From positions 1 through 63,230 of the forward strand of contig SGPM01000148.1 of assembly GCA_004802725.1 (NCBI GenBank): a stretch of 63,230 bases of DNA. The letters run 5' to 3'. Under the pieces are notes generated by a model. That model did no database searches. It was not told where the DNA came from and worked only from the letters and a program-made list of their open reading frames with translations. Each line of letters starts with the position of its first letter. The stretch's first letter is position 1. Origin of the DNA: Antrodiella citrinella. Lineage: Eukaryota > Basidiomycota > Agaricomycetes > Polyporales > Steccherinaceae. The position numbers and the translations under genes were made by a program. Of this stretch, positions 1 through 63,230 are shown piece by piece.

Positions 1-1119
1 CAGATTCTGAGACTGCTCTAGCATGAAGTGGTGGCGAGGGCGCACTTGGAACTCTGGATGGCGGTGCCGGCGGTGCAGCACTAGGGCCTTTGCGTGCAGG
101 AGGAGGGGGCGGAACAGCTCGACCCGGCGAGCCATTGGAAAATGCTGATTGTACGACAGCAGAGGCGGGCCTGGCGGGTGGGGGAGGTGGTGCCCTACCC
201 GGTGCCCCAGGTGGGGCGGGAACTTTACGATTGGGTAAACCGGAAGACGGACGAGATGGTGGTTCTGGAACAGCACGAGCAGGATTAGATGTTGGACGAG
301 CAGGTGGCGACGCAGTTCGCGAAGGTATCGCAGGCGCAGGTGAAGGTGAACCGTTCCTCACCGGCGGTGGTGCTCGACGAGGCGGTGCAGGGGGTGCACC
401 AGCACCGCTTGGTGGATTATGTGGAACTCCGCGTGAAGGTAAAGCAGGTGCGGCGCGACCTGGAAGTGTAGGTGCGACCGGAGGCGCTGCCGAGGGGCGT
501 GGTGGTGTAGGTTTACCTGGAAGTGTGGGTGCCACCGCAGGTGGCCTACTGGGCGGTGCGGGCGCAGCAACAGGTGGCGGCGGAGGTCTACTGGGTGCTG
601 ATGGAGGACTCGGCCTCCTGGGTGCCGCCGGGGGACTTGGCCTACTGAGTGCCGCTGGAGGAGCTGGTCTACTGGGTGCCGCTGGAGGAGTTGGTCTACT
701 GTGTGCTGCTGGAGGCACTGATCTGCTTGGTGTAGCAGGAGGTGCTGGCCTGTTGGGAGGTGGGGGTGCTGCAGAGGTAGGTGCTGCATCTCGTTTGGGT
801 ATGGAAGGTGGTTTTCCAAGAGCAGGAGATCTACCTGTGTGTATATTGTTAGTGAAAGTGCGAAGGACAGATCAAAGAACATGCCCTGGTTGTTTGATCC
901 AGCAGGTTTGAGCTTGGGCATTCCCCCTGCAAAGAGGCCAGCTAGCTGAGGAGGACCTGCTCCCATCGCAGCAGCTACACCTGCACCCCCTCCTCCGCCA
1001 CCTCCACCTCCACCACCTCCCTTCGGTGTCTCGATAATGGGTGCGCTACGATCACGCGTCTCGGCCTTTTTCAGCTTCCTGCCTGCTTGAATTTGTTGGA
1101 GTAGCTCGGAGGACGCCAT
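1..1119 (-). CDS. vrp1: Verprolin / WIP-like actin regulator (partial, 3' end beyond window)
   Basis: The N terminus carries a WH2 actin-monomer-binding motif (residues 3-20, LLQQIQAGRKLKKAETRD), followed by a poly-Gly run and then hundreds of residues of Pro-rich repeats of the PSRPxPPxAP type. This is the verprolin/WIP layout; such proteins bind G-actin and WASP to promote branched actin assembly at endocytic patches. The start is the ATG at 1119. Exon 1 ends at 885 and an intron (884-835) separates it from the Pro-rich exon. Only a GC-AG donor (G|GCATGT) keeps the frame, because the nearby GT donor creates a stop. After the splice the protein reads GRSPALGKPPSIPKRDAAP, as in verprolins. 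The C terminus with the WASP-binding region is outside the window. Confidence 0.85.
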
Positions 1120-1375
1120 TGTTGCAAAGACGTTGAGCGCAGTAGGTAGTAGTTGGGTGTAGACTAGCAGTGCGCGTCACTACAGCCCTAGTCTACAGCG
1201 GTGACAACAATACGGGCCGCAGCAAGCGCCGGACAAGCACAGCACACAACGACAAGAACTCGATGCACTGTGCGACAACAGAAGTGTCTAAGTATGAGGG
1301 GATTTACAGTAGAACTTAGAGCAATATATAAGATACAGAGTGCTATTGCACGCCACGGCTAAATGACGATCTACA

Positions 1376-4098
1376 CTAACTTGGAGGTCCCATTACATTG
1401 TCAGGCACGGGTGCAGCGGGTAACGGTCTGATCCTCCTGGCCTCCAGTGCAAGTTCCTCGGTATAAGCACTGTTCGACGGTCTCAACGGGGCAGATTGAG
1501 GTGAAGGAGGGATAGGTAAATCATGTCTGAACCTCCGATCTTCCCCGTGAGCTGATTTGGGCGGCGATGGTACTGGCATCTTATCCTCTGGAGGAGAGTC
1601 AGGGATTGGAGGGCGCGCTTGGCTTGGAAGAGTCTTGATGATCTTCAACGGGGAGATAGGTGGTAATTCAAGCATTGGTCTGAAGAGTTGAGTGGACAGT
1701 GGAGGAAGTGTTGGCATCGGTGGGATAGCCGGTACAGGCTGATGCGCCGCCTGGTGAGTATGAGACCTCCGGGAGGATGACGATATAGGGCGTGCTCCGA
1801 ACGTAGTCCTGCGGCTCTTCCGCATACTGTGCCTAGAAGGAGTTGAAGTAGCGGTACCCGGAACGCCTTGCTCGGGAACAATGGGAAGCTCGTCCACAGA
1901 CCGATTGCGATGAGAGGTGATGGAAAAATGCCTTGTGGATCGCTTCGCGCTTCCAGTACTGCCAGTACGGTGAGATATAATGGAGAATGACCGTCGCGCG
2001 GAGTAGTAGTCAGATAGAATGTCGTGATTTGCAACGTAAGAATCCTGTTCAGGAACCTCTACAGCCATCAGTCCAAAGGCAGAACTGCGCTGCGTCGATG
2101 GTGCAGTCCTGTCTGCTCCGACAGAGCGCGATTGTACTGGACTCCTGTAGATAATGTCGGAGCCCAAGATGGATTGTGGGGTTGAATCTTGTGGATCGGA
2201 TTCCGCAGAGTCGCTCTCGTCGTTGTAGACAACGACACGTAACTTCCGGTCGCGATCTGCAGGCCTGACTACCGGGCCCAATGCGGGTGCCTGCTCTGCC
2301 ATTTCTCTTTCTAGCTGCTCCGCGAACTCGGTTTGAGACGGGAGGATGCGACCAGTCCGCGCACTTGGAGGGTGGAAGCTTTGTATCCTGGGAGGAGCAC
2401 TTCGAGGCAACATCATGGTCAATGACTGAGAGCTCATTGCTATGTGCCTAACGGCCGTAGCGACTATTGCGTCCTCCACACTGCCCATGAGGGCTGAGTC
2501 GAAGGAGCGATCAGTCATCACAGACACACGTAATGCCGTCCTGCGTTCCGAAGGTAGCAATTCTGTTGTGGCCATCCCCTCTTCCGCACGAGATGTAGGA
2601 CGTGGTGAATGAATGGAACGACCCGGAGAGGGCCCATGGATAGAGGTAGGAGGAAGGGCAATGGGTAGCACGAAAGATGAATCCACGGGCTCATGGCTGT
2701 AGTTGAAGGCAACTGGGGATGGACAAATTGCGTCAGCAGTGAGTCGATATACGAGGCTTTCGGCCAAAACGTACCAAGAACTAGGATGCCACCCATACTA
2801 AAAGGAACAAATCGAACGAGAAGATTGTGTTCAACAAAAGTTGGGATGAGAACGAACACATTGAGGACGATAACGCTAAGCACCCTTCCGAAAGGGGATG
2901 CTATAACTGCATATTGGATATCTCGGATGCGATTGGAAGAATGGGTTTGTAGCACAATGAGTCGGATGGCCACGTATATGTTGACTGTGACCTGAACCAG
3001 AAAAGTCGCCAAAGATAGCGGGAGATTACTGTCGTGTATGTCAGTTCTTTCAACACATAGACCTCACACGATCATATCGTACCGTCCTCTGCTACAGACA
3101 TACGCCGCCAAGGGTTCGATGAATCTGAATATCTATCAATACGGAAGGAGGAAAAGACTAAGAACATGATGACACACCTAGTAGTCCCTATGCTCACTGC
3201 GTTTACTGCAAAGACCAGAGCTAACCGGAACAAAATGAGTCGATCACATGATGCGGAAGAAAACATGGGCATACCTAATGTTACAAGGATCCCTATCCAC
3301 ACAGCGAGTACCTCCAGACGTTGTGCTCCTCGTTGCCTCAGTTCTAAGGAGAGGATGCAGCTGCAAACTAAACCCGAGACGTAGGATGTCATACCACCCC
3401 ACGCTACAACAAAAGCTGCGAAACATTCAGCACAAGCAATAGCAGGCAGGACTATGCAACATACCACAACCAGTATCCCATACCGCTTTGTCTCGTGAGC
3501 TCAAGAGTTCAGCAAAGTGAGTCAGACCAGCTGACAGTAAACACACGTTTAGGGTGAAAACGAAAGCATGTTGATCGTGTTTGCGCCGTATATTGGAGGT
3601 TTCCTCGCCCTCCCATCTCGTGTCTTTTTCATGAACCGTGGCTTCGTGAAAATGGGCTTCGGGGTCGTTGGAATGGTGGCGGCGGGAGTTCCGTGCTAAC
3701 ATTCGCAGTCCATGAAGGCCTCTCGAACACAGTTCACGGACGTACACTGAACCCAACACCAAACAGAGGCTACCCATGGACAACCAGCCCACGAAGAACG
3801 CACATATGACACGACTATACCAATGTAAGGCATTTTTCAGTAACATGATGTTGCATCAGCTGGTGAAGTCAACGTACGCATCTGGGTGTTCTAAGAAAGC
3901 AATTGCCTGTCGAGGATCCAGCCCTTGCAGTGTAGACATTCCGAACCAGGGCCAGCCTGGCGGTGAAGGGTATTGCTTCACAAGTTGAACGCGAGTCCAG
4001 CTCAGTAGAAAAGTTGTAAGTCCAAACCCCCTCGCAAGACTCGTCACTCCTAGTAGGATATGGGATGCTGTGCGAGATTGCCCGCCCATCAGTGGCAT
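1376..4098 (-). CDS. Multi-pass membrane protein with long cytoplasmic tail, uncharacterised
   Basis: Six exons join in frame: 4098-3878, 3814-3465, 3415 to about 3295, then to 3104, 3062-2775 and 2712-1376. Hydrophobic segments are visible at VICAFFVGWLSMGSLCLVL, FVFTLNVCLLSAGL, MTSYVSGLVCSCILSL, LAVWIGILVTLALVFAVNAV, CVIMFLVFSS, QVTVNIYVAIRLIVL and LSVIVLNVFVLIPTF. About 440 residues of Ser/Pro-rich, probably disordered tail follow, with PPIP and PALP-type motifs. Seven or so helices plus a long tail resemble a fungal receptor-like layout, but I recognise no family signature. One intron is only 41 nt (3103-3063). It is the only choice that links the frames, giving NPWRRLCVERTD. The frame is open without an ATG up to about 4196, so the start is uncertain. 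Confidence 0.65.
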
Positions 4099-4461
4099 CA
4101 CACTGCCATCAGTGACGACAGTAACTGTCGATATCCATTTTGGTAATTCAGGTCGCCTCGTGATAAGTAAGTTATAACTAGTTACGTATAATTACATAAT
4201 AGAGGGTTATTTTTGTGTTCAAATCCAAATATAATAAATTCTATAAAAACTTTACGATCATGTGATATTCACGTGCATCCTTACTTTCGGGGTCGATCGA
4301 AGTGAGCCGTGGCCGCCGAGTGAACTTTCCACCCACCTCGAGGATCGCGCCCTCAGCATCCTTCTTTCAAACCCTACCACACATCTCTCCCATACTCGTC
4401 TTTAGAAGGATTAAAGTCGCTATAAGTATACACACGCGTCCTGCATGCTTCCTTTGGCACA
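4099..4461. promoter_or_regulatory. Divergent promoter between membrane-protein gene and TRA1
   Basis: This 363-base spacer between two divergent start codons holds no convincing gene. It has a strongly AT-rich core (about 4155-4260) and a palindromic CACGTG E-box at 4270-4275. Promoter function is inferred from position. Confidence 0.45.
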
Positions 4462-7400
4462 ATGGACAACATAATACCCGCCGCTACTGCGACGGACTTG
4501 GAGTCCAAGGCTGCCCGAGTGGCGGATCCTAGTATCGGTAAACGCTTCGATAATTTGTGCACATCATTAATGCTGACGATGACTAGACCTAAAGACCAAA
4601 CTCGCAGTCGCCACAGAGCTCCGAGACACCATTGAAAATGTCCGTGACTCCGAATCTGCTCGAGTTATCCCTCATATGATTGGTGTCATCTTGGAAGTCC
4701 TGCGATCGGGGACACCTTCTACCCAAAGGGACAGCATCGAATATACATTTCGGCGTATTCTTTTGGACGTCATACATCGCTTGCCTCATACTGAAGCTTC
4801 ACGCCCTCAAGCAGTGCCTCTCCTGCAGGGCATGTTGCACTTGATTCGCACCGACAACGAGGAAGCTGGGGTGACATGCTGCAAGATTGTTCTGGACTGC
4901 TTACGCGCGTTCAAACCGCTCACTGAAGATCTGGTGACCGAAATCATGAAGGTGTACAGAGATTGCATCAGCAACATGGAGGGTCTCGCATTAGAGCATT
5001 TGTCTGAGGGCTCCAAGCTCTTGGAAGCCACCGAGGTACTCATGAGTATTCGGAGTTGCAAAGTCATGGCAGAGATGGCCGTTATCATCGGCACTGTCGT
5101 CCAACACAACCGCACAACCAACAATCCTGCTGTGCAAGAGGTCTTGCCGCTGAACATGCGATTCATATCGGTCGAATCTCCGGCACAACACAAGGCACGT
5201 AAGGAATACGAGGCTATGGGCGGTATTTGGGTTGGCGTTGCACCTACTGTGGTGAACGTGACTATGTATACAGACTTCTTGGCTGCTCAAGTCAAGGTAC
5301 GTCCACATAGAACTTACGAAATTCGAGTTGATTGATGTCATACTGTTTCAAGGTTGTTTCTGTGATGACCGTCGTCCTACGTCAAGTTGCCGAACAAATT
5401 ACTAACGAAGGAGAGATAATTGGCATGGCCATTATCCGGCTTTTGCAGGATCTTCCTACGTCTGGTCTACCTGCCCGCAGGGTATGTCACCCCGACCAAT
5501 ACGGGCAAAGGTTTCCACTGAGAGTTTCTTACAGGAACTGTTGATGTGTCTGCGCCATTTCATGCCTATCATGCCGAAACAGAGGCTCCTAGAGCAAACA
5601 GACAAACTATTCGATGAACGCGTTTTCCTAGGAAACGGATTGACCACCAGCGAGAGTGTGAGGTGAGTGTTCGACCACTCAAGGCAAACACGATTTGACC
5701 AAAATTTCCAGAGTTGCAGGCTTCAGTATCCTCGGCGAAGCACTTGGCCACATGAAGGCCGACATTGGACCCGTGCAGCTGTCGCGCATCTGCGCCATGT
5801 ACCTGCGCCATTTCCATAATTCGTATTACTCCATTCAGCTTTACATGCTCTGCGCCAAAGTCATTTACAACACGGTAGAGCTTATTGTGTCGAAGGAAAC
5901 AAATGCGAAGGCTGCTCGCTTGCTGACAACCATTCTGGAGTCCAGTGTGGAGAAATTGGAAGCTATGGCCATCATACACGCGGAGATGTATGCGAAGTTC
6001 GATAGACAGAAGACCGGCCAGGTAGAGATCATGGATGCTCCTGCTATCGAGAAAGCGAGAGGGTTTGCGCCTTCTTCTCACGTTACCGATAAACCAGAGG
6101 ACGTTATACATGGTACGCTATGTCGTTACTTCTTACTTTTTGCATCTACTGACTGTCGACATATCTAGAATATCGCCCCTTATTCCGAACCCTTCTTCAT
6201 GGTATTCGGCACACTTTGGGTGGACTCAAGAAATGCAATGGACCAACACCCGACGGGACTTTGATTGGTCGTCTTCTTGAGGCGTCCATAAAATGCATGG
6301 CACCCGTGGAGCAAGAGAGCAGAGAATCCATCGAGCTCATGGAGTCCATAGGAATCCTCCTCTTGGATGTCAATCTCCATGTCTTCCAGGAGGTTTGGAC
6401 GCAGAAAATGGAGTTCATCTTCGATAACGCCCGAAAACGCATCCCACTGTTCCATCTTTGCCAATATCTCATTCTGCGCGATGCTACTTCCCCGACTATT
6501 GTCGCAATCGTACTGCGGTTCCTCATCGATCGTCTCCCTCTGTTGGGTGATTACGACACTGAAACCGCGGCTCTCTCCATTCGTCTGTTCAAGCTTGTCT
6601 TCAACGCGGTGACCATGCACGCGGCCCAGAACGAGCCTATACTAGCTAGCCATCTCGGAAAGCTTATAATGGACTGCTTCCCACTTATCGCAACCGCGTC
6701 CAAGCCATTGAACTACTACGTTCTTCTCAAGTCGCTATTTCGGGCCGTTGGGGGAGGCGGTGGCCGTTTAGAGCTTATATACGGCGAAGTGCAATCTCTG
6801 CTTCCCGATATGCTGGAATGTCTCAACCGCCAGTTGCATACTGCCGATTCTGCGAGCCGTGACATGGCTATTGAGCTCTGTCTAACAGTGCCCCTACGCT
6901 TGACACACTTGCTGCCTTACTTGTCCCATCTGATGCGCCCATTGTCGCTTGCTCTTCGCGGCAACCAAGAGCTAATCTCGCAAGGACTACGAACGTTGGA
7001 GCTGTTCATAGACAATCTCAACGCGGATTTCCTGGATCCCACTCTCACCACAGTCTTGAGAGACCTGATGGAAGGTCTTCATCGCCATCTCAAACCATTT
7101 CCGGCGAGCCACATTCATGCGCACACGACTATCCGGATTTTGGGAAAGCTAGGAGGAAGGAACCGTCGACTCCTTACCAAGGAGCCTCTGCTTCTATACC
7201 GGCATTACGCTGAATCGGCGAAGGTCCGCGTCAATTTCAGTGGCATGACGACTGGCATTGACCTGGGGCCCATGGCATCTCTGGCTTTCACAACTGTGTC
7301 CTCAAACAAAGTCACCGCCTCGCACCGAGAATATGCATTCGAATATCTCCAGAGTTGCTTGAATCTGATCATTGTCGAGGTACGAGCTTCTGTGAACCGT

Positions 7401-10400
7401 TGACCGTCTGAGCGTTGACACAGTGCATTCAGGGAGTTCGTGGTCGCGAAAGAGAGGAGATCTTTGTGACGTGTCTCGAAGGTATCTTCGATGCCGTCCA
7501 CGTCACCGAATTCCACGAGAAAGCGATCAAATATGTGCGAGACCTTTGTCGCCATGTGTTCATCATGGAAATCCGAAGGGCAGCCTCCAAGGACGACTTT
7601 ATGCGCAGGAGCTTTCCGAGTCCATTGCTCTCTGCTTTCTTAGACTCAATGTCGCGAGGTATCTCTAGGGAAAATCCCGCAGAAGCAAAGACCGCCCAAG
7701 ACCTAGTCGCATCATTGATTCAGGACATCCTGAACCTTCCGAATTCTTCCGATATCACCACCAACGATATCATACCTACATTCCATCACTTTGCAAGTCG
7801 TCTGAGCTCCCTCTGTATGGACTCTACTTGGACCCGGAAGAGTGCAGGCTGCAGTGGCATCAAATTACTAACTGCGATGCCCGAGCTGGGTGTCAAGTGG
7901 ATCAACGATCGAGAGGTCGACTTGTTGCGCACGCTGCTCCATGTTCTCAAGGAGATGCCATTCGATATTCCAAAAGACGTTGATAAAGTGGTTGACACGC
8001 TCCTCAGCGTCCTGACGGTATCTGGAAGCGACCTCGCAGTTGCAAAGCAAAAGCTATCGAACCTTGCTGGGATCCTCTTCGCTGAGCTGTCAGGATCCAA
8101 TCCAGTTGTCCGCCGTGTTGCTCAGCAATGCATAGACGTTCTTGTTAAGCTGAGTGGCAAGAAGGCTTACGAGCTGTTGATTCCTCATCGTGAGCGGATG
8201 TTGACCGCAATCTACACGAAGCCCTTGCGGGCTCTACCATTCCCTATACAGATTGGCATGATAGAGGCCGTGCGTTACTGTCTCAATCTGGATCCTCCCC
8301 TTCCGGAGCTCAACGACGAACTTCTTCGCCTTCTACACGAGTCATTGGCTCTCGCAGATGCCGAAGATGGGGCCCTTATGGGTCGCAATCTTCGCCAATC
8401 GGCCCTCGAGATTGTGAAACTTCGAGTGGCTTGCATCAAGGTGCTTACTGCTTCGATGCCGCTCACAGATTTCTTCAGCAAACACCCCCAAACTCGACAG
8501 AGGTATGTGCAAACATCTGCGGTCTTTTTATGCGGAGTGCGTTGCTCACGAGAGTCACTACAACAGAGTCACTGGAGTCTATTTCAAGTCCCTCTACTCG
8601 CCTACTCCTGAGGTCAAGGAGGTCGCTCACGAAGGTCTGAGAATGGTGCTTACTCACCAAGCGAGGCTACCCAAAGAGCTGCTCCAAACCGGACTGCGAC
8701 CCATCCTCATGAACCTGGCTGACCCGAAGCGTTTATCTGTTGCTGGATTGGAAGGATTGGCCCGTTTGCTGGAGCTGCTTACAAACTACTTCAAGGTCGA
8801 GATTGGTCACAAGCTGCTCGACCATTTCCGTATTGTGGCAGACCCACAGATGCTGCAAGCATCTTCCAGAGTCCCGATATCAGAGAACGAAGGAATCACG
8901 AAGCTGGTTCGCCTTGCCAACATCTTCCACCTTCTGCCTTCTGCCGCCAACATTTTCTTGGAGCCTCTCGTCAACGCGATCGTCCAAACGGAGTCGCAGC
9001 TTCATTCGTCCACATGTAGCCCATTCTCTGAACCGTTAGCCAAGTACTTGAACCGGTATCCAACGGAAGCCATCGATTTCTTCTTCCGCACTTTACCTTT
9101 GCATCGCAACATACGAACATTGCGCAACATTCTACAGGCGCGGCTTGCTCCCAACCTACTTCGGGAGTTGGCATCTCGACCACATCTCATCGTTTCGGCA
9201 TGCCTCGCGGGACCAGACCCACAGGCAATCCTCCCCGGCTTGATGTTCTGCGTTGATATCGCGGAACAGCTTCCTCGGTGGCTGACTGAACAGTCGTACA
9301 TCGTCGAGAGCATTGTGCAACTGTGGCGTCGCGGCTCTCCCTATGATGGATCCATCCCTCAAGAAGACCTGTTCCGTCGCTGGTCCCTCATAATCAATAT
9401 CTTCATCAAGGCGATGGAACAAGATCCTCGGATCGATTTGATATACGAATTACTCGCCATCTTCACTCGGGAGCATTCGCTCGATGTCGTTCGTATATCC
9501 CGCTTCTTGTACGACCACGTAGCGCTCGCCGACAGCCTCCTCTATCGACGCAATGTCCTCACCAGGTTTGTCACCTGGTTCGCGGACGACTCTTATTCGT
9601 GGTCTCACAAGACATTCGGCCTACGATACGTTTTGACACCCCTTGTCCTCGTACGAGCATCACAACCCTCTGTTGCCGGTCTGGTGGATGGTGACTTCGT
9701 TCTATGGCTCACTCGACACATGTGGGTTCCTATGCACGAAATGAAGTTCTCTGGAGCGGACGAAATGTTCGTGGTCGAAGTCTTACATTTCACCACTGTA
9801 ATGGTACAGCATTACTCTGAGTTTCTGGCCGACGCAAAGAAGGATATCATCAAAATCGCTTGGTACTACATCAACAACGAGGATCCTACTGTGAAGTACA
9901 CGGCATATCTTTTGGCTGCACACTTCTTCGCTCGCTTCGATAACACGCCCAAATTCATTCTGACCGCCTGGAATGGATTGCTGCGACCTCCTTCCGCTGA
10001 AGCAAGACACCTTGGTCGCCAAGCACAAGATGCTCTCAGTGTGGTGCTCGCACAGTCTCAAGAAGTCGGCATGCCTATGTGGGCGAGACAAGTGAGAAAG
10101 GTCCTATCAGAGGATAATGCAGGCGGGCCTCAGATACAGTACCTCTACCAGCTGATTATCCGTCAACCGGCATTGTTCTACCCCGTGCGGGCACTCTTCA
10201 TTCCACACATTGTCAATCACCTTTCGAAACTCGGCATTCAGAGCTCCGCTAGTCACGACTCTCGACTCCTCACCGTTGACATCCTCCAGGTCGTATTTGA
10301 TTGGGAGCAGAAGGGTCTTTCCGAAGTACAGTCTGGAAGTGGCGCTATCGTTGAGGCCGGCAGCACGCAATGGCGGACGCCTCTAGCGTTCAGGGAGTCT

Positions 10401-13400
10401 ATGCTCAGTTATCTGGTTCGACTCGCCACCATGACGCAGGACCCTCAAGGGAGGAATCTCGTGATACCTCGCGCACTTGGTCTGCTGAGGTCAATCGTGG
10501 GCCATGCAGGGTGGACCGATGTTACAGTCAAGCTCCATTTCTTCTCGCGCGCATTGCAGCAGGTACGAACACAATGCTTTGTATCACTTGAATCCCTGAC
10601 TGACTCAGTGGTTCAGAGTGATCTCAGTAACGACGGCGCATTGGCGAACGCAGTGAGCGCCGCAAAAGTTCTTCACGCCATAGCGACAGACAAGACCGAT
10701 GAATGGTACACAAGCAATGCTGACATTCTAACGAAGTTAGTCAGGAAAGGCATGACGTCAGAGGATCCCAGCCTATTGGACTCACTTCAGCCCATCACCG
10801 ATCAGTTGTTGCGGCTTCTTCCTCCTCCAAAAGACAGCGAAGACGAATCCGATGATATTGCCGACTTTCACGCTTTCGTAAATGCTGCTATATCCGATGG
10901 GCTCAAGGGTGGCAGTGGCCTGCGCGGTGCTCTCATGATGCTCAAAGCGGTGGTCAAGGTTACGCCTGCGCGGATCGAGGTATTCGCGGTGCCTTTGATA
11001 AAGCTGTTCGTGCAGAAAGCCAAAGACCATGTGCAGTCCACGCCTAACACTGGTGGTTTCGAGGCTATGGTTCGCCAGCTCACCGCTATGCTGGAGATAT
11101 CTCAGCTAGGAGTCGCACATCTTGCTGACCAACGGAAGACTCTTCTACAGTATATCGTCTTTCTTATCGAACGGTCGAAAAGCAGCGCTCTCTGCCAATT
11201 CCTGCTGGATCTGGGACGAGAGTGGGCTTTGAACAAGCATGACACAAGTCCAACGATGAAGGAGAAAGCGTCGATGCTTCAGCGGATGGTCACCTTTGAA
11301 CGAGGCGAGCCGTTGTTCCACAATTACCTGGAGCTTGTGTATGAAATCTACACTGAACCCACCCTCCGTCGCAGCGAGCTCACAGTTCGCTTGGAGCAAC
11401 CCTTCCTCCTGGGATGTGGCGCATCGGACCCGGACCTTCGTGAGAAGTTCATTGATCTCTTGGACATGAGCATCCCTCGCTCTCTTTTCAGTCGTATGAC
11501 ATATATCCTCGGTGTTCAGAATTGGGAAGGATTGGCCGAACGTGGTTGGATCTACCTTGCGGTGCATCTCTTGCTTGGGTCCCTGGACAACGAGTCCCCC
11601 ATTGTGCCCGACAAGAAAGGTACCCTAGAGACTGGGCTCACCCAAACTCCCTTCACCCTTGGTCGTGTGTCTGGTCTCGTACGACCGATGCAGCGATTGC
11701 TGTTTCTGGACCCACAAGCCGCACATGACACTTGGGTATCAATCTTCCCCGCGGCTTGGGCTTGTCTATCCAGGCGGGAACAAATAGACGTTACTCACCA
11801 CCTCATCACTCTTCTCAGTAAAGAGTATCACCTTCACCAGGCCGATAATCAGCCCAACGTGATCAAGTCGCTTCTGGAAGCCGCCAACGCATGCACGCCC
11901 CCGATGACGCTACCTCCTCACCTCGTCAAATATCTCGCCAAGAACTTTGGAGCGTGGCACATAGCTTTGGAACTGCTCTCTGCGTCTCTCGATCACGTCA
12001 GAGACGATGAAGCAGTAGTTCGCGATACGGTGTACGACTCTCTTGCAGAAGTATATGCTGAGCTAGGGGAGGATGACATGTTCTATGGACTATGGCGGAC
12101 GCGTAGTCTCTACATAGAAAGCAACATGGCCTTAGCGTTCGAACAGGCCGGGATGTGGGAACAAGCATCCGGCATGTACGAGACCGCTCAGAACAAGGCA
12201 AGAGCAGGAGTCATCCCATTCTCTGAGGTGGAGTATTGCTTGTGGGAGGACCATTGGATGCTAGCCGCTGAAAAGCTTCAGCATTGGGATGCTCTATACG
12301 AACTTGCCCGAAGCGAGAACAATCACGAGCTCATGCTAGAGAGCGCATGGCGCACCAAAGACTGGGCTGAAAACCGAGAGGCTTTGGAAGAGCAGGTGAA
12401 CCAACTTCCTGAGATCGCGACCCCACGGCGGCGGGTCTTTGAAGCGTTCATGGCTCTCCTGAAGATGCCTGCGGCTATGGACAAGAATACCGAGTTCACG
12501 CGTATCTTGGAGGACGCTATGCAGCTCTCGCTACGAAAATGGGTCACTCTTCCTCAGACTCTGTCTCCTGCTCATGTTCCACTGTTGCAGCATTTCCAAC
12601 AGTTTGTCGAACTGCAGGAAGCCGTGCAAATCTTCGGCTCGTTGTCAACTACCAATGCGCAGAATCTGGAGAAGAAGTCGTCCGACTTGAAGATGGTCTT
12701 GCAGGCATGGAGAGAGCGACTACCAAATCCATCTGACGATATCACCATTTGGAGCGATCTGGTAGCTTGGCGACAGAACGTCTTCGACGCCATAAATAAA
12801 GCTTACATGCCGCTTGTCACCTCGACGCAGAATGGAACAGGAGCGGGCACCACCAATACGTACGGCTACCGAGGGTTCCATGAGACAGCTTGGATCATCA
12901 ATCGCTTTGCCCATGTTGCACGCAAGCATGAGTTGCTGGATGTCTGTTTCAGCTCTCTTAACAAGATCTACACGCTGCCTAACATCGAAATCTCGGAGGC
13001 CTTCTTGAAGCTGAGAGAACAAGCGCGGTGTCACTTCCAGAAGCCTGGCGACTTGCAAGCAGGTCTTGAAGTCATCAACAATACGAACTTGATGTACTTC
13101 TCAAACCCACAGAAAGCCGAGTTTTACACCTTGAAGGGGATGTTCTACGCCAGATTCGGTCGCAACGATGACGCCAACCAGGCCTTCGGTTCTGCTGTTC
13201 AGCTTGATATGCAACAGGCGAAGGCTTGGGCAGCTTGGGGCAAGTACAATGACAAGCTCTTCAAGGAACTCCCGAACGATATGACCCATGCTGCAGCCGC
13301 AGTCAGCTGTTATCTCCAGGCGGCAGGATTGTACAAGAGTAGCAAGAGTCGTCCTCTTCTCACCCGAGTTTTATGGCTTCTCAGCGTGGACGATGGCTCC

Positions 13401-15921
13401 TTCGCGATCTCGAGAGCGTTCGATACATACAAGGGGGATGCTGCATTCTGGTATTGGATCACCCTCATTCCGCAACTTTGCTTGTCGATATCGCAGCGAG
13501 AAGTGAAACAGGCACGCTACATTCTACTCAATCTCGCAAAGCTGTACCCCCAGGTATGTTTGCTGCATAATGTCGATTACTGATACTGAATATTCTTCCG
13601 CAGGCTCTGTTCTTCCATCTTCGGACGACGAAGGAGGACATGATGATTCTCAAGAGACAGGCTGCGAACATAGCTGCTCAGCAGGCCGCAAAAGCCAATC
13701 AGGGGATGACTTCTGACTCGATCAAGCGCGATCCAGACACAGCCATGCAAGACACGAGCAACTCAGAGGACGCCAACACCTCAGGTCAGAAACCCGCAAG
13801 TGCATCGGTGGGGTCGTCTGCAGAAGGCGTACAACCAATTCGCCAATCTTGGGATTATGTAGAAGAAGTCGTGCAGATCCTCAAGACCGCGTTCCCTCTT
13901 CTGATCATGAGCATGGAGACAATCGTGGAGCAGATCACGTCCCGTCTGAAGCCCCAAGTCGATGAAGATATATATCGCTTGATGTGCATGCTGCTGCAAG
14001 ATGCGCTCCAGGTTTGTCCAACAAAAACATGACATTTTCGCGCCACGATGATGATTCTTTTGTTAGACATATAATGCTCGGTCCACTGTACCCGACGACG
14101 ACGGCTCCACGCCTCAAACCACTCTTACCACTCTGGTTCGTTTGGCATCAAATTTGTCAGGCCAGCCTCGCGTACGTGCATTGCTCTTCCTCGGGTTTTC
14201 AATGCTGAGCGGTTGTATAGAAGGACTACGAGGAAGATTTTATCCACAATCGACCACAACAACTTTCGCAGTACATTCAAATCCTGCAGCGGTGGCGTGA
14301 CAAATACGAGAAGCTCATTGATCAAAGACCACGTTTGTCACCTCTTGACGTTCTGAGTCACTACCTCACCGACTTCCAATACTCGAAGTTTGATGAGATC
14401 GAGATTCCTGGCCAATATACCGAGGTACTGCACATCTTATGTTACTGCGGCCAGACACTGAATACTCCATTCAGGACAAGGACAGCAACCAGAATTTCAT
14501 TAGAATCGGGAAGTTTGAATCCAAATTTGAGAACTGCAGGACTCATGGGTATAGTTGGCGACGTCTAACCATTCATGGAAGCGATGGCTCGACGACATCG
14601 TTTGCTGTTCAACACCCATCTGGTCGTCATTGTCGCAGAGAAGAGCGAACAATGCAGTTGTTCCGGACTTTGAACGGGTGAGTGTATGATCCGCTGTATC
14701 AGCCGAGATGATTTACTCAAGCGACGCACGGTATAGCGCACTGACCCGCAAGAAAGAGAGTCGCAAGAGGAATCTCACATTCCATATACCGCCTGCCATT
14801 CCTTGCACGCCCAATCTTCGTTTGCTCCAGAATGACTCGTCATACGTGAACTTCGGTGACATCTTCGATCAGCATTGCGAAGAAACCGGAATTGCAAGGG
14901 AAGATCCTACCCTCGTGATTTCTGAAAAGACTAAGGTGGCTTTGCGCAATTTCAAGCAGACGATCGGAAGGGCGGTACGTATGCTGCATTATCCTTGATG
15001 TTACATGTCACCAATGAACAGCATACAGCCAAATAAGTCTGAGTATGTCAATCTGAGGAAGGAGTTGTTCGACGAGGTGCAGGCCAAGATCGCACCTCCC
15101 AATATTCTGACACGCGTAAGTCTCATCTCACGGTTCAACTCGTAAATGTCTAAAGGCTTTATATAGTACATGGTCAGGACGATGAAGGGACCCACCGAGC
15201 TGTGGCGCATGCGCAAACAAGTTGCCTTGCAGCTGGCTGCGTGTAGCTTCATGACGTATATCATATGCCTGTCCAGTCGCAATCCGTCGCGCTTCCATTT
15301 GTCGCGTACCACTGGCCAGATAGCTATGAGCGAGCTGCTTCCGGGCCTTTCGAATCAGGCTGCTGTCTTTGCCGCAAACGACTACGTACCATTCCGGTTC
15401 ACACCCAACATGCAGCACTTCTTGGGTCCTATTATGACGGAGGGTCTTCTTACTGCGGGCATTGTCGCGATTGCGCGGTCATTGACTGAACCGGAGGTAA
15501 GAACATCGTCATCGTATAGTGTATCACCCTCGACTCACCACGTATCTATCTGCCTTCGTAGTATGAGCTTGAGCAGCAGCTGTGTCTGTTTGCCAGGGAC
15601 GAGTATATGACGTGGCTGCATGGACGTGGCAAAGCGTGGACCTTTGACGTTTCCTTCCGAAAGAATGTTGCCACAATCATCGAAGGTGTGGTGAAAAAGG
15701 CGGAGACACTAGCATGTAAAGTAGAACGCGAGCAGGTACGCCTCCCCTTTCTCTTCTCGTGGCTCGAACAGAATGCTGACTACAACTTAAAGGCAATTGC
15801 GGCCGGAATGAACAACCCGAACCAGACTCCGGTGCACCAGACGGTGACGGCGTTAGTCAACAATGCGTGTAATCCTTTGAATCTCGCAAGGATGGGAGAG
15901 ATATTCCAAGCATGGTTCTGA
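4462..15921 (+). CDS. tra1: TRA1/TRRAP: PIKK-family pseudokinase scaffold of SAGA and NuA4
   Basis: This giant gene has 17 predicted exons and encodes roughly 3,530 residues, normal for Tra1. Tra1 is the activator-binding scaffold shared by the SAGA and NuA4 histone acetyltransferases. The N-terminal exon (4462-4537) begins [16 protein letters not shown]. Long HEAT/TPR repeats follow, including a single exon of about 5 kb (8567-13554). A FAT-like region and a PI3K-like domain come next ([42 protein letters not shown]). A short FATC tail ends [16 protein letters not shown] at 15921. The catalytic HxD and DFG motifs of active PIKKs are absent: the corresponding stretch reads [17 protein letters not shown], as in other Tra1 proteins. 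The last introns lie near 14012, 14172, 14427, 14679, 14975, 15116, 15496 and 15736. A further in-frame 54-nt candidate intron lies at 10563-10616. Confidence 0.95.
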
Positions 15922-16073
15922 TTGTTGGTGCTGTACCGGACTTTGTTCCTACCCTGTTATGTTTGCATGTATGTTTGGAGCGCATTTCTTGTATTACCAC
16001 CAGTAGATCTCCATGAATCCAGAATATCATTATCATCTCGTACGTCATGAACAGTATCCAGTCAGCCCAAAAT

Positions 16074-18485
16074 TCAACCACGATGGAACCCTTCGGTCTG
16101 CCTAAAGGTGTTAATGTGCACTTCGCTTTCCAACATCATCTAATCTTGTATGATCAGCGAACCATAATCTTTCACAAGGGAACGAGCGCACCTCTTCAGC
16201 CATGTTGTAAATCTCAGAGCCCGGTCGGTTGTACATCATGGCATTGGCGAACATCAAGTACACATCCCTCTGGAACTCCAGCGAATTCGAGATGACGCCG
16301 TCCTTCACCCTTGCTTTGATCGTCTTGAGGTCCATTGGCCGTTTGACGATATCATGATAATCCGGAGCTTCTGTCTTCTTGATCGGATTGTGGAAGATAT
16401 TGCCGTAGCGGTGTTGTGAAATGGTGCTGTGTAGCATTCCAATGACATTTTGAAAACGTTTGGAGACGGCCGGGGTCTCGATCGGTACTTGGCTTTTACG
16501 CCGTGACCTAGTGTTGGGACCTGCGTGTGTACGAGATAAAGGATGGGAGGCGACGCTTGAGCTTGATGGCGTACCGGGATCGTCTTCTGCCATGGGTTCG
16601 GATTCTTCTCGTGGTCGTTTTCGTTCACGCTGTCCATCAGATCCTGCGTCGGAAAGCTTGCGTTTGCCTGGTAAAGTGGTAAGATCGTTCAAAGCTCAAA
16701 CACCCACCAATAGCAGCGACCACTTACCCTCTGATCGACTTTCTGGAAGCTTCGCGGCTTCCTCTTCCTCTGCCTGCTCTGGCTCTGCTTCAGCCTCCAC
16801 TTCTACTTCCACTTCCACCGTCTCTGTTACCTCCTCTGATGGTGGTGGCACCAACGAATCATCCACCGTCTCGAGCTCTACACTCAGCTCAGGTTCAGAC
16901 TTGCTATCCTCGGGTGCCGCATCCTCAACCTCGATGTGTACGGTTTCATCTTCGGCGACCGGTTCAGGTTCTACCTCAATCGTCGGTTCAGGGTGTTCGA
17001 CGACATCTACCTCTATTTCTTCTTCAATAGCTTCGTCAACGACCTCGGCAACTTCAGAGGGTTCCATGGTGACATCTTCGGTGTCAGGTTCGAGATTCTC
17101 GTCGTCAGTGGTTTGCGGTGGCGGCGTGACAGGTATAGGCTCTTCCGTTTCCTCTGTCTCGGCTGTCATAGGAGGTTCTGCTACTGCTTCTTCGATCGGC
17201 TCATCGACAGGTGCAGGCGAGGGTTCTGCGGGTACCGAAGAGGGAATCTCAGTGTCCTCCGGAGGAGTGTGTATGATTTCCTCTTCTTCATCAACATCCG
17301 GTACCACCGCACCTTCCACAGCGGCCTCGTCCGTTTCGACTTCCATTGGAGCCTGTTGCTCAGATATTAGCGAGAACGTAAAGAGGACAGTGTGCGCCTC
17401 ACAATTTCCTCTGGTTCCTCAATCGGGCTGGACTCATAATCGAGGAGCTTCGACTGCGGTTTAGAATCAGTCTCTTCGGTAACTACTTCGACCGCTACTT
17501 CAATCTGGGAGGAGACGTGAGAGGGTGTCAGGTGGAAGAATATAAGTCAATCACCTCTTCTTCCGGTTTCTGCGCCTCCTCGGCTGGAGGAGTCTCCTCC
17601 ACTACCTCATCGGGTTCTTCGGGGTGCACATACGCTGGCTCCTGGAGGACAAATCTGTGAGAATGCAATGCGTCTTGCCGGAGTATCTTACCTCGGTTGG
17701 AGGTTCCGCCGCAACCAGCTGCGCCTCGACTGCTTCCTCGTGCGCCGCTTCATGTTCTTCCCCGACAGTTTCCTGGTGTGCCTCTTCATGTGCATCCGCA
17801 GGTGGTTCTTCAGGCAGCGGTTTGAGTCCAAGATCATGCATAATGCGGTCGTCCCATTTCCCGGCACGAATATCGTCAAGTTCAGAAACGAGTGTCCTTC
17901 AGACCCACACATAAGTTTCAGCTGAACATAATGAGTATGCTGAAGAACATGACATACTTGAATTTTTCCTCTTCAGCTGCAATGGAAGTCTTCAACTCAA
18001 TAATCCGCGCGCTATAGTGGCCTGTGGCGAGTATTTTATGTCCTCCTGCTACCGACGCGTTCAGTATAGGGATGTGGTATGGCCGCTCGATGGCGCAACT
18101 CACAATGTCGCTTTTCGTCACCGTTCATGCTACGGGATGCCTTCCGTCAGTCGGTGCCACACTGAGAGAAGGTTGACCTTACAGCTGAAGTCCGGACATC
18201 TGGATCAGAGCGTTGTAGATGGAGAGACATGACTAGAGGACATCATTAGTACCGGTTTGGAGTTTAGCGAACAAAGGGTAGAAGAGACGTGCTGACTTGC
18301 GCCGTATAGAAATTTCTGGGACGGTCACGGTCTAGCAAGGGATGTGTTGACAGTGTCGTTGCGATTTGCGGCCATGCATCTGGGGTGGAGCCATATTCAT
18401 AGACGGCCTGCGAGAACAAGAGACGTTCAAGATTGGAAAGGTCTTCGACATTGAAATGAATAATCTTTTGTGAAGACCTAGACAT
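16074..18485 (-). CDS. bdc1: BRD8/Bdc1-type bromodomain protein, probable NuA4 subunit
   Basis: Ten predicted exons. The N terminus (MSRSSQKIIHFNVEDLSNLE, then PDAWPQIATTLSTHPLLDRDR) resembles the SANT-like start of BRD8. A Glu-rich helical region (AAEEEKFK, then LDDIRAGKWDDRIM) and a very acidic, repetitive middle follow. A nuclear-localisation-like stretch (GKRKLSDAGSDGQRERKRPR) precedes a C-terminal bromodomain. Bromodomain landmarks are NIFHNPIKK, YHDIVKRPMDLKTIK, FQRDVYLMFANAMMYN (the acetyl-lysine-binding Asn is MYN) and IYNMAEE. The order matches human BRD8 and fission yeast Bdc1, both NuA4/TIP60 subunits. The last exon, after an intron at about 16188-16139, ends in HRG plus a stop at 16074. 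The gene is convergent with TRA1, another NuA4 subunit, with only about 150 bases between the stops. Confidence 0.85.
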
Positions 18486-18674
18486 GGCTATGCAGGACAG
18501 ACAACAACATAACAGGCTATCGCAGCCACAGTGCAGGAGCGGACGTTGGTCAGTCACGGTAACACAGTCGCGCGCTCTCGCCCCACGTCACGACATCGTC
18601 ACGATCACGCTGTGACACCTTACCCCGTCCGAACGCGTGTTGCCCCCGCTCTCCAGGCTTGCCTTTCAACCATC
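18486..18674. promoter_or_regulatory. Short divergent promoter, bdc1 / pep4
   Basis: Only 189 bases separate the two divergent start codons, so both promoters must share or overlap this segment. It is GC-rich with repeated cgtcac/gtcacg words and no obvious TATA box. Confidence 0.4.
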
Positions 18675-20236
<1,562 letters not shown>

Positions 20237-20479
20237 ACAGTCTATCTACATGTTTAGCTTTCTAGTCGTTTTGTCCCGTGTGATACGTCATGATGTACTA
20301 TAACCTCGGTTCGGACGGCTTTCTTGATAATGTTCAGACGCAAGATCTCTTTCTTTGGTGCTCATCTCAGGTGTCTCAGAGCCTCGTGTGTAATGAATTC
20401 GCAGATCGCCGGCCCTTAGCAGGAAACTGTGGCCACTTACCAGTGCCACTAGACCCATCACTTTCAGTTCAGACTATAC

Positions 20480-22774
20480 ATGCCAGATAATCCTTTCCCT
20501 GAGATACTTACATCGCAGGATATCTTCACGCTCATGAACGTCCCAGGCATGGACACGACCTTCGCCTCCTTCTCCAGTTTAGCGGGAAGCAGGGGCGGTT
20601 CTGTATCCGTTACTGCATCTCAATGGAAGAGACGACTTCAGGCCACTGCGTTGAGCCGACCATTTGATAGAATTCAAGCCCTAGGTAAACTTGACGGAGA
20701 GACAGGACACACTGGGTATGTGCAACGTCTTGCGTCCCGACTATTATCTCTGACACAGTACCGTGACATCAGATGTGTGAACGCCCTAAGCTGGGCAATG
20801 GATGGGGAGGTTCTACTGAGCAGCGGCGACGACACAACGTGTGTACAACAACTCGACAACCACAATATCGAACTTTCGTACTCATGCTAGTCGCAGCGTC
20901 CGGATGTGGCGCATGGACACGTCTCAAAATGAGGATTGTCCATGGGCTTGCACGACGGTCATACACACAGGTCATCGTTCGAACATATTCAATGCACAAA
21001 TGCTCCCTGGTTCATCACGGATGTTCGTCTATTTCTTCTCTGTTGAGCCGGTTTCTCTTGGGGTTCTCATCACGACGGTCAATCGTCTAGAGCTACTGTT
21101 GCAAGAGACAAGCAAGTCAGGGTCTCAGATGTTGGCTACCTCTCAAAACAGGTCGACTTCAATTCCGAAACGGTGTATACTACAGCCCAGGCGAATGTCA
21201 GGATCATACGGTGTCATCGTCGGGCGGTGAAAAGGGTCACGATGGAGGACAGTCCAGACTTGTTCTTGACTGTATCGGAGGTATGCGTTCTAGGCCACTC
21301 ACCTTTCAGTCGGGAAACTGATGTTCAGTGTGTGAGCAGGATGGTTCAGTTCGCCAACATGATCTTAGGGTTCCCCATGATTGCCGGACCCAAGACTGCC
21401 CTGCACCCCTTGTGCAACTCGAACATCCACTTTCCACTCTGGCACTCTCACCGCTTAGTCCGTATCAATTCGTCGTCGCTGGTGAATCACAGTATGTGCG
21501 CGTCCAAACTCTCTACGTACCGCATCAGACATTAATCCGAAAGCCGGACAGGGTTACTTGTTTGATCGTCGGCATACGGGTCGACGAATACAGTCCGAGT
21601 GGGGCGTACCTTTGGATAAAGACAGTGTGACAACTTGTGTGAGGCGTTTTGGGAGGAAGGCTTGGGGATCAGGTGAAACTACAGGCTTTGAGCACGTCAC
21701 AGGAGCGAGAATGGCGTCGGGGAATGGTCATGAAGTGAGTCCGTCCTACGTGAATCGGTGAAGTAACAATTCAATGGTTTTAACAGGTTCTGCTGTGTAC
21801 GTATCTGACTTGACATGTGTCAGGAGCAACTTGATCAACCTTTCGTTCACAGCGTACAGCTCTGACGCGATTCATCTATTCTCAACGCTGGACACACCAA
21901 CCGAGGCGACTGAATCAAGCGACAACGCTGTCCTTCCTTTCAAACAAACTGTTCAGCATACTTCAAGCAGTTCGAGCCAAAGCAGTCATCAAGATCGTGC
22001 AGTCTCTGGTGCGGCATTTCGAAGAGCTGTGTTGGACCAGGTGGACGCGATGATGGAAGAAGATATCCAGCAATTCATGACGGGACCTATGATTGATCAA
22101 GACGGAGTTTCGTCTCCCAATGAAGCGGCACACGACGACGACGACATTTCTGACCCCAACGAAGACATTATTGAAGAAGAAGAAGAGGAGGAGGATCAGG
22201 ATCCATACTCCACGACACCCGTCATCCTCCCACGACGCCACTTCAAAGGGCACTGTAATGTCGAGACAGTCAAAGACGGTAGGTACATCTATCGATTCCA
22301 TTTCTCGGAGCTAATCTTACCCGCGCTTTAGTAAATTTCCTTGGCCCTTACGATGAATACGTGGTGTCAGGTTCTGACGACGGAAACTGGTTCATCTGGG
22401 ACAAGAGCACCGGGAAGCTGCGTGACATCTTGGAGGGCGACGGAAATGTCGTCAATGTCGTTGAAGGGCATCCGCACTTGCCACTAGTCGCTGTCAGCGG
22501 AATCGATACCACAGTCAAGGTGAGTCGTGATCATACTTCGTCTTGCTGAAACACGAATCTCATTGGTTTTTGGAAGCTGTTTGGTCCTTCACTGGGTCCC
22601 AGTAGATTTTCTCGTCTGGGGAACACTACTTCGATCACTTCTCGCAACGCCGATGCATCATCCCAAAGGATTGAGCTCGCATCCTTGGCGACATACGCCC
22701 GTATGGTTCGACTGATTGGGGCAGCCAACGCCGGAGACCATGACGACGAAGAGCAGCCTTGCACCACACAATAA
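20480..22774 (+). CDS. DCAF-type WD40 protein (DCAF6/DCAF8-like CUL4 adaptor)
   Basis: Multi-exon WD40 protein. Recognisable pieces after splicing: HTGCVNALSWAMDGEVLLSS, VRMWRMDTSQNED, HTGHRSNIFNAQMLPGSS, IATVARDKQVRVSDVG, then QDGSVRQHDLR. Next come GESQYGYLFDRRHTGR, VLLSYSSDAIHLFSTLDTP, an acidic insert, YVVSGSDDGNWFIWDKSTG and HPHLPLVAVSGIDTTVKLF. This order and wording are typical of DCAF8/DCAF6/WDTC1-like substrate receptors of CUL4-DDB1 ubiquitin ligases; the HDLR and FDRR motifs are the WDxR-like signature. In-frame ATGs at 20480, 20534 and 20549 are all possible starts. Introns lie at about 20715, 20841, 21029, 21282, 21495, 21735, 21798, 22279 and 22520. The acidic loop between the last repeats (DDDDISDPNEDIIEEEEEEE) is an insertion. 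Target proteins are unknown. Confidence 0.85.
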
Positions 22775-23600
22775 CATCAGTTTGACTGTTCAAGTGTGAA
22801 GTATACCGGAATATCTAATTAGTGTAGCTATGTAGTTGTATCCTCTTTTTTGCGATGAGCGTTGTCCTTCTTGTATCACTGGATCCTGTAACCACTTGGA
22901 ACGTTGCACGTTGACTCTTGGGGCGCCTCGGGCTGGAAATTGATGCTCTTGAAGCACCCTCTCAGGCTCCCAAAGGCCTTAGACCCCTGCCAGAGCAAGT
23001 CACCACACCTCCCGTGTGTAGATTCGGTATTCTCGTCGTCCCAAATGCGTAGAGTAACGACGGGATGGGTGGATCGAGCGGAAATGCCTGTTCGTTCATC
23101 GGCTGGTCCTTTTATGCTGGATCAGCAGCGCTACTTCTAGAGAGCCTCTGTCTCTGATCATTTCCACTGACTGTGTGCGGCCATCCCTCCGTGCTGTGGA
23201 TGCTTACAGGTTATTCACTGGCTAATGGTCGCAGCAAGTTAATCCTGCAACCATCTCAATAACACAGCTTCCTGTCTTTGGCTGCCAAGACGTCTCTCGG
23301 ATTCTTATATGTAAGTGAAGGATTCCGTGCTCGACTCCGAGCGACCTCCGCTATTGCCACTGACAACCTTTGGACTCCCTTCTGGCCGGACATCCTTCCA
23401 TCAAGACCTACGTCGTTGATTCGTCGGACATTGAGTGAAATAAGCGGATCGAGTCTGTCGTGCTCAGCGACGAAGCGTCATTTGGGTCGTGGGGGCAAAC
23501 CTTGCACTTTTCACCGCGCAAACACGTAACGCCAGCGTTCTCCTCCGCACATCTGCTCATCAACCACACCAACCTCTCTCTGGCATTCCGACGACGTTCA
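22775..23600. other. 826-base region without a confident gene
   Basis: It lies between the WD40 gene stop and the kinase start, both on plus, and should hold a terminator and the kinase promoter. On the minus strand an 81-codon frame without stop (22876-23121) reads like protein (THPVVTLRIWDDENTES, then GRCGDLLWQGSKAFGSLRGC) but has no good start or upstream exon. I list it only as a finding. No repeats or tRNA were seen. Confidence 0.4.
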
Positions 23601-26600
23601 ATGCAGCATTCTCAAGCTCGCGCGAAACGACAGCATGGTATTCTGTCTGATGATGAGGTTGGTACCGTCTTGCTTGCAGTCTCACAGGCTGTCGACCTAT
23701 CTGTTGCCCTTCATGACCCTTGACTCACATTTCCCACTTTTAGGATAACTATAGGGCTTCACCTTCCAAATCTTCTTACAACATGCGCTATGAGGGCTCT
23801 TCCCATGACCGGTATCGAGATGTGGATAAACGGAGGCTTTCTGGAGACCGTTATGATGACTTTTCGCCGCCTAAGGATAGGTATAGGCGGGGCAGAGACG
23901 ACGTTGATCACCGTGCAGATGCTGATGCATGGACACCACAATTCGAAGCTCGTATGCCTATAGGCAATAATGCTCGAGCAGAGGTCTATGGAGATGGGCT
24001 GGGGCCCACTGGGAAACTGGGATGGACTCCACCTGCTAGGAATGATGACAGGGACACTGACTTCAGCAGGTGGTCACCCAAAGACAACAAGGTGCGCCTC
24101 GGTGGCGACAAGAATCGCAATCGGTGGGATATGGGAGAGAAGCAGAAAGAGTGGAGACATGACGGGAAGGATAATAGTGTTCGGGAATTCCAGCGGGACA
24201 ACGGTTGGGAATCAAGACGACGTGCCACTGTGGACGACGTTCCTCGACGCCCATTCGACATTCCTCAGGCCAGCACCAGTAACATCAATGGCCGGGGTGA
24301 GTCTTCTGACCGTTCATGGGAACCTGCTCCGGGTTGGCGACAGAACAACATGGGTACCAACATGAACAACAACAACAACAACAACAACAACGGCAATACT
24401 ACTAACAACAATCGTCCCGGGGAGCAGCAGCAAGGTCAGCGCAAGAACCGCCACAAAAACAAGAAGAAGAATCGACAAAAACAGAACGACCATAACCATA
24501 ACGGCAGCAACGCAACGGGGAGTAACGCTGTTAACGTGAAGAACCAGCGGGAACAGGACCGTGGTTGGCGCCAGGATGATACCCACCTAAACAAGTGAGT
24601 CCAGTACCTTGAATCCTTGGCCATCGCTCATGTGTACTTTAGCTGGCAACGCCGCGATGTTCCGTTCGGTAGGGACATTGGCACAGATCCCGTTATTGAT
24701 AGCCAGATGCAGATGAGAGGTCGAGTGCCGAATCAAAACCAACGATTCCGTTCCCCACGATCCAGGTCTCGCACTCCGGAGTCTTACTATTCTCGTCGAT
24801 CCTCTCCTGGACATTCTCCATCTCCGGAATCGCCCAGGCGACGCCACAGACCTGCCAGTCCGTACGGTCCGAGTCCTTCAGACCGGTATGAGGCGCGAGG
24901 TCGACGCCGGCACGATCGATATTCCCGTTCCCCTTCTTATTCCTCAAGGCGATCCCCGAGTCCGAGACGCAGTCCTGTGCGTGGTGGTCGTAGCCCAGAT
25001 GATCGTGGCCGGCCTCGCAGAAGGAGTTTGTCATCTGCTAGCAGCATGAGCAGAAGCAAGAGTCGCAGCCGTTCTCCGAGTCCCCATGAACGTGCTACTC
25101 GACCTGTCCACAGACTTCCTGTGGCGACATCCCTGAATGACGTGCGAGTCGGCACCCCCAAGACTGCTAATGCGCTTCCACCGCGTCCTCATGGACGCAA
25201 TGGGAAAGATACCAACGGCAAACGGAACGTGAGTTTTATGCTAATTTGCATCTTGAGGCGCAGTTTCTAACTTCTGAGCCATCGCGGTTTCGCAGAAGCG
25301 TAAGCAGAAGGACAATCAATTCGAGGCAGCTGAAATGCCACCACCTGCACTTCCGGCCTCTTCATCGACAGCAAGCGCTGTTCTTCCCGCCTCTTCACCG
25401 CGCGGGATATCCCCTGAAACCGCAAGGAGTGGCGTGCGCAAGAATGCTGGGTTCAAACCAATTGGGCAGCAGAGCTCGGCTGTCAAGCGGTTCTTCCCTG
25501 GGGACGAAGACGATGACGACGATCGGATCAAGACGTCCACATCTATCACACAAAGTCTCAGTCCTGCTACCTCTTCAAAGTCTGTTTTCGTGCTGTCAAC
25601 TCAGGCGGTGCATCCTCCCACATTCGAGGAAGACGCGGCCGAGCGACGTCGTGCCGAACCACGATCACCGCCTCATATAAATCGCGTCGACGCATTATCT
25701 CTGCCTTACTCTCGCAGTCCTGATCAGCGACCTCACCCACTCGCTCGAGATGAGTTCCGGCCTCCTGCGTGCGATGACGACAGATCCAGGGCGCAGCCTG
25801 CGATGCCTTTGCATTATGATCCGTCAGTTGCCACTCCCTCTAACACAAGACCATCTTCGCCGCGAGGTTCCCGGGACGAATTATATGAGATCGTCAGTCA
25901 AGTTGGTGAGGGCACCTTTGGCAAGGTGTACAAAGCACGCAACACAAGCAACAATCAGTTTGTCGCGCTCAAGCGTATTCGTATGGAGGCAGAACGAGAT
26001 GGTTTCCCTGTTACGGCCATGCGAGAAATCAAGCTTCTCCAGTCCTTGCGACAAGATAATGTTGTGCGTCTGTATGAGATGATGGTTGCAGGCAGTGCGT
26101 TTTACGCTAGTTTTCTGTGTGCCGATCCCACTGATTATTTTGACATCCAGCTAATGTCTATATGGTGTTTGAGTATATGGATCACGATCTCACCGGCATC
26201 TTATCCCAAAACCAGTTCTCGTTCACTGATGCTCATCTCAAGTCGCTGTGTCGTCAGATGCTAGCCGGACTGGCGTATCTTCATCACAAAGGTGTAATCC
26301 ATCGGGATATCAAAGGGTCCAATATCCTCATCAACAATCGTGGAGAATTAAAGTTGGGTGACTTCGGGTTGGCTCGATTCTACCAAAAGCGCCGTAGGAG
26401 TGATTATACGAACCGTGTTATCACTCTTTGGTACCGTCCTCCTGAGCTGTTGTTTGGTACAACAGTGTATGGTCCCGAAGTCGATATGTGGAGTGCCGGG
26501 TATGTTGTATGCGACCAGTCAAATCCTCCCAGACGCTGATGTATGTAATGCAGATGTATCATGCTCGAACTTTTCACGAAGAAGCCGGTGTTTCAAGGCA

Positions 26601-27086
26601 ACGATGAGATTCACCAGCTGGACGTTGTTTACAGAATCCTCGGGACTCCGACACTTGAACGATGGCCCGCCGTGTCCACGCTCCCTTGGTACGAGTTAGT
26701 CAAGCCCAAAGAGGTGATCCCGAATCATTTCAGAGAGCTGTTCCAGAAGTTAGTCGCGTTGCATTTTCGTGGTTACACTCTTATTAACCACAATACACCA
26801 GATGGCTCTCTCCAGCTGGTCTTGATCTAGCTGAGAGACTCCTTGCGTACGATCCGGAACAACGTGCGACTGCGACTCAGGCTTTGGATGCACCTTACTT
26901 CAACCAAGAGGCACCACCGCCTGAGTATCCTACAGGGTATGTCTGCATCCTTATTGCTCTATAGCGCCAGTTGATTTATCCTTTCGTAGCTTGGCAACGC
27001 TGGAAGGTGAATGGCATGAACTTGAGACCAAACGAGAACGGGCCAAGAAACGTCGAAAGACCGAGGGATCTGGACCGACACAGTGA
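23601..27086 (+). CDS. ctk1: CTDK-I / CDK12-type RNA polymerase II CTD kinase
   Basis: The C-terminal half is a CDK: the glycine loop VSQVGEGTFGKVYKA, VALKRI with the ATP-binding Lys, the cyclin helix PVTAMRE, HRDIKGSNILI, DFGLARF, and the activation segment YTNRVITLWYRPPELLFG with the T-loop Thr. These are the marks of Ctk1/Lsk1/CDK12, which phosphorylate Ser2 of the Pol II CTD. The long N-terminal half is disordered: Arg/Asp-rich, then (Asn)9 and a basic KNKKKNRQKQ patch, then an RS domain (RSPRSRSRTPESYYSRRSS and more). Eight exons or so; the first (23601-23657, MQHSQARAKRQHGILSDDE) is joined through a weak GTTGGT donor, so the start is tentative, with ATG 23783 as the fallback. The C-terminal tail ends in basic KRERAKKRRKTEG. 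The gene is convergent with csn4. Confidence 0.9.
24365..24391 (+). repeat. (AAC)9 microsatellite coding poly-Asn in ctk1
   Basis: Nine perfect AAC triplets encode nine asparagines in the disordered N-terminal half of the CTD kinase. Triplet repeats like this usually vary in length between strains. Confidence 0.9.
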
Positions 27087-27199
27087 CTGACAACAGGTAT
27101 CTATCGTTATACATCATCACGACACGCAATGTAATATTGTACACATGCTTTCGACTATTTTTCCATATTGCTGTCATCCGGACTACTTTACAATGCTAC

Positions 27200-28771
27200 T
27201 TATGCTTGGGACGAAATGAGCCCTCTATGGGCGAGATGCTGCACGAGCGACTCGACCTGCGAAACAATTTGAGCTAAAGAACAGACATGGAAAGACAGAG
27301 CTTGAAACTCACATTTGCGGCTGTCAAACGAATCTGCAAATCCCATCGTTTCGTGAAGGGTGCACCCGTATCTTCGCTAGTCTGTTCTACATCACCCAAG
27401 CCTCCCGCTTTGCCTTGTGCGGCATCCTCGTCTCGGTCTTGTTCAAAGATGATCAGCTTCTCCACCTGGTCTATCTGGCCTTTGAGACGCCCCTGCTCAA
27501 TCATTTTTCTCGCCATCGTCTCCGCTGCTCCGGGAGTGAGGTCAAGTAGAGCGCCAAGACCACGGAAGGTGATGTTGTTGTATATCTTGGAGCTCGCAAG
27601 CACGTTGTGTTCCATGACAGCACGATCTAGAACTGTCGAGGGACCTGTGCGCTTGCTAGCATTGTCATCGGCTACGTCGTCGTCGTCGTCTGTGGCGGCG
27701 GATGCCAGACGATCGTTTGATGATAGGGATATCTGAGCAAGTTGGTGGGCTCTGAGGGTCCCTTCGAACTCTTTCACCTCTGCAGGACGTAGAATTCTGT
27801 CAAGGAACATCTTGGAAAGAATGTTGAATGTTGGGAGCTCTGCTGTGCGTTCATCGCGGCATAGTGAGGCAAGAACGCGAGAACGATTGGGACCTGCAGG
27901 TGCTAAGACTGCACAGGTCACCGCAGCGGACCTAAAGTATCGAAGGTGATTAGATCTGGAGTTCGGCTTTTGGATCGTAGATCACACGTACAAGGCCTGT
28001 CGCCTCTCCTCTTCGTCAATATCCGCAACATAGCTCAGTTCATGATACCGACTAGCAGCTTCCAAGAATTTCCTAGCGTAATCACTGATCCTGGCTTGAC
28101 ATAGTTTGAACTGCAGAAGGGTCTCCTTCTCAGTTCCCGAGTGGGCCAATAATGCAGCACGGTTGTAATATGTTTCGGCTTGTACGGAATCCTCGTCTTC
28201 TAGCAGCAAGCGGACAATGCGAACGTACACCCGCAGCTTGTCTTCATTTGGTCTGGAGACATAAGCGACATATTAGTATCGGTGCAAGCGCAACAAATGG
28301 TATGTATCGCACCTATTCCCAGCATCTAGAGATATGCCCATGAGTACCCGCGCTGCTTGACTCCATTCCTCTTCGTTCTCCAGTAGCTGTGCGAGTTGAA
28401 AGCGCAAAGAGTTGACCTGGAACGCGCGATATTAGGATGAAAAGCAAGTATACTACATCTGTAAAACTCACCTGCTCCTCGTAGCTTACAAGCTTGGGCT
28501 GGAGGATCTGCAGTGTATCCTCAACGATCGCCTTGGTCACATCAACACTCTTGACGGCACCTTCCTCGATGTTCTTTACGAGCTCTGACAAGACTTGTCG
28601 GCCGACCACCAAGCCGACGCTGTCTTGTACGACTGTATCCACCAGGAGGTGAATGTCCTGCGCGATGTCGGCCTGATTTGGGCTCGCTAGGATCTCACTG
28701 AGGGCGGTGATGAAGGCGGGTGCCCTATCTTTCTGGGCAAGAGCTGCGATTTGAGCGAATCTGCCTTCCAT
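27200..28771 (-). CDS. csn4: COP9 signalosome subunit 4
   Basis: The spliced protein starts MEGRFAQIAALAQKDRAPAF. It continues through helical repeats (VNSLRFQLAQLLENEEEW, LRVYVRIVRLLLEDEDSVQA, ETYYNRAALL) typical of CSN4/Rpn5-like PCI proteins. The PCI/winged-helix core is ILSKMFLDRILRPAEVKEFE, MEHNVLASSKIYNNITFRGL, GALLDLTPGAAETMARKMI and LKGQIDQVEKLIIFEQ. A last short exon, after an intron whose donor is AAT|GTGAGT, gives VESLVQHLAHRGLISSQA and a stop at 27200. CSN4 is a structural subunit of the COP9 signalosome, which removes NEDD8 from cullins. An Asp-rich run (DDDDDVADDN) interrupts the middle. The stop is about 115 bases from that of the convergent ctk1. Confidence 0.92.
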
Positions 28772-29328
28772 GATATCCGGGTGGCGAGTCGGAGCACTGG
28801 TAAGAGGATATCAGGAGCACGGCACCCACGTGGACCCACTAAACAGACGGGCGCGCCGGGTATGACGCCTGGCAACGACCGAAAACGGCTAACTACCGCA
28901 TCAGTCACAGTGAGCTGTCTCTGCCTGTCTCTTCCACTTCATATATACCCTTCAGTCAGTCCATCGTGGCTGTGGACATCACACTCTCTTTTCCATTCGT
29001 TTCATTTCTCATTCCTGTCCTTCATCATTGGGACTCGGGATATCTCAATCTGCCGGGATTGACACGGGTAGACACGGTCGTCTTGGTAATTCACACTGTG
29101 AGTTTGATCCAATCTCGCGGCCCATTCTGATTCTGACTTTAAGCTCCCAGCCACATCGGCCCTTTTCATAGACGACGACGACGACGACGACGGCGTACGT
29201 GAACTCTCGTTCATTCGCCCATTCGCCTCCTTCACCTTCGGGCTCTTGCTGTGGTCAACGACCCGCACACGGTGCTGCTAGCCAGCAACTCTAGAAGACC
29301 GCGTCGTCGTTCCTAGCATCGCGACACC
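28772..29328. promoter_or_regulatory. Divergent intergenic region with (GAC)7 microsatellite
   Basis: These 557 bases separate csn4 and the Tyr-Pro module gene. They hold pyrimidine-rich stretches (ctttcatttctcattcctg) typical of basidiomycete 5' regions, and a perfect (GAC)7 run at 29171-29191. I see no gene on either strand. Confidence 0.5.
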
Positions 29329-32300
29329 ATGTCTCAGTACACGACACCCATCGGCAAGCCCTCGCTATTCGAGCCCCTCCGTCCTGCCAATATCCGTCAT
29401 CCTCTCACTCCTCCCGAAACAGACTTCGACTACGTCCAGTCGCATCCTCAGACTCTGAGATCTGCCCCAGCTGGTCTCGTAAATGGGATTGAGTCGGAGC
29501 CTGCCATGTTGCACTTAGCTGGGCCTACTGGCGAGTCATCCAGCTCTCCTTATGGCCACCGCAGGGGTCCATCCGTCTCCTACATTCATTCTGGAATACG
29601 AGAGTCGCGCGAGAGGGTTATTCAACGGAGTGTCAAATGGCTTGTTATGGTCTCTCCCCCTGCCTCATTCACGCAAGAACACGGGCAGCTTGGCAGCACG
29701 CTCTCCTCGGGGCCATCTCACCGACTATCGCATGGGATTTTGCTGCCGTTGTACCCTACCGTCAGTATCAGTACCTTCGTATATCATATGGCCTCTGACG
29801 CGCTTCTGTTTAGATGGCAGGTCAATTGGGCGTCATTGCTCGCGAATTCAGCTTGCCAAGCATTGCAGGGCTTTGTCTGTACCTAAACACTGTCTCAGGC
29901 AGTGTCGCGGTCACTCCCCGGATCTCTGAGGAGTCGTGGTCTTTGTTATGGGCACACTTCCTTGACATTCGTAATCCAGTCGCACCGCAGACCCAGCTTC
30001 CGGTGTGCGGTCGTATCGAATTCGACATTGATTTTGCCAAGGCTCGGTGGTACGATGCATGGCTCTCTGTGCCTCGTCGAGATGTCCAGGATGTTCCAGT
30101 CTCCGTTATTCCCTCACGTGATCAGACATTGTCACACTGGAGAGATGACAGCAGGACTACAGTTCTCGAGGACAATGACGACCCGGAGACCGCATCGCTC
30201 TTGCAGCAAAATATGACTCGAGCAATCGGACGAAATGGTCCAAAGAAGTTATCCCTCGTTGACAGGTTTGATCTCTCATCTGTGAAATCGGGATCTAAAC
30301 TGGTTCCCCGACATCGGTCACCCACTCCTACGGAAGATGCGTCTCACCGTCAACAATCGTTGTCCCCCATCGCGCAGGAGGAGGAACCCATGACTGCAAG
30401 GAGGAACCTGGATCAGTTAATCACGAACTGGCGTGCCAGTGCATCTCAGGCGGCTAGCCCTCTGGCTGCCACAGGACAAACAAGCCTTGATCCTGCTAAT
30501 ATGCCGAACACGTCTACTCTAGTCGATACACCAGCAGAGGGCACTATGTCACAGCTCAACCTTGACGACTTCTCGTGGTCAGTTTCATCTGTAGGACCTC
30601 CGGAATACGAAGATGATATAGACTCACTGCATGAGTCGGATTACAACCCTTCAGTTCACCTGGTGGGGCGTTTGCAGGGCTCCGTGCTCTTGACGCCATC
30701 GACGCACACATCGTTCGGTCCTCCAGATTACGACATGTTCTCTCCCATATCGTATGTGTCTCGCTTGCCATCACCTGACATTGCGGCACGAATGCTGGAG
30801 GATTGTCCGCCAACCCCATCGACTTGTACTTCTTGGGGCGGTGCGGAATTAGCTCCCAACTCGCCCTATGCAGATAGCTTCCGAGCACCATCTGTTGACC
30901 TTGCGCACAGAGGCGATTATAGTAGGCCTGTCACACCGACCACTGCGACTACATGGGGAGCCATGGATTCTTACCCGCCAAGTCCAAGAGGGGGTGCATA
31001 TTCTGACGTCGACGCAGTGCGTACTCCGGACGCAGCAGAACGTAGCTTCGTCGAAGTGCAAACGGAGACACATCATGACCATTGGGGAATGGTCTGGCCT
31101 TACTACCACGTAAGACGGGTTGAACTGCCAGGTTGGGAAAAGATATTTGTTTGTGATAAGTTGTTGCTCGTTGGCTCATGAAAGCTCTTAGAACGCTGGG
31201 AACATGTATGGCCTTACACCCAAGTCACAGACACCCACGAAGATGAAGAAGCAGGTGCGAAGTTTTGTTTATTCTATTAGCATGCTGCTTACTGATTGGA
31301 CGCAGAGCACCGGGGACACGCCTCGCCTTACATCAGCACCTCCAATGTTCACGATGAAGGTGTAAACGGCACTTTGTACGGGGTGTACCCCTATCTCAGT
31401 ATATGTGAATCGTTGTGATATTTCCATCTCATCATATCCGTACTCATTCTGCTTCATAGATCCTGCTGTGTACCCTTCATTTGAGTTGTACCCAGCGCCT
31501 GCTACGGGTATGAAGGAAACGCACCAAGATAACAGCACACTGATTGGCACTGGATATCCATCTTTCAACCTCTGTGCGTGGGTTCTCATATTGCACTATT
31601 TGTTTCATATATTAACTGCAATTTTTCACATAGATGCACCGGTGTATCCTCACATGAACATATATCCCGCCACGACAGTTGATGCGCAAGAGACTTCTGC
31701 ATCAGCCGTCGAGCCTACGTCGCCCACTTCTCAAGCTGTGGTGTGTAAGATCCCCTCTGTATACCCTGCTCTTGACATCTGTACGAAACCATTTCGCTTG
31801 TCTGTGCATACGTACTGAATAGCTGAACAGACCCCGCGGTGTATCCATTCAACTTGGTTGATATCTATCCTCATGCTACAAACGCGCCCGTACACTTGTC
31901 ACCTGTGCGACTTGACCACTCTCTGAAGTACAAGTATCCTGACATTATTATCTGTCAGTGCTCTGCGCTTTAATCAGACTAAATGTGCTGACGTATGCAA
32001 CTCACAGATGCCCCTGTCTATCCTTATAACCTAGAGAACATATATTCCTTGAAGGTTGCACCTTTTCAGCATCAGGAACTTCGCAGAAGCCCATTTGTGG
32101 ATGTCACGCTCAAGACACAGTACCCAATATTTGATCTTTGTAAGTCCCTTGAATTGGTCGCAAAGTAGAGCTTGCGCTTGACGCGAGCATTAGATCCTTC
32201 GACTTACCCACATAACCTGCTGGCTATCTACCACTCATTGCCAATCACTAATTCTGCAAAGACTGCGTCGTCGCAGGAGACTTGCATCGTTACTCATCTC

Positions 32301-34196
32301 CCTGCTCACTACCCGGCATTTAACTTATGTACGTACCAGATGGCACCCATTCAACACAATGTTTTCTAATCTTGTGTTTTGTAGATATGTCAACATATCC
32401 TCACAACTTATCAGACATCTATCCTAGCAAGAGTATAGAGGAAGCTATTGTCGACGACACTGTTGTTTCAGCGTCGTACATTTCCAAGGAGATTCGTCAG
32501 TCTTCATGGGGCACCGCTCAGTTGCTTTCGGTCTATCCGCTATTCAATCTATGTACGCAGCAAGCAAATCCTACTCGTTTTATTTGTACTGATTCAACCA
32601 ATTCTCTGATAGACCCTGCTGTGTATCCTGCGAATCTGCAGGAGCTTTACCCAACCACAGTTCGCGAGTCTTTCGCGCGACAAGATACTAGTCATAAGAT
32701 CGGGTTCTCGGTCGTCTTGTCAGCTGCATATCCCGCGTTCGACTTATGTAAGTCCTTGACACTAACGGTTCATACGATCTGCTGACCCTTGACCGTTTTG
32801 GCAGATGCACCAGTCTACCCGCACAATCTTGAGGTCATCTATCCGGTGAAGACGAGCTCTGCGCACAAGCGTCCACGTCCCAAGCGATCAATGAGTGCAA
32901 ACCTTGTCCTCGTATCCCAACCACGCAATCCGAGGGGTCATGGCAAGCACACGTCATTGGTTACCTTGCACGTTGCTTCGTCGCCTTCAGTGCGCTCGCC
33001 GATTCCCCCGGTCCCACCCCTACCGCAGAATGTTCACCAGCTGAGGCCAATCTCTCCTTGGACTGGACTACCACTAGCGGCGAGTCCTATATGGAAGTCT
33101 TCGTCTGTCGAGATGGCTTATAGGTATCCAGTGATCTGCCTATGTGAGTCAATGCACACCATCGCGTTTCATGCTTTTGCTCATTCGGCCATCAAGATCC
33201 TGCTGTATATCCAGAATTTTCCTTGTATCCGCCCTTGAGCCAACACAGTATGTCCGTGTCATCGGTGGCTGAGGAGCTGTTGCCTGCAGTGGTCAGGGAT
33301 CAGTCTCTTTCCATACATATGGAGAACAGATATCCGTTCCTGCAGATCTGTGAGGTTGATTTGCGTCAGCGTTAATCGAAGTACTCACCTCAGTAACAGA
33401 TCATAACGTGTATCCTTACATCGATATGTATCCCGGATTCAGTGGCGAGATGTCGGTTGTTGTTCCACTACCGACACCTTCTTACGCCGAGGCACCTTCT
33501 CGTATCCCCCGCAAGGTCAGGAAACACACACATGCGGACCTTTACATTCAGGTATTCGGCAAGACGTCTCCATCTCCCAGGCAGTTGCCTACACCTCCTG
33601 GAGGCGTCATAAACCCTGCAGCTATATCACCACGACAAATTCCCCCTCCACGGATTTTGTCGCGTAGACGATCCGGTACAGTGAACAGGAGATCGTCCTC
33701 GGTCTCTTCAGAAGGGAGTTCACCTGCACGCAGACAGTTACCTACACCACCGGGAGGCGCATTGTCACCCATGGCCCTCTCGCCTAACTCAGCACGTATT
33801 TATACTCCACGGTCATACGGTATGCCCGGCAGCCCGCCAATGACTAGGATCCCTTCACCTTCGCGACAGGCCAGTCCTCTGTCCTCTCCGCTCCCGTCCC
33901 TGTCTGAGCTTTCCGTTGTTTCGACAACAAGCCCATCCCGTACTTCTCCTTCTCGGCACATCCCTCCTCACCTGAATCTCCAAGCGTCCGTGGCATATCG
34001 TCCACCTGTCACGGTGTCTGCGTCGCCGCCGATAGTATCAGACAGTGAAAGCACTGCCCTTGGATTGATAAGAACCTCGAGTACGTCGAGTTTGTCTTCG
34101 AGGCCCTTACCTCGTGCACGCAGCGGGAGCATAGCGATGGGTTATTCTAGACCTCCCTTACCAGCTGTTCCAGATGCTGGTGTTCCATTCTCATAA
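29329..34196 (+). CDS. Uncharacterised protein of Tyr-Pro (YP) modules, one module per exon
   Basis: Fourteen exons add to 4140 nt, exactly 1379 codons plus stop. Exon 1 (29329-29760) and exon 2 (29814-31109) hold a folded-looking region (LSHGILLPLYPTMAGQLGV, EFSLPSIAGLCLYLN, RISEESWSLLWAHFLDI, GRIEFDIDFAKARWYDAW) and a long Ser/Pro-rich part. Exons 3 (31185-31254) and 4 (31306-31404) are short. Then come module exons 31460-31573, 31634-31780, 31831-31953, 32008-32139, 32194-32328, 32385-32552, 32613-32747, 32805-33143, 33197-33349 and terminal 33400-34196. Each module starts Y-[PA]-x-[VT]-Y-P-x-x-[LI]-x-x-[IL]-Y-P, runs through a variable spacer, and ends Y-P-x-[FL]-[DN]-[LI]. The tail is Pro/Ser/Arg-rich with two RQLPTPPGG copies. 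There is no signal peptide or membrane helix. I know no function. The periodic Tyr-Pro motifs could be phosphorylation or binding sites, which is inference. Confidence 0.8.
31460..33438 (+). repeat. Ten-copy exon-module array (Tyr-Pro modules)
   Basis: Nine internal exons and the start of a tenth carry the same module. All introns here are phase 1 and cut the first Tyr codon of the module as T|AT or T|AC. Internal exon lengths are 114, 147, 123, 132, 135, 168, 135, 339 and 153, all divisible by three; introns are 50-60 nt. The conserved ends contrast with spacers of quite different sequence and length, so the array is old rather than a recent tandem copy. Confidence 0.85.
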
Positions 34197-34489
34197 CTCA
34201 CTTCCGTCGGTCTTTTCACATTTGTACTGTAGAACCCTTTGCTATTCTTCGTTCACTTTCACACTTCGTCTACTCACCTGAATTCTATTTAAACCTTTCA
34301 GCTTTCTCAAAACATATGCGTACTATGATCCTCTCTACACTCATTCATACATTATAGAAGCATCGCAAGAATTATACAACTACAACTGCGGTCAGATTTG
34401 ACCAGGTTCGATGTTACAATGTCACAGGCGAGACAACGTAGAGTGTCATACTGGCAGAAGTGACCCATCTCAACGAATACTACGCAAGG

Positions 34490-35425
34490 TCAGTACTTCA
34501 GCCTTCCAGCCGTAGAACCAAGAGGGCGAGATATCGATTGAACAGATGGGGTGGATTTGCGAACTGATGCCTGTTCGATCTCGCGTTGCGTTCGGAGTGC
34601 GACCGTCTTTCTGTCATCCATCACTTTCCGCATCGTCTACGGGCACGAGTCGTCAGTAGGTACGCAGGGCGGTTTGCCTCAAACCGCACCTGAGCATGTA
34701 CCGCGGCTTTTTGTGCTCTCTCTCGGAGAGGAGCCAGTTCTTCCTCTTCGACTCTGTCCTGCTCCTCCTTGAGTCGAGTCTTCAGGATCTCGCTCCCGAT
34801 GCACAGATCCACCATACGCTTCTTGTCGAAAGTATAGTATGGTTGAAGATCTTTGACCTGCAGAAAGTGAGTTCACCTGAAGTATACAAGTAGGAAGTAA
34901 GAGAGAGTGGAGGTAGTAGACACGATACTTGCCTCCAAGTCTGGCTTGAACCCCAGCTGTGCGAGTCACGACCATAAAGTCAGCGGCCAGTACTAGTGAC
35001 AACAACATAAGACATGCGATACTGACAGCTCTTGCGTACTCGGCGGTCCCGCGAGGTTTCATGATGTATTTCATGATGGTGTTGTTGGTAGGTTTGATCC
35101 TGAGGTACCGAACCTCGTCAGGATGTGTGATGATATTCTGAGACAGTTCGAGGAGAATCTAGTGACAGTGACCCTCAGTATCATAGCGCGATTCGAGACA
35201 AAGATACGACATTCGAACCTCGAGCGACTTCATAGAGATATCTCTAGAATTGTGGCGTAGTATGTCCTCATTGATTATCCTGCGGAATTTGGTACGAGTC
35301 TGATGATTCTCATCAAAAGCGGTGTACGACGCTTTCTTCAGATGCGGCTGCGAGGGGTGGACAAGTCGCCGCTCGGCAGCAGCAGCATGAAGAGAGGCGT
35401 TGACGTTGTTGAGAGCAGTAGCCAT
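34490..35425 (-). CDS. PUB-domain protein A
   Basis: Five exons. The core ILLELSQNIITHPDEVRYLR, IKPTNNTIMKYIMKPRGTAE, YARALGFKPDLE and VKDLQPYYTFDKKRMVDL matches the PUB/PUG domain, the p97/Cdc48-binding fold of PNGase, HOIP and UBXD1. A Lys/Glu-rich helix follows (LKEEQDRVEEEELAPLRERA). A 24-nt micro-exon (34933-34956, LGFKPDLE) is followed by a GC-AG intron (donor GAG|GCAAGT); the nearest GT donor breaks the frame. The start could be Met 35425 or Met 35443. The N terminus (ASYTAFDENHQTRTKFRRII) and overall gene structure match the next gene upstream, so the two are tandem duplicates. The C-terminal exon starts TMRKVMDDRKTVALRTQRE. The stop is at 34490. Confidence 0.75.
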
Positions 35426-35844
35426 AGGCGATACCAAAATCATTGAAGGGAGAGCTACTACGTTGTGCGATAGGTGGATGATAGAAGGGAAGATGGCGAT
35501 GGCGACCTTAGGGAGTGGATAAGGGTTTTACCACTTCGCGATTGGAAGCATGTTATCCTCGTGCTGGCACTGATCTCTATAGACACGCGTACTGCGGATT
35601 GAGAAGACAAGGTAGCACTTACAGAATGCTGCAACAGTGCTGCAACTACCGAGCGCATGTGAGCTTTGAGAGGCAAAACGAGAAAGTAGTTGGACTCACT
35701 CAGGTTACTTTCCTTCAATGTCAACATTGTTCAGAATCAGTCCAATCGAGAAGAGATGATCAAGTGTGTTGGTATTTGATTGCATACCCATTCATCGTAC
35801 AAAGTTCCAAGTCTCCAAAGGTGTAAAATTATTCAGTTCTCTCC
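35426..35844. promoter_or_regulatory. Spacer between the two PUB-domain genes
   Basis: About 420 bases with no supported exon. It should contain the terminator of gene B and the promoter of gene A. A minus-strand open frame at 35458-35727 has no protein-like character. Confidence 0.4.
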
Positions 35845-36914
35845 TTACTCTCCGTCCTCTGATCCGTCCCCCTCCTCATCATCTTCCTCGTTAATATTGC
35901 GATTCCGCCTGTATGGCGGCGGCGTCTCTAGGTGAACCTGTCCGCTGAGTGTTTGCCCACCCCCGGGAATATGTGTGGCTCTAGCAGGTCTCGCTGGAGT
36001 GGGAGGCGAGTCCGTCTGTTTAGCAGCCCGCGCTTCTCTTGCAGCCTGTTCCCGTTGAACTCTGTACGCAGTCGACATGCGGTCCTCTATAAACGCTTGC
36101 TTGACCTACCACAATGAGTAGATTCTGATGAATTCATAGGTTCGATGGACTGCGTATCACACGCACCTTATCTTTCGCAGCATCCCTCGCAGCCTTTTCT
36201 TCTGCTCTAGCTCGTTCCTGCTGTGCAGCCTTCGTATCTTCTAATTCAAGTATCTCCTTGATGATGGCATTGCCAATCCGCAGATCGTTCAAGTGACGTT
36301 TCCGGAAGACATAGAAGGGCTGGAAGTTCTCGACCTAAAGAACATGCATGATCAGTGAACGTCGCTGCAGACAAGCACGTTGCAGCCATACCTCTGGATG
36401 GAATCCGAGCTGTAAATAGTCACGGCGATATCTCAGTATAAACTTACTGCGAAGATTCGAAAGACAGACTAACGGCGACTGCGTATTCGAGCGTCCCCTT
36501 GGGATCTACTAGGTACGTCTTGATCCTCTCGTTCGTCGGTTTGAACTTGTAGTACTTGGTGTCATCCGGGTGTTCTATGATATTGTCGGACAGTTTCACG
36601 AGGATCTATGCGCGTATTTTCGTTTCAGCTCAGCAGTTCAACACGGACCCAAGAAGAAGAGACAGATATGTACACGCAAAGATTCCATTGCAATGTGCTT
36701 GGGGTTGGTGCGCAGGATGCCTGGCTCAACCAGACGTCTGAATTCCTGCCGCTTCTCATGGTTTTCATCAAACGCGGAGTATCCACTGGATGGAGATGCT
36801 GACGACTCCTCGCGCTGCTGGCGCAGCCTACGCTCTATCGCATCTGCAAGTGAAGTCGGGATTGGGGGCCGGTGGGGGTGAGCTACCACCAGTGGTATCC
36901 ATCGGGTGTTCCAT
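35845..36914 (-). CDS. PUB-domain protein B (tandem paralogue)
   Basis: The core ILVKLSDNIIEHPDDTKYYK, FKPTNERIKTYLVDPKGTLE, YAVALGFHPE and VENFQPFYVFRKRHLNDLRI is a PUB domain like that of its neighbour. A charged helix follows (LEDTKAAQQERARAEEKAAR) and then the tail VKQAFIEDRMSTAYRVQREQ, HIPGGGQTLSGQVHLETPPP and an acidic end (NEEDDEEGDGSEDGE). An 18-nt micro-exon (36392-36409) encodes LGFHPE at the place where gene A has LGFKPDLE. I place the start at ATG 36914: MEHPMDTT joins DAIERRLRQQREESS across a 46-nt intron with donor GTGGTA. A longer unspliced N terminus is possible. Cdc48/p97 binding is inferred from the family. Confidence 0.75.
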
Positions 36915-37176
36915 ATGTATGCTGCTGTCGAGTGGTTCGTCGCACAGAAAGGATGCCTGAAGATGGTTCGTCGCAGCGACAACCGTGAATACGTGCAACA
37001 AGCACCTATTTGCCTCGGGATGTAGTAGTCTGACTCTTAGTAGTTAGACGCCACACCAGTAAAGGGCAGCCAGGGGCGCTTAGATCAAGTCCATGATGAT
37101 ATTTTACAATCCGAGTGCGTGAAGGTATGTCTACAAAACGATGCGCTATGTTACAGTACTAGTATGAATTATCTGG

Positions 37177-40100
37177 TCATTTCCTCACTTCCTGATCCCC
37201 ATCTTCGCCTCGAGATCGCCAGACATCCGACATACTGTTCCGGGAGACAGCGTAGGGTCTACGAGAATCCATGGAAAGATCTTCGGAGGAGGACGAACTG
37301 TCCGAGCTCCAGGGAGGTTCGACCCGAGGATCTCGCTGCTGCGACCAACTTCCCCTGCCCATGAAGCTGTTCCTGCGCATAGAAGCGAATGGGGTGAATG
37401 TTTGCGAAGCCGTACGCAGCCTGCGTAAAAGGCCGCCCGCCGTCGTAGGGCTCCCAGGGGGTTGTGTTGGAGGCGGTCCTTCCGGCTCAGTGTCGACTGG
37501 TGGGGGAGGATCAGGCGTGGCACGTCCATAGTCAGACGCTACGACGGGCTCGCTGTTATCATCGACATTGAGATGGCTATTAGCCCAACGTCTGCGCAGC
37601 GCAGCAGCTCGTGTAGGATCGGCTGCAGCGTTTGTTGTCCGAGAAGACACGGACGCAGAGGGAGATGTTCTGTGCCGGGTGTGCCTGTGCGACCTTCCGG
37701 TGTTGTTGACAAATGCGTCTTCAGCATCGCTATCCATCGGCAGAGGTACATCATCAGAGACAGGAGGAGCGGATGTCATCAACGCGGAAGGAACGGGAAG
37801 TCGGGTACCGGTGACAGGTGCGGGGATAGCATCAGATTCAGCCTTCTGAGCCGGGGTACGGGGTATCGTGGCTTTCCGAACAGCCTGTCTGCCTAGTAAA
37901 ATCTGTTTCTCCAGGCGGAAGCGGTTCTCAATTATGTGCAGCTGTCAAAAGACGGCATCAGTCTCTCGAACTACCCAGAAGCAAATGATATGATGTACCT
38001 TCGGCCATGTAACAAGCTCGCCAACACTCATTTTCCTTCCCAGCTCTGCTTGCGTAGGATCACTCAGTATCTTCAAGAAATCCTATACAAAAAATGAGAT
38101 CTAGACCAGCCTCATTTACTCTCGTGACATACCGTGATACGCGCTCGTGGCCAAATTCTAAGACGTACGGTCAATAAATGTGACATTATGCTTATAGAAT
38201 GAACTCACGTTACAGTTCCATCGAACCTCTGCAGGAAAACACTTGACCAGTCCTGGCCCAAGACTTGGGGTAGAAGATCAAGATCACGAATGAGCTGAGA
38301 GAAGGTCAGATCGACAACTACAGACGACAAAAGACACGCAATACCTTGAAATTCTTCGTCAACTCAAGCTTCAACCATTGCTCTGCAGCAGAAAGCAGGA
38401 AGTTCCCTCGCCAGCCTGCAAAAGAAATCAATGCCTGTTGTATGCGAGATGAATAAGAGGCAGACCTTTGCCCTTGCGATGAGCTACTGGCTTGCCAGCA
38501 GAACCTCTCGGCGCGAAAAAGAATAAATGAACGTGAGGGTTGACTTGTGAGACTACAGTGTGTGTTACTATGAATCAAGATAGTTGTCAGCGAGTGGTGT
38601 CAGCGTCACGCAGATATAGATGGCAGACCGTTGAAATACAGATTGAGAGATTGTACAGGAATATCGACTCTGATAAAAGAGCCACGGTGAGCTTAAATCC
38701 TCAAACGACTTGCAAGGCGTGCGCTCACCTTAACGATCCATCTTTCCATTTGCTACCCCAACTCCATGGAACGATTGACCCGTCCTTCAGTTTGGACATC
38801 AATACGACGGGATTCAAGATGCCGGGAACGGCAGCGGAGGCCAAAACGGCACTCCAGATAACTGTATCCGGAGCAGTCATGTAGTTGAGGAGTTTCGTAG
38901 GCCTGTATAGAATGAGACGTGTATTCTGGTATATGTAAGGCAACCAGCACTTACGAATGACGATCGGCGGGGATAACAGATATGTTAAGGATACGTCCAG
39001 TTCGCAAGTAAGCTTCCTTGAAAGTCAGGGATCCGCGCGTGTAGTAATTGATCTGCAAATACATGTCAGTCATCATATTGCTTTACATATTTGCGTTCAC
39101 ATACTTTGCGAGCCCAGTCAATGCTGTCGAATCGAGCACCGGTCTTCCAAAATCGCTTTCCCCAGACCTTAAAAGGTTCCTCAAATGCAGTGATACGGGT
39201 TGCAAGCTCAGGGCAAAGCAGCTCGCGAAGTTCGGCGTCCGTATAGCAGCAAATCAAGGCAGCGATCAGACCACCAGCGGAAGTTCCAGATATCACTCGG
39301 GGTAACATGCCAGCATCCATGAAAGCCTTGACGACACCAAAGTGATCTATTAGAAGCGTTAGCAAGTCGCCTCAAAAAGGGGAGCGAGACTGACAGTATC
39401 CAAATGCAGCGCCTCCGGACAAACACAGTGCTGTAGTACCCAAATTTGTGTTGATGCTCTTGAAGAACCTCTTCTTCTCCTCGTTAGAAAGGTCAGGAGA
39501 CCTGCGAACAAATTCCAAGGCTTTCTCCTGTTCAGAGACGTATGCTGAAAGATACGTGGGATGAGGACAGCAGTTAGGTGGTTTATTGTACGATACATAC
39601 CTTCTATGAGGTCCTTGGTGCCATAAAATGTCTGACGAAGTAGATGAATGGTCAAGAGCAAATATGAGTAGTAACGTTGTACATACTTCGCTATAGAGTC
39701 TGGAAGGGGCAAAGGTGAGATTGTGAGGGCGAATCAGTTAGTCATGAATGACATACCTTGAAGATTCAATCCCGGCAAAGTTGGTTCGGACGCAAGTCTC
39801 AAGAACACCCATTAGTCCACGGGCATCATTCTTTTCCCGATGATTGCGCAGAGTTCGTAGCACCTTACAAAGCCATATGTAAGTTCCAAGCCCAACACAA
39901 ACTGCGCAAGTCCTACCTTCTTCACGAGCTTCCAATCATAGTATGGATCCTCATCCCCGATTTTCCACTCGTTGAATCCTAGGTAATCATCGAGAACTAG
40001 GGCCGCATCCTTCCATTCCTGGGGTCGAGGTGAGCATTCCTGAAGGGTGACATGATGCTATGAGTGTACCTGATATGTCCTGGCGTTCCGTAAACGTTTC

Positions 40101-40730
40101 CTGAGAAGGCCTTTCCTTCCCCTCCCTAAAGAAACCTATCAGCACCCTGGAATACGATGGCGGATATGATGCATACATGCAGATAACCATTCCTTCGCAT
40201 TAACGAGTTGGCGAATCAGTATGTAGAAACCGAATTCCACACCAATGAATAAGAATATAAGGGTCTATAGAGAAACGGAGAGGGGGCATTGAGATACATA
40301 TCACGCGTAGGCAGTCGATGGTACGTACCAAGAGCGGCCATCGGAGGAGAACGAACATCCATTCCTGCCCTTTATTAGGTGTCCGTGTCCCCTTCCTCCG
40401 TCTGAACAGGCATAAATGCCGGTCACCATAAACGAGTGAGAGACCGTAACATACCTACTAACTTTGATGTTGACTGGAGCGAAATCAGACAGTGCAGACA
40501 CCTTCCGGACGCGGCGCCCCATCGTAGGCGTGGTTGAGCCGCTTGGACCTCCAGGCGTGACCGGATCTGCAGTCTCATGGAAAATAGAGCCCTCTTCGGA
40601 CTTCAACGCATCCGCGAAGACCTGTATATGTCTTTACAAAATCGTTAACGTTAACGTCTCACACCGAATGGTTCGCCTTAGAACACTTACGGTTCTTCTA
40701 CATAACTTGCTGTAAGCAGGGTTGTCCTGT
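37177..40730 (-). CDS. Patatin-like lipid-droplet lipase (Tgl3/4/5 family), 5' end unresolved
   Basis: Many small exons. In order: DNPAYSKLCRRT, VFADALKSEEGSIFHETADP, a membrane stretch (TLIFLFIGVEFGFYILIRQL) followed by VNAKEWLSA, EWKDAALVLDDYLGFNEWKI, and the DUF3336-type part (LRTLRNHREKNDARGLMGVL, ETCVRTNFAGIESSRLYSET). The patatin core follows: oxyanion loop ALCLSGGAAFGYYHFGVVKA, nucleophile elbow ISGTSAGGLIAAL (GTSAG serine) and the dyad Asp in WKDGSLR. After it come VSQVNPHVHLFFFAPRG, SVGELVTWPKLHIIENRFRL and a Ser/Pro-rich acidic tail to the stop at 37177. Family members hydrolyse triacylglycerol or transfer acyl groups on lipid droplets. The first exon I can place is 40691-40730; its acceptor (CCCCCAG) needs an upstream exon ending in phase 2 that I could not find. 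Confidence 0.8.
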
Positions 40731-41538
40731 CTGGGGGACGGTGATTAGGATTAGAGGTGGCCGTTGGAGACATGCGCGAACGACCAGATGTAATGAATTT
40801 GAACCAGGTATTAAGAAGAATATGGCTTGGGGACGTGTGCAGGTCGGTATGTATGTTGAGGTTTACTATGGACCAGTGCCACCGTGACCCCACACTTCCG
40901 TCCATCACGTGACACACGTACATGTCACACTGTAGCATGCTACCGTACACCGTCCGACCCTGCAATATTCTTTCGCCTTTTGTACATGCGGACTTGTTGC
41001 ACATCTCCTTGTGATTCTGTACACAAGGGCTATGTGAGGGAGCGGGTGAGGATGCTATACGCTCCGTACAGGTCTAATTTGGTCGACCCGATCTTTACCA
41101 AGTGAGCAACCCATTTCTACGATGATGATACTTGGATGATACGAGCTGAACATGGATAGCCAGGACAATTCGGAGGCGTTGCACCGCTACCACTAGTCTT
41201 GTCGCAGTGTTGGTCAGTCTGCAGCCGTTGTCTGGTAACGTCGTAACGAGGCTGGACCTCCGTTGCCTGCTTGTGCGCGTCCAACTGGCGATGGCCGGAT
41301 AATCAAAGGCGTACAATCGTTGGATCAGATGAATATTTTGGCATTATGAGCCACTGAGAGGGCATGTGGAGTGAAACCAATGACCCATCGCAGTACATTG
41401 CGTTATTTTTAGACCCCTCCCCAGTCTTAAACGCTCGATACAAGGGCCTATATAAACCGCGGGTCGTCCTCCTACACCTCCTCAAGCTTCCATCTTCACC
41501 AACAACACCTTTACACCTCACTTTCATCTATATCTACA
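40731..41538. promoter_or_regulatory. Divergent region, lipase / CipC-like gene
   Basis: About 800 bases that probably hold the missing first exon of the lipase and the CipC-like promoter. An ATCACGTGAC E-box palindrome lies at 40904-40913. Nothing else was recognised. Confidence 0.4.
41449..41456 (+). promoter_or_regulatory. TATA box of CipC-like gene
   Basis: The word tatataaa lies 83-90 bases before the ATG at 41539, and a pyrimidine-rich leader (cctcctacacctcctcaagc) sits between them. This is the clearest TATA box in the window and fits a strongly expressed, inducible small gene. Confidence 0.7.
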
Positions 41539-42133
41539 ATGGGTTGGTTTGACGACGACTCTGACCAGGCTCAGGCCTACAACCAAGTACGTCTGCATCC
41601 CCTATGTCGACAACGATAACACACACTCAATGTGTCATTCAGGTTAACGAGGCCCCTCACAAGGCTGCGCTCTCGCACGAGCTGATCGGTGGTGCTGCTG
41701 CCTACGAGGTATGCATACATTGCTGTTGCTCGAATATCACTGGCTCACATCGTACCATAGGCTGAGAAGGCATGGCAACACCATCTCGAGAAGGAGGGTA
41801 AGCCCACCTCTCACGAGAAGGCCAAGGAGCTCATGTATGTCTGCTCATCGTTGTACTTTGCTGCTCTGTTCCTAACATCCGCATGTAGTGCTGGCTTCGC
41901 TGGTGCCTTTGTCGACCGCATCGTTGAGACTAAGGGTGTAAGTCTTCAATCAATCCCGCCACTCCGAGATTCCCACTGATCTTCGTTACGATACAGCTCG
42001 ACTTCGTTGACAAGGAGCGTGCCAAGCACCATGGTGAGTTGTAGTCTCAACCACTTCTGACGTGCTGTATTGATGTCTGTTTCTCTTGTCAGCCAAGCAG
42101 CAAGCCGAGGAGCAGCTCGCAAACGAGTACTAA
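41539..42133 (+). CDS. CipC-like small protein (DUF3759)
   Basis: Six small exons: 41539-41586, 41643-41708, 41761-41834, 41889-41937, 41997-42033 and 42093-42133. The protein starts MGWFDDDSDQAQAYNQ, continues VNEAPHKAALSHELIGGAAA and YEAEKAWQHHLEKEGKP, then has IAGFAGAFVDRIVETKG and a Lys/Glu-rich end. These are the hallmarks of the DUF3759 family, named for Aspergillus CipC, a protein induced by the antibiotic concanamycin. It is about 100 residues, probably cytosolic, and its biochemical role is unknown. It has the clearest TATA box in the window and codon use rich in C-ending codons, both suggesting high expression. Confidence 0.88.
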
Positions 42134-42559
42134 ACGGTTACTCTTGTCTCATATCGTGTCCAGATGAGAACATTAAATCAATGTATATGTATAAACTATT
42201 CGAATGGATTGCGTGCGATGAGCATCATTCCCTAGATGGATGCGCTACGCGTCACTCCGCAGTTTAAAGACAATCTCCACGAGGATGCAGTGAATCCGGT
42301 CAATGTGACGCGAGAATCGTCAGACTCCAAGTCAATTATTCGGCTTGGCCCTTCGGTTTGTCCAGCCCGAGCCCGGAGCCACTTGCAATTGGAATAGTTT
42401 TGATAGCGGTCCAGACCAGACACCGGAGTTTTCGTATCTGTGCCAAGCATGTCTCGAATTGACGAACAAACGAAACTTATTCGTTCGCAACGCCCAGGAT
42501 GATGCTCATCAACGATTTCGATAGGATGAGAACCACAACGATCAGTAAAAACGACTAGC
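42134..42559. other. Convergent intergenic spacer, CipC-like / ORC4
   Basis: Two genes end toward each other here, so it should hold both terminators. I see no gene and no repeat. Confidence 0.5.
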
Positions 42560-45444
42560 TCAAGTGGCTTTGCTAAACCATTTCTTGAGGCTTAGCTGCC
42601 CCATCTTCTCCACCACCTCCTTGACATCAATCCGATTTATCGAGCACCTGTAACGCATGAAACCCTTCGACGTCCCTTGCGAAGGAGCAGATACGACGAC
42701 CACAGCTCCAAGAGTAGCCAACCGCTCAAATTCCTGTACATAATCAGAATCAGACAAATGTTAAAGCTATACATGGGAAATGAATGAATGCGAGACTTAC
42801 GGCCATCAGAACCTCGCGACTGCATCGCACCATACCGATTCCACCTCCCTGGACCTGCACAGGAGCTGAATGGGATGTCCTTACTTGGTCACAGAAGGTT
42901 TCGTATAGCATCTCAAAAGTGAAGGTGTCGTGACCAGAAGTCCGCGCATGCATGGCCGCGATGAGAAGACACATTGATGGATACGTCACCGCTGGGTGCA
43001 TACAATCAGTCGTGCGCGCGCAGCGACGGTGATCAAACTATGAGCTTACCATGGAGGAACGTTATGGTGGGACACCGCTGGTTCTGGAGCGTAGCCACCA
43101 ATGATTTCGAAGAACGCGAAGTTGGCAACGGTGACGTCGGTGTGAGCTCTAGGATAAGAGGAATCTGAAATGGTGTCACTTTGCGTTATCTTGGCGATGA
43201 TGGAACACATACCAGAATTCGACTCAGCATGCGCAGATCTCGAGTCAGGGAGAAGGTATCCTGCAAAGCCTCTTGGACATCTGTATCATCCAAAAGCTTA
43301 TCCACTGCGGTGTCCCACTGAAGTGTCCACTCCTCAGAGGCCTCGACGTCAATGGGAGCGCATAGCGCACGTCGAGCTGTGCTTATCCAAACCGACAGCT
43401 CCCCGGGGCATGCGGTACGGAATATTCGACCTGAGAAGCGACTCTTCACTCGCTTCTCGAGTAAGTTGATGGTATCCACCCTGCTAGTTACTCCAATGAC
43501 AGCAAGGCCTTTCCCATTGGCACCGACCCTAGCATGCTGAACCGTATCGAAGAGACAATATAGCAGAGACTGGCGCGCATGCAGGGCGAAGAGGTCGAAG
43601 CCATCGAGTACAATGATTGTAGGTCGAGACAAGGTGGGTATCATTGAGATCAACGCCAATAGATGAGCAGGCGGCGGAAGTGCCAAAACCGACGGTTCTG
43701 CAGACTTGTCCAGGAAGGGGTTGTCGGCATCTTGGTTGGATTCGTCGTCAGGATCGTCAAGAGACATGAGTGACGTCCCAGACTGTTGCGCCAGCTGCCA
43801 CGCAATTTCGCGCATAGCGAGGCGGTCGTTGGTCTGCGCGTGACCTGAAAGGCGTATTACATTCGGCACTTCCGGAAGGGATGCTATAACATCTTCTACC
43901 AGCTAGAATACTGTTTAGCCTTCCACTGAGTCAAATGAAGGACAGTCCAATGTACTCACACGCGATTTCCCACTTGCACGGGGTCCAGTAATGAGACAAC
44001 TATTGCCTTCTCCGCGCTGAACAGTTCCCAAAAGGAGATTGGTGAGTTGCTTATGTGCAACTGAATTGGGATGAACATCCATGTCCTCTAGGTCCATCAT
44101 CTGTGGTAGTCTGTGTAGCGCACTGAGTGTAGCACGCTTCTGCGCCTCGAGATACAGTTCCACATCCTCCGCTGATGAACGGGAAGCCTCCTTAGCAGGA
44201 GAGGCGATAGCTTTGCCTTTGCCCTTGCCATACGTACGTCCGGGTGTACGTTTCGTAGGTGACAGGACCTCCACTGGTAGCTCTTCAGGAAATGTTTCCA
44301 GCTCATCGTCCTCTTCTACGATCGGTGTACTACGCTTCCGGGAGGGTTGAGGTGTCGCTGAGAATCTAGCTCTGGTGGGGGTCGAGGGTACGGGAAGTGA
44401 TTGGATCTTGGGAGATGGGGGCACCACAGACAGTGTGCGGGCACGTGAAGTCAACCCCTTGCTCTGACTCCTCAAACGTGAGGGAGTGGGTGGAGGTTCA
44501 ACACAGTCCAGGAACATTCGAGGCGTGCCCGCTGCAGAGCCATTAGGTCTGGGTAGAACCTTCGGTCGGGCACCAACACTTCTCGGAGGAGTGACGGGAG
44601 GGGAACTCGGGGGTGATCTCAAGAGCAACTCATCTGGTTCAGAGTCAGTTGATTGTGCTGCCTCCACCTCCTGCATGGGCTCTTCTGCTACCGCGACTTC
44701 TGCCAGTACCTCCACCGTGGCTGATTCTGCTTCCGCAGCCTCCAGTTCCTCCGCCGTTTCATTGAATAACTCCATCGCCGCCTCTTCTTCCTCTATCAAG
44801 TCTAATGCCTTATCATCTGGTTCTGCCAGTGCTTCGTCCAAAACTTTGGACCGTGATCGAGAGGCTGGTTTGCGCTTCCCTCCTCGCGCTCTCGGCGCTG
44901 GTCGGCCCCGAGCGGGAGGCTTAGACGACTTTGTGAGAGGTTTAGGCAGAATGGGGGCATTGTCAAGCTGGAGTTTAGATGAGCTAGCGACCGGTTCTTC
45001 TACGTCCGACGCAGACGATTCGGACGACACAATCTTCGTAGCTTGCGCCTTCTTCCTAGCCAGACCACCGTATGTAGCGTATTTCCTTACAGCTAGAGAG
45101 GCTGCAGGAACAGTTCCTAATTTCTTCGTAGTTGTTGATGCGCGAAGACGCGTCCTGGGTGGGGAGGGCGAAGAGGGAAAAGGCGGTCTGGCCGCTATAG
45201 CGGCAGGTTTGATTGGCTTTCGTCCACGTCGAGGTGGTGGTGGTAGTTCCTCGTCGTCATCCGAGCTATCAACTGCAACGTTCTCTATAGACGATGATGT
45301 TGGAGCCGTGCGACGACGAGCAAGAGGTCGAGGTGATACGGCCGTAGGTTGTGTCACGACTAGAGGACCTCCGCTTCGTGTTCTTCGTTTGGGAGGAGGT
45401 GAACCGTCCATATTTGCTTTGGAGGCCTTGCGTTTGACGGGCAT
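42560..45444 (-). CDS. orc4: Origin recognition complex subunit 4 with long AT-hook-like N-terminal extension
   Basis: The C-terminal half is an ORC/Cdc6-type AAA+ ATPase: Walker A CLITGPRASGKSR, Walker B PTIIVLDGFDLFALHARQS, sensor-like LAVIGVTSRVDTINLLEKR and DTFSLTRDLRMLSRIL. A winged-helix part follows (IPLILELTPTSP, LQNQRCPTITFLHAVTYPS, TFEMLYETFCDQVRTSHSAP, GGGIGMVRCSREVLM) with stop at 42560. Five exons; introns at about 43950-43903, 43189, 43050 and 42803. The first exon encodes about 450 residues before the ATPase, mostly disordered: MPVKRKASKANMDGSPPPKR, a PPPPRRGRKPIKP motif, KPPARGRPAPRARGGKRKP, acidic Glu/Ala stretches and PGRTYGKGKGKA. The RGRK and RGRP cores resemble AT-hooks. 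Orc4 binds origins in the origin recognition complex; the tail may help bind AT-rich DNA (inference). Confidence 0.92.
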
Positions 45445-45719
45445 AGTATAGAGGTGTTGATGTTATAAGTGAGACAGAACGACCAAGAGCAGGGACTTCA
45501 GCAATTCTCTTGCTGTGAGACAACGTTATTGTGTTCAGAGTTGCCTGTGACAGCAGACGCGATCGGACGCGTCTCGTCACGCATGTTACTCCCGGATGTG
45601 ACACTTCACATCTCAGATCTGCCTCTCACTGGCACTTCGACTCTACTCGCTCTCTTCGATCCCATACATCCCAGGCCAGACCTCTCGGAACCAAAAAGAA
45701 CGAGATACATAACTTTGAG
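45445..45719. promoter_or_regulatory. Divergent promoter, orc4 / med20
   Basis: 275 bases between two divergent ATGs. It contains the palindrome gacgcgtc (45567-45574). This resembles the MCB element ACGCGT, which in yeasts drives G1/S expression of replication genes, and orc4 is one of the two genes here. Confidence 0.5.
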
Positions 45720-46854
45720 ATGGGCTTTACAGGGTGCGTTTTCCTCGGTTTTGGTCTGCACAAATGGTCTTAATTTTCACACAAGTCTTGCGCGATGGAT
45801 CAATGCACCGACAACGGGTCTCGAGCTCATCAACCAGAACATAATGCGAAATCATCAAGTTCGTGCAGAATTCTACAGAGGGCCATCGCATTGAGCCGTT
45901 ACCACTCAGGGGCAATATCGCGGGAAATGGTTCTTGACCGTGAAGTCATTCCGGTCGACTCTTGGTAGCACGCCAGGATTCCAAGTTGCAGCGGAGCGTA
46001 CCATGTGTGCACTTACCATGAATGGTACGGCTGCCGTAAAATGTTCCCATTTTTGCAACATGTTCAGGGTATCTGTTCAGATAACGTGTTCGTTCTCTTG
46101 GAAGACCCTATGGCACCAACGAGAGCAGACGTCCTTCAACAAGCCGCTGCTTCCGGAGACGCAACACAGAACCAGTCCACGATTCTAGCGGGACCGTCAC
46201 ACTACCGAACAACATTCCTGACTCTGAGTCCATCGGGTGCGCTGGAGCAGTTGCTCAACCAGCTCAAAGCGCGTTGGGTCCCAGTCAGGCAATCTGGCGT
46301 CGTGTCGGCCTCCCAACCGCCTCGCGGTCAAGCTACAAGCCAAGGGCAGCAGCTCACCATAGATGGACATATCTTTTCTATTGGGAATGACTGGCTCGTT
46401 CGTGCTGGAAATGTCATACTGGCTGGAGGCGCAGTCAAAGGCATGTTTTTAGAAGTGCGTCCATGTCATTCTTTCCGTGTATCTTGTGTTGATATATTAC
46501 TAGGCTGAATACCTTCCATTACCTGGAATGCATACGCAGTCGAGCGATGGCTCTTCGGAGCTGTTATCGAATCTGCTCACCTCCGTTTTGCCAAATATTC
46601 CGGACGCAAGGATCGTCGCTGTTACAATCAGTGAAGCGCAACTGGAGGAGGTATTGTGGGACAGAGAAGAAGAACAAACGGAGCAGCAGAATCCTACCGA
46701 ACCGGAGAGGGACGACCCAGACGATATTTTCGTTACAGGGTCAGACGATCGCGATATTCCAAGCTATCGAAAAGGCGATTGGGTAGGGGTAGACCGAGAT
46801 CGAATATCAGCATTCTTGATCATGGGTGCGTTACGGTCAGAAGGGATACTGTAG
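45720..46854 (+). CDS. med20: Mediator complex subunit 20
   Basis: Five exons: 45720-45733, 45786-45858, 45910-46024, 46081-46454 and 46504-46854. The protein starts MGFTGLARWINAPTTGLELI and continues NQNIMRNHQGQYRGKWFLTV, KSFRSTLGSTPGFQVAAERT, MCALTMNDNVFVLLEDPMAP. Then come WVPVRQSG, LTIDGHIFSIGNDWLVRAGN and VILAGGAVKGMFLEAEYLPL. This is the Med20/TRFP domain, part of the Mediator head module that contacts RNA polymerase II. An acidic stretch (DREEEQTEQQNPTEPERDDP) lies near the C terminus, which ends SAFLIMGALRSEGIL. The first exon is only 14 nt and is supported by the frame on both sides. Confidence 0.9.
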
Positions 46855-47121
46855 ACAAGCTGGTCTCTATAGTAGTTATTTTACATCAGGAATATGGTCC
46901 TTGGATTTTCTGTACATGTAATGATGTATGCTTCAAAACATGAAGCGCGTGATTGCCAAACATGGTTTACGAAATTGCCTGAAGCGAAAACTTATGCGCC
47001 CCTCCCAGCTCCGAGTCGAAATGCAAACTCGGAATGACTCGTTCTCTGCTCAAGGCCACTCAAGTGAGCTGGAAAGGCTGCTCTTAGGATGACATGGCTA
47101 CTTCTTCATTCCACATCCACC

Positions 47122-49031
47122 ATGGCCATTAGTTGGACGAAGATATCCCATATCCCTCGCCGCTTTGTGCAGGCTCACACTGGCACCCGCTTCTCTTCGA
47201 CCGCCGTCCACTTCTATCAAAACAAGCAACTGGAGTTATATGCGTCGAAAGAGGCGAATCGACTCACGTTGAGACAACTTGTGATTTCCTTTCCCTTTTA
47301 TATGCCAGCGTTTTCTGAGACTACGGACGTCAGGTATTCTTTGGGCGGTCTATGAATGAGGAGCGTCTGATCAAAGTGCGTGCAAACCCACGTTATATGT
47401 TTGACATCAACTCACGACGTCGCTTTAGAGTGCCAACTATGTTCGGACAGAGTTACCCGTGCGGATTGCCCATCGACTGCGAGATTTACAGGCTTTGCCA
47501 TATGTTGTGGTGACTCAAGAAGGTGTTGCGAAGGTGTACGAGGTGAGTTACAACTTCCTCCCTTATAGAAGTTATCTGAACGTGTATTGTGATAGCTCTA
47601 TTGGACAGCCTTCAACAAGTATGTTCACCTGCTTGCATCTCTGCTTGATCTCACCATTCTGCTCGTGTAGATTTCGTCGGTATCCTGAAGTGAATACCCT
47701 TGCAGAGAATGACGCATTCTGTACATTCTTACGAAGTATCCTTGACGAACAGTGAGTTTACTGTCTCGTGTCACAACTCATGCCAAATTTACCTCTTAAA
47801 CAGCTCTACGGTTATACCAAATCTTTCCCTGGGACTGTCGCTATCCTCGCCCTACTTAGCCCCGGAGCGCCTAGATGCGTTCATGCGGCGCATGTTGGTG
47901 TCCAGGATATCCCGTCGTGTGCTTGCTGAACACCATGTAGCGCTAACTCAAGCATACAACAAGGACCGGCAAGGAATCGTTCCTTCTGGCGCCCCCGTCG
48001 GGATCATTCATACCGGACTGAATGTCAAGGAAAGCATCGAGCGCTGTGTAGCATATCTAAGAAGTCGCCCATACGATATTGATCAAGACATTGAATCTGC
48101 TAATGTCGATTGGTCGGAGGTTGTTGTTGATGGGCATCTTGACGCCACTTGTGCATATATTCGGGAGCATCTTGAGTACGCTCTCCTTACTTTGTTCTTG
48201 AAAGGGTTTCTCAACTTAGTTTTGCAGGTATATTGTATTTGAACTGCTGAAGAACGTATGTGCTGCAATAGCGTGTTCGTACGACACTCACTGAATTTAT
48301 GATGTTGGTAGGCATTCCGAGCCACTCGTCTGACACATCCAAATGCTTCCAAACTTCCGCCCATACGTGTCACGATTGTCGCCGCTGACAATCAAGTGAC
48401 CATTCGTATATCTGACCAAGGTATTGTTCTTTCCTCTGATTTAGCCTCGCATACTCATTATGTGAACAGGCGGTGGAATCATGAATTCCTATATATCAAC
48501 ACCATCTGATCTCTTCTCCTTCTCCCATGTACGAAATGCCACGAGACTTGACGACGCTCGTCTTGGAGCACTACGGACTGTCAGCACAAGCACCCGAGGC
48601 ATGAAAGCCACCGTTGATGAACAAGTGAACACTTGGCGACGTCAATCGAGCGGCGCAAACCCTGCCGGCACCACCCAAGATACTCCAGAACAGACTGCCG
48701 GCGTCGACCCACATCTAAGGATTGGGATTGGTCTCCCCATGAGCAATATCTTCGCCACGTTGGTGCACCGTTCTTGTCAATGGGCTTCATAAACTTAGGC
48801 TTTGCTCGCAGGTATTTCGGCGGTTCCCTGGAACTCGTCAGCATGGACGGCTATGGTACGTCTCGATCATCTACCGTGGTTGTCGGCTTGCTTGCTGACT
48901 CCGACCGGCACTCAGGAACGGACGTGTACTTGCGTTTGCCTCGATTGGTGAGTCTTCTCAAGTGCTTTCTGGTATCCATGTTGAGTTAACACGTACGGCA
49001 GGGAACGAACCTCGAGGGAATTGAAGTGTAG
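47122..49031 (+). CDS. Mitochondrial protein kinase of the PDK/BCKDK family
   Basis: About ten exons. The N terminus (MAISWTKISHIPRRFVQAHT) looks like a mitochondrial presequence; an in-frame ATG at 47089 is an alternative start. Then come LYASKEANRLTLRQLVFFGR, SMNEERLIKSANYVRTELPV, RIAHRLRDLQALPYVVVTQE and LYWTAFNKFRRYPEV. The GHKL-type ATPase boxes are visible: N-box EYIVFELLKNAFRATRLTHP, G1 ISDQGGGI, and G2-like GIGLPMSNIFATYFGGSLEL. The end is DVYLRLPRLGTNLEGIEV. These kinases phosphorylate the E1 alpha subunit of pyruvate or branched-chain 2-oxoacid dehydrogenase in the matrix. I cannot tell which substrate this one has. Splicing in the G2 exon needs the intron at 48764-48811. Confidence 0.9.
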
Positions 49032-49868
49032 CTCGATGTTGCGCTGGGCAGTTCATACACACGCAACTCTATGTATCTGTACTATATCCTAAGTCGTCAC
49101 CTTTCATTTACCGCATAGTCCGTAGTCTCACTGGATGTGATGTCTGAGAGTAAAAAAAAACTGATGCTCGTGATTGTAGAGTCGGTCCTATCGCTCTCAC
49201 CTTGGACGTCCATCATCAAGCTTGTCCGTTCCGAAGCAGTATTCAGAGCCGTCCACTGTGAACCATGTCACCGATTTGCAATCTCTATGAAAACCTATGG
49301 ATTTCAGGAACTCTACCTTCCAGTGGACGGGTTGCCGGTGCGGTGCTGCCCGGTGCTGCTCCTACGGGGTGGTGTGTTCCGACGAAAGTCCAGCACTGCT
49401 CACGCCACAAAACCCTACATATGGCCAAGCAGGCACCATGAACAACTGGTACGGTAAATTATGTCATTTAGTGTGAGGAAATGTGAGTTTTGCTGAACAA
49501 CATGAACATCTATTATTGGTTGCTATACAAGAGGCTAGTATGCTGAGCCTCGTCAGTTCGACATGTCAAGTTGACATGGTTGTTACCGTACTGTTTGCTG
49601 AAATGTTGTTCCAGCCATAACCGTGTAAAGAGACCATCCTATATAGTCTTTAGCGAGGAGCCTTCATATGGATTAATTTGGGCTAAGCAAGGTACATCAC
49701 GTCCGCCTGCAATTTGGACAGCCTGACGCCTGGCGGTGTGTCCGTCCGGAGAGAGCCCTTGTACTTGGGGTTGTGAGGCCGTGTCCACTGATTCCCTATG
49801 ATCCCCCATCTTCTTCGCTCCCCATAAACATTGTCTCTTGTGTAGTTCTTGAACTCCTCGATTTTCAA
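49032..49868. other. 837-base region without a supported gene
   Basis: It lies between the kinase and the Pro-rich gene, both on plus. A taaaaaaaaact run lies near 49150, and otherwise I see only low-scoring frames. It should hold a terminator and a promoter. Confidence 0.5.
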
Positions 49869-51254
49869 ATGTCTGGGTTCGAAGCGCCGGATTCGCCACC
49901 TCCCCCCGCATACGAAATCACAGATCAGGAATTCGACCAGAAAACTGCGGAGACTCTGCAGACCAGCCAGCTTTCTTCATACGAGTCGAAAGCTGACCAT
50001 ACTGGTGATGTCGATGCAGGAGACGATACTTTGTCGCAGTTCTGCGACAGTATTTCGACTGCTGGCAGTGGATCGCATTCTGTCTCGAGCGGTGCGCCCT
50101 CTTACGTGCACTACCGCTGGGATGGCAGGACCGCCAAAGAACGAGAGGCAAATGGTGCCCCTTGGGCGGGTAGTCAATTGACCTCTGGTTCCATGGAGAA
50201 AGAGCGACCTATCTTACAACCAGTAACTCGTCTGGTCGTGAACAATCACACAGGACCGGAGATCGGCTCAGCTCTCACTCGTTCCGACACTGTGTCGTCT
50301 CAGGATCGGCGGACTCCACCGCCAATGTTTGAGTCTATGGGTCCATCACTCGATGGACGCCGTACGAGCCTCCAGCAGCACAGATCACTCTGACTTACAA
50401 CGGCGGTGATTCCAGACCAGCTTCACCTCTCACCGAATCCGAGCCTCATTCACATTATATGTCCTTCTTGCAACCATATGTGCCGCCGCCACCGTCGACT
50501 TCACAATCGCATTCTCATTCTCATTCAATGCAACGCGCCCCGCTCCCTCAGCCCCCTCAGTTCAGCGGTGTAAGTCACCATCCTTATCCAACACCTTCGG
50601 TGTCTCCACCTATTTCAGGATCATCCCCACCTCCTAGACCATACCCTGCGCCGCGTGCTACACCCAGTCCACGACCCCCGTCTGTCTACAATGCTCCTGC
50701 TGTCAGGGTTGCATTCGATCCGCAGGTGGCATACGCACGGAGAGTCGTATTCACCCCTCCAGATGCTGAACAGCCTGCAAAGCACTATAATGCTTCGGCA
50801 TTCTACAAGTGGGTCCATTTCATCATGTGTTATCAATAGAAATCGCTCAATAAATCATGCTATCTGTAGTTCTGCGGTCTCGTCACATATCTCACCCGTA
50901 CACCCACCGTCCCAGAGGACTTCAAGTTATCAGCCAGAGTACGCATCTGCTCCACACTCATTTCTCCGGTCGGATGCTAACATTGAGCTTCGTCTCATCT
51001 TCAGGCGAGTGTCTCAGCCACACCCTCCTAGACCCGCAACAATGTATACACAACCGCAACCACATCCGAGTCCACAGAATCCCGCCTTGCACCAGTCATT
51101 TTACCCAGTACAACATCAACAACATTCGCAACACCAACCAATGCCCAGATACCCTTCCACCAATGTTTACGGGGCTGCACAGCCTGGAGCGCAGTATCAG
51201 CAGAATAGGAATTCATATAGCTATTCTGACCAAGGGCATGGTAGATCATGGTGA
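49869..51254 (+). CDS. Pro/Ser/His-rich low-complexity protein with apparent frameshift
   Basis: The start MSGFEAPDSPPPPAYEITDQ has a PPPPAYE (PPxY-like) motif. The acidic, Ser-rich region runs to MFESMGPSLDG. There the frame ends (RRTSLQQHRSL, stop) while the +1 frame continues naturally with PYEPPAAQITLTYNGGDSRP and MSFLQPYVPPPPSTSQSHSH. Further exons give FYNSAVSSHISPVHPPSQ, then RVSQPHPPRPATMYTQ, HSQHQPMPRYPSTNVYG and NSYSYSDQGHGRSW at 51254. Two clean introns follow (near 50811-50869 and 50939-51004). The first break can be explained by one missing base near 50357 or by a 35-nt intron (50332-50366), which is unusually short. I know no function; PPxY and PxxP motifs suggest binding to WW or SH3 proteins (inference). 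Confidence 0.65.
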
Positions 51255-51753
51255 AGCCTACCGATTCTGTTCACATCTTCGCCTCTATTCTGTCTTGGAT
51301 TCTCCACATTCCTTCATGTCGTTGTAATAGTTCATGTCAATCTGTAATCCTTACTATGGGTCGTCGCAGGTGTCGCGTTTCTTTACATACACGTTATCAA
51401 TCGTCTGTTCAATGCAGGGACGTTCAACGTTCAACGATCTAACAACGATCCGTTCAAGGTGCATGGAAAGATCGAGACGACTCTGATCGGGTCGTCACGG
51501 AAGTTTTTTGTGTTTCTGCCCTTGATCTGTCCAAAAGTGTACCACAGATTCGTGCTCAAAAGTCTGAAGCCAATCAGCAAATGCGAGATTTGGTGTTGAT
51601 CTAAACCCGATGAAGTGCCACGATGAACCGCCAACCATGCGGCAAATGCCGTGCTTGTTGGCTTAAAGCACCTGGCAATTACTTATTGACTTTGGCAACC
51701 AGCACCGTTGACCGCTACCAGGTGTTCCCCTTCCCCCTCCTTTCTGCTCCATC
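51255..51753. other. 499-base intergenic region upstream of the NDR kinase
   Basis: No gene seen. Two short direct repeats (acgttcaacgttcaacgatc around 51419-51438, then cgatccgttcaagg) and a CT-rich leader (ccccttccccctcctttctgctcc) just before the ATG are the only features. Confidence 0.45.
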
Positions 51754-53920
<2,167 letters not shown>

Positions 53921-55011
53921 CCGTTCCTCCCCATACATACATACGACATACAATTACGGTTTTCACGATCAACATAACGAACGCATCCAATCGAGATTCG
54001 AGCAATATTATGATACACCAGTGGGACTGTCAGCTCTTGGTCTTGCTGACTGGTCTGAGCCGGGGATGGGGGTTGGAAAAGCTCGGATTCGTCCGAGTGT
54101 ACAGACACTGAGTGACAGCAAGGAAGAACCCTGAACCGACGTCATCGTATCCTCACGACGGGTCTGGGAAGAACTATCATACGGCAGGACTGTATCGTAA
54201 GTGGATGCAGCACATAGATAAGTCGGCAGGCGAAGGCTTGGACGCTGAATCTGCTACGCTGGACTGAATGGCAGCCACACGTGGATCTAGACTGCTTCTG
54301 CTCGCACAGCTATGCAGTGCGTCCACATATCGCCCAATGAGCGGGAACAATTCAGATGCGAGCAGGAAAAGAGGCCAGAAGCTCGTAGAGTTTGATAAAT
54401 TATGCATGCGTGAAGGCTACAAATACACTGCGTATGAAGACAAACGACCAACATAGAGGGGAAGGAGAAGGGCTACGGTACCAAAATATCAAGAGAGATT
54501 GATGTGCCATGGAATCGGGAGCGTGACATGCCTCGCTCGAGGGACTGATTACGACTAACATAGGTTGGTGGAGGGAGATTATGGGAACGCGAAGCTGTGC
54601 AGATGGCTGGGAACTGCGAGATGTGTGCAAGTGGGTAAGGAGAAGAACGAACAACATTGAAATGATAGGAAGAGAAGCACATAAGATCTTCTTCCTGAAG
54701 GTTCGAAACTTGTCATCGAGGGGAGCGGTGCACCCCAGGGACCGCCACTTCTACAGACCGCCGTCCGTGGGTATGGGCTCCGTCATATTCCCCCCTGCCC
54801 GCCCTGTCGGCGTATCCGTGGAGGGATCAACCCTGTGACACGCTCGAGAGGGGTGTGAAGCTGCCACCTGGTCCGCGCAGCGTCCCAAAATGAATATGCA
54901 TAAAAATAATGCAGTAGCGAGTGATGGAAAGGGAAACATGCGGGGTGGTGATGATGAGGACGCCGACGAGGGCAGCGGGGGAGATAAATCCGACGTCGCT
55001 GATGGTCAATG
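53921..55011. other. 1.1-kb region without a confident gene
   Basis: It contains the kinase 3' region (to about 54130) and otherwise only short frames with no family resemblance or coherent splicing. Possible unannotated short transcripts cannot be excluded. Confidence 0.45.
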
Positions 55012-55334
55012 TCACCGCCGAGTGACATAACGCCAGTATTGACCGTTCGGGGGCTACACATGCGTGGAGACGTGAACACGCGATACGCAATGACGTAGTG
55101 GGGAAGAGACACGAACCTCATTTCCTGGGGTAGCATTGTCTGCAGCGATAAGCAGAGAGGAGATAGCGGTCAGGACGAGGCGAATATCAAGGAGAGGGGA
55201 TACGTACGGGGACGAATGCACTCCCAGACGTCGACTTTGCGCGACTTTGAGTCCCATACACCGCATTGCGAGTGGAGGGGCCAGAACACATTGAGCTCCC
55301 ATATTCTGGTTGCGTCTCGGACGAGAGCAGGCAT
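55012..55334 (-). CDS. Small three-exon gene, about 65 residues
   Basis: Exon 1 (to about 55206) reads MPALVRDATRIWELNVFWPL then HSQCGVWDSKSRKVDVWECI. Intron 55205-55143 and a second intron (donor GAG|GTTCGT) join it to HNATPGNE and PPNGQYWRYVTRR. The frame is kept at both joints and ends at a stop at 55012-55014. There is a TATA box about 110 bases upstream. The Trp/Cys-rich sequence has no signal peptide. I do not recognise the family; similarly small genes are common in basidiomycetes. The short length makes it a moderate call. Confidence 0.5.
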
Positions 55335-55770
55335 GGTGTGAATGGTAGTGAAGACAGGGAGCAAGAGGAGAGGAAATTGAGTAGCAACGTTGTGTCTGAA
55401 GAGAAAGAAAGAGAGAAAGGAGGAGGAGGAGACAAAGTCGGGTACTTTATACTGGCGCTCGGAGGGCGGGCGATGGTATCCCATGATCGGAATCTCTGAT
55501 CGTCACGCCACACGATCGTCACTGCCAACTTCCCGTCTCTCCGCATCCTCCATCCCAAGTCAATCGATAAGGAAGTCCATCGATAAGGAATTACAACACT
55601 GGTCGTAAAGTACTATACAACACGCAGAGCGTCACGGCGAATTAGTAGAGCAGCCGTCCGCAAGCACACGTCCCAAATGTAAACAGAAATGACCCTAGAT
55701 ACCGTAAATGATTCACAGAACCGTTTCCTTCCCTCCTGGAGTCATGACATGGTCTAGACATTGGCACCCC
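55335..55770. promoter_or_regulatory. Promoter of small gene and tail of PX gene
   Basis: A TATA box for the small gene lies within. The rest includes a purine-rich run (gagaaagaaagagagaaaggaggaggagga) and the direct repeat atcgataaggaa at 55562-55573 and 55578-55589. No gene seen. Confidence 0.4.
55445..55451 (-). promoter_or_regulatory. TATA box of small gene
   Basis: Read on the minus strand the word is TATAAAG, about 110 bases before the ATG at 55334. It supports the small gene as a real transcription unit. Confidence 0.55.
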
Positions 55771-58700
55771 TCATACCGTTGAAGAACGGACAGAAGGCGG
55801 TGGAGGTTGCCCCTGCACTTGTTGAGCCATATGTGGTCGCAGCAAAGGCCGCATCTGTTCCAAATTCCTTATCAGCAATCCAGCTCCTGATGAAACGCAT
55901 TCAGCGAAGCGCGCCACGCAATGCCACTCACCATCTCAACGAACAGCGGCAACAGCTTCGGAACGTGTTGCAGCGTAGGCGGCGTGGGGCCCTCTGCTCT
56001 CTTCTTCTTTCGTGCAGGGGACCGCGATTTGGACCGCTCGCGTCGAGACGCATTCGACGACGACGAAAATGATCCTGTAGCGTCAGGCGGAAGCGGCGGT
56101 AATTCCTTCTTCACCGAGTCAAGCGTCATCGACCTTTGCAATACCGGGGCCCCAGGCGAGAAGGGCGAACGCGATCCGGTGGAAAGATCCACGGAGTGGT
56201 ATGATCGTGTGCTCACGCTTGATGGTACCCTTGACGGAGGGCCGGAAGGCTGAGGAGACCGTGGCGAATGACTTACGGTAGCAGCCCGGCCAAGCGTTGA
56301 CGCAAGAGGTTCCTTTGGAGTCCGCGTACCGCCTTCCGTGCTGCTCCCATCCGCGCTCACACTCTCCCCACTCTCGCTAGCTTCCTCGCTCCCACTGTCG
56401 TCTTCATCACTGCTTTCTTCCTCGTCGCTTGAATTGCTGTCGCTGTCCTCGCTGGACGAATCACTCTCATCGTCTGTCTGCTCGGCCGCAAGGTCGACCG
56501 CATCCCCCTTCACAAGGTCTCCGAAGCTCAAATCCTCCACCACGCTATTAACCATCTGCGCCGCCTCTTCGTCCTCGGTATCTGCATCGTCTCTTCCCTG
56601 TGTCCGTCCGAACCGTCTCCGGACCTTCGCCTCATACGCTAGCTTGAGCTTGTAGTGGTACCTGGCAACAGAGTCGATCTCCTCCATGATGGCGTCACGT
56701 TCAGCACCCATGTGAGGCAAGAGAAACTCGAGGCTGATGGGTTCGCCTAACCCCTCACGCATGAGCGTCAGGAACAGTTCGATCCATTGCATCAGGCTGG
56801 AGAACAAGTTTTGGCCCTTCGAGTGGACTTTGTGTACGAAGTTGTAGAAGGATTGCTCGTGCCGTTGAATGAGGTCAACGAACATCTGCACTGTTCGTGC
56901 AGGATCTTGCTGAGATACTAACCAAAAGAGTGATTAGGATGTATGAAGTATTGTGATAAGCGAACGTACATTCTTCGCAATGATCCACTGTTCGAATCAG
57001 ATCGCTGATGAAGTTCTGCATATCACCTAGAGAGTCTGCAATGCTGGCTGCGCGATAGACTTGAGCCAACGGGGCATAGAAGATGGTGATGATATCCTTC
57101 AACAAGTCTGAGGTTGTACCCTGTGATGACACGTTCAGCATGCATGCAGCTAGCGTACGCCACTACCACTGACCTCAAAGATCAAATCAATCAGCTGTTC
57201 TCGGTCCTTCAATCTGGAGTATAGCTTGGCAAGTAAAATTAGATCCTCATACAACCACGCATCGTCATTCTTTGGGCCAGAATCGTCGTCGGAGTCATCC
57301 AAACTCTCCATATACTTAGTGTATTCCTGGTGAGCACGATGGGCTTTCATGACGCGTTGCACCTGCGAGCGAGACAGAGTAGGCTGGTCACCGGAGCGAA
57401 GTACTACTGTCAGTACGTGAAGATTCTCGGCAGCTGAAAGACAATGGGAATGAAAACAATTCAGGAGCGGTTGGGATGAAATAGAACCCACCAGCATCCG
57501 CTTTGAAGATGGCCTGAATTTCCCTCGGCGCATATACGAAAAGGCGAACTTTCTCGCAGAGCGTAGGATCCTCGACCTTAGCTTTCACAGATTCAATGTC
57601 TTCCTCCAGTACCTTGGTTTCTTCCATCAACGAACCAGTAAACATCCTGAGATATATAGAATCATTATTAGTGAGTGTGACATGCCTAGTGGATCAGTGA
57701 TACGTACCGCTGTAGAAGACTCCGTCCACCGAATGGCGTTGCTAAGAAGAGGTCTAGCACGCCTCGAATCATCGCCATAGGATTACTAATTTTCAAGGCC
57801 GCTTTGAGCATGAAATATGGCATAAGTCCGTGTGTGCGTTTCAAGCCAGCGAAGCTTTCGGATGCATTATCCGATGCAATGAATTGCTGAAAGACAGTGG
57901 ACGCCAAACTTCGCAAATCCGGGATGTCAGGAGCTTGCGAGATCGGACAGAAGGAAGCACTAACGAAATACGAGCCCACTCAATTACAGCATGATAATTC
58001 TCCGGTAGGTTACGGACTTCGGGAGTCTCCTTGACTGTGGCGAAGATGTGTGTAAGACCATCTATGGTACAAATCAACGAGGTAAGTCGAATCGAATCTC
58101 GCAGTATCAAATGGCTCTTGAAGTTTACCTTTCCCAAGTAACTCGCCCTTCACACTGCGTACTGCGTCGCGTAGTCCTTCTACCCTACCCTTGATCTCTT
58201 GAGCAAAGCGTTTCCTGCCGTCTTCCCTCACTTGATCGGCTTCTTCTCGGCGTTTCGCATCATCCACTTCCTCGTCGCTATAAATGTGTCGGTTCGACAC
58301 GACAAACTGGACCTTAGGAGAATGCTTACCTCAACCTGGTAGGATCCGAGAGTAAGAACGATTTCAATACAGGAGAAGAAGCAAGACCGCGTGATGAGAG
58401 GAGCGTATGCAGGTAAGACCTTAGAGTCAATCTGTTCTTCTCTCGAGTCAACTTGGACGGATGCATTGGTGCCGACGATACACCATTGGTCGCCTGTCCT
58501 GATGACCCAGCCACGGGAGAACCGCCGGGGCTGCTCTGCAGAGAATCAATACTGGCGGTACTTGATGAGAAACTACCTGGAATGGTGTATGGACGATTCG
58601 AGCGCGCGCTCGTTCTCGGGCTGACAGGAGGAGAGTTCACATTGACATGCGTCCTATCTTTGGCAGGGGGTGGCGGAACGTCTTCGGACGAATGCGCTTT

Positions 58701-59739
58701 ACGCAGCTACGAGGGAGTAGCATCAGCATGGGGGTCAAGATCGAATATATTTGCGAATGAACTCACCTCCTCTGCTAAAGTCCGGAAATCGCCATACCTT
58801 CGTGAAACGAAGACGTCAGACATCTTGGAACGACGAGTGCGAACTATAAACTCCTGTATGAAGCGATCAATGTTGTTCAGTAACATAGATAGACTTGATA
58901 TGTACCTCGTGGACCCTCGACCTCATCCGTTTCTTCTCCACTACAGTGCGCACACATACGACGTTCACTTCGAATGTGTTCTTATCTTTGTCCTCCTTCG
59001 CAGCGCGTTTCTTTGCAAGACGTTCCAGCCTATCAAGATCGGACTGAGTTAATCGAACAACTTCCTCCTTCTCGACCAGCTTCGTTCCGCTTGTCATGAG
59101 CATGGTGAAGTTCCGCTCCAGCTTCATTAGGACCTTGACCCGCGCCATCGCTTCCGACTGCTCATCACCCTCGTCCATGACCGAGACTTGTGATAGATTC
59201 CGAGAGAGCAGAGAAGCCAGAAATGGCTGCAGTTTGTCAGGGAAGAAATTCTTGGGTGCCGCGGCGAGAAACGGGAAGGAGAGCACGAACTGGCGGAAGA
59301 CGTAACGGAGGAACGGGAGATCGAGGCGAGGTCCATCCTTGGGAGGAGGAGTAAAGGGTGGACCAAGGTACGAGAAGGTCGAGACATTATTATTGGGAGC
59401 CTCAACCAAAGACTTGAACTCTCTGCGGAACTGCAGCTGTATGAGCTCCTTCTTGAGGTAATGAGCCCGGAGAGGAGTCAATACAGTCGCTTGTTCTCTT
59501 GATGAGTCCGACCCTGCTTGTGGCGGATGGTCAGTTCGATCAGCGAAGGTGGGGGATTCGGAGGAGGGGGGTTCAGAGGGGAGATCTTGTTGGTGAACAG
59601 TTGGGGAGGAGAGAGGTGTGAGAAACGTCTGATCGGAGTGGGCTGAATGGGGCGAGTCCTCCGTGTCGGAAGGAGGGCTGGGGACTAAGGGTATATCTCG
59701 AGTAGGACGGCGAGGCCGTGCGAGGGTTTGGGGTTCCAT
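55771..59739 (-). CDS. PX-domain protein with PXB/DUF3818-type flanks (Ypr097w/Lec1-like)
   Basis: The N-terminal Ser/Pro-rich tail (MEPQTLARPRRPTRDIPLVP) precedes a helical region (LRAHYLKKELIQLQFRREFK, LPFLRYVFRQFVLSFPFL). The PX part follows: TFEVNVVCVRTVVEKKRM, EFIVRTRRSKMSDVFVSRRY, GDFRTLAEE. The RRYGDF motif is the phosphoinositide-binding signature. After it come LTREKNRLTLRSYLHTLLSS, DVNFKSH-like helices and CPISQAPDIPDLRSLASTVF, FFLATPFGGRSLLQ and SSLMQWIELFLTLMREG. The C terminus is Ser/Asp/Glu-rich and basic (RRERSKSRSPARKKKRAEG), with a final exon MRPLLRPHMAQQVQGQPPPP and a stop at 55771. The family in yeast (Lec1/Ypr097w) is implicated in sterol or lipid handling at membranes. 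About ten exons. Confidence 0.85.
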
Positions 59740-59854
59740 GGATGGATATGAGAGTCTGCTCGTCGTTCGATACGATGAGGACGACGAGAGACAGGAACGA
59801 CTACGGAGGGTCAGGAGTTAGAGAGAGGATTCTTGTACGCTGAGGACATTGCCG

Positions 59855-59870
59855 TGACGTCAACCACGTG
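59855..59870 (-). promoter_or_regulatory. CRE palindrome plus E-box upstream of PX gene
   Basis: The palindromic CRE TGACGTCA (59855-59862) is two bases from the palindromic E-box CACGTG (59865-59870). Both lie 116-131 bases before the PX gene ATG. bZIP (CREB/ATF-like) and bHLH factors recognise such words in other eukaryotes. Confidence 0.5.
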
Positions 59871-59929
59871 CGACTTCGCTTCGTCCCGATTGTCATGTAC
59901 TAAGTAATGCAAAATGTATCTATGCAGTT

Positions 59930-60445
59930 TCATGGCGGGGTATAGATGCGCTCTCCGTGGTAAGTCGCTCCGTTCTCATCTAACAATCCCTTCAGCCGCC
60001 CTGCAATCCTCCGCAGACACTCTCGCGCCTCCTCCAGCTCTCGCCACCCTCCTGCAACACTCCAGCACTCCGAACACGCTTTGCTCGCGGCGCTGACCGT
60101 CTCTACCTCTAGCTCTCCTCGTCCGTGCAACGCCGACAACACATCCACCAACCGACTGAACCCCGCATACCACGAGTTCAAGCCTCCCTCGATGTTCATT
60201 GTGGCGTCTGTCACAAGGTACGACGATGTCAGGGTCAAGCATCTGCGGATCCCGCCTTGTTCGATGGCGCCCGTAGACCGGGTCATCCGCGACAGCGACC
60301 CTATAACGAATGCTTGGAAGTCGGTCGGAGGCCCAGTCTTCTGAGTCGGTTCTGCTCCTGGTTCGTCTGGAGGTGCGATCGTGTACTGCTGGGGTGCTTT
60401 AGTCGAGATCGACGTGATCATAGTACGGTCTAACCTGGGCTGCAT
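59930..60445 (-). CDS. Single-exon protein of 171 residues, function unknown
   Basis: Unbroken frame from ATG 60445 (an in-frame Met at 60421 is an alternative) to a stop at 59930. The first 50 residues are Pro/Thr-rich; the rest looks folded: TDFQAFVIGSLSRMTRSTGA, IEQGGIRRCLTLTSSYLVTD, ATMNIEGGLNSWYAGFSRLV, DVLSALHGRGELEVETVSAA and LRRIAGRLKGLLDENGATYH. No signal peptide or membrane segment. I do not recognise the family. Coding quality is good throughout and the opposite strand shows only shadows. Confidence 0.65.
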   Translation of the reverse strand: MQPRLDRTMITSISTKAPQQYTIAPPDEPGAEPTQKTGPPTDFQAFVIGSLSRMTRSTGAIEQGGIRRCLTLTSSYLVTDATMNIEGGLNSWYAGFSRLVDVLSALHGRGELEVETVSAASKACSECWSVAGGWRELEEARECLRRIAGRLKGLLDENGATYHGERIYTPP

Positions 60446-60802
60446 CGCTCATGACTGGGCGAATCTAATAGTAATCCCCTGTCAACACCGTTTAACCAAC
60501 TGGGAATATCCGCTGCCCTGGTGCATCTTCAACATATGCATCCGAAATCGAACGGAGTGGAAATGGATATACCTACTATCCTCTTGATACGCAGAATGAC
60601 CGGTGGGTATTCAAACGCACCATAGGTAGCCTCTGCATAGCATAACAATTGAATCTGAATAATAATATTGCGATGACATTGATTATGTTATGTCGTGGTA
60701 GGAAGCCCTCGGCATTTGCCGAGTCGATTGTCTGAGGAAAGAGGACGTACATACCAGGTTTGCGTAACGTCCTACTCAACGCCAACCGTCGGTATCCCGG
60801 TC
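60446..60802. promoter_or_regulatory. Divergent promoter, unknown gene / CCDC47-like gene
   Basis: 357 bases between divergent starts, with an AT-rich centre (gaataataatattgcgatgacattgattatg). No gene seen. Confidence 0.45.
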
Positions 60803-62267
60803 ATGTCGTTCAATCCTATACAAACTGTTATCGGCTTCCTCACCCCTCCTCCTCCGACCATGTCAGAGGAGTACGAGGGGTTGGAGTACAAGTGGAAGAT
60901 GTTCACCTTCAGGCCTGCCCGTGAGTCACGCATATTATCATGCGTTCTAGAGCTAATTTCGGCGCGTCGTCACTTCTTTAGTGTTCCAGCTGGAGGCTCT
61001 CTTCATCGCAGCCATTCTGTTCTACGTTGGTTTCTACTGGCTGGGTAGCAAAGCCAATGCTGGTAGTGTCAGCGCATGGTGAGCATCTCTGTCCGGACTG
61101 CGCAATGCCAGCAGCTAATATTCATTTGCTTGTGACAATAGGATGAAGGATCACCGCGCTCTGTACCAATCTCAGTTCACCAGGCCTGTGCAGGTGGGAG
61201 GTATTGGCAAGGGTACGTGTATCCCTCCTAGTGCACTGCTCCTCTCTCACTCTGCTCCGTCACGTAGACGGCAATTCCGACTTCTTCGTCTATTCAACCG
61301 GTCGTCGTGCCCTCTCTGCACTTCACACTACCTTCACGCTCCGGCCGCGTCATGACTTGGCCCAGCTCATCTATCAGACCGTCTGGGGTTTTGTTCAATT
61401 GGATTACAGCGTCTATGATGAACTCGAGCTGAACTTCACGTTCAAGGACACCGCGAGTGTCCCTGATTGTGTGTGGGCTGTTGTAGCTAAGGACGAGCTG
61501 AAAGGTATCAAGAGCAAACGTTGGGATCTGGTGCGTTCAGTTCACTACCCATCCCACCCTGCACATACTCACCGTCGGCATTGTAACCCGCAGACCTTCA
61601 CCAAGACCACAGAAAACCCCAACCTCCCTCAATCTCTCACCGTCATGTCCGAATTCGCCGACATCACAGAGAACCTGCTCAAACCACACGGCCCCCTCTC
61701 GCTCACCGCCGTCCTCTCCGACCCCAAGATCCTCCCCTACTTCCGCTCCCTCTCGCTCACCGACCAGCCCCGCGGACGCCCCCTCCACCCCATCCCCGTC
61801 GCGCAACGCTCGAAGCACCTGATCCTGAGCCTCGCGCTCCCGCCCAACGCCGAGACGCTCCCGCTCATCCAGGCTGCGTTCCAGCTCGTCGACGTCATCG
61901 CGGGCGAAGGTGGCTGGGGCGTGGGCAAGGCGCCGGGGAAAGGCAATGGTGTGGGGTTGAATGCGAGTTTGAGGCCGGAGACAAGGACGAAGTTGAAGAA
62001 GGTGAGGGAGGAGCTGGAGAAGGAGTTGAAGGAGGAGATGGTGAGGGAGAAGAGGGAGGAGCAGGCGGATGAGAAGGCCGCGGCGAAGAGGAGGGAGGCG
62101 GAGGAGAAGTTGTCGAAGTTGAGTGCTGCTGAGCAGAAAAAGGTGTGCACAGTTTACTGTCCCTTCGCTCGGGTTCGTGCACTGATGCTTTGACTGTGCT
62201 ATAGATCATGGAACGTGAGAGGAAGCGTGCTGTACGCAAGACTCAGACCAAGTCCAAAGTCCGCTAA
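60803..62267 (+). CDS. CCDC47-like ER membrane protein (DUF1682)
   Basis: The N terminus MSFNPIQTVIGFLTPPPPTM leads to EGLEYKWKMFTFRPA and one transmembrane helix (LEALFIAAILFYVGFYWLGS). The large conserved part follows: MKDHRALYQSQFTRPVQVGG, SDFFVYSTGRRALSALHTTF, DLAQLIYQTVWGFVQLDYSV and YDELELNFTFKDTASVPDCV. A later exon has LTVMSEFADITENLLKPHG. The C terminus is a charged coiled coil (LKKVREELEKELKEEMVREK) ending in basic KRAVRKTQTKSKVR. CCDC47 belongs to the PAT complex, which helps membrane-protein insertion at the ER. Six exons; the last ends at 62267. Confidence 0.9.
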
Positions 62268-62367
62268 CTCTGCCTCCCCCTCTCTCATACCCACCACACT
62301 CTACAACCCCAACCCCTCCTCGGTGCTCGCACTAATCACTCACACATTTATACCCAGTGCGTATACA

Positions 62368-62373
62368 AATAAA
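62368..62373 (+). terminator. Poly(A)-signal-like AATAAA of CCDC47-like gene
   Basis: An AATAAA word about 100 bases after the stop, in an A-rich context, is consistent with a poly(A) signal for the plus-strand gene. Fungal signals are loose, so this is suggestive only. Confidence 0.45.
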
Positions 62374-62537
62374 ATTAATGCTGCGATCTAAAGAGTGTTA
62401 CATATTGCTTTCCTTTCCTTGCATTATATCCCTCTATGTCAGTAGTACTAGTTGTCGCATTAGTAGCGTATATATCCGAATTACCATACCCTCCCCCATG
62501 CTCTCCAGGGATATTATACAGTGCTGTCCGAATTAAG

Positions 62538-63230
62538 TCATGCGGGAGTGTTGTGTGGCTTGCGACGCGACGCGGTGTCTCCCCAGGCATCCACCGCAGT
62601 GCTCGTCGATGCTCTCTGCGAGTCTGGTATAACATTCGCCCCAATTTCCTTCTGTGCCTCTGGAGACTGCGGTCTGTCGTCGGGGACCTGTTGCTGCTGC
62701 GCCGGCCCATCCTCTGTCCTGACGGCACCAGCTGCATCGGCGATGCAATTCTCAACAGGGTGAGNCACTTTGCTCGCGCCCTTCCGCCCAGCACCCCACC
62801 CGCGGCCCCAGTAATTGAACATCCGCAGCACCCACGTCGGCCGCAAACTCGGGTGCTCCACCTCTCCCTCCCCTTCTCCTCCTGCCGATGTGGTGGACGC
62901 AGTATCGGAGTGATCAACAGGCAAGTCCCGCCTCGGCACCCCAAATCTCTCCTCCTCCTCCGCCTCACTCTCCGTCCTCCCAAGCTCATCCACATAAACC
63001 TCCCTCCCATCCAACATGACCTGCACGCGGTTGAACCGCCCCCTCGCCTGACCGCGGGAACTCCTCTTCACGCCTGTCCCAAACACTTTCTCCCTCAACT
63101 CCAACACCTTCTGTCTGGGCTGGTTCGCCATGTGCCACAGCTCCTCGACGAGGAACTGCGCGCTCTCGTACGCGAGCGCTGTGTCTCCTGGCTCACCGCG
63201 TCCGCCTGCACGCGCATCCCCTCAACGCCC
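62538..63230 (-). CDS. Unknown protein, partial (5' end beyond window)
   Basis: The frame is open from the right region: GDTALAYESAQFLVEELWHM, then MANQPRQKVLELREKVFGTG, VKRSSRGQARGRFNRVQVML, DGREVYVDELGRTESEAEEE and RPTWVLRMFNYWGRGWGAGR, with stop at 62538. An in-frame TGA near 63222-63224 means the start or a splice acceptor lies just inside the edge. The context suggests more coding sequence beyond the window. An ambiguous base (N at 62764) falls within the coding part. I do not recognise the family. Convergent with the CCDC47-like gene. Confidence 0.55.

Follow-up and report, generated by a model that had tools for sequence, protein, structure and literature searches.

The gene EUX98_g5237, annotated as a hypothetical protein of Antrodiella citrinella (a wood-decay polypore), occupies positions 29329-34196 on the + strand of the analyzed stretch of 63,230 nucleotides (hereafter, the window), which belongs to a 30-Mb assembly of 602 contigs. 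Its model was rebuilt from splice signals, the deposited model P0001 and the proteins of two near relatives, and comprises 14 exons with a single open frame of 1384 residues, whereby all introns are 50-60 nt long. The first intron (29761-29813) lies in phase 0 and is the sole one outside phase 1; all 12 of the 12 introns from 31132-31191 onward are in phase 1. Exon 1 (29329-29760, with the start codon at 29329) encodes the N-terminus and the start of a folded domain, and its placement agrees between P0001, the gene model and the match to Steccherinum P0002 at 29329-29766. Behind the phase 0 intron, exon 2 (29814-31131) encodes the remainder of this domain, a long middle region predicted to be mostly disordered and the first VWPY motif. 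An exon 2 end at 31109 with an exon 3 start at 31185 was dropped for 31131 and 31192, as in P0001 and Cristinia P0003. Two short exons with symmetric 1-1 phases follow, bounded by the phase-1 introns 31132-31191 (codon split G|AA) and 31255-31305 (G|AG) upstream of those that split Tyr codons: exon 3 (31192-31254, 63 nt), a VWPY module of 21 aa, and exon 4 (31306-31404, 99 nt, 33 aa), whose YPYLSI end precedes the first Tyr-split junction.

Nine internal module exons of 38-113 aa are next in the gene model: module exon 1 at 31460-31573 (114 nt, 38 aa), 2 at 31634-31780 (147 nt, 49 aa), 3 at 31831-31953 (123 nt, 41 aa), 4 at 32008-32139 (132 nt, 44 aa), 5 at 32194-32328 (135 nt, 45 aa), 6 at 32385-32552 (168 nt, 56 aa), 7 at 32613-32747 (135 nt, 45 aa), 8 at 32805-33143 (339 nt, 113 aa) and 9 at 33197-33349 (153 nt, 51 aa). 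Module exon 8 carries a long insert with a proline-rich PPVPPLPxN stretch (33005-33076), also present in P0002, P0003 and P0005. The terminal exon (33400-34196) contributes the last motif and a C-terminal tail predicted to be mostly disordered, in which HTHADLYIQVF (33525-33557) falls in a region kept in the family alignment as THxxLHxxVF. The deposited P0001 passes directly from a point midway in module exon 2 to one midway in module exon 3, cutting out part of each, lacks module exon 9 and has another C-terminus; we take these differences as prediction error and not as an isoform. Gene predictors evidently stumble on the array, since P0001 and several other models read through or skip parts of it.

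The ten introns of the array, from 31405-31459 to 33350-33399, are all of the GT..AG type and all in phase 1, and each splits a Tyr codon as T|AT or T|AC (10/10), while the exons between them are multiples of three (9/9); on both points the gene model agrees with the sequence-only reading of this DNA. Flanking introns of one phase together with a length divisible by three are found for 9/9 module exons, and for 11/11 when the two upstream exons are included. The same reading described ten consecutive module exons, and the array is indeed real, but its ten members are not equal, nine being symmetric internal exons and one the terminal exon. The extent given for it was correct as far as it went and too short, because two more phase-1 introns lie upstream and the first extra exon has the related VWPY motif. 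Similarly, the proposed start motif Y[PA]x[VT]YP was found by manual count at 8/10 exon starts (the exceptions being YMSTYP and YHNVYP) and the proposed end motif YPx[FL][DN][LI] at 6/9 exon ends (the exceptions being YPDIII, YPVICL and YPFLQI). With independent phases, the probability of 10/10 introns in phase 1 would be 5.9e-6 to 1.7e-5, for assumed phase-1 frequencies of 0.30 and 1/3. However, the phases within the array are not independent because tandem duplication copies the phase, and when a unit that holds a single intron is duplicated in tandem and in frame, both the uniform phase and the exon lengths result. Since uniform phase follows from duplication alone, the layout is no evidence for isoforms or for a splicing design.

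Rows of short in-frame exons coding for disordered repeats also occur in titin PEVK and in tropoelastin, which use exon choice in isoforms; we know of no sequence relation between either of them and the EUX98_g5237 array. Same-phase introns around modules with lengths divisible by three are likewise a feature of the symmetric 1-1 exon modules of metazoans, whose genomes have phase 1-1 exons next to domains in strongly increased numbers (a result cited in PMC6547436). The unit of metazoan exon shuffling is a folded domain, whereas the fungal unit is short, predicted to be disordered and has its motif centered on the junction.

A search with the spliced protein yielded 211 related proteins at E<=0.001 (7992 candidates scored), and the family counts given here rest on the best 120 of them, the gene models of which are predicted and in some cases wrong. 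The named entries among these 120 come from mushroom-forming fungi. The junction consensus, V-x-L-x-x-x-YPx[FL][DN][IL]YPAVYPHF[DN][IL]YP, was derived from 1109 windows whose Tyr-Pro positions were set by the selection pattern. A profile search with the junction motif, as had been proposed, was run with an HMM for which the 120 listed relatives supplied 1110 training windows: it recognized arrays across these relatives and 10 junctions in the window protein, with 1 match in 121 shuffled proteins at >=5 bits. The number of junctions per protein had a median of 11 and a range of 0-23 in the 110 of the 120 proteins with at least 1000 aa, the one without junctions being the fused P0102 (1949 aa, with gamma-tubulin-complex Pfam domains), which is included in these counts. 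For the junction, spacer and module-order counts the window gene was represented by a 1235-residue protein that lacked exon 1 and kept the earlier join between exons 2 and 3. The identity values and the exon-skipping check likewise used this earlier join, plus one stray residue past the stop codon; all these versions depart from the final model only outside the array. In comparison with the window protein, those of Steccherinum and Cristinia have a motif identity of 73-77%, with 67-68% over the N-terminal 240 residues and 32-38% in the spacers, and a search with the last exon alone matched one relative.

No Pfam family exceeded its cut-off for residues 1-446 of the window protein (earlier model), four other family members or the main exon of the paralogue described below, with one family member showing one sub-threshold match; a profile search against PDB gave no match. 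The motif strings were also absent from the open-access papers searched, so that the earlier impression of a family without a description holds for the proteins and literature covered.

AlphaFold was confident for one N-terminal domain only, the main region of which (residues 100-237) is encoded at 29626-30092 and split by the intron 29761-29813. In the array the pLDDT was <50 nearly throughout, and most of the protein, array included, is predicted to be disordered on the basis of a 56-sequence alignment. Searching the same genome with the Steccherinum protein (6 candidates scored) matched only EUX98_g5237 and one paralogue of the N-terminal domain, EUX98_g1026 (C2:41601-42401), with 33% identity to the Steccherinum family member and an E value of 4e-11. 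The N-terminal domain is common to both families, but the array motif is absent from the paralogue side: the junction HMM matched 0/120 listed proteins of the EUX98_g1026 search. For a ubiquitin-like beta-grasp assignment of the domain, the predicted fold of the paralogue was too poor to lend support.

Whether other species share the intron within the motif was a further question. Scans of bacterial, archaeal and viral contigs gave no DNA of relatives, as is to be expected of a fungal gene, and exon maps of the relatives were therefore inferred from traces of intron read-through in their predicted proteins. If a phase-1 intron at T|A[TC] is retained, the frame is bound to read Cys (TGT) where the intron begins and Asp (GAT or GAC) where it ends, which is what the window's own frames show. 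Among the 120 listed proteins, the residue following YPx[FLIV][DNES][LIVP] is Tyr in 1533/1616 cases, and the 83 other residues on this donor side include 20 Trp and 15 Cys, with 0.53 Cys expected from composition. The trace is weak on the acceptor side, where Asp occurs 12 times against 5.15 expected and the residue most often replacing Tyr is Leu (47), and a count of C...D letter pairs alone revealed no enrichment, many other pairs being commoner. Moreover, six complete in-frame read-through stretches were present in five proteins, from Trametes coccinea, Amylocystis lapponica (two), Epithele typhae, Favolaschia claudopus and Guyanagaster necrorhizus, with implied introns of 48-63 nt, and 8/120 listed proteins stop within 75 residues of YP...[LIVMP]C. 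Together, the Cys excess and the six stretches, with the weaker Asp side, indirectly indicate that a Tyr-splitting intron is kept at the same motif position in other species and is hence probably an old feature of the motif.

Skipping or duplication of any of the nine module exons preserves the frame, as the sequence-only reading had pointed out, and from this it had gone on to regard the array as built for combinatorial isoforms, with regulated exon skipping yielding many protein variants. We regard this as very improbable, given that the uniform phase needs no isoform role. Introns as short as 50-60 nt also agree with an intron-definition mode of splicing. Proteins resembling transcripts point in the same direction: 14 of the 120 listed proteins are without an NCBI source, and nine of them, on contigs of 3.9-7.9 kb with frames of 2.9-4.8 kb, we infer to be transcripts, while the other five look genomic. 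All nine have intact arrays with 5-12 junctions and no Cys trace, although they are cluster representatives only and minor isoforms could hide behind them. The transcript-like protein P0075 is a candidate for a skipped unit, since a 17-residue WPY unit seen in P0079 and P0093 is missing from it. Many substitutions set it apart from P0079 as well, and it may come from another species, so that a species difference cannot be told from an isoform in this case. Coding exon skipping does occur in Schizophyllum commune, where, according to PMC5034255, the junction analysis counts 1,527 such events beside 7,851 alternative sites, but the main analysis attributes to it 1% of coding-region events, compared to 43-44% for intron retention.

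Copy number differs between relatives, which had been another of the checks suggested. The window gene has nine modules and those of Steccherinum ochraceum and Cristinia sonorae ten each. Along both, the nine window modules find their best matches in sequential order (rho 1.00 in each case), with modules 5 and 6 tied on one partner, and in the reverse direction one Steccherinum module and one or two Cristinia modules are out of line. By manual reading, the beginning of window module 6 is like that of Cristinia sonorae module 6 and its end like that of module 7 (the best match by score being module 5), and from this likeness the window gene has probably lost a module by a fusing deletion. Comparison with four less closely related proteins failed to recover the module order (rho 0.40, 0.43, 0.02 and 0.18). 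Junction counts in predicted proteins are 9-11 in nine Trametes, 11 in three Sanghuangporus, 14-17 in four Suillus, 11-18 in ten Mycena, 7-10 in four Lentinula, 6 in Armillaria, 6 in Desarmillaria and 9 in Guyanagaster. A spacer pair at least 60% identical was present in 31/102 testable proteins (of 121), several Mycena among them, and such near-duplicate spacers are read here as recent local duplication. Whole-module changes in copy number are thus seen in both the junction counts and the near-duplicate spacers. The rapid module turnover proposed earlier fits some lineages, while in the window gene the order is largely kept relative to its two nearest relatives.

The explanation that we consider probable, although by no great degree, is a disordered docking scaffold with multiple motif copies, the array of which arose by duplication of an intron-bearing unit and is spliced in as a whole. 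The sequence shows about ten tandem copies of a motif of some 18 residues, YPx[FL][DN][LI]YPAVYPxF[DN][LI]YP, with variable spacers between them, behind a small folded domain at the N-terminus and a long stretch that is predicted to be disordered. The ancestral repeat unit would have had one phase-1 intron inside the motif, hence each copy straddles an exon junction, and in-frame gain and loss of this unit, probably by unequal recombination, would have built the array, leaving the same phase and lengths divisible by three. Each motif would most likely be a peptide on which a partner common to all copies docks, with the motif copy number setting avidity or clustering, and all module copies would normally be spliced in together. 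As opposed to plain disorder, the array motif could fold on binding or self-associate. The main rival, possible but clearly less likely, is that the motifs act as aromatic stickers, whereby the Tyr-Pro-Phe array drives self-association or condensate formation without any one folded partner. A sticker-and-spacer layout would accord with the conserved aromatic motifs, the variable spacers and the predicted disorder, as would the widely varying copy number, but an ordered motif of about 18 residues with preferred D/N and F/L positions appears more specific than stickers would seem to need.

A special case of docking, which we judge to be improbable, would have the motifs act as YPXnL-type ligands, bound by the V domain of ESCRT proteins of the Bro1/Rim20 family. 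Proteins with this domain occur in fungi generally, whatever the motif does, and here PF13949 (ALIX_LYPXL_bnd) exceeded its cut-off at two loci of the same genome, on C46 and C600. The array, predicted by AlphaFold to be exposed, has YPX(1-3)L/I motifs, and the window protein contains about 20 YPXnL-like sites. YPx3[LI] was found 1976 times against 113 in shuffles (109 proteins, P0102 excluded), an enrichment to be expected whenever a repeated motif contains Y, P and L, and 84% of the 1109 junction windows have I or L at position +5, where the selection of windows had admitted only L, I, V, M, P or F. The companion late motifs were not clearly enriched (observed against shuffles, 24 vs 48 for P[ST]AP and 177 vs 137 for PPxY). 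According to a reference title and reviews, YPXL/I is the motif recognized by Aspergillus PalA and AIP1/ALIX. Late-domain peptides of this type that bind ALIX/PalA (HIV-1 p6, EIAV p9 and the PalA/PacC motif) likewise place Tyr-Pro ahead of L/I by one to three residues in an exposed segment, but EUX98_g5237 differs from them in its many copies, F/L at +3 and the YPAVYP core; the likeness is a lead to a possible binding role. Slightly more doubtful still is the fuller proposal of a lineage-specific scaffold recruiting many Bro1/Rim20 (ESCRT) molecules, its number of sites tuned by gain and loss of the intron-split exon unit; if true, the exon array would be a dial for the valency of Bro1/Rim20 recruitment.

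Overall, EUX98_g5237 belongs to a large conserved gene family of mushroom-forming fungi with a clear correspondence between exons and motifs, for which the Pfam and open-access literature searches gave no prior description. Under the favored docking-scaffold reading, its long predicted proteins other than P0102, with 4 to 23 junctions, would form a natural valency series in which to ask how motif number tunes a scaffold.

Around EUX98_g5237, the gene with the Tyr-Pro exon array, eight of the ten window ORFs scanned had a Pfam match: Tra1 (8418-13580), bromodomain (16111-16695), kinase (25278-26264 and 52409-52882), PCI (27274-27981), ORC4 (43186-43902) and PX-associated (55872-56933 and 58867-59817), while the same scan returned no Pfam match for the ORFs at 1376-2797 and 37177-37944. 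With most of the scanned ORFs matching Pfam in this way, the surroundings of the array gene appear to hold ordinary cellular genes.

Within EUX98_g5237, a Trp version of the Tyr-Pro motif, xWxHVWPY, was found at the end of exon 2 and at window 31192-31254, the latter being a small exon of its own; the number of Trp-motif copies is unequal between the Armillaria-like and the Desarmillaria proteins.

Among the family members, the Lentinula edodes protein (P0100) has the misleading database name 'salivary gland secretion 1', and the deposited 1949-aa model from Phlebia brevispora (P0102) joins the family to the gamma-tubulin-complex domains PF17681 and PF04130, perhaps through a gene-prediction fusion.

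The N-terminal domain of EUX98_g5237 has a paralogue in the same genome, EUX98_g1026 (contig C2, 41601-42401; locus L017), whose family, lacking the Tyr-Pro array, is a second uncharacterised one in mushroom-forming fungi.
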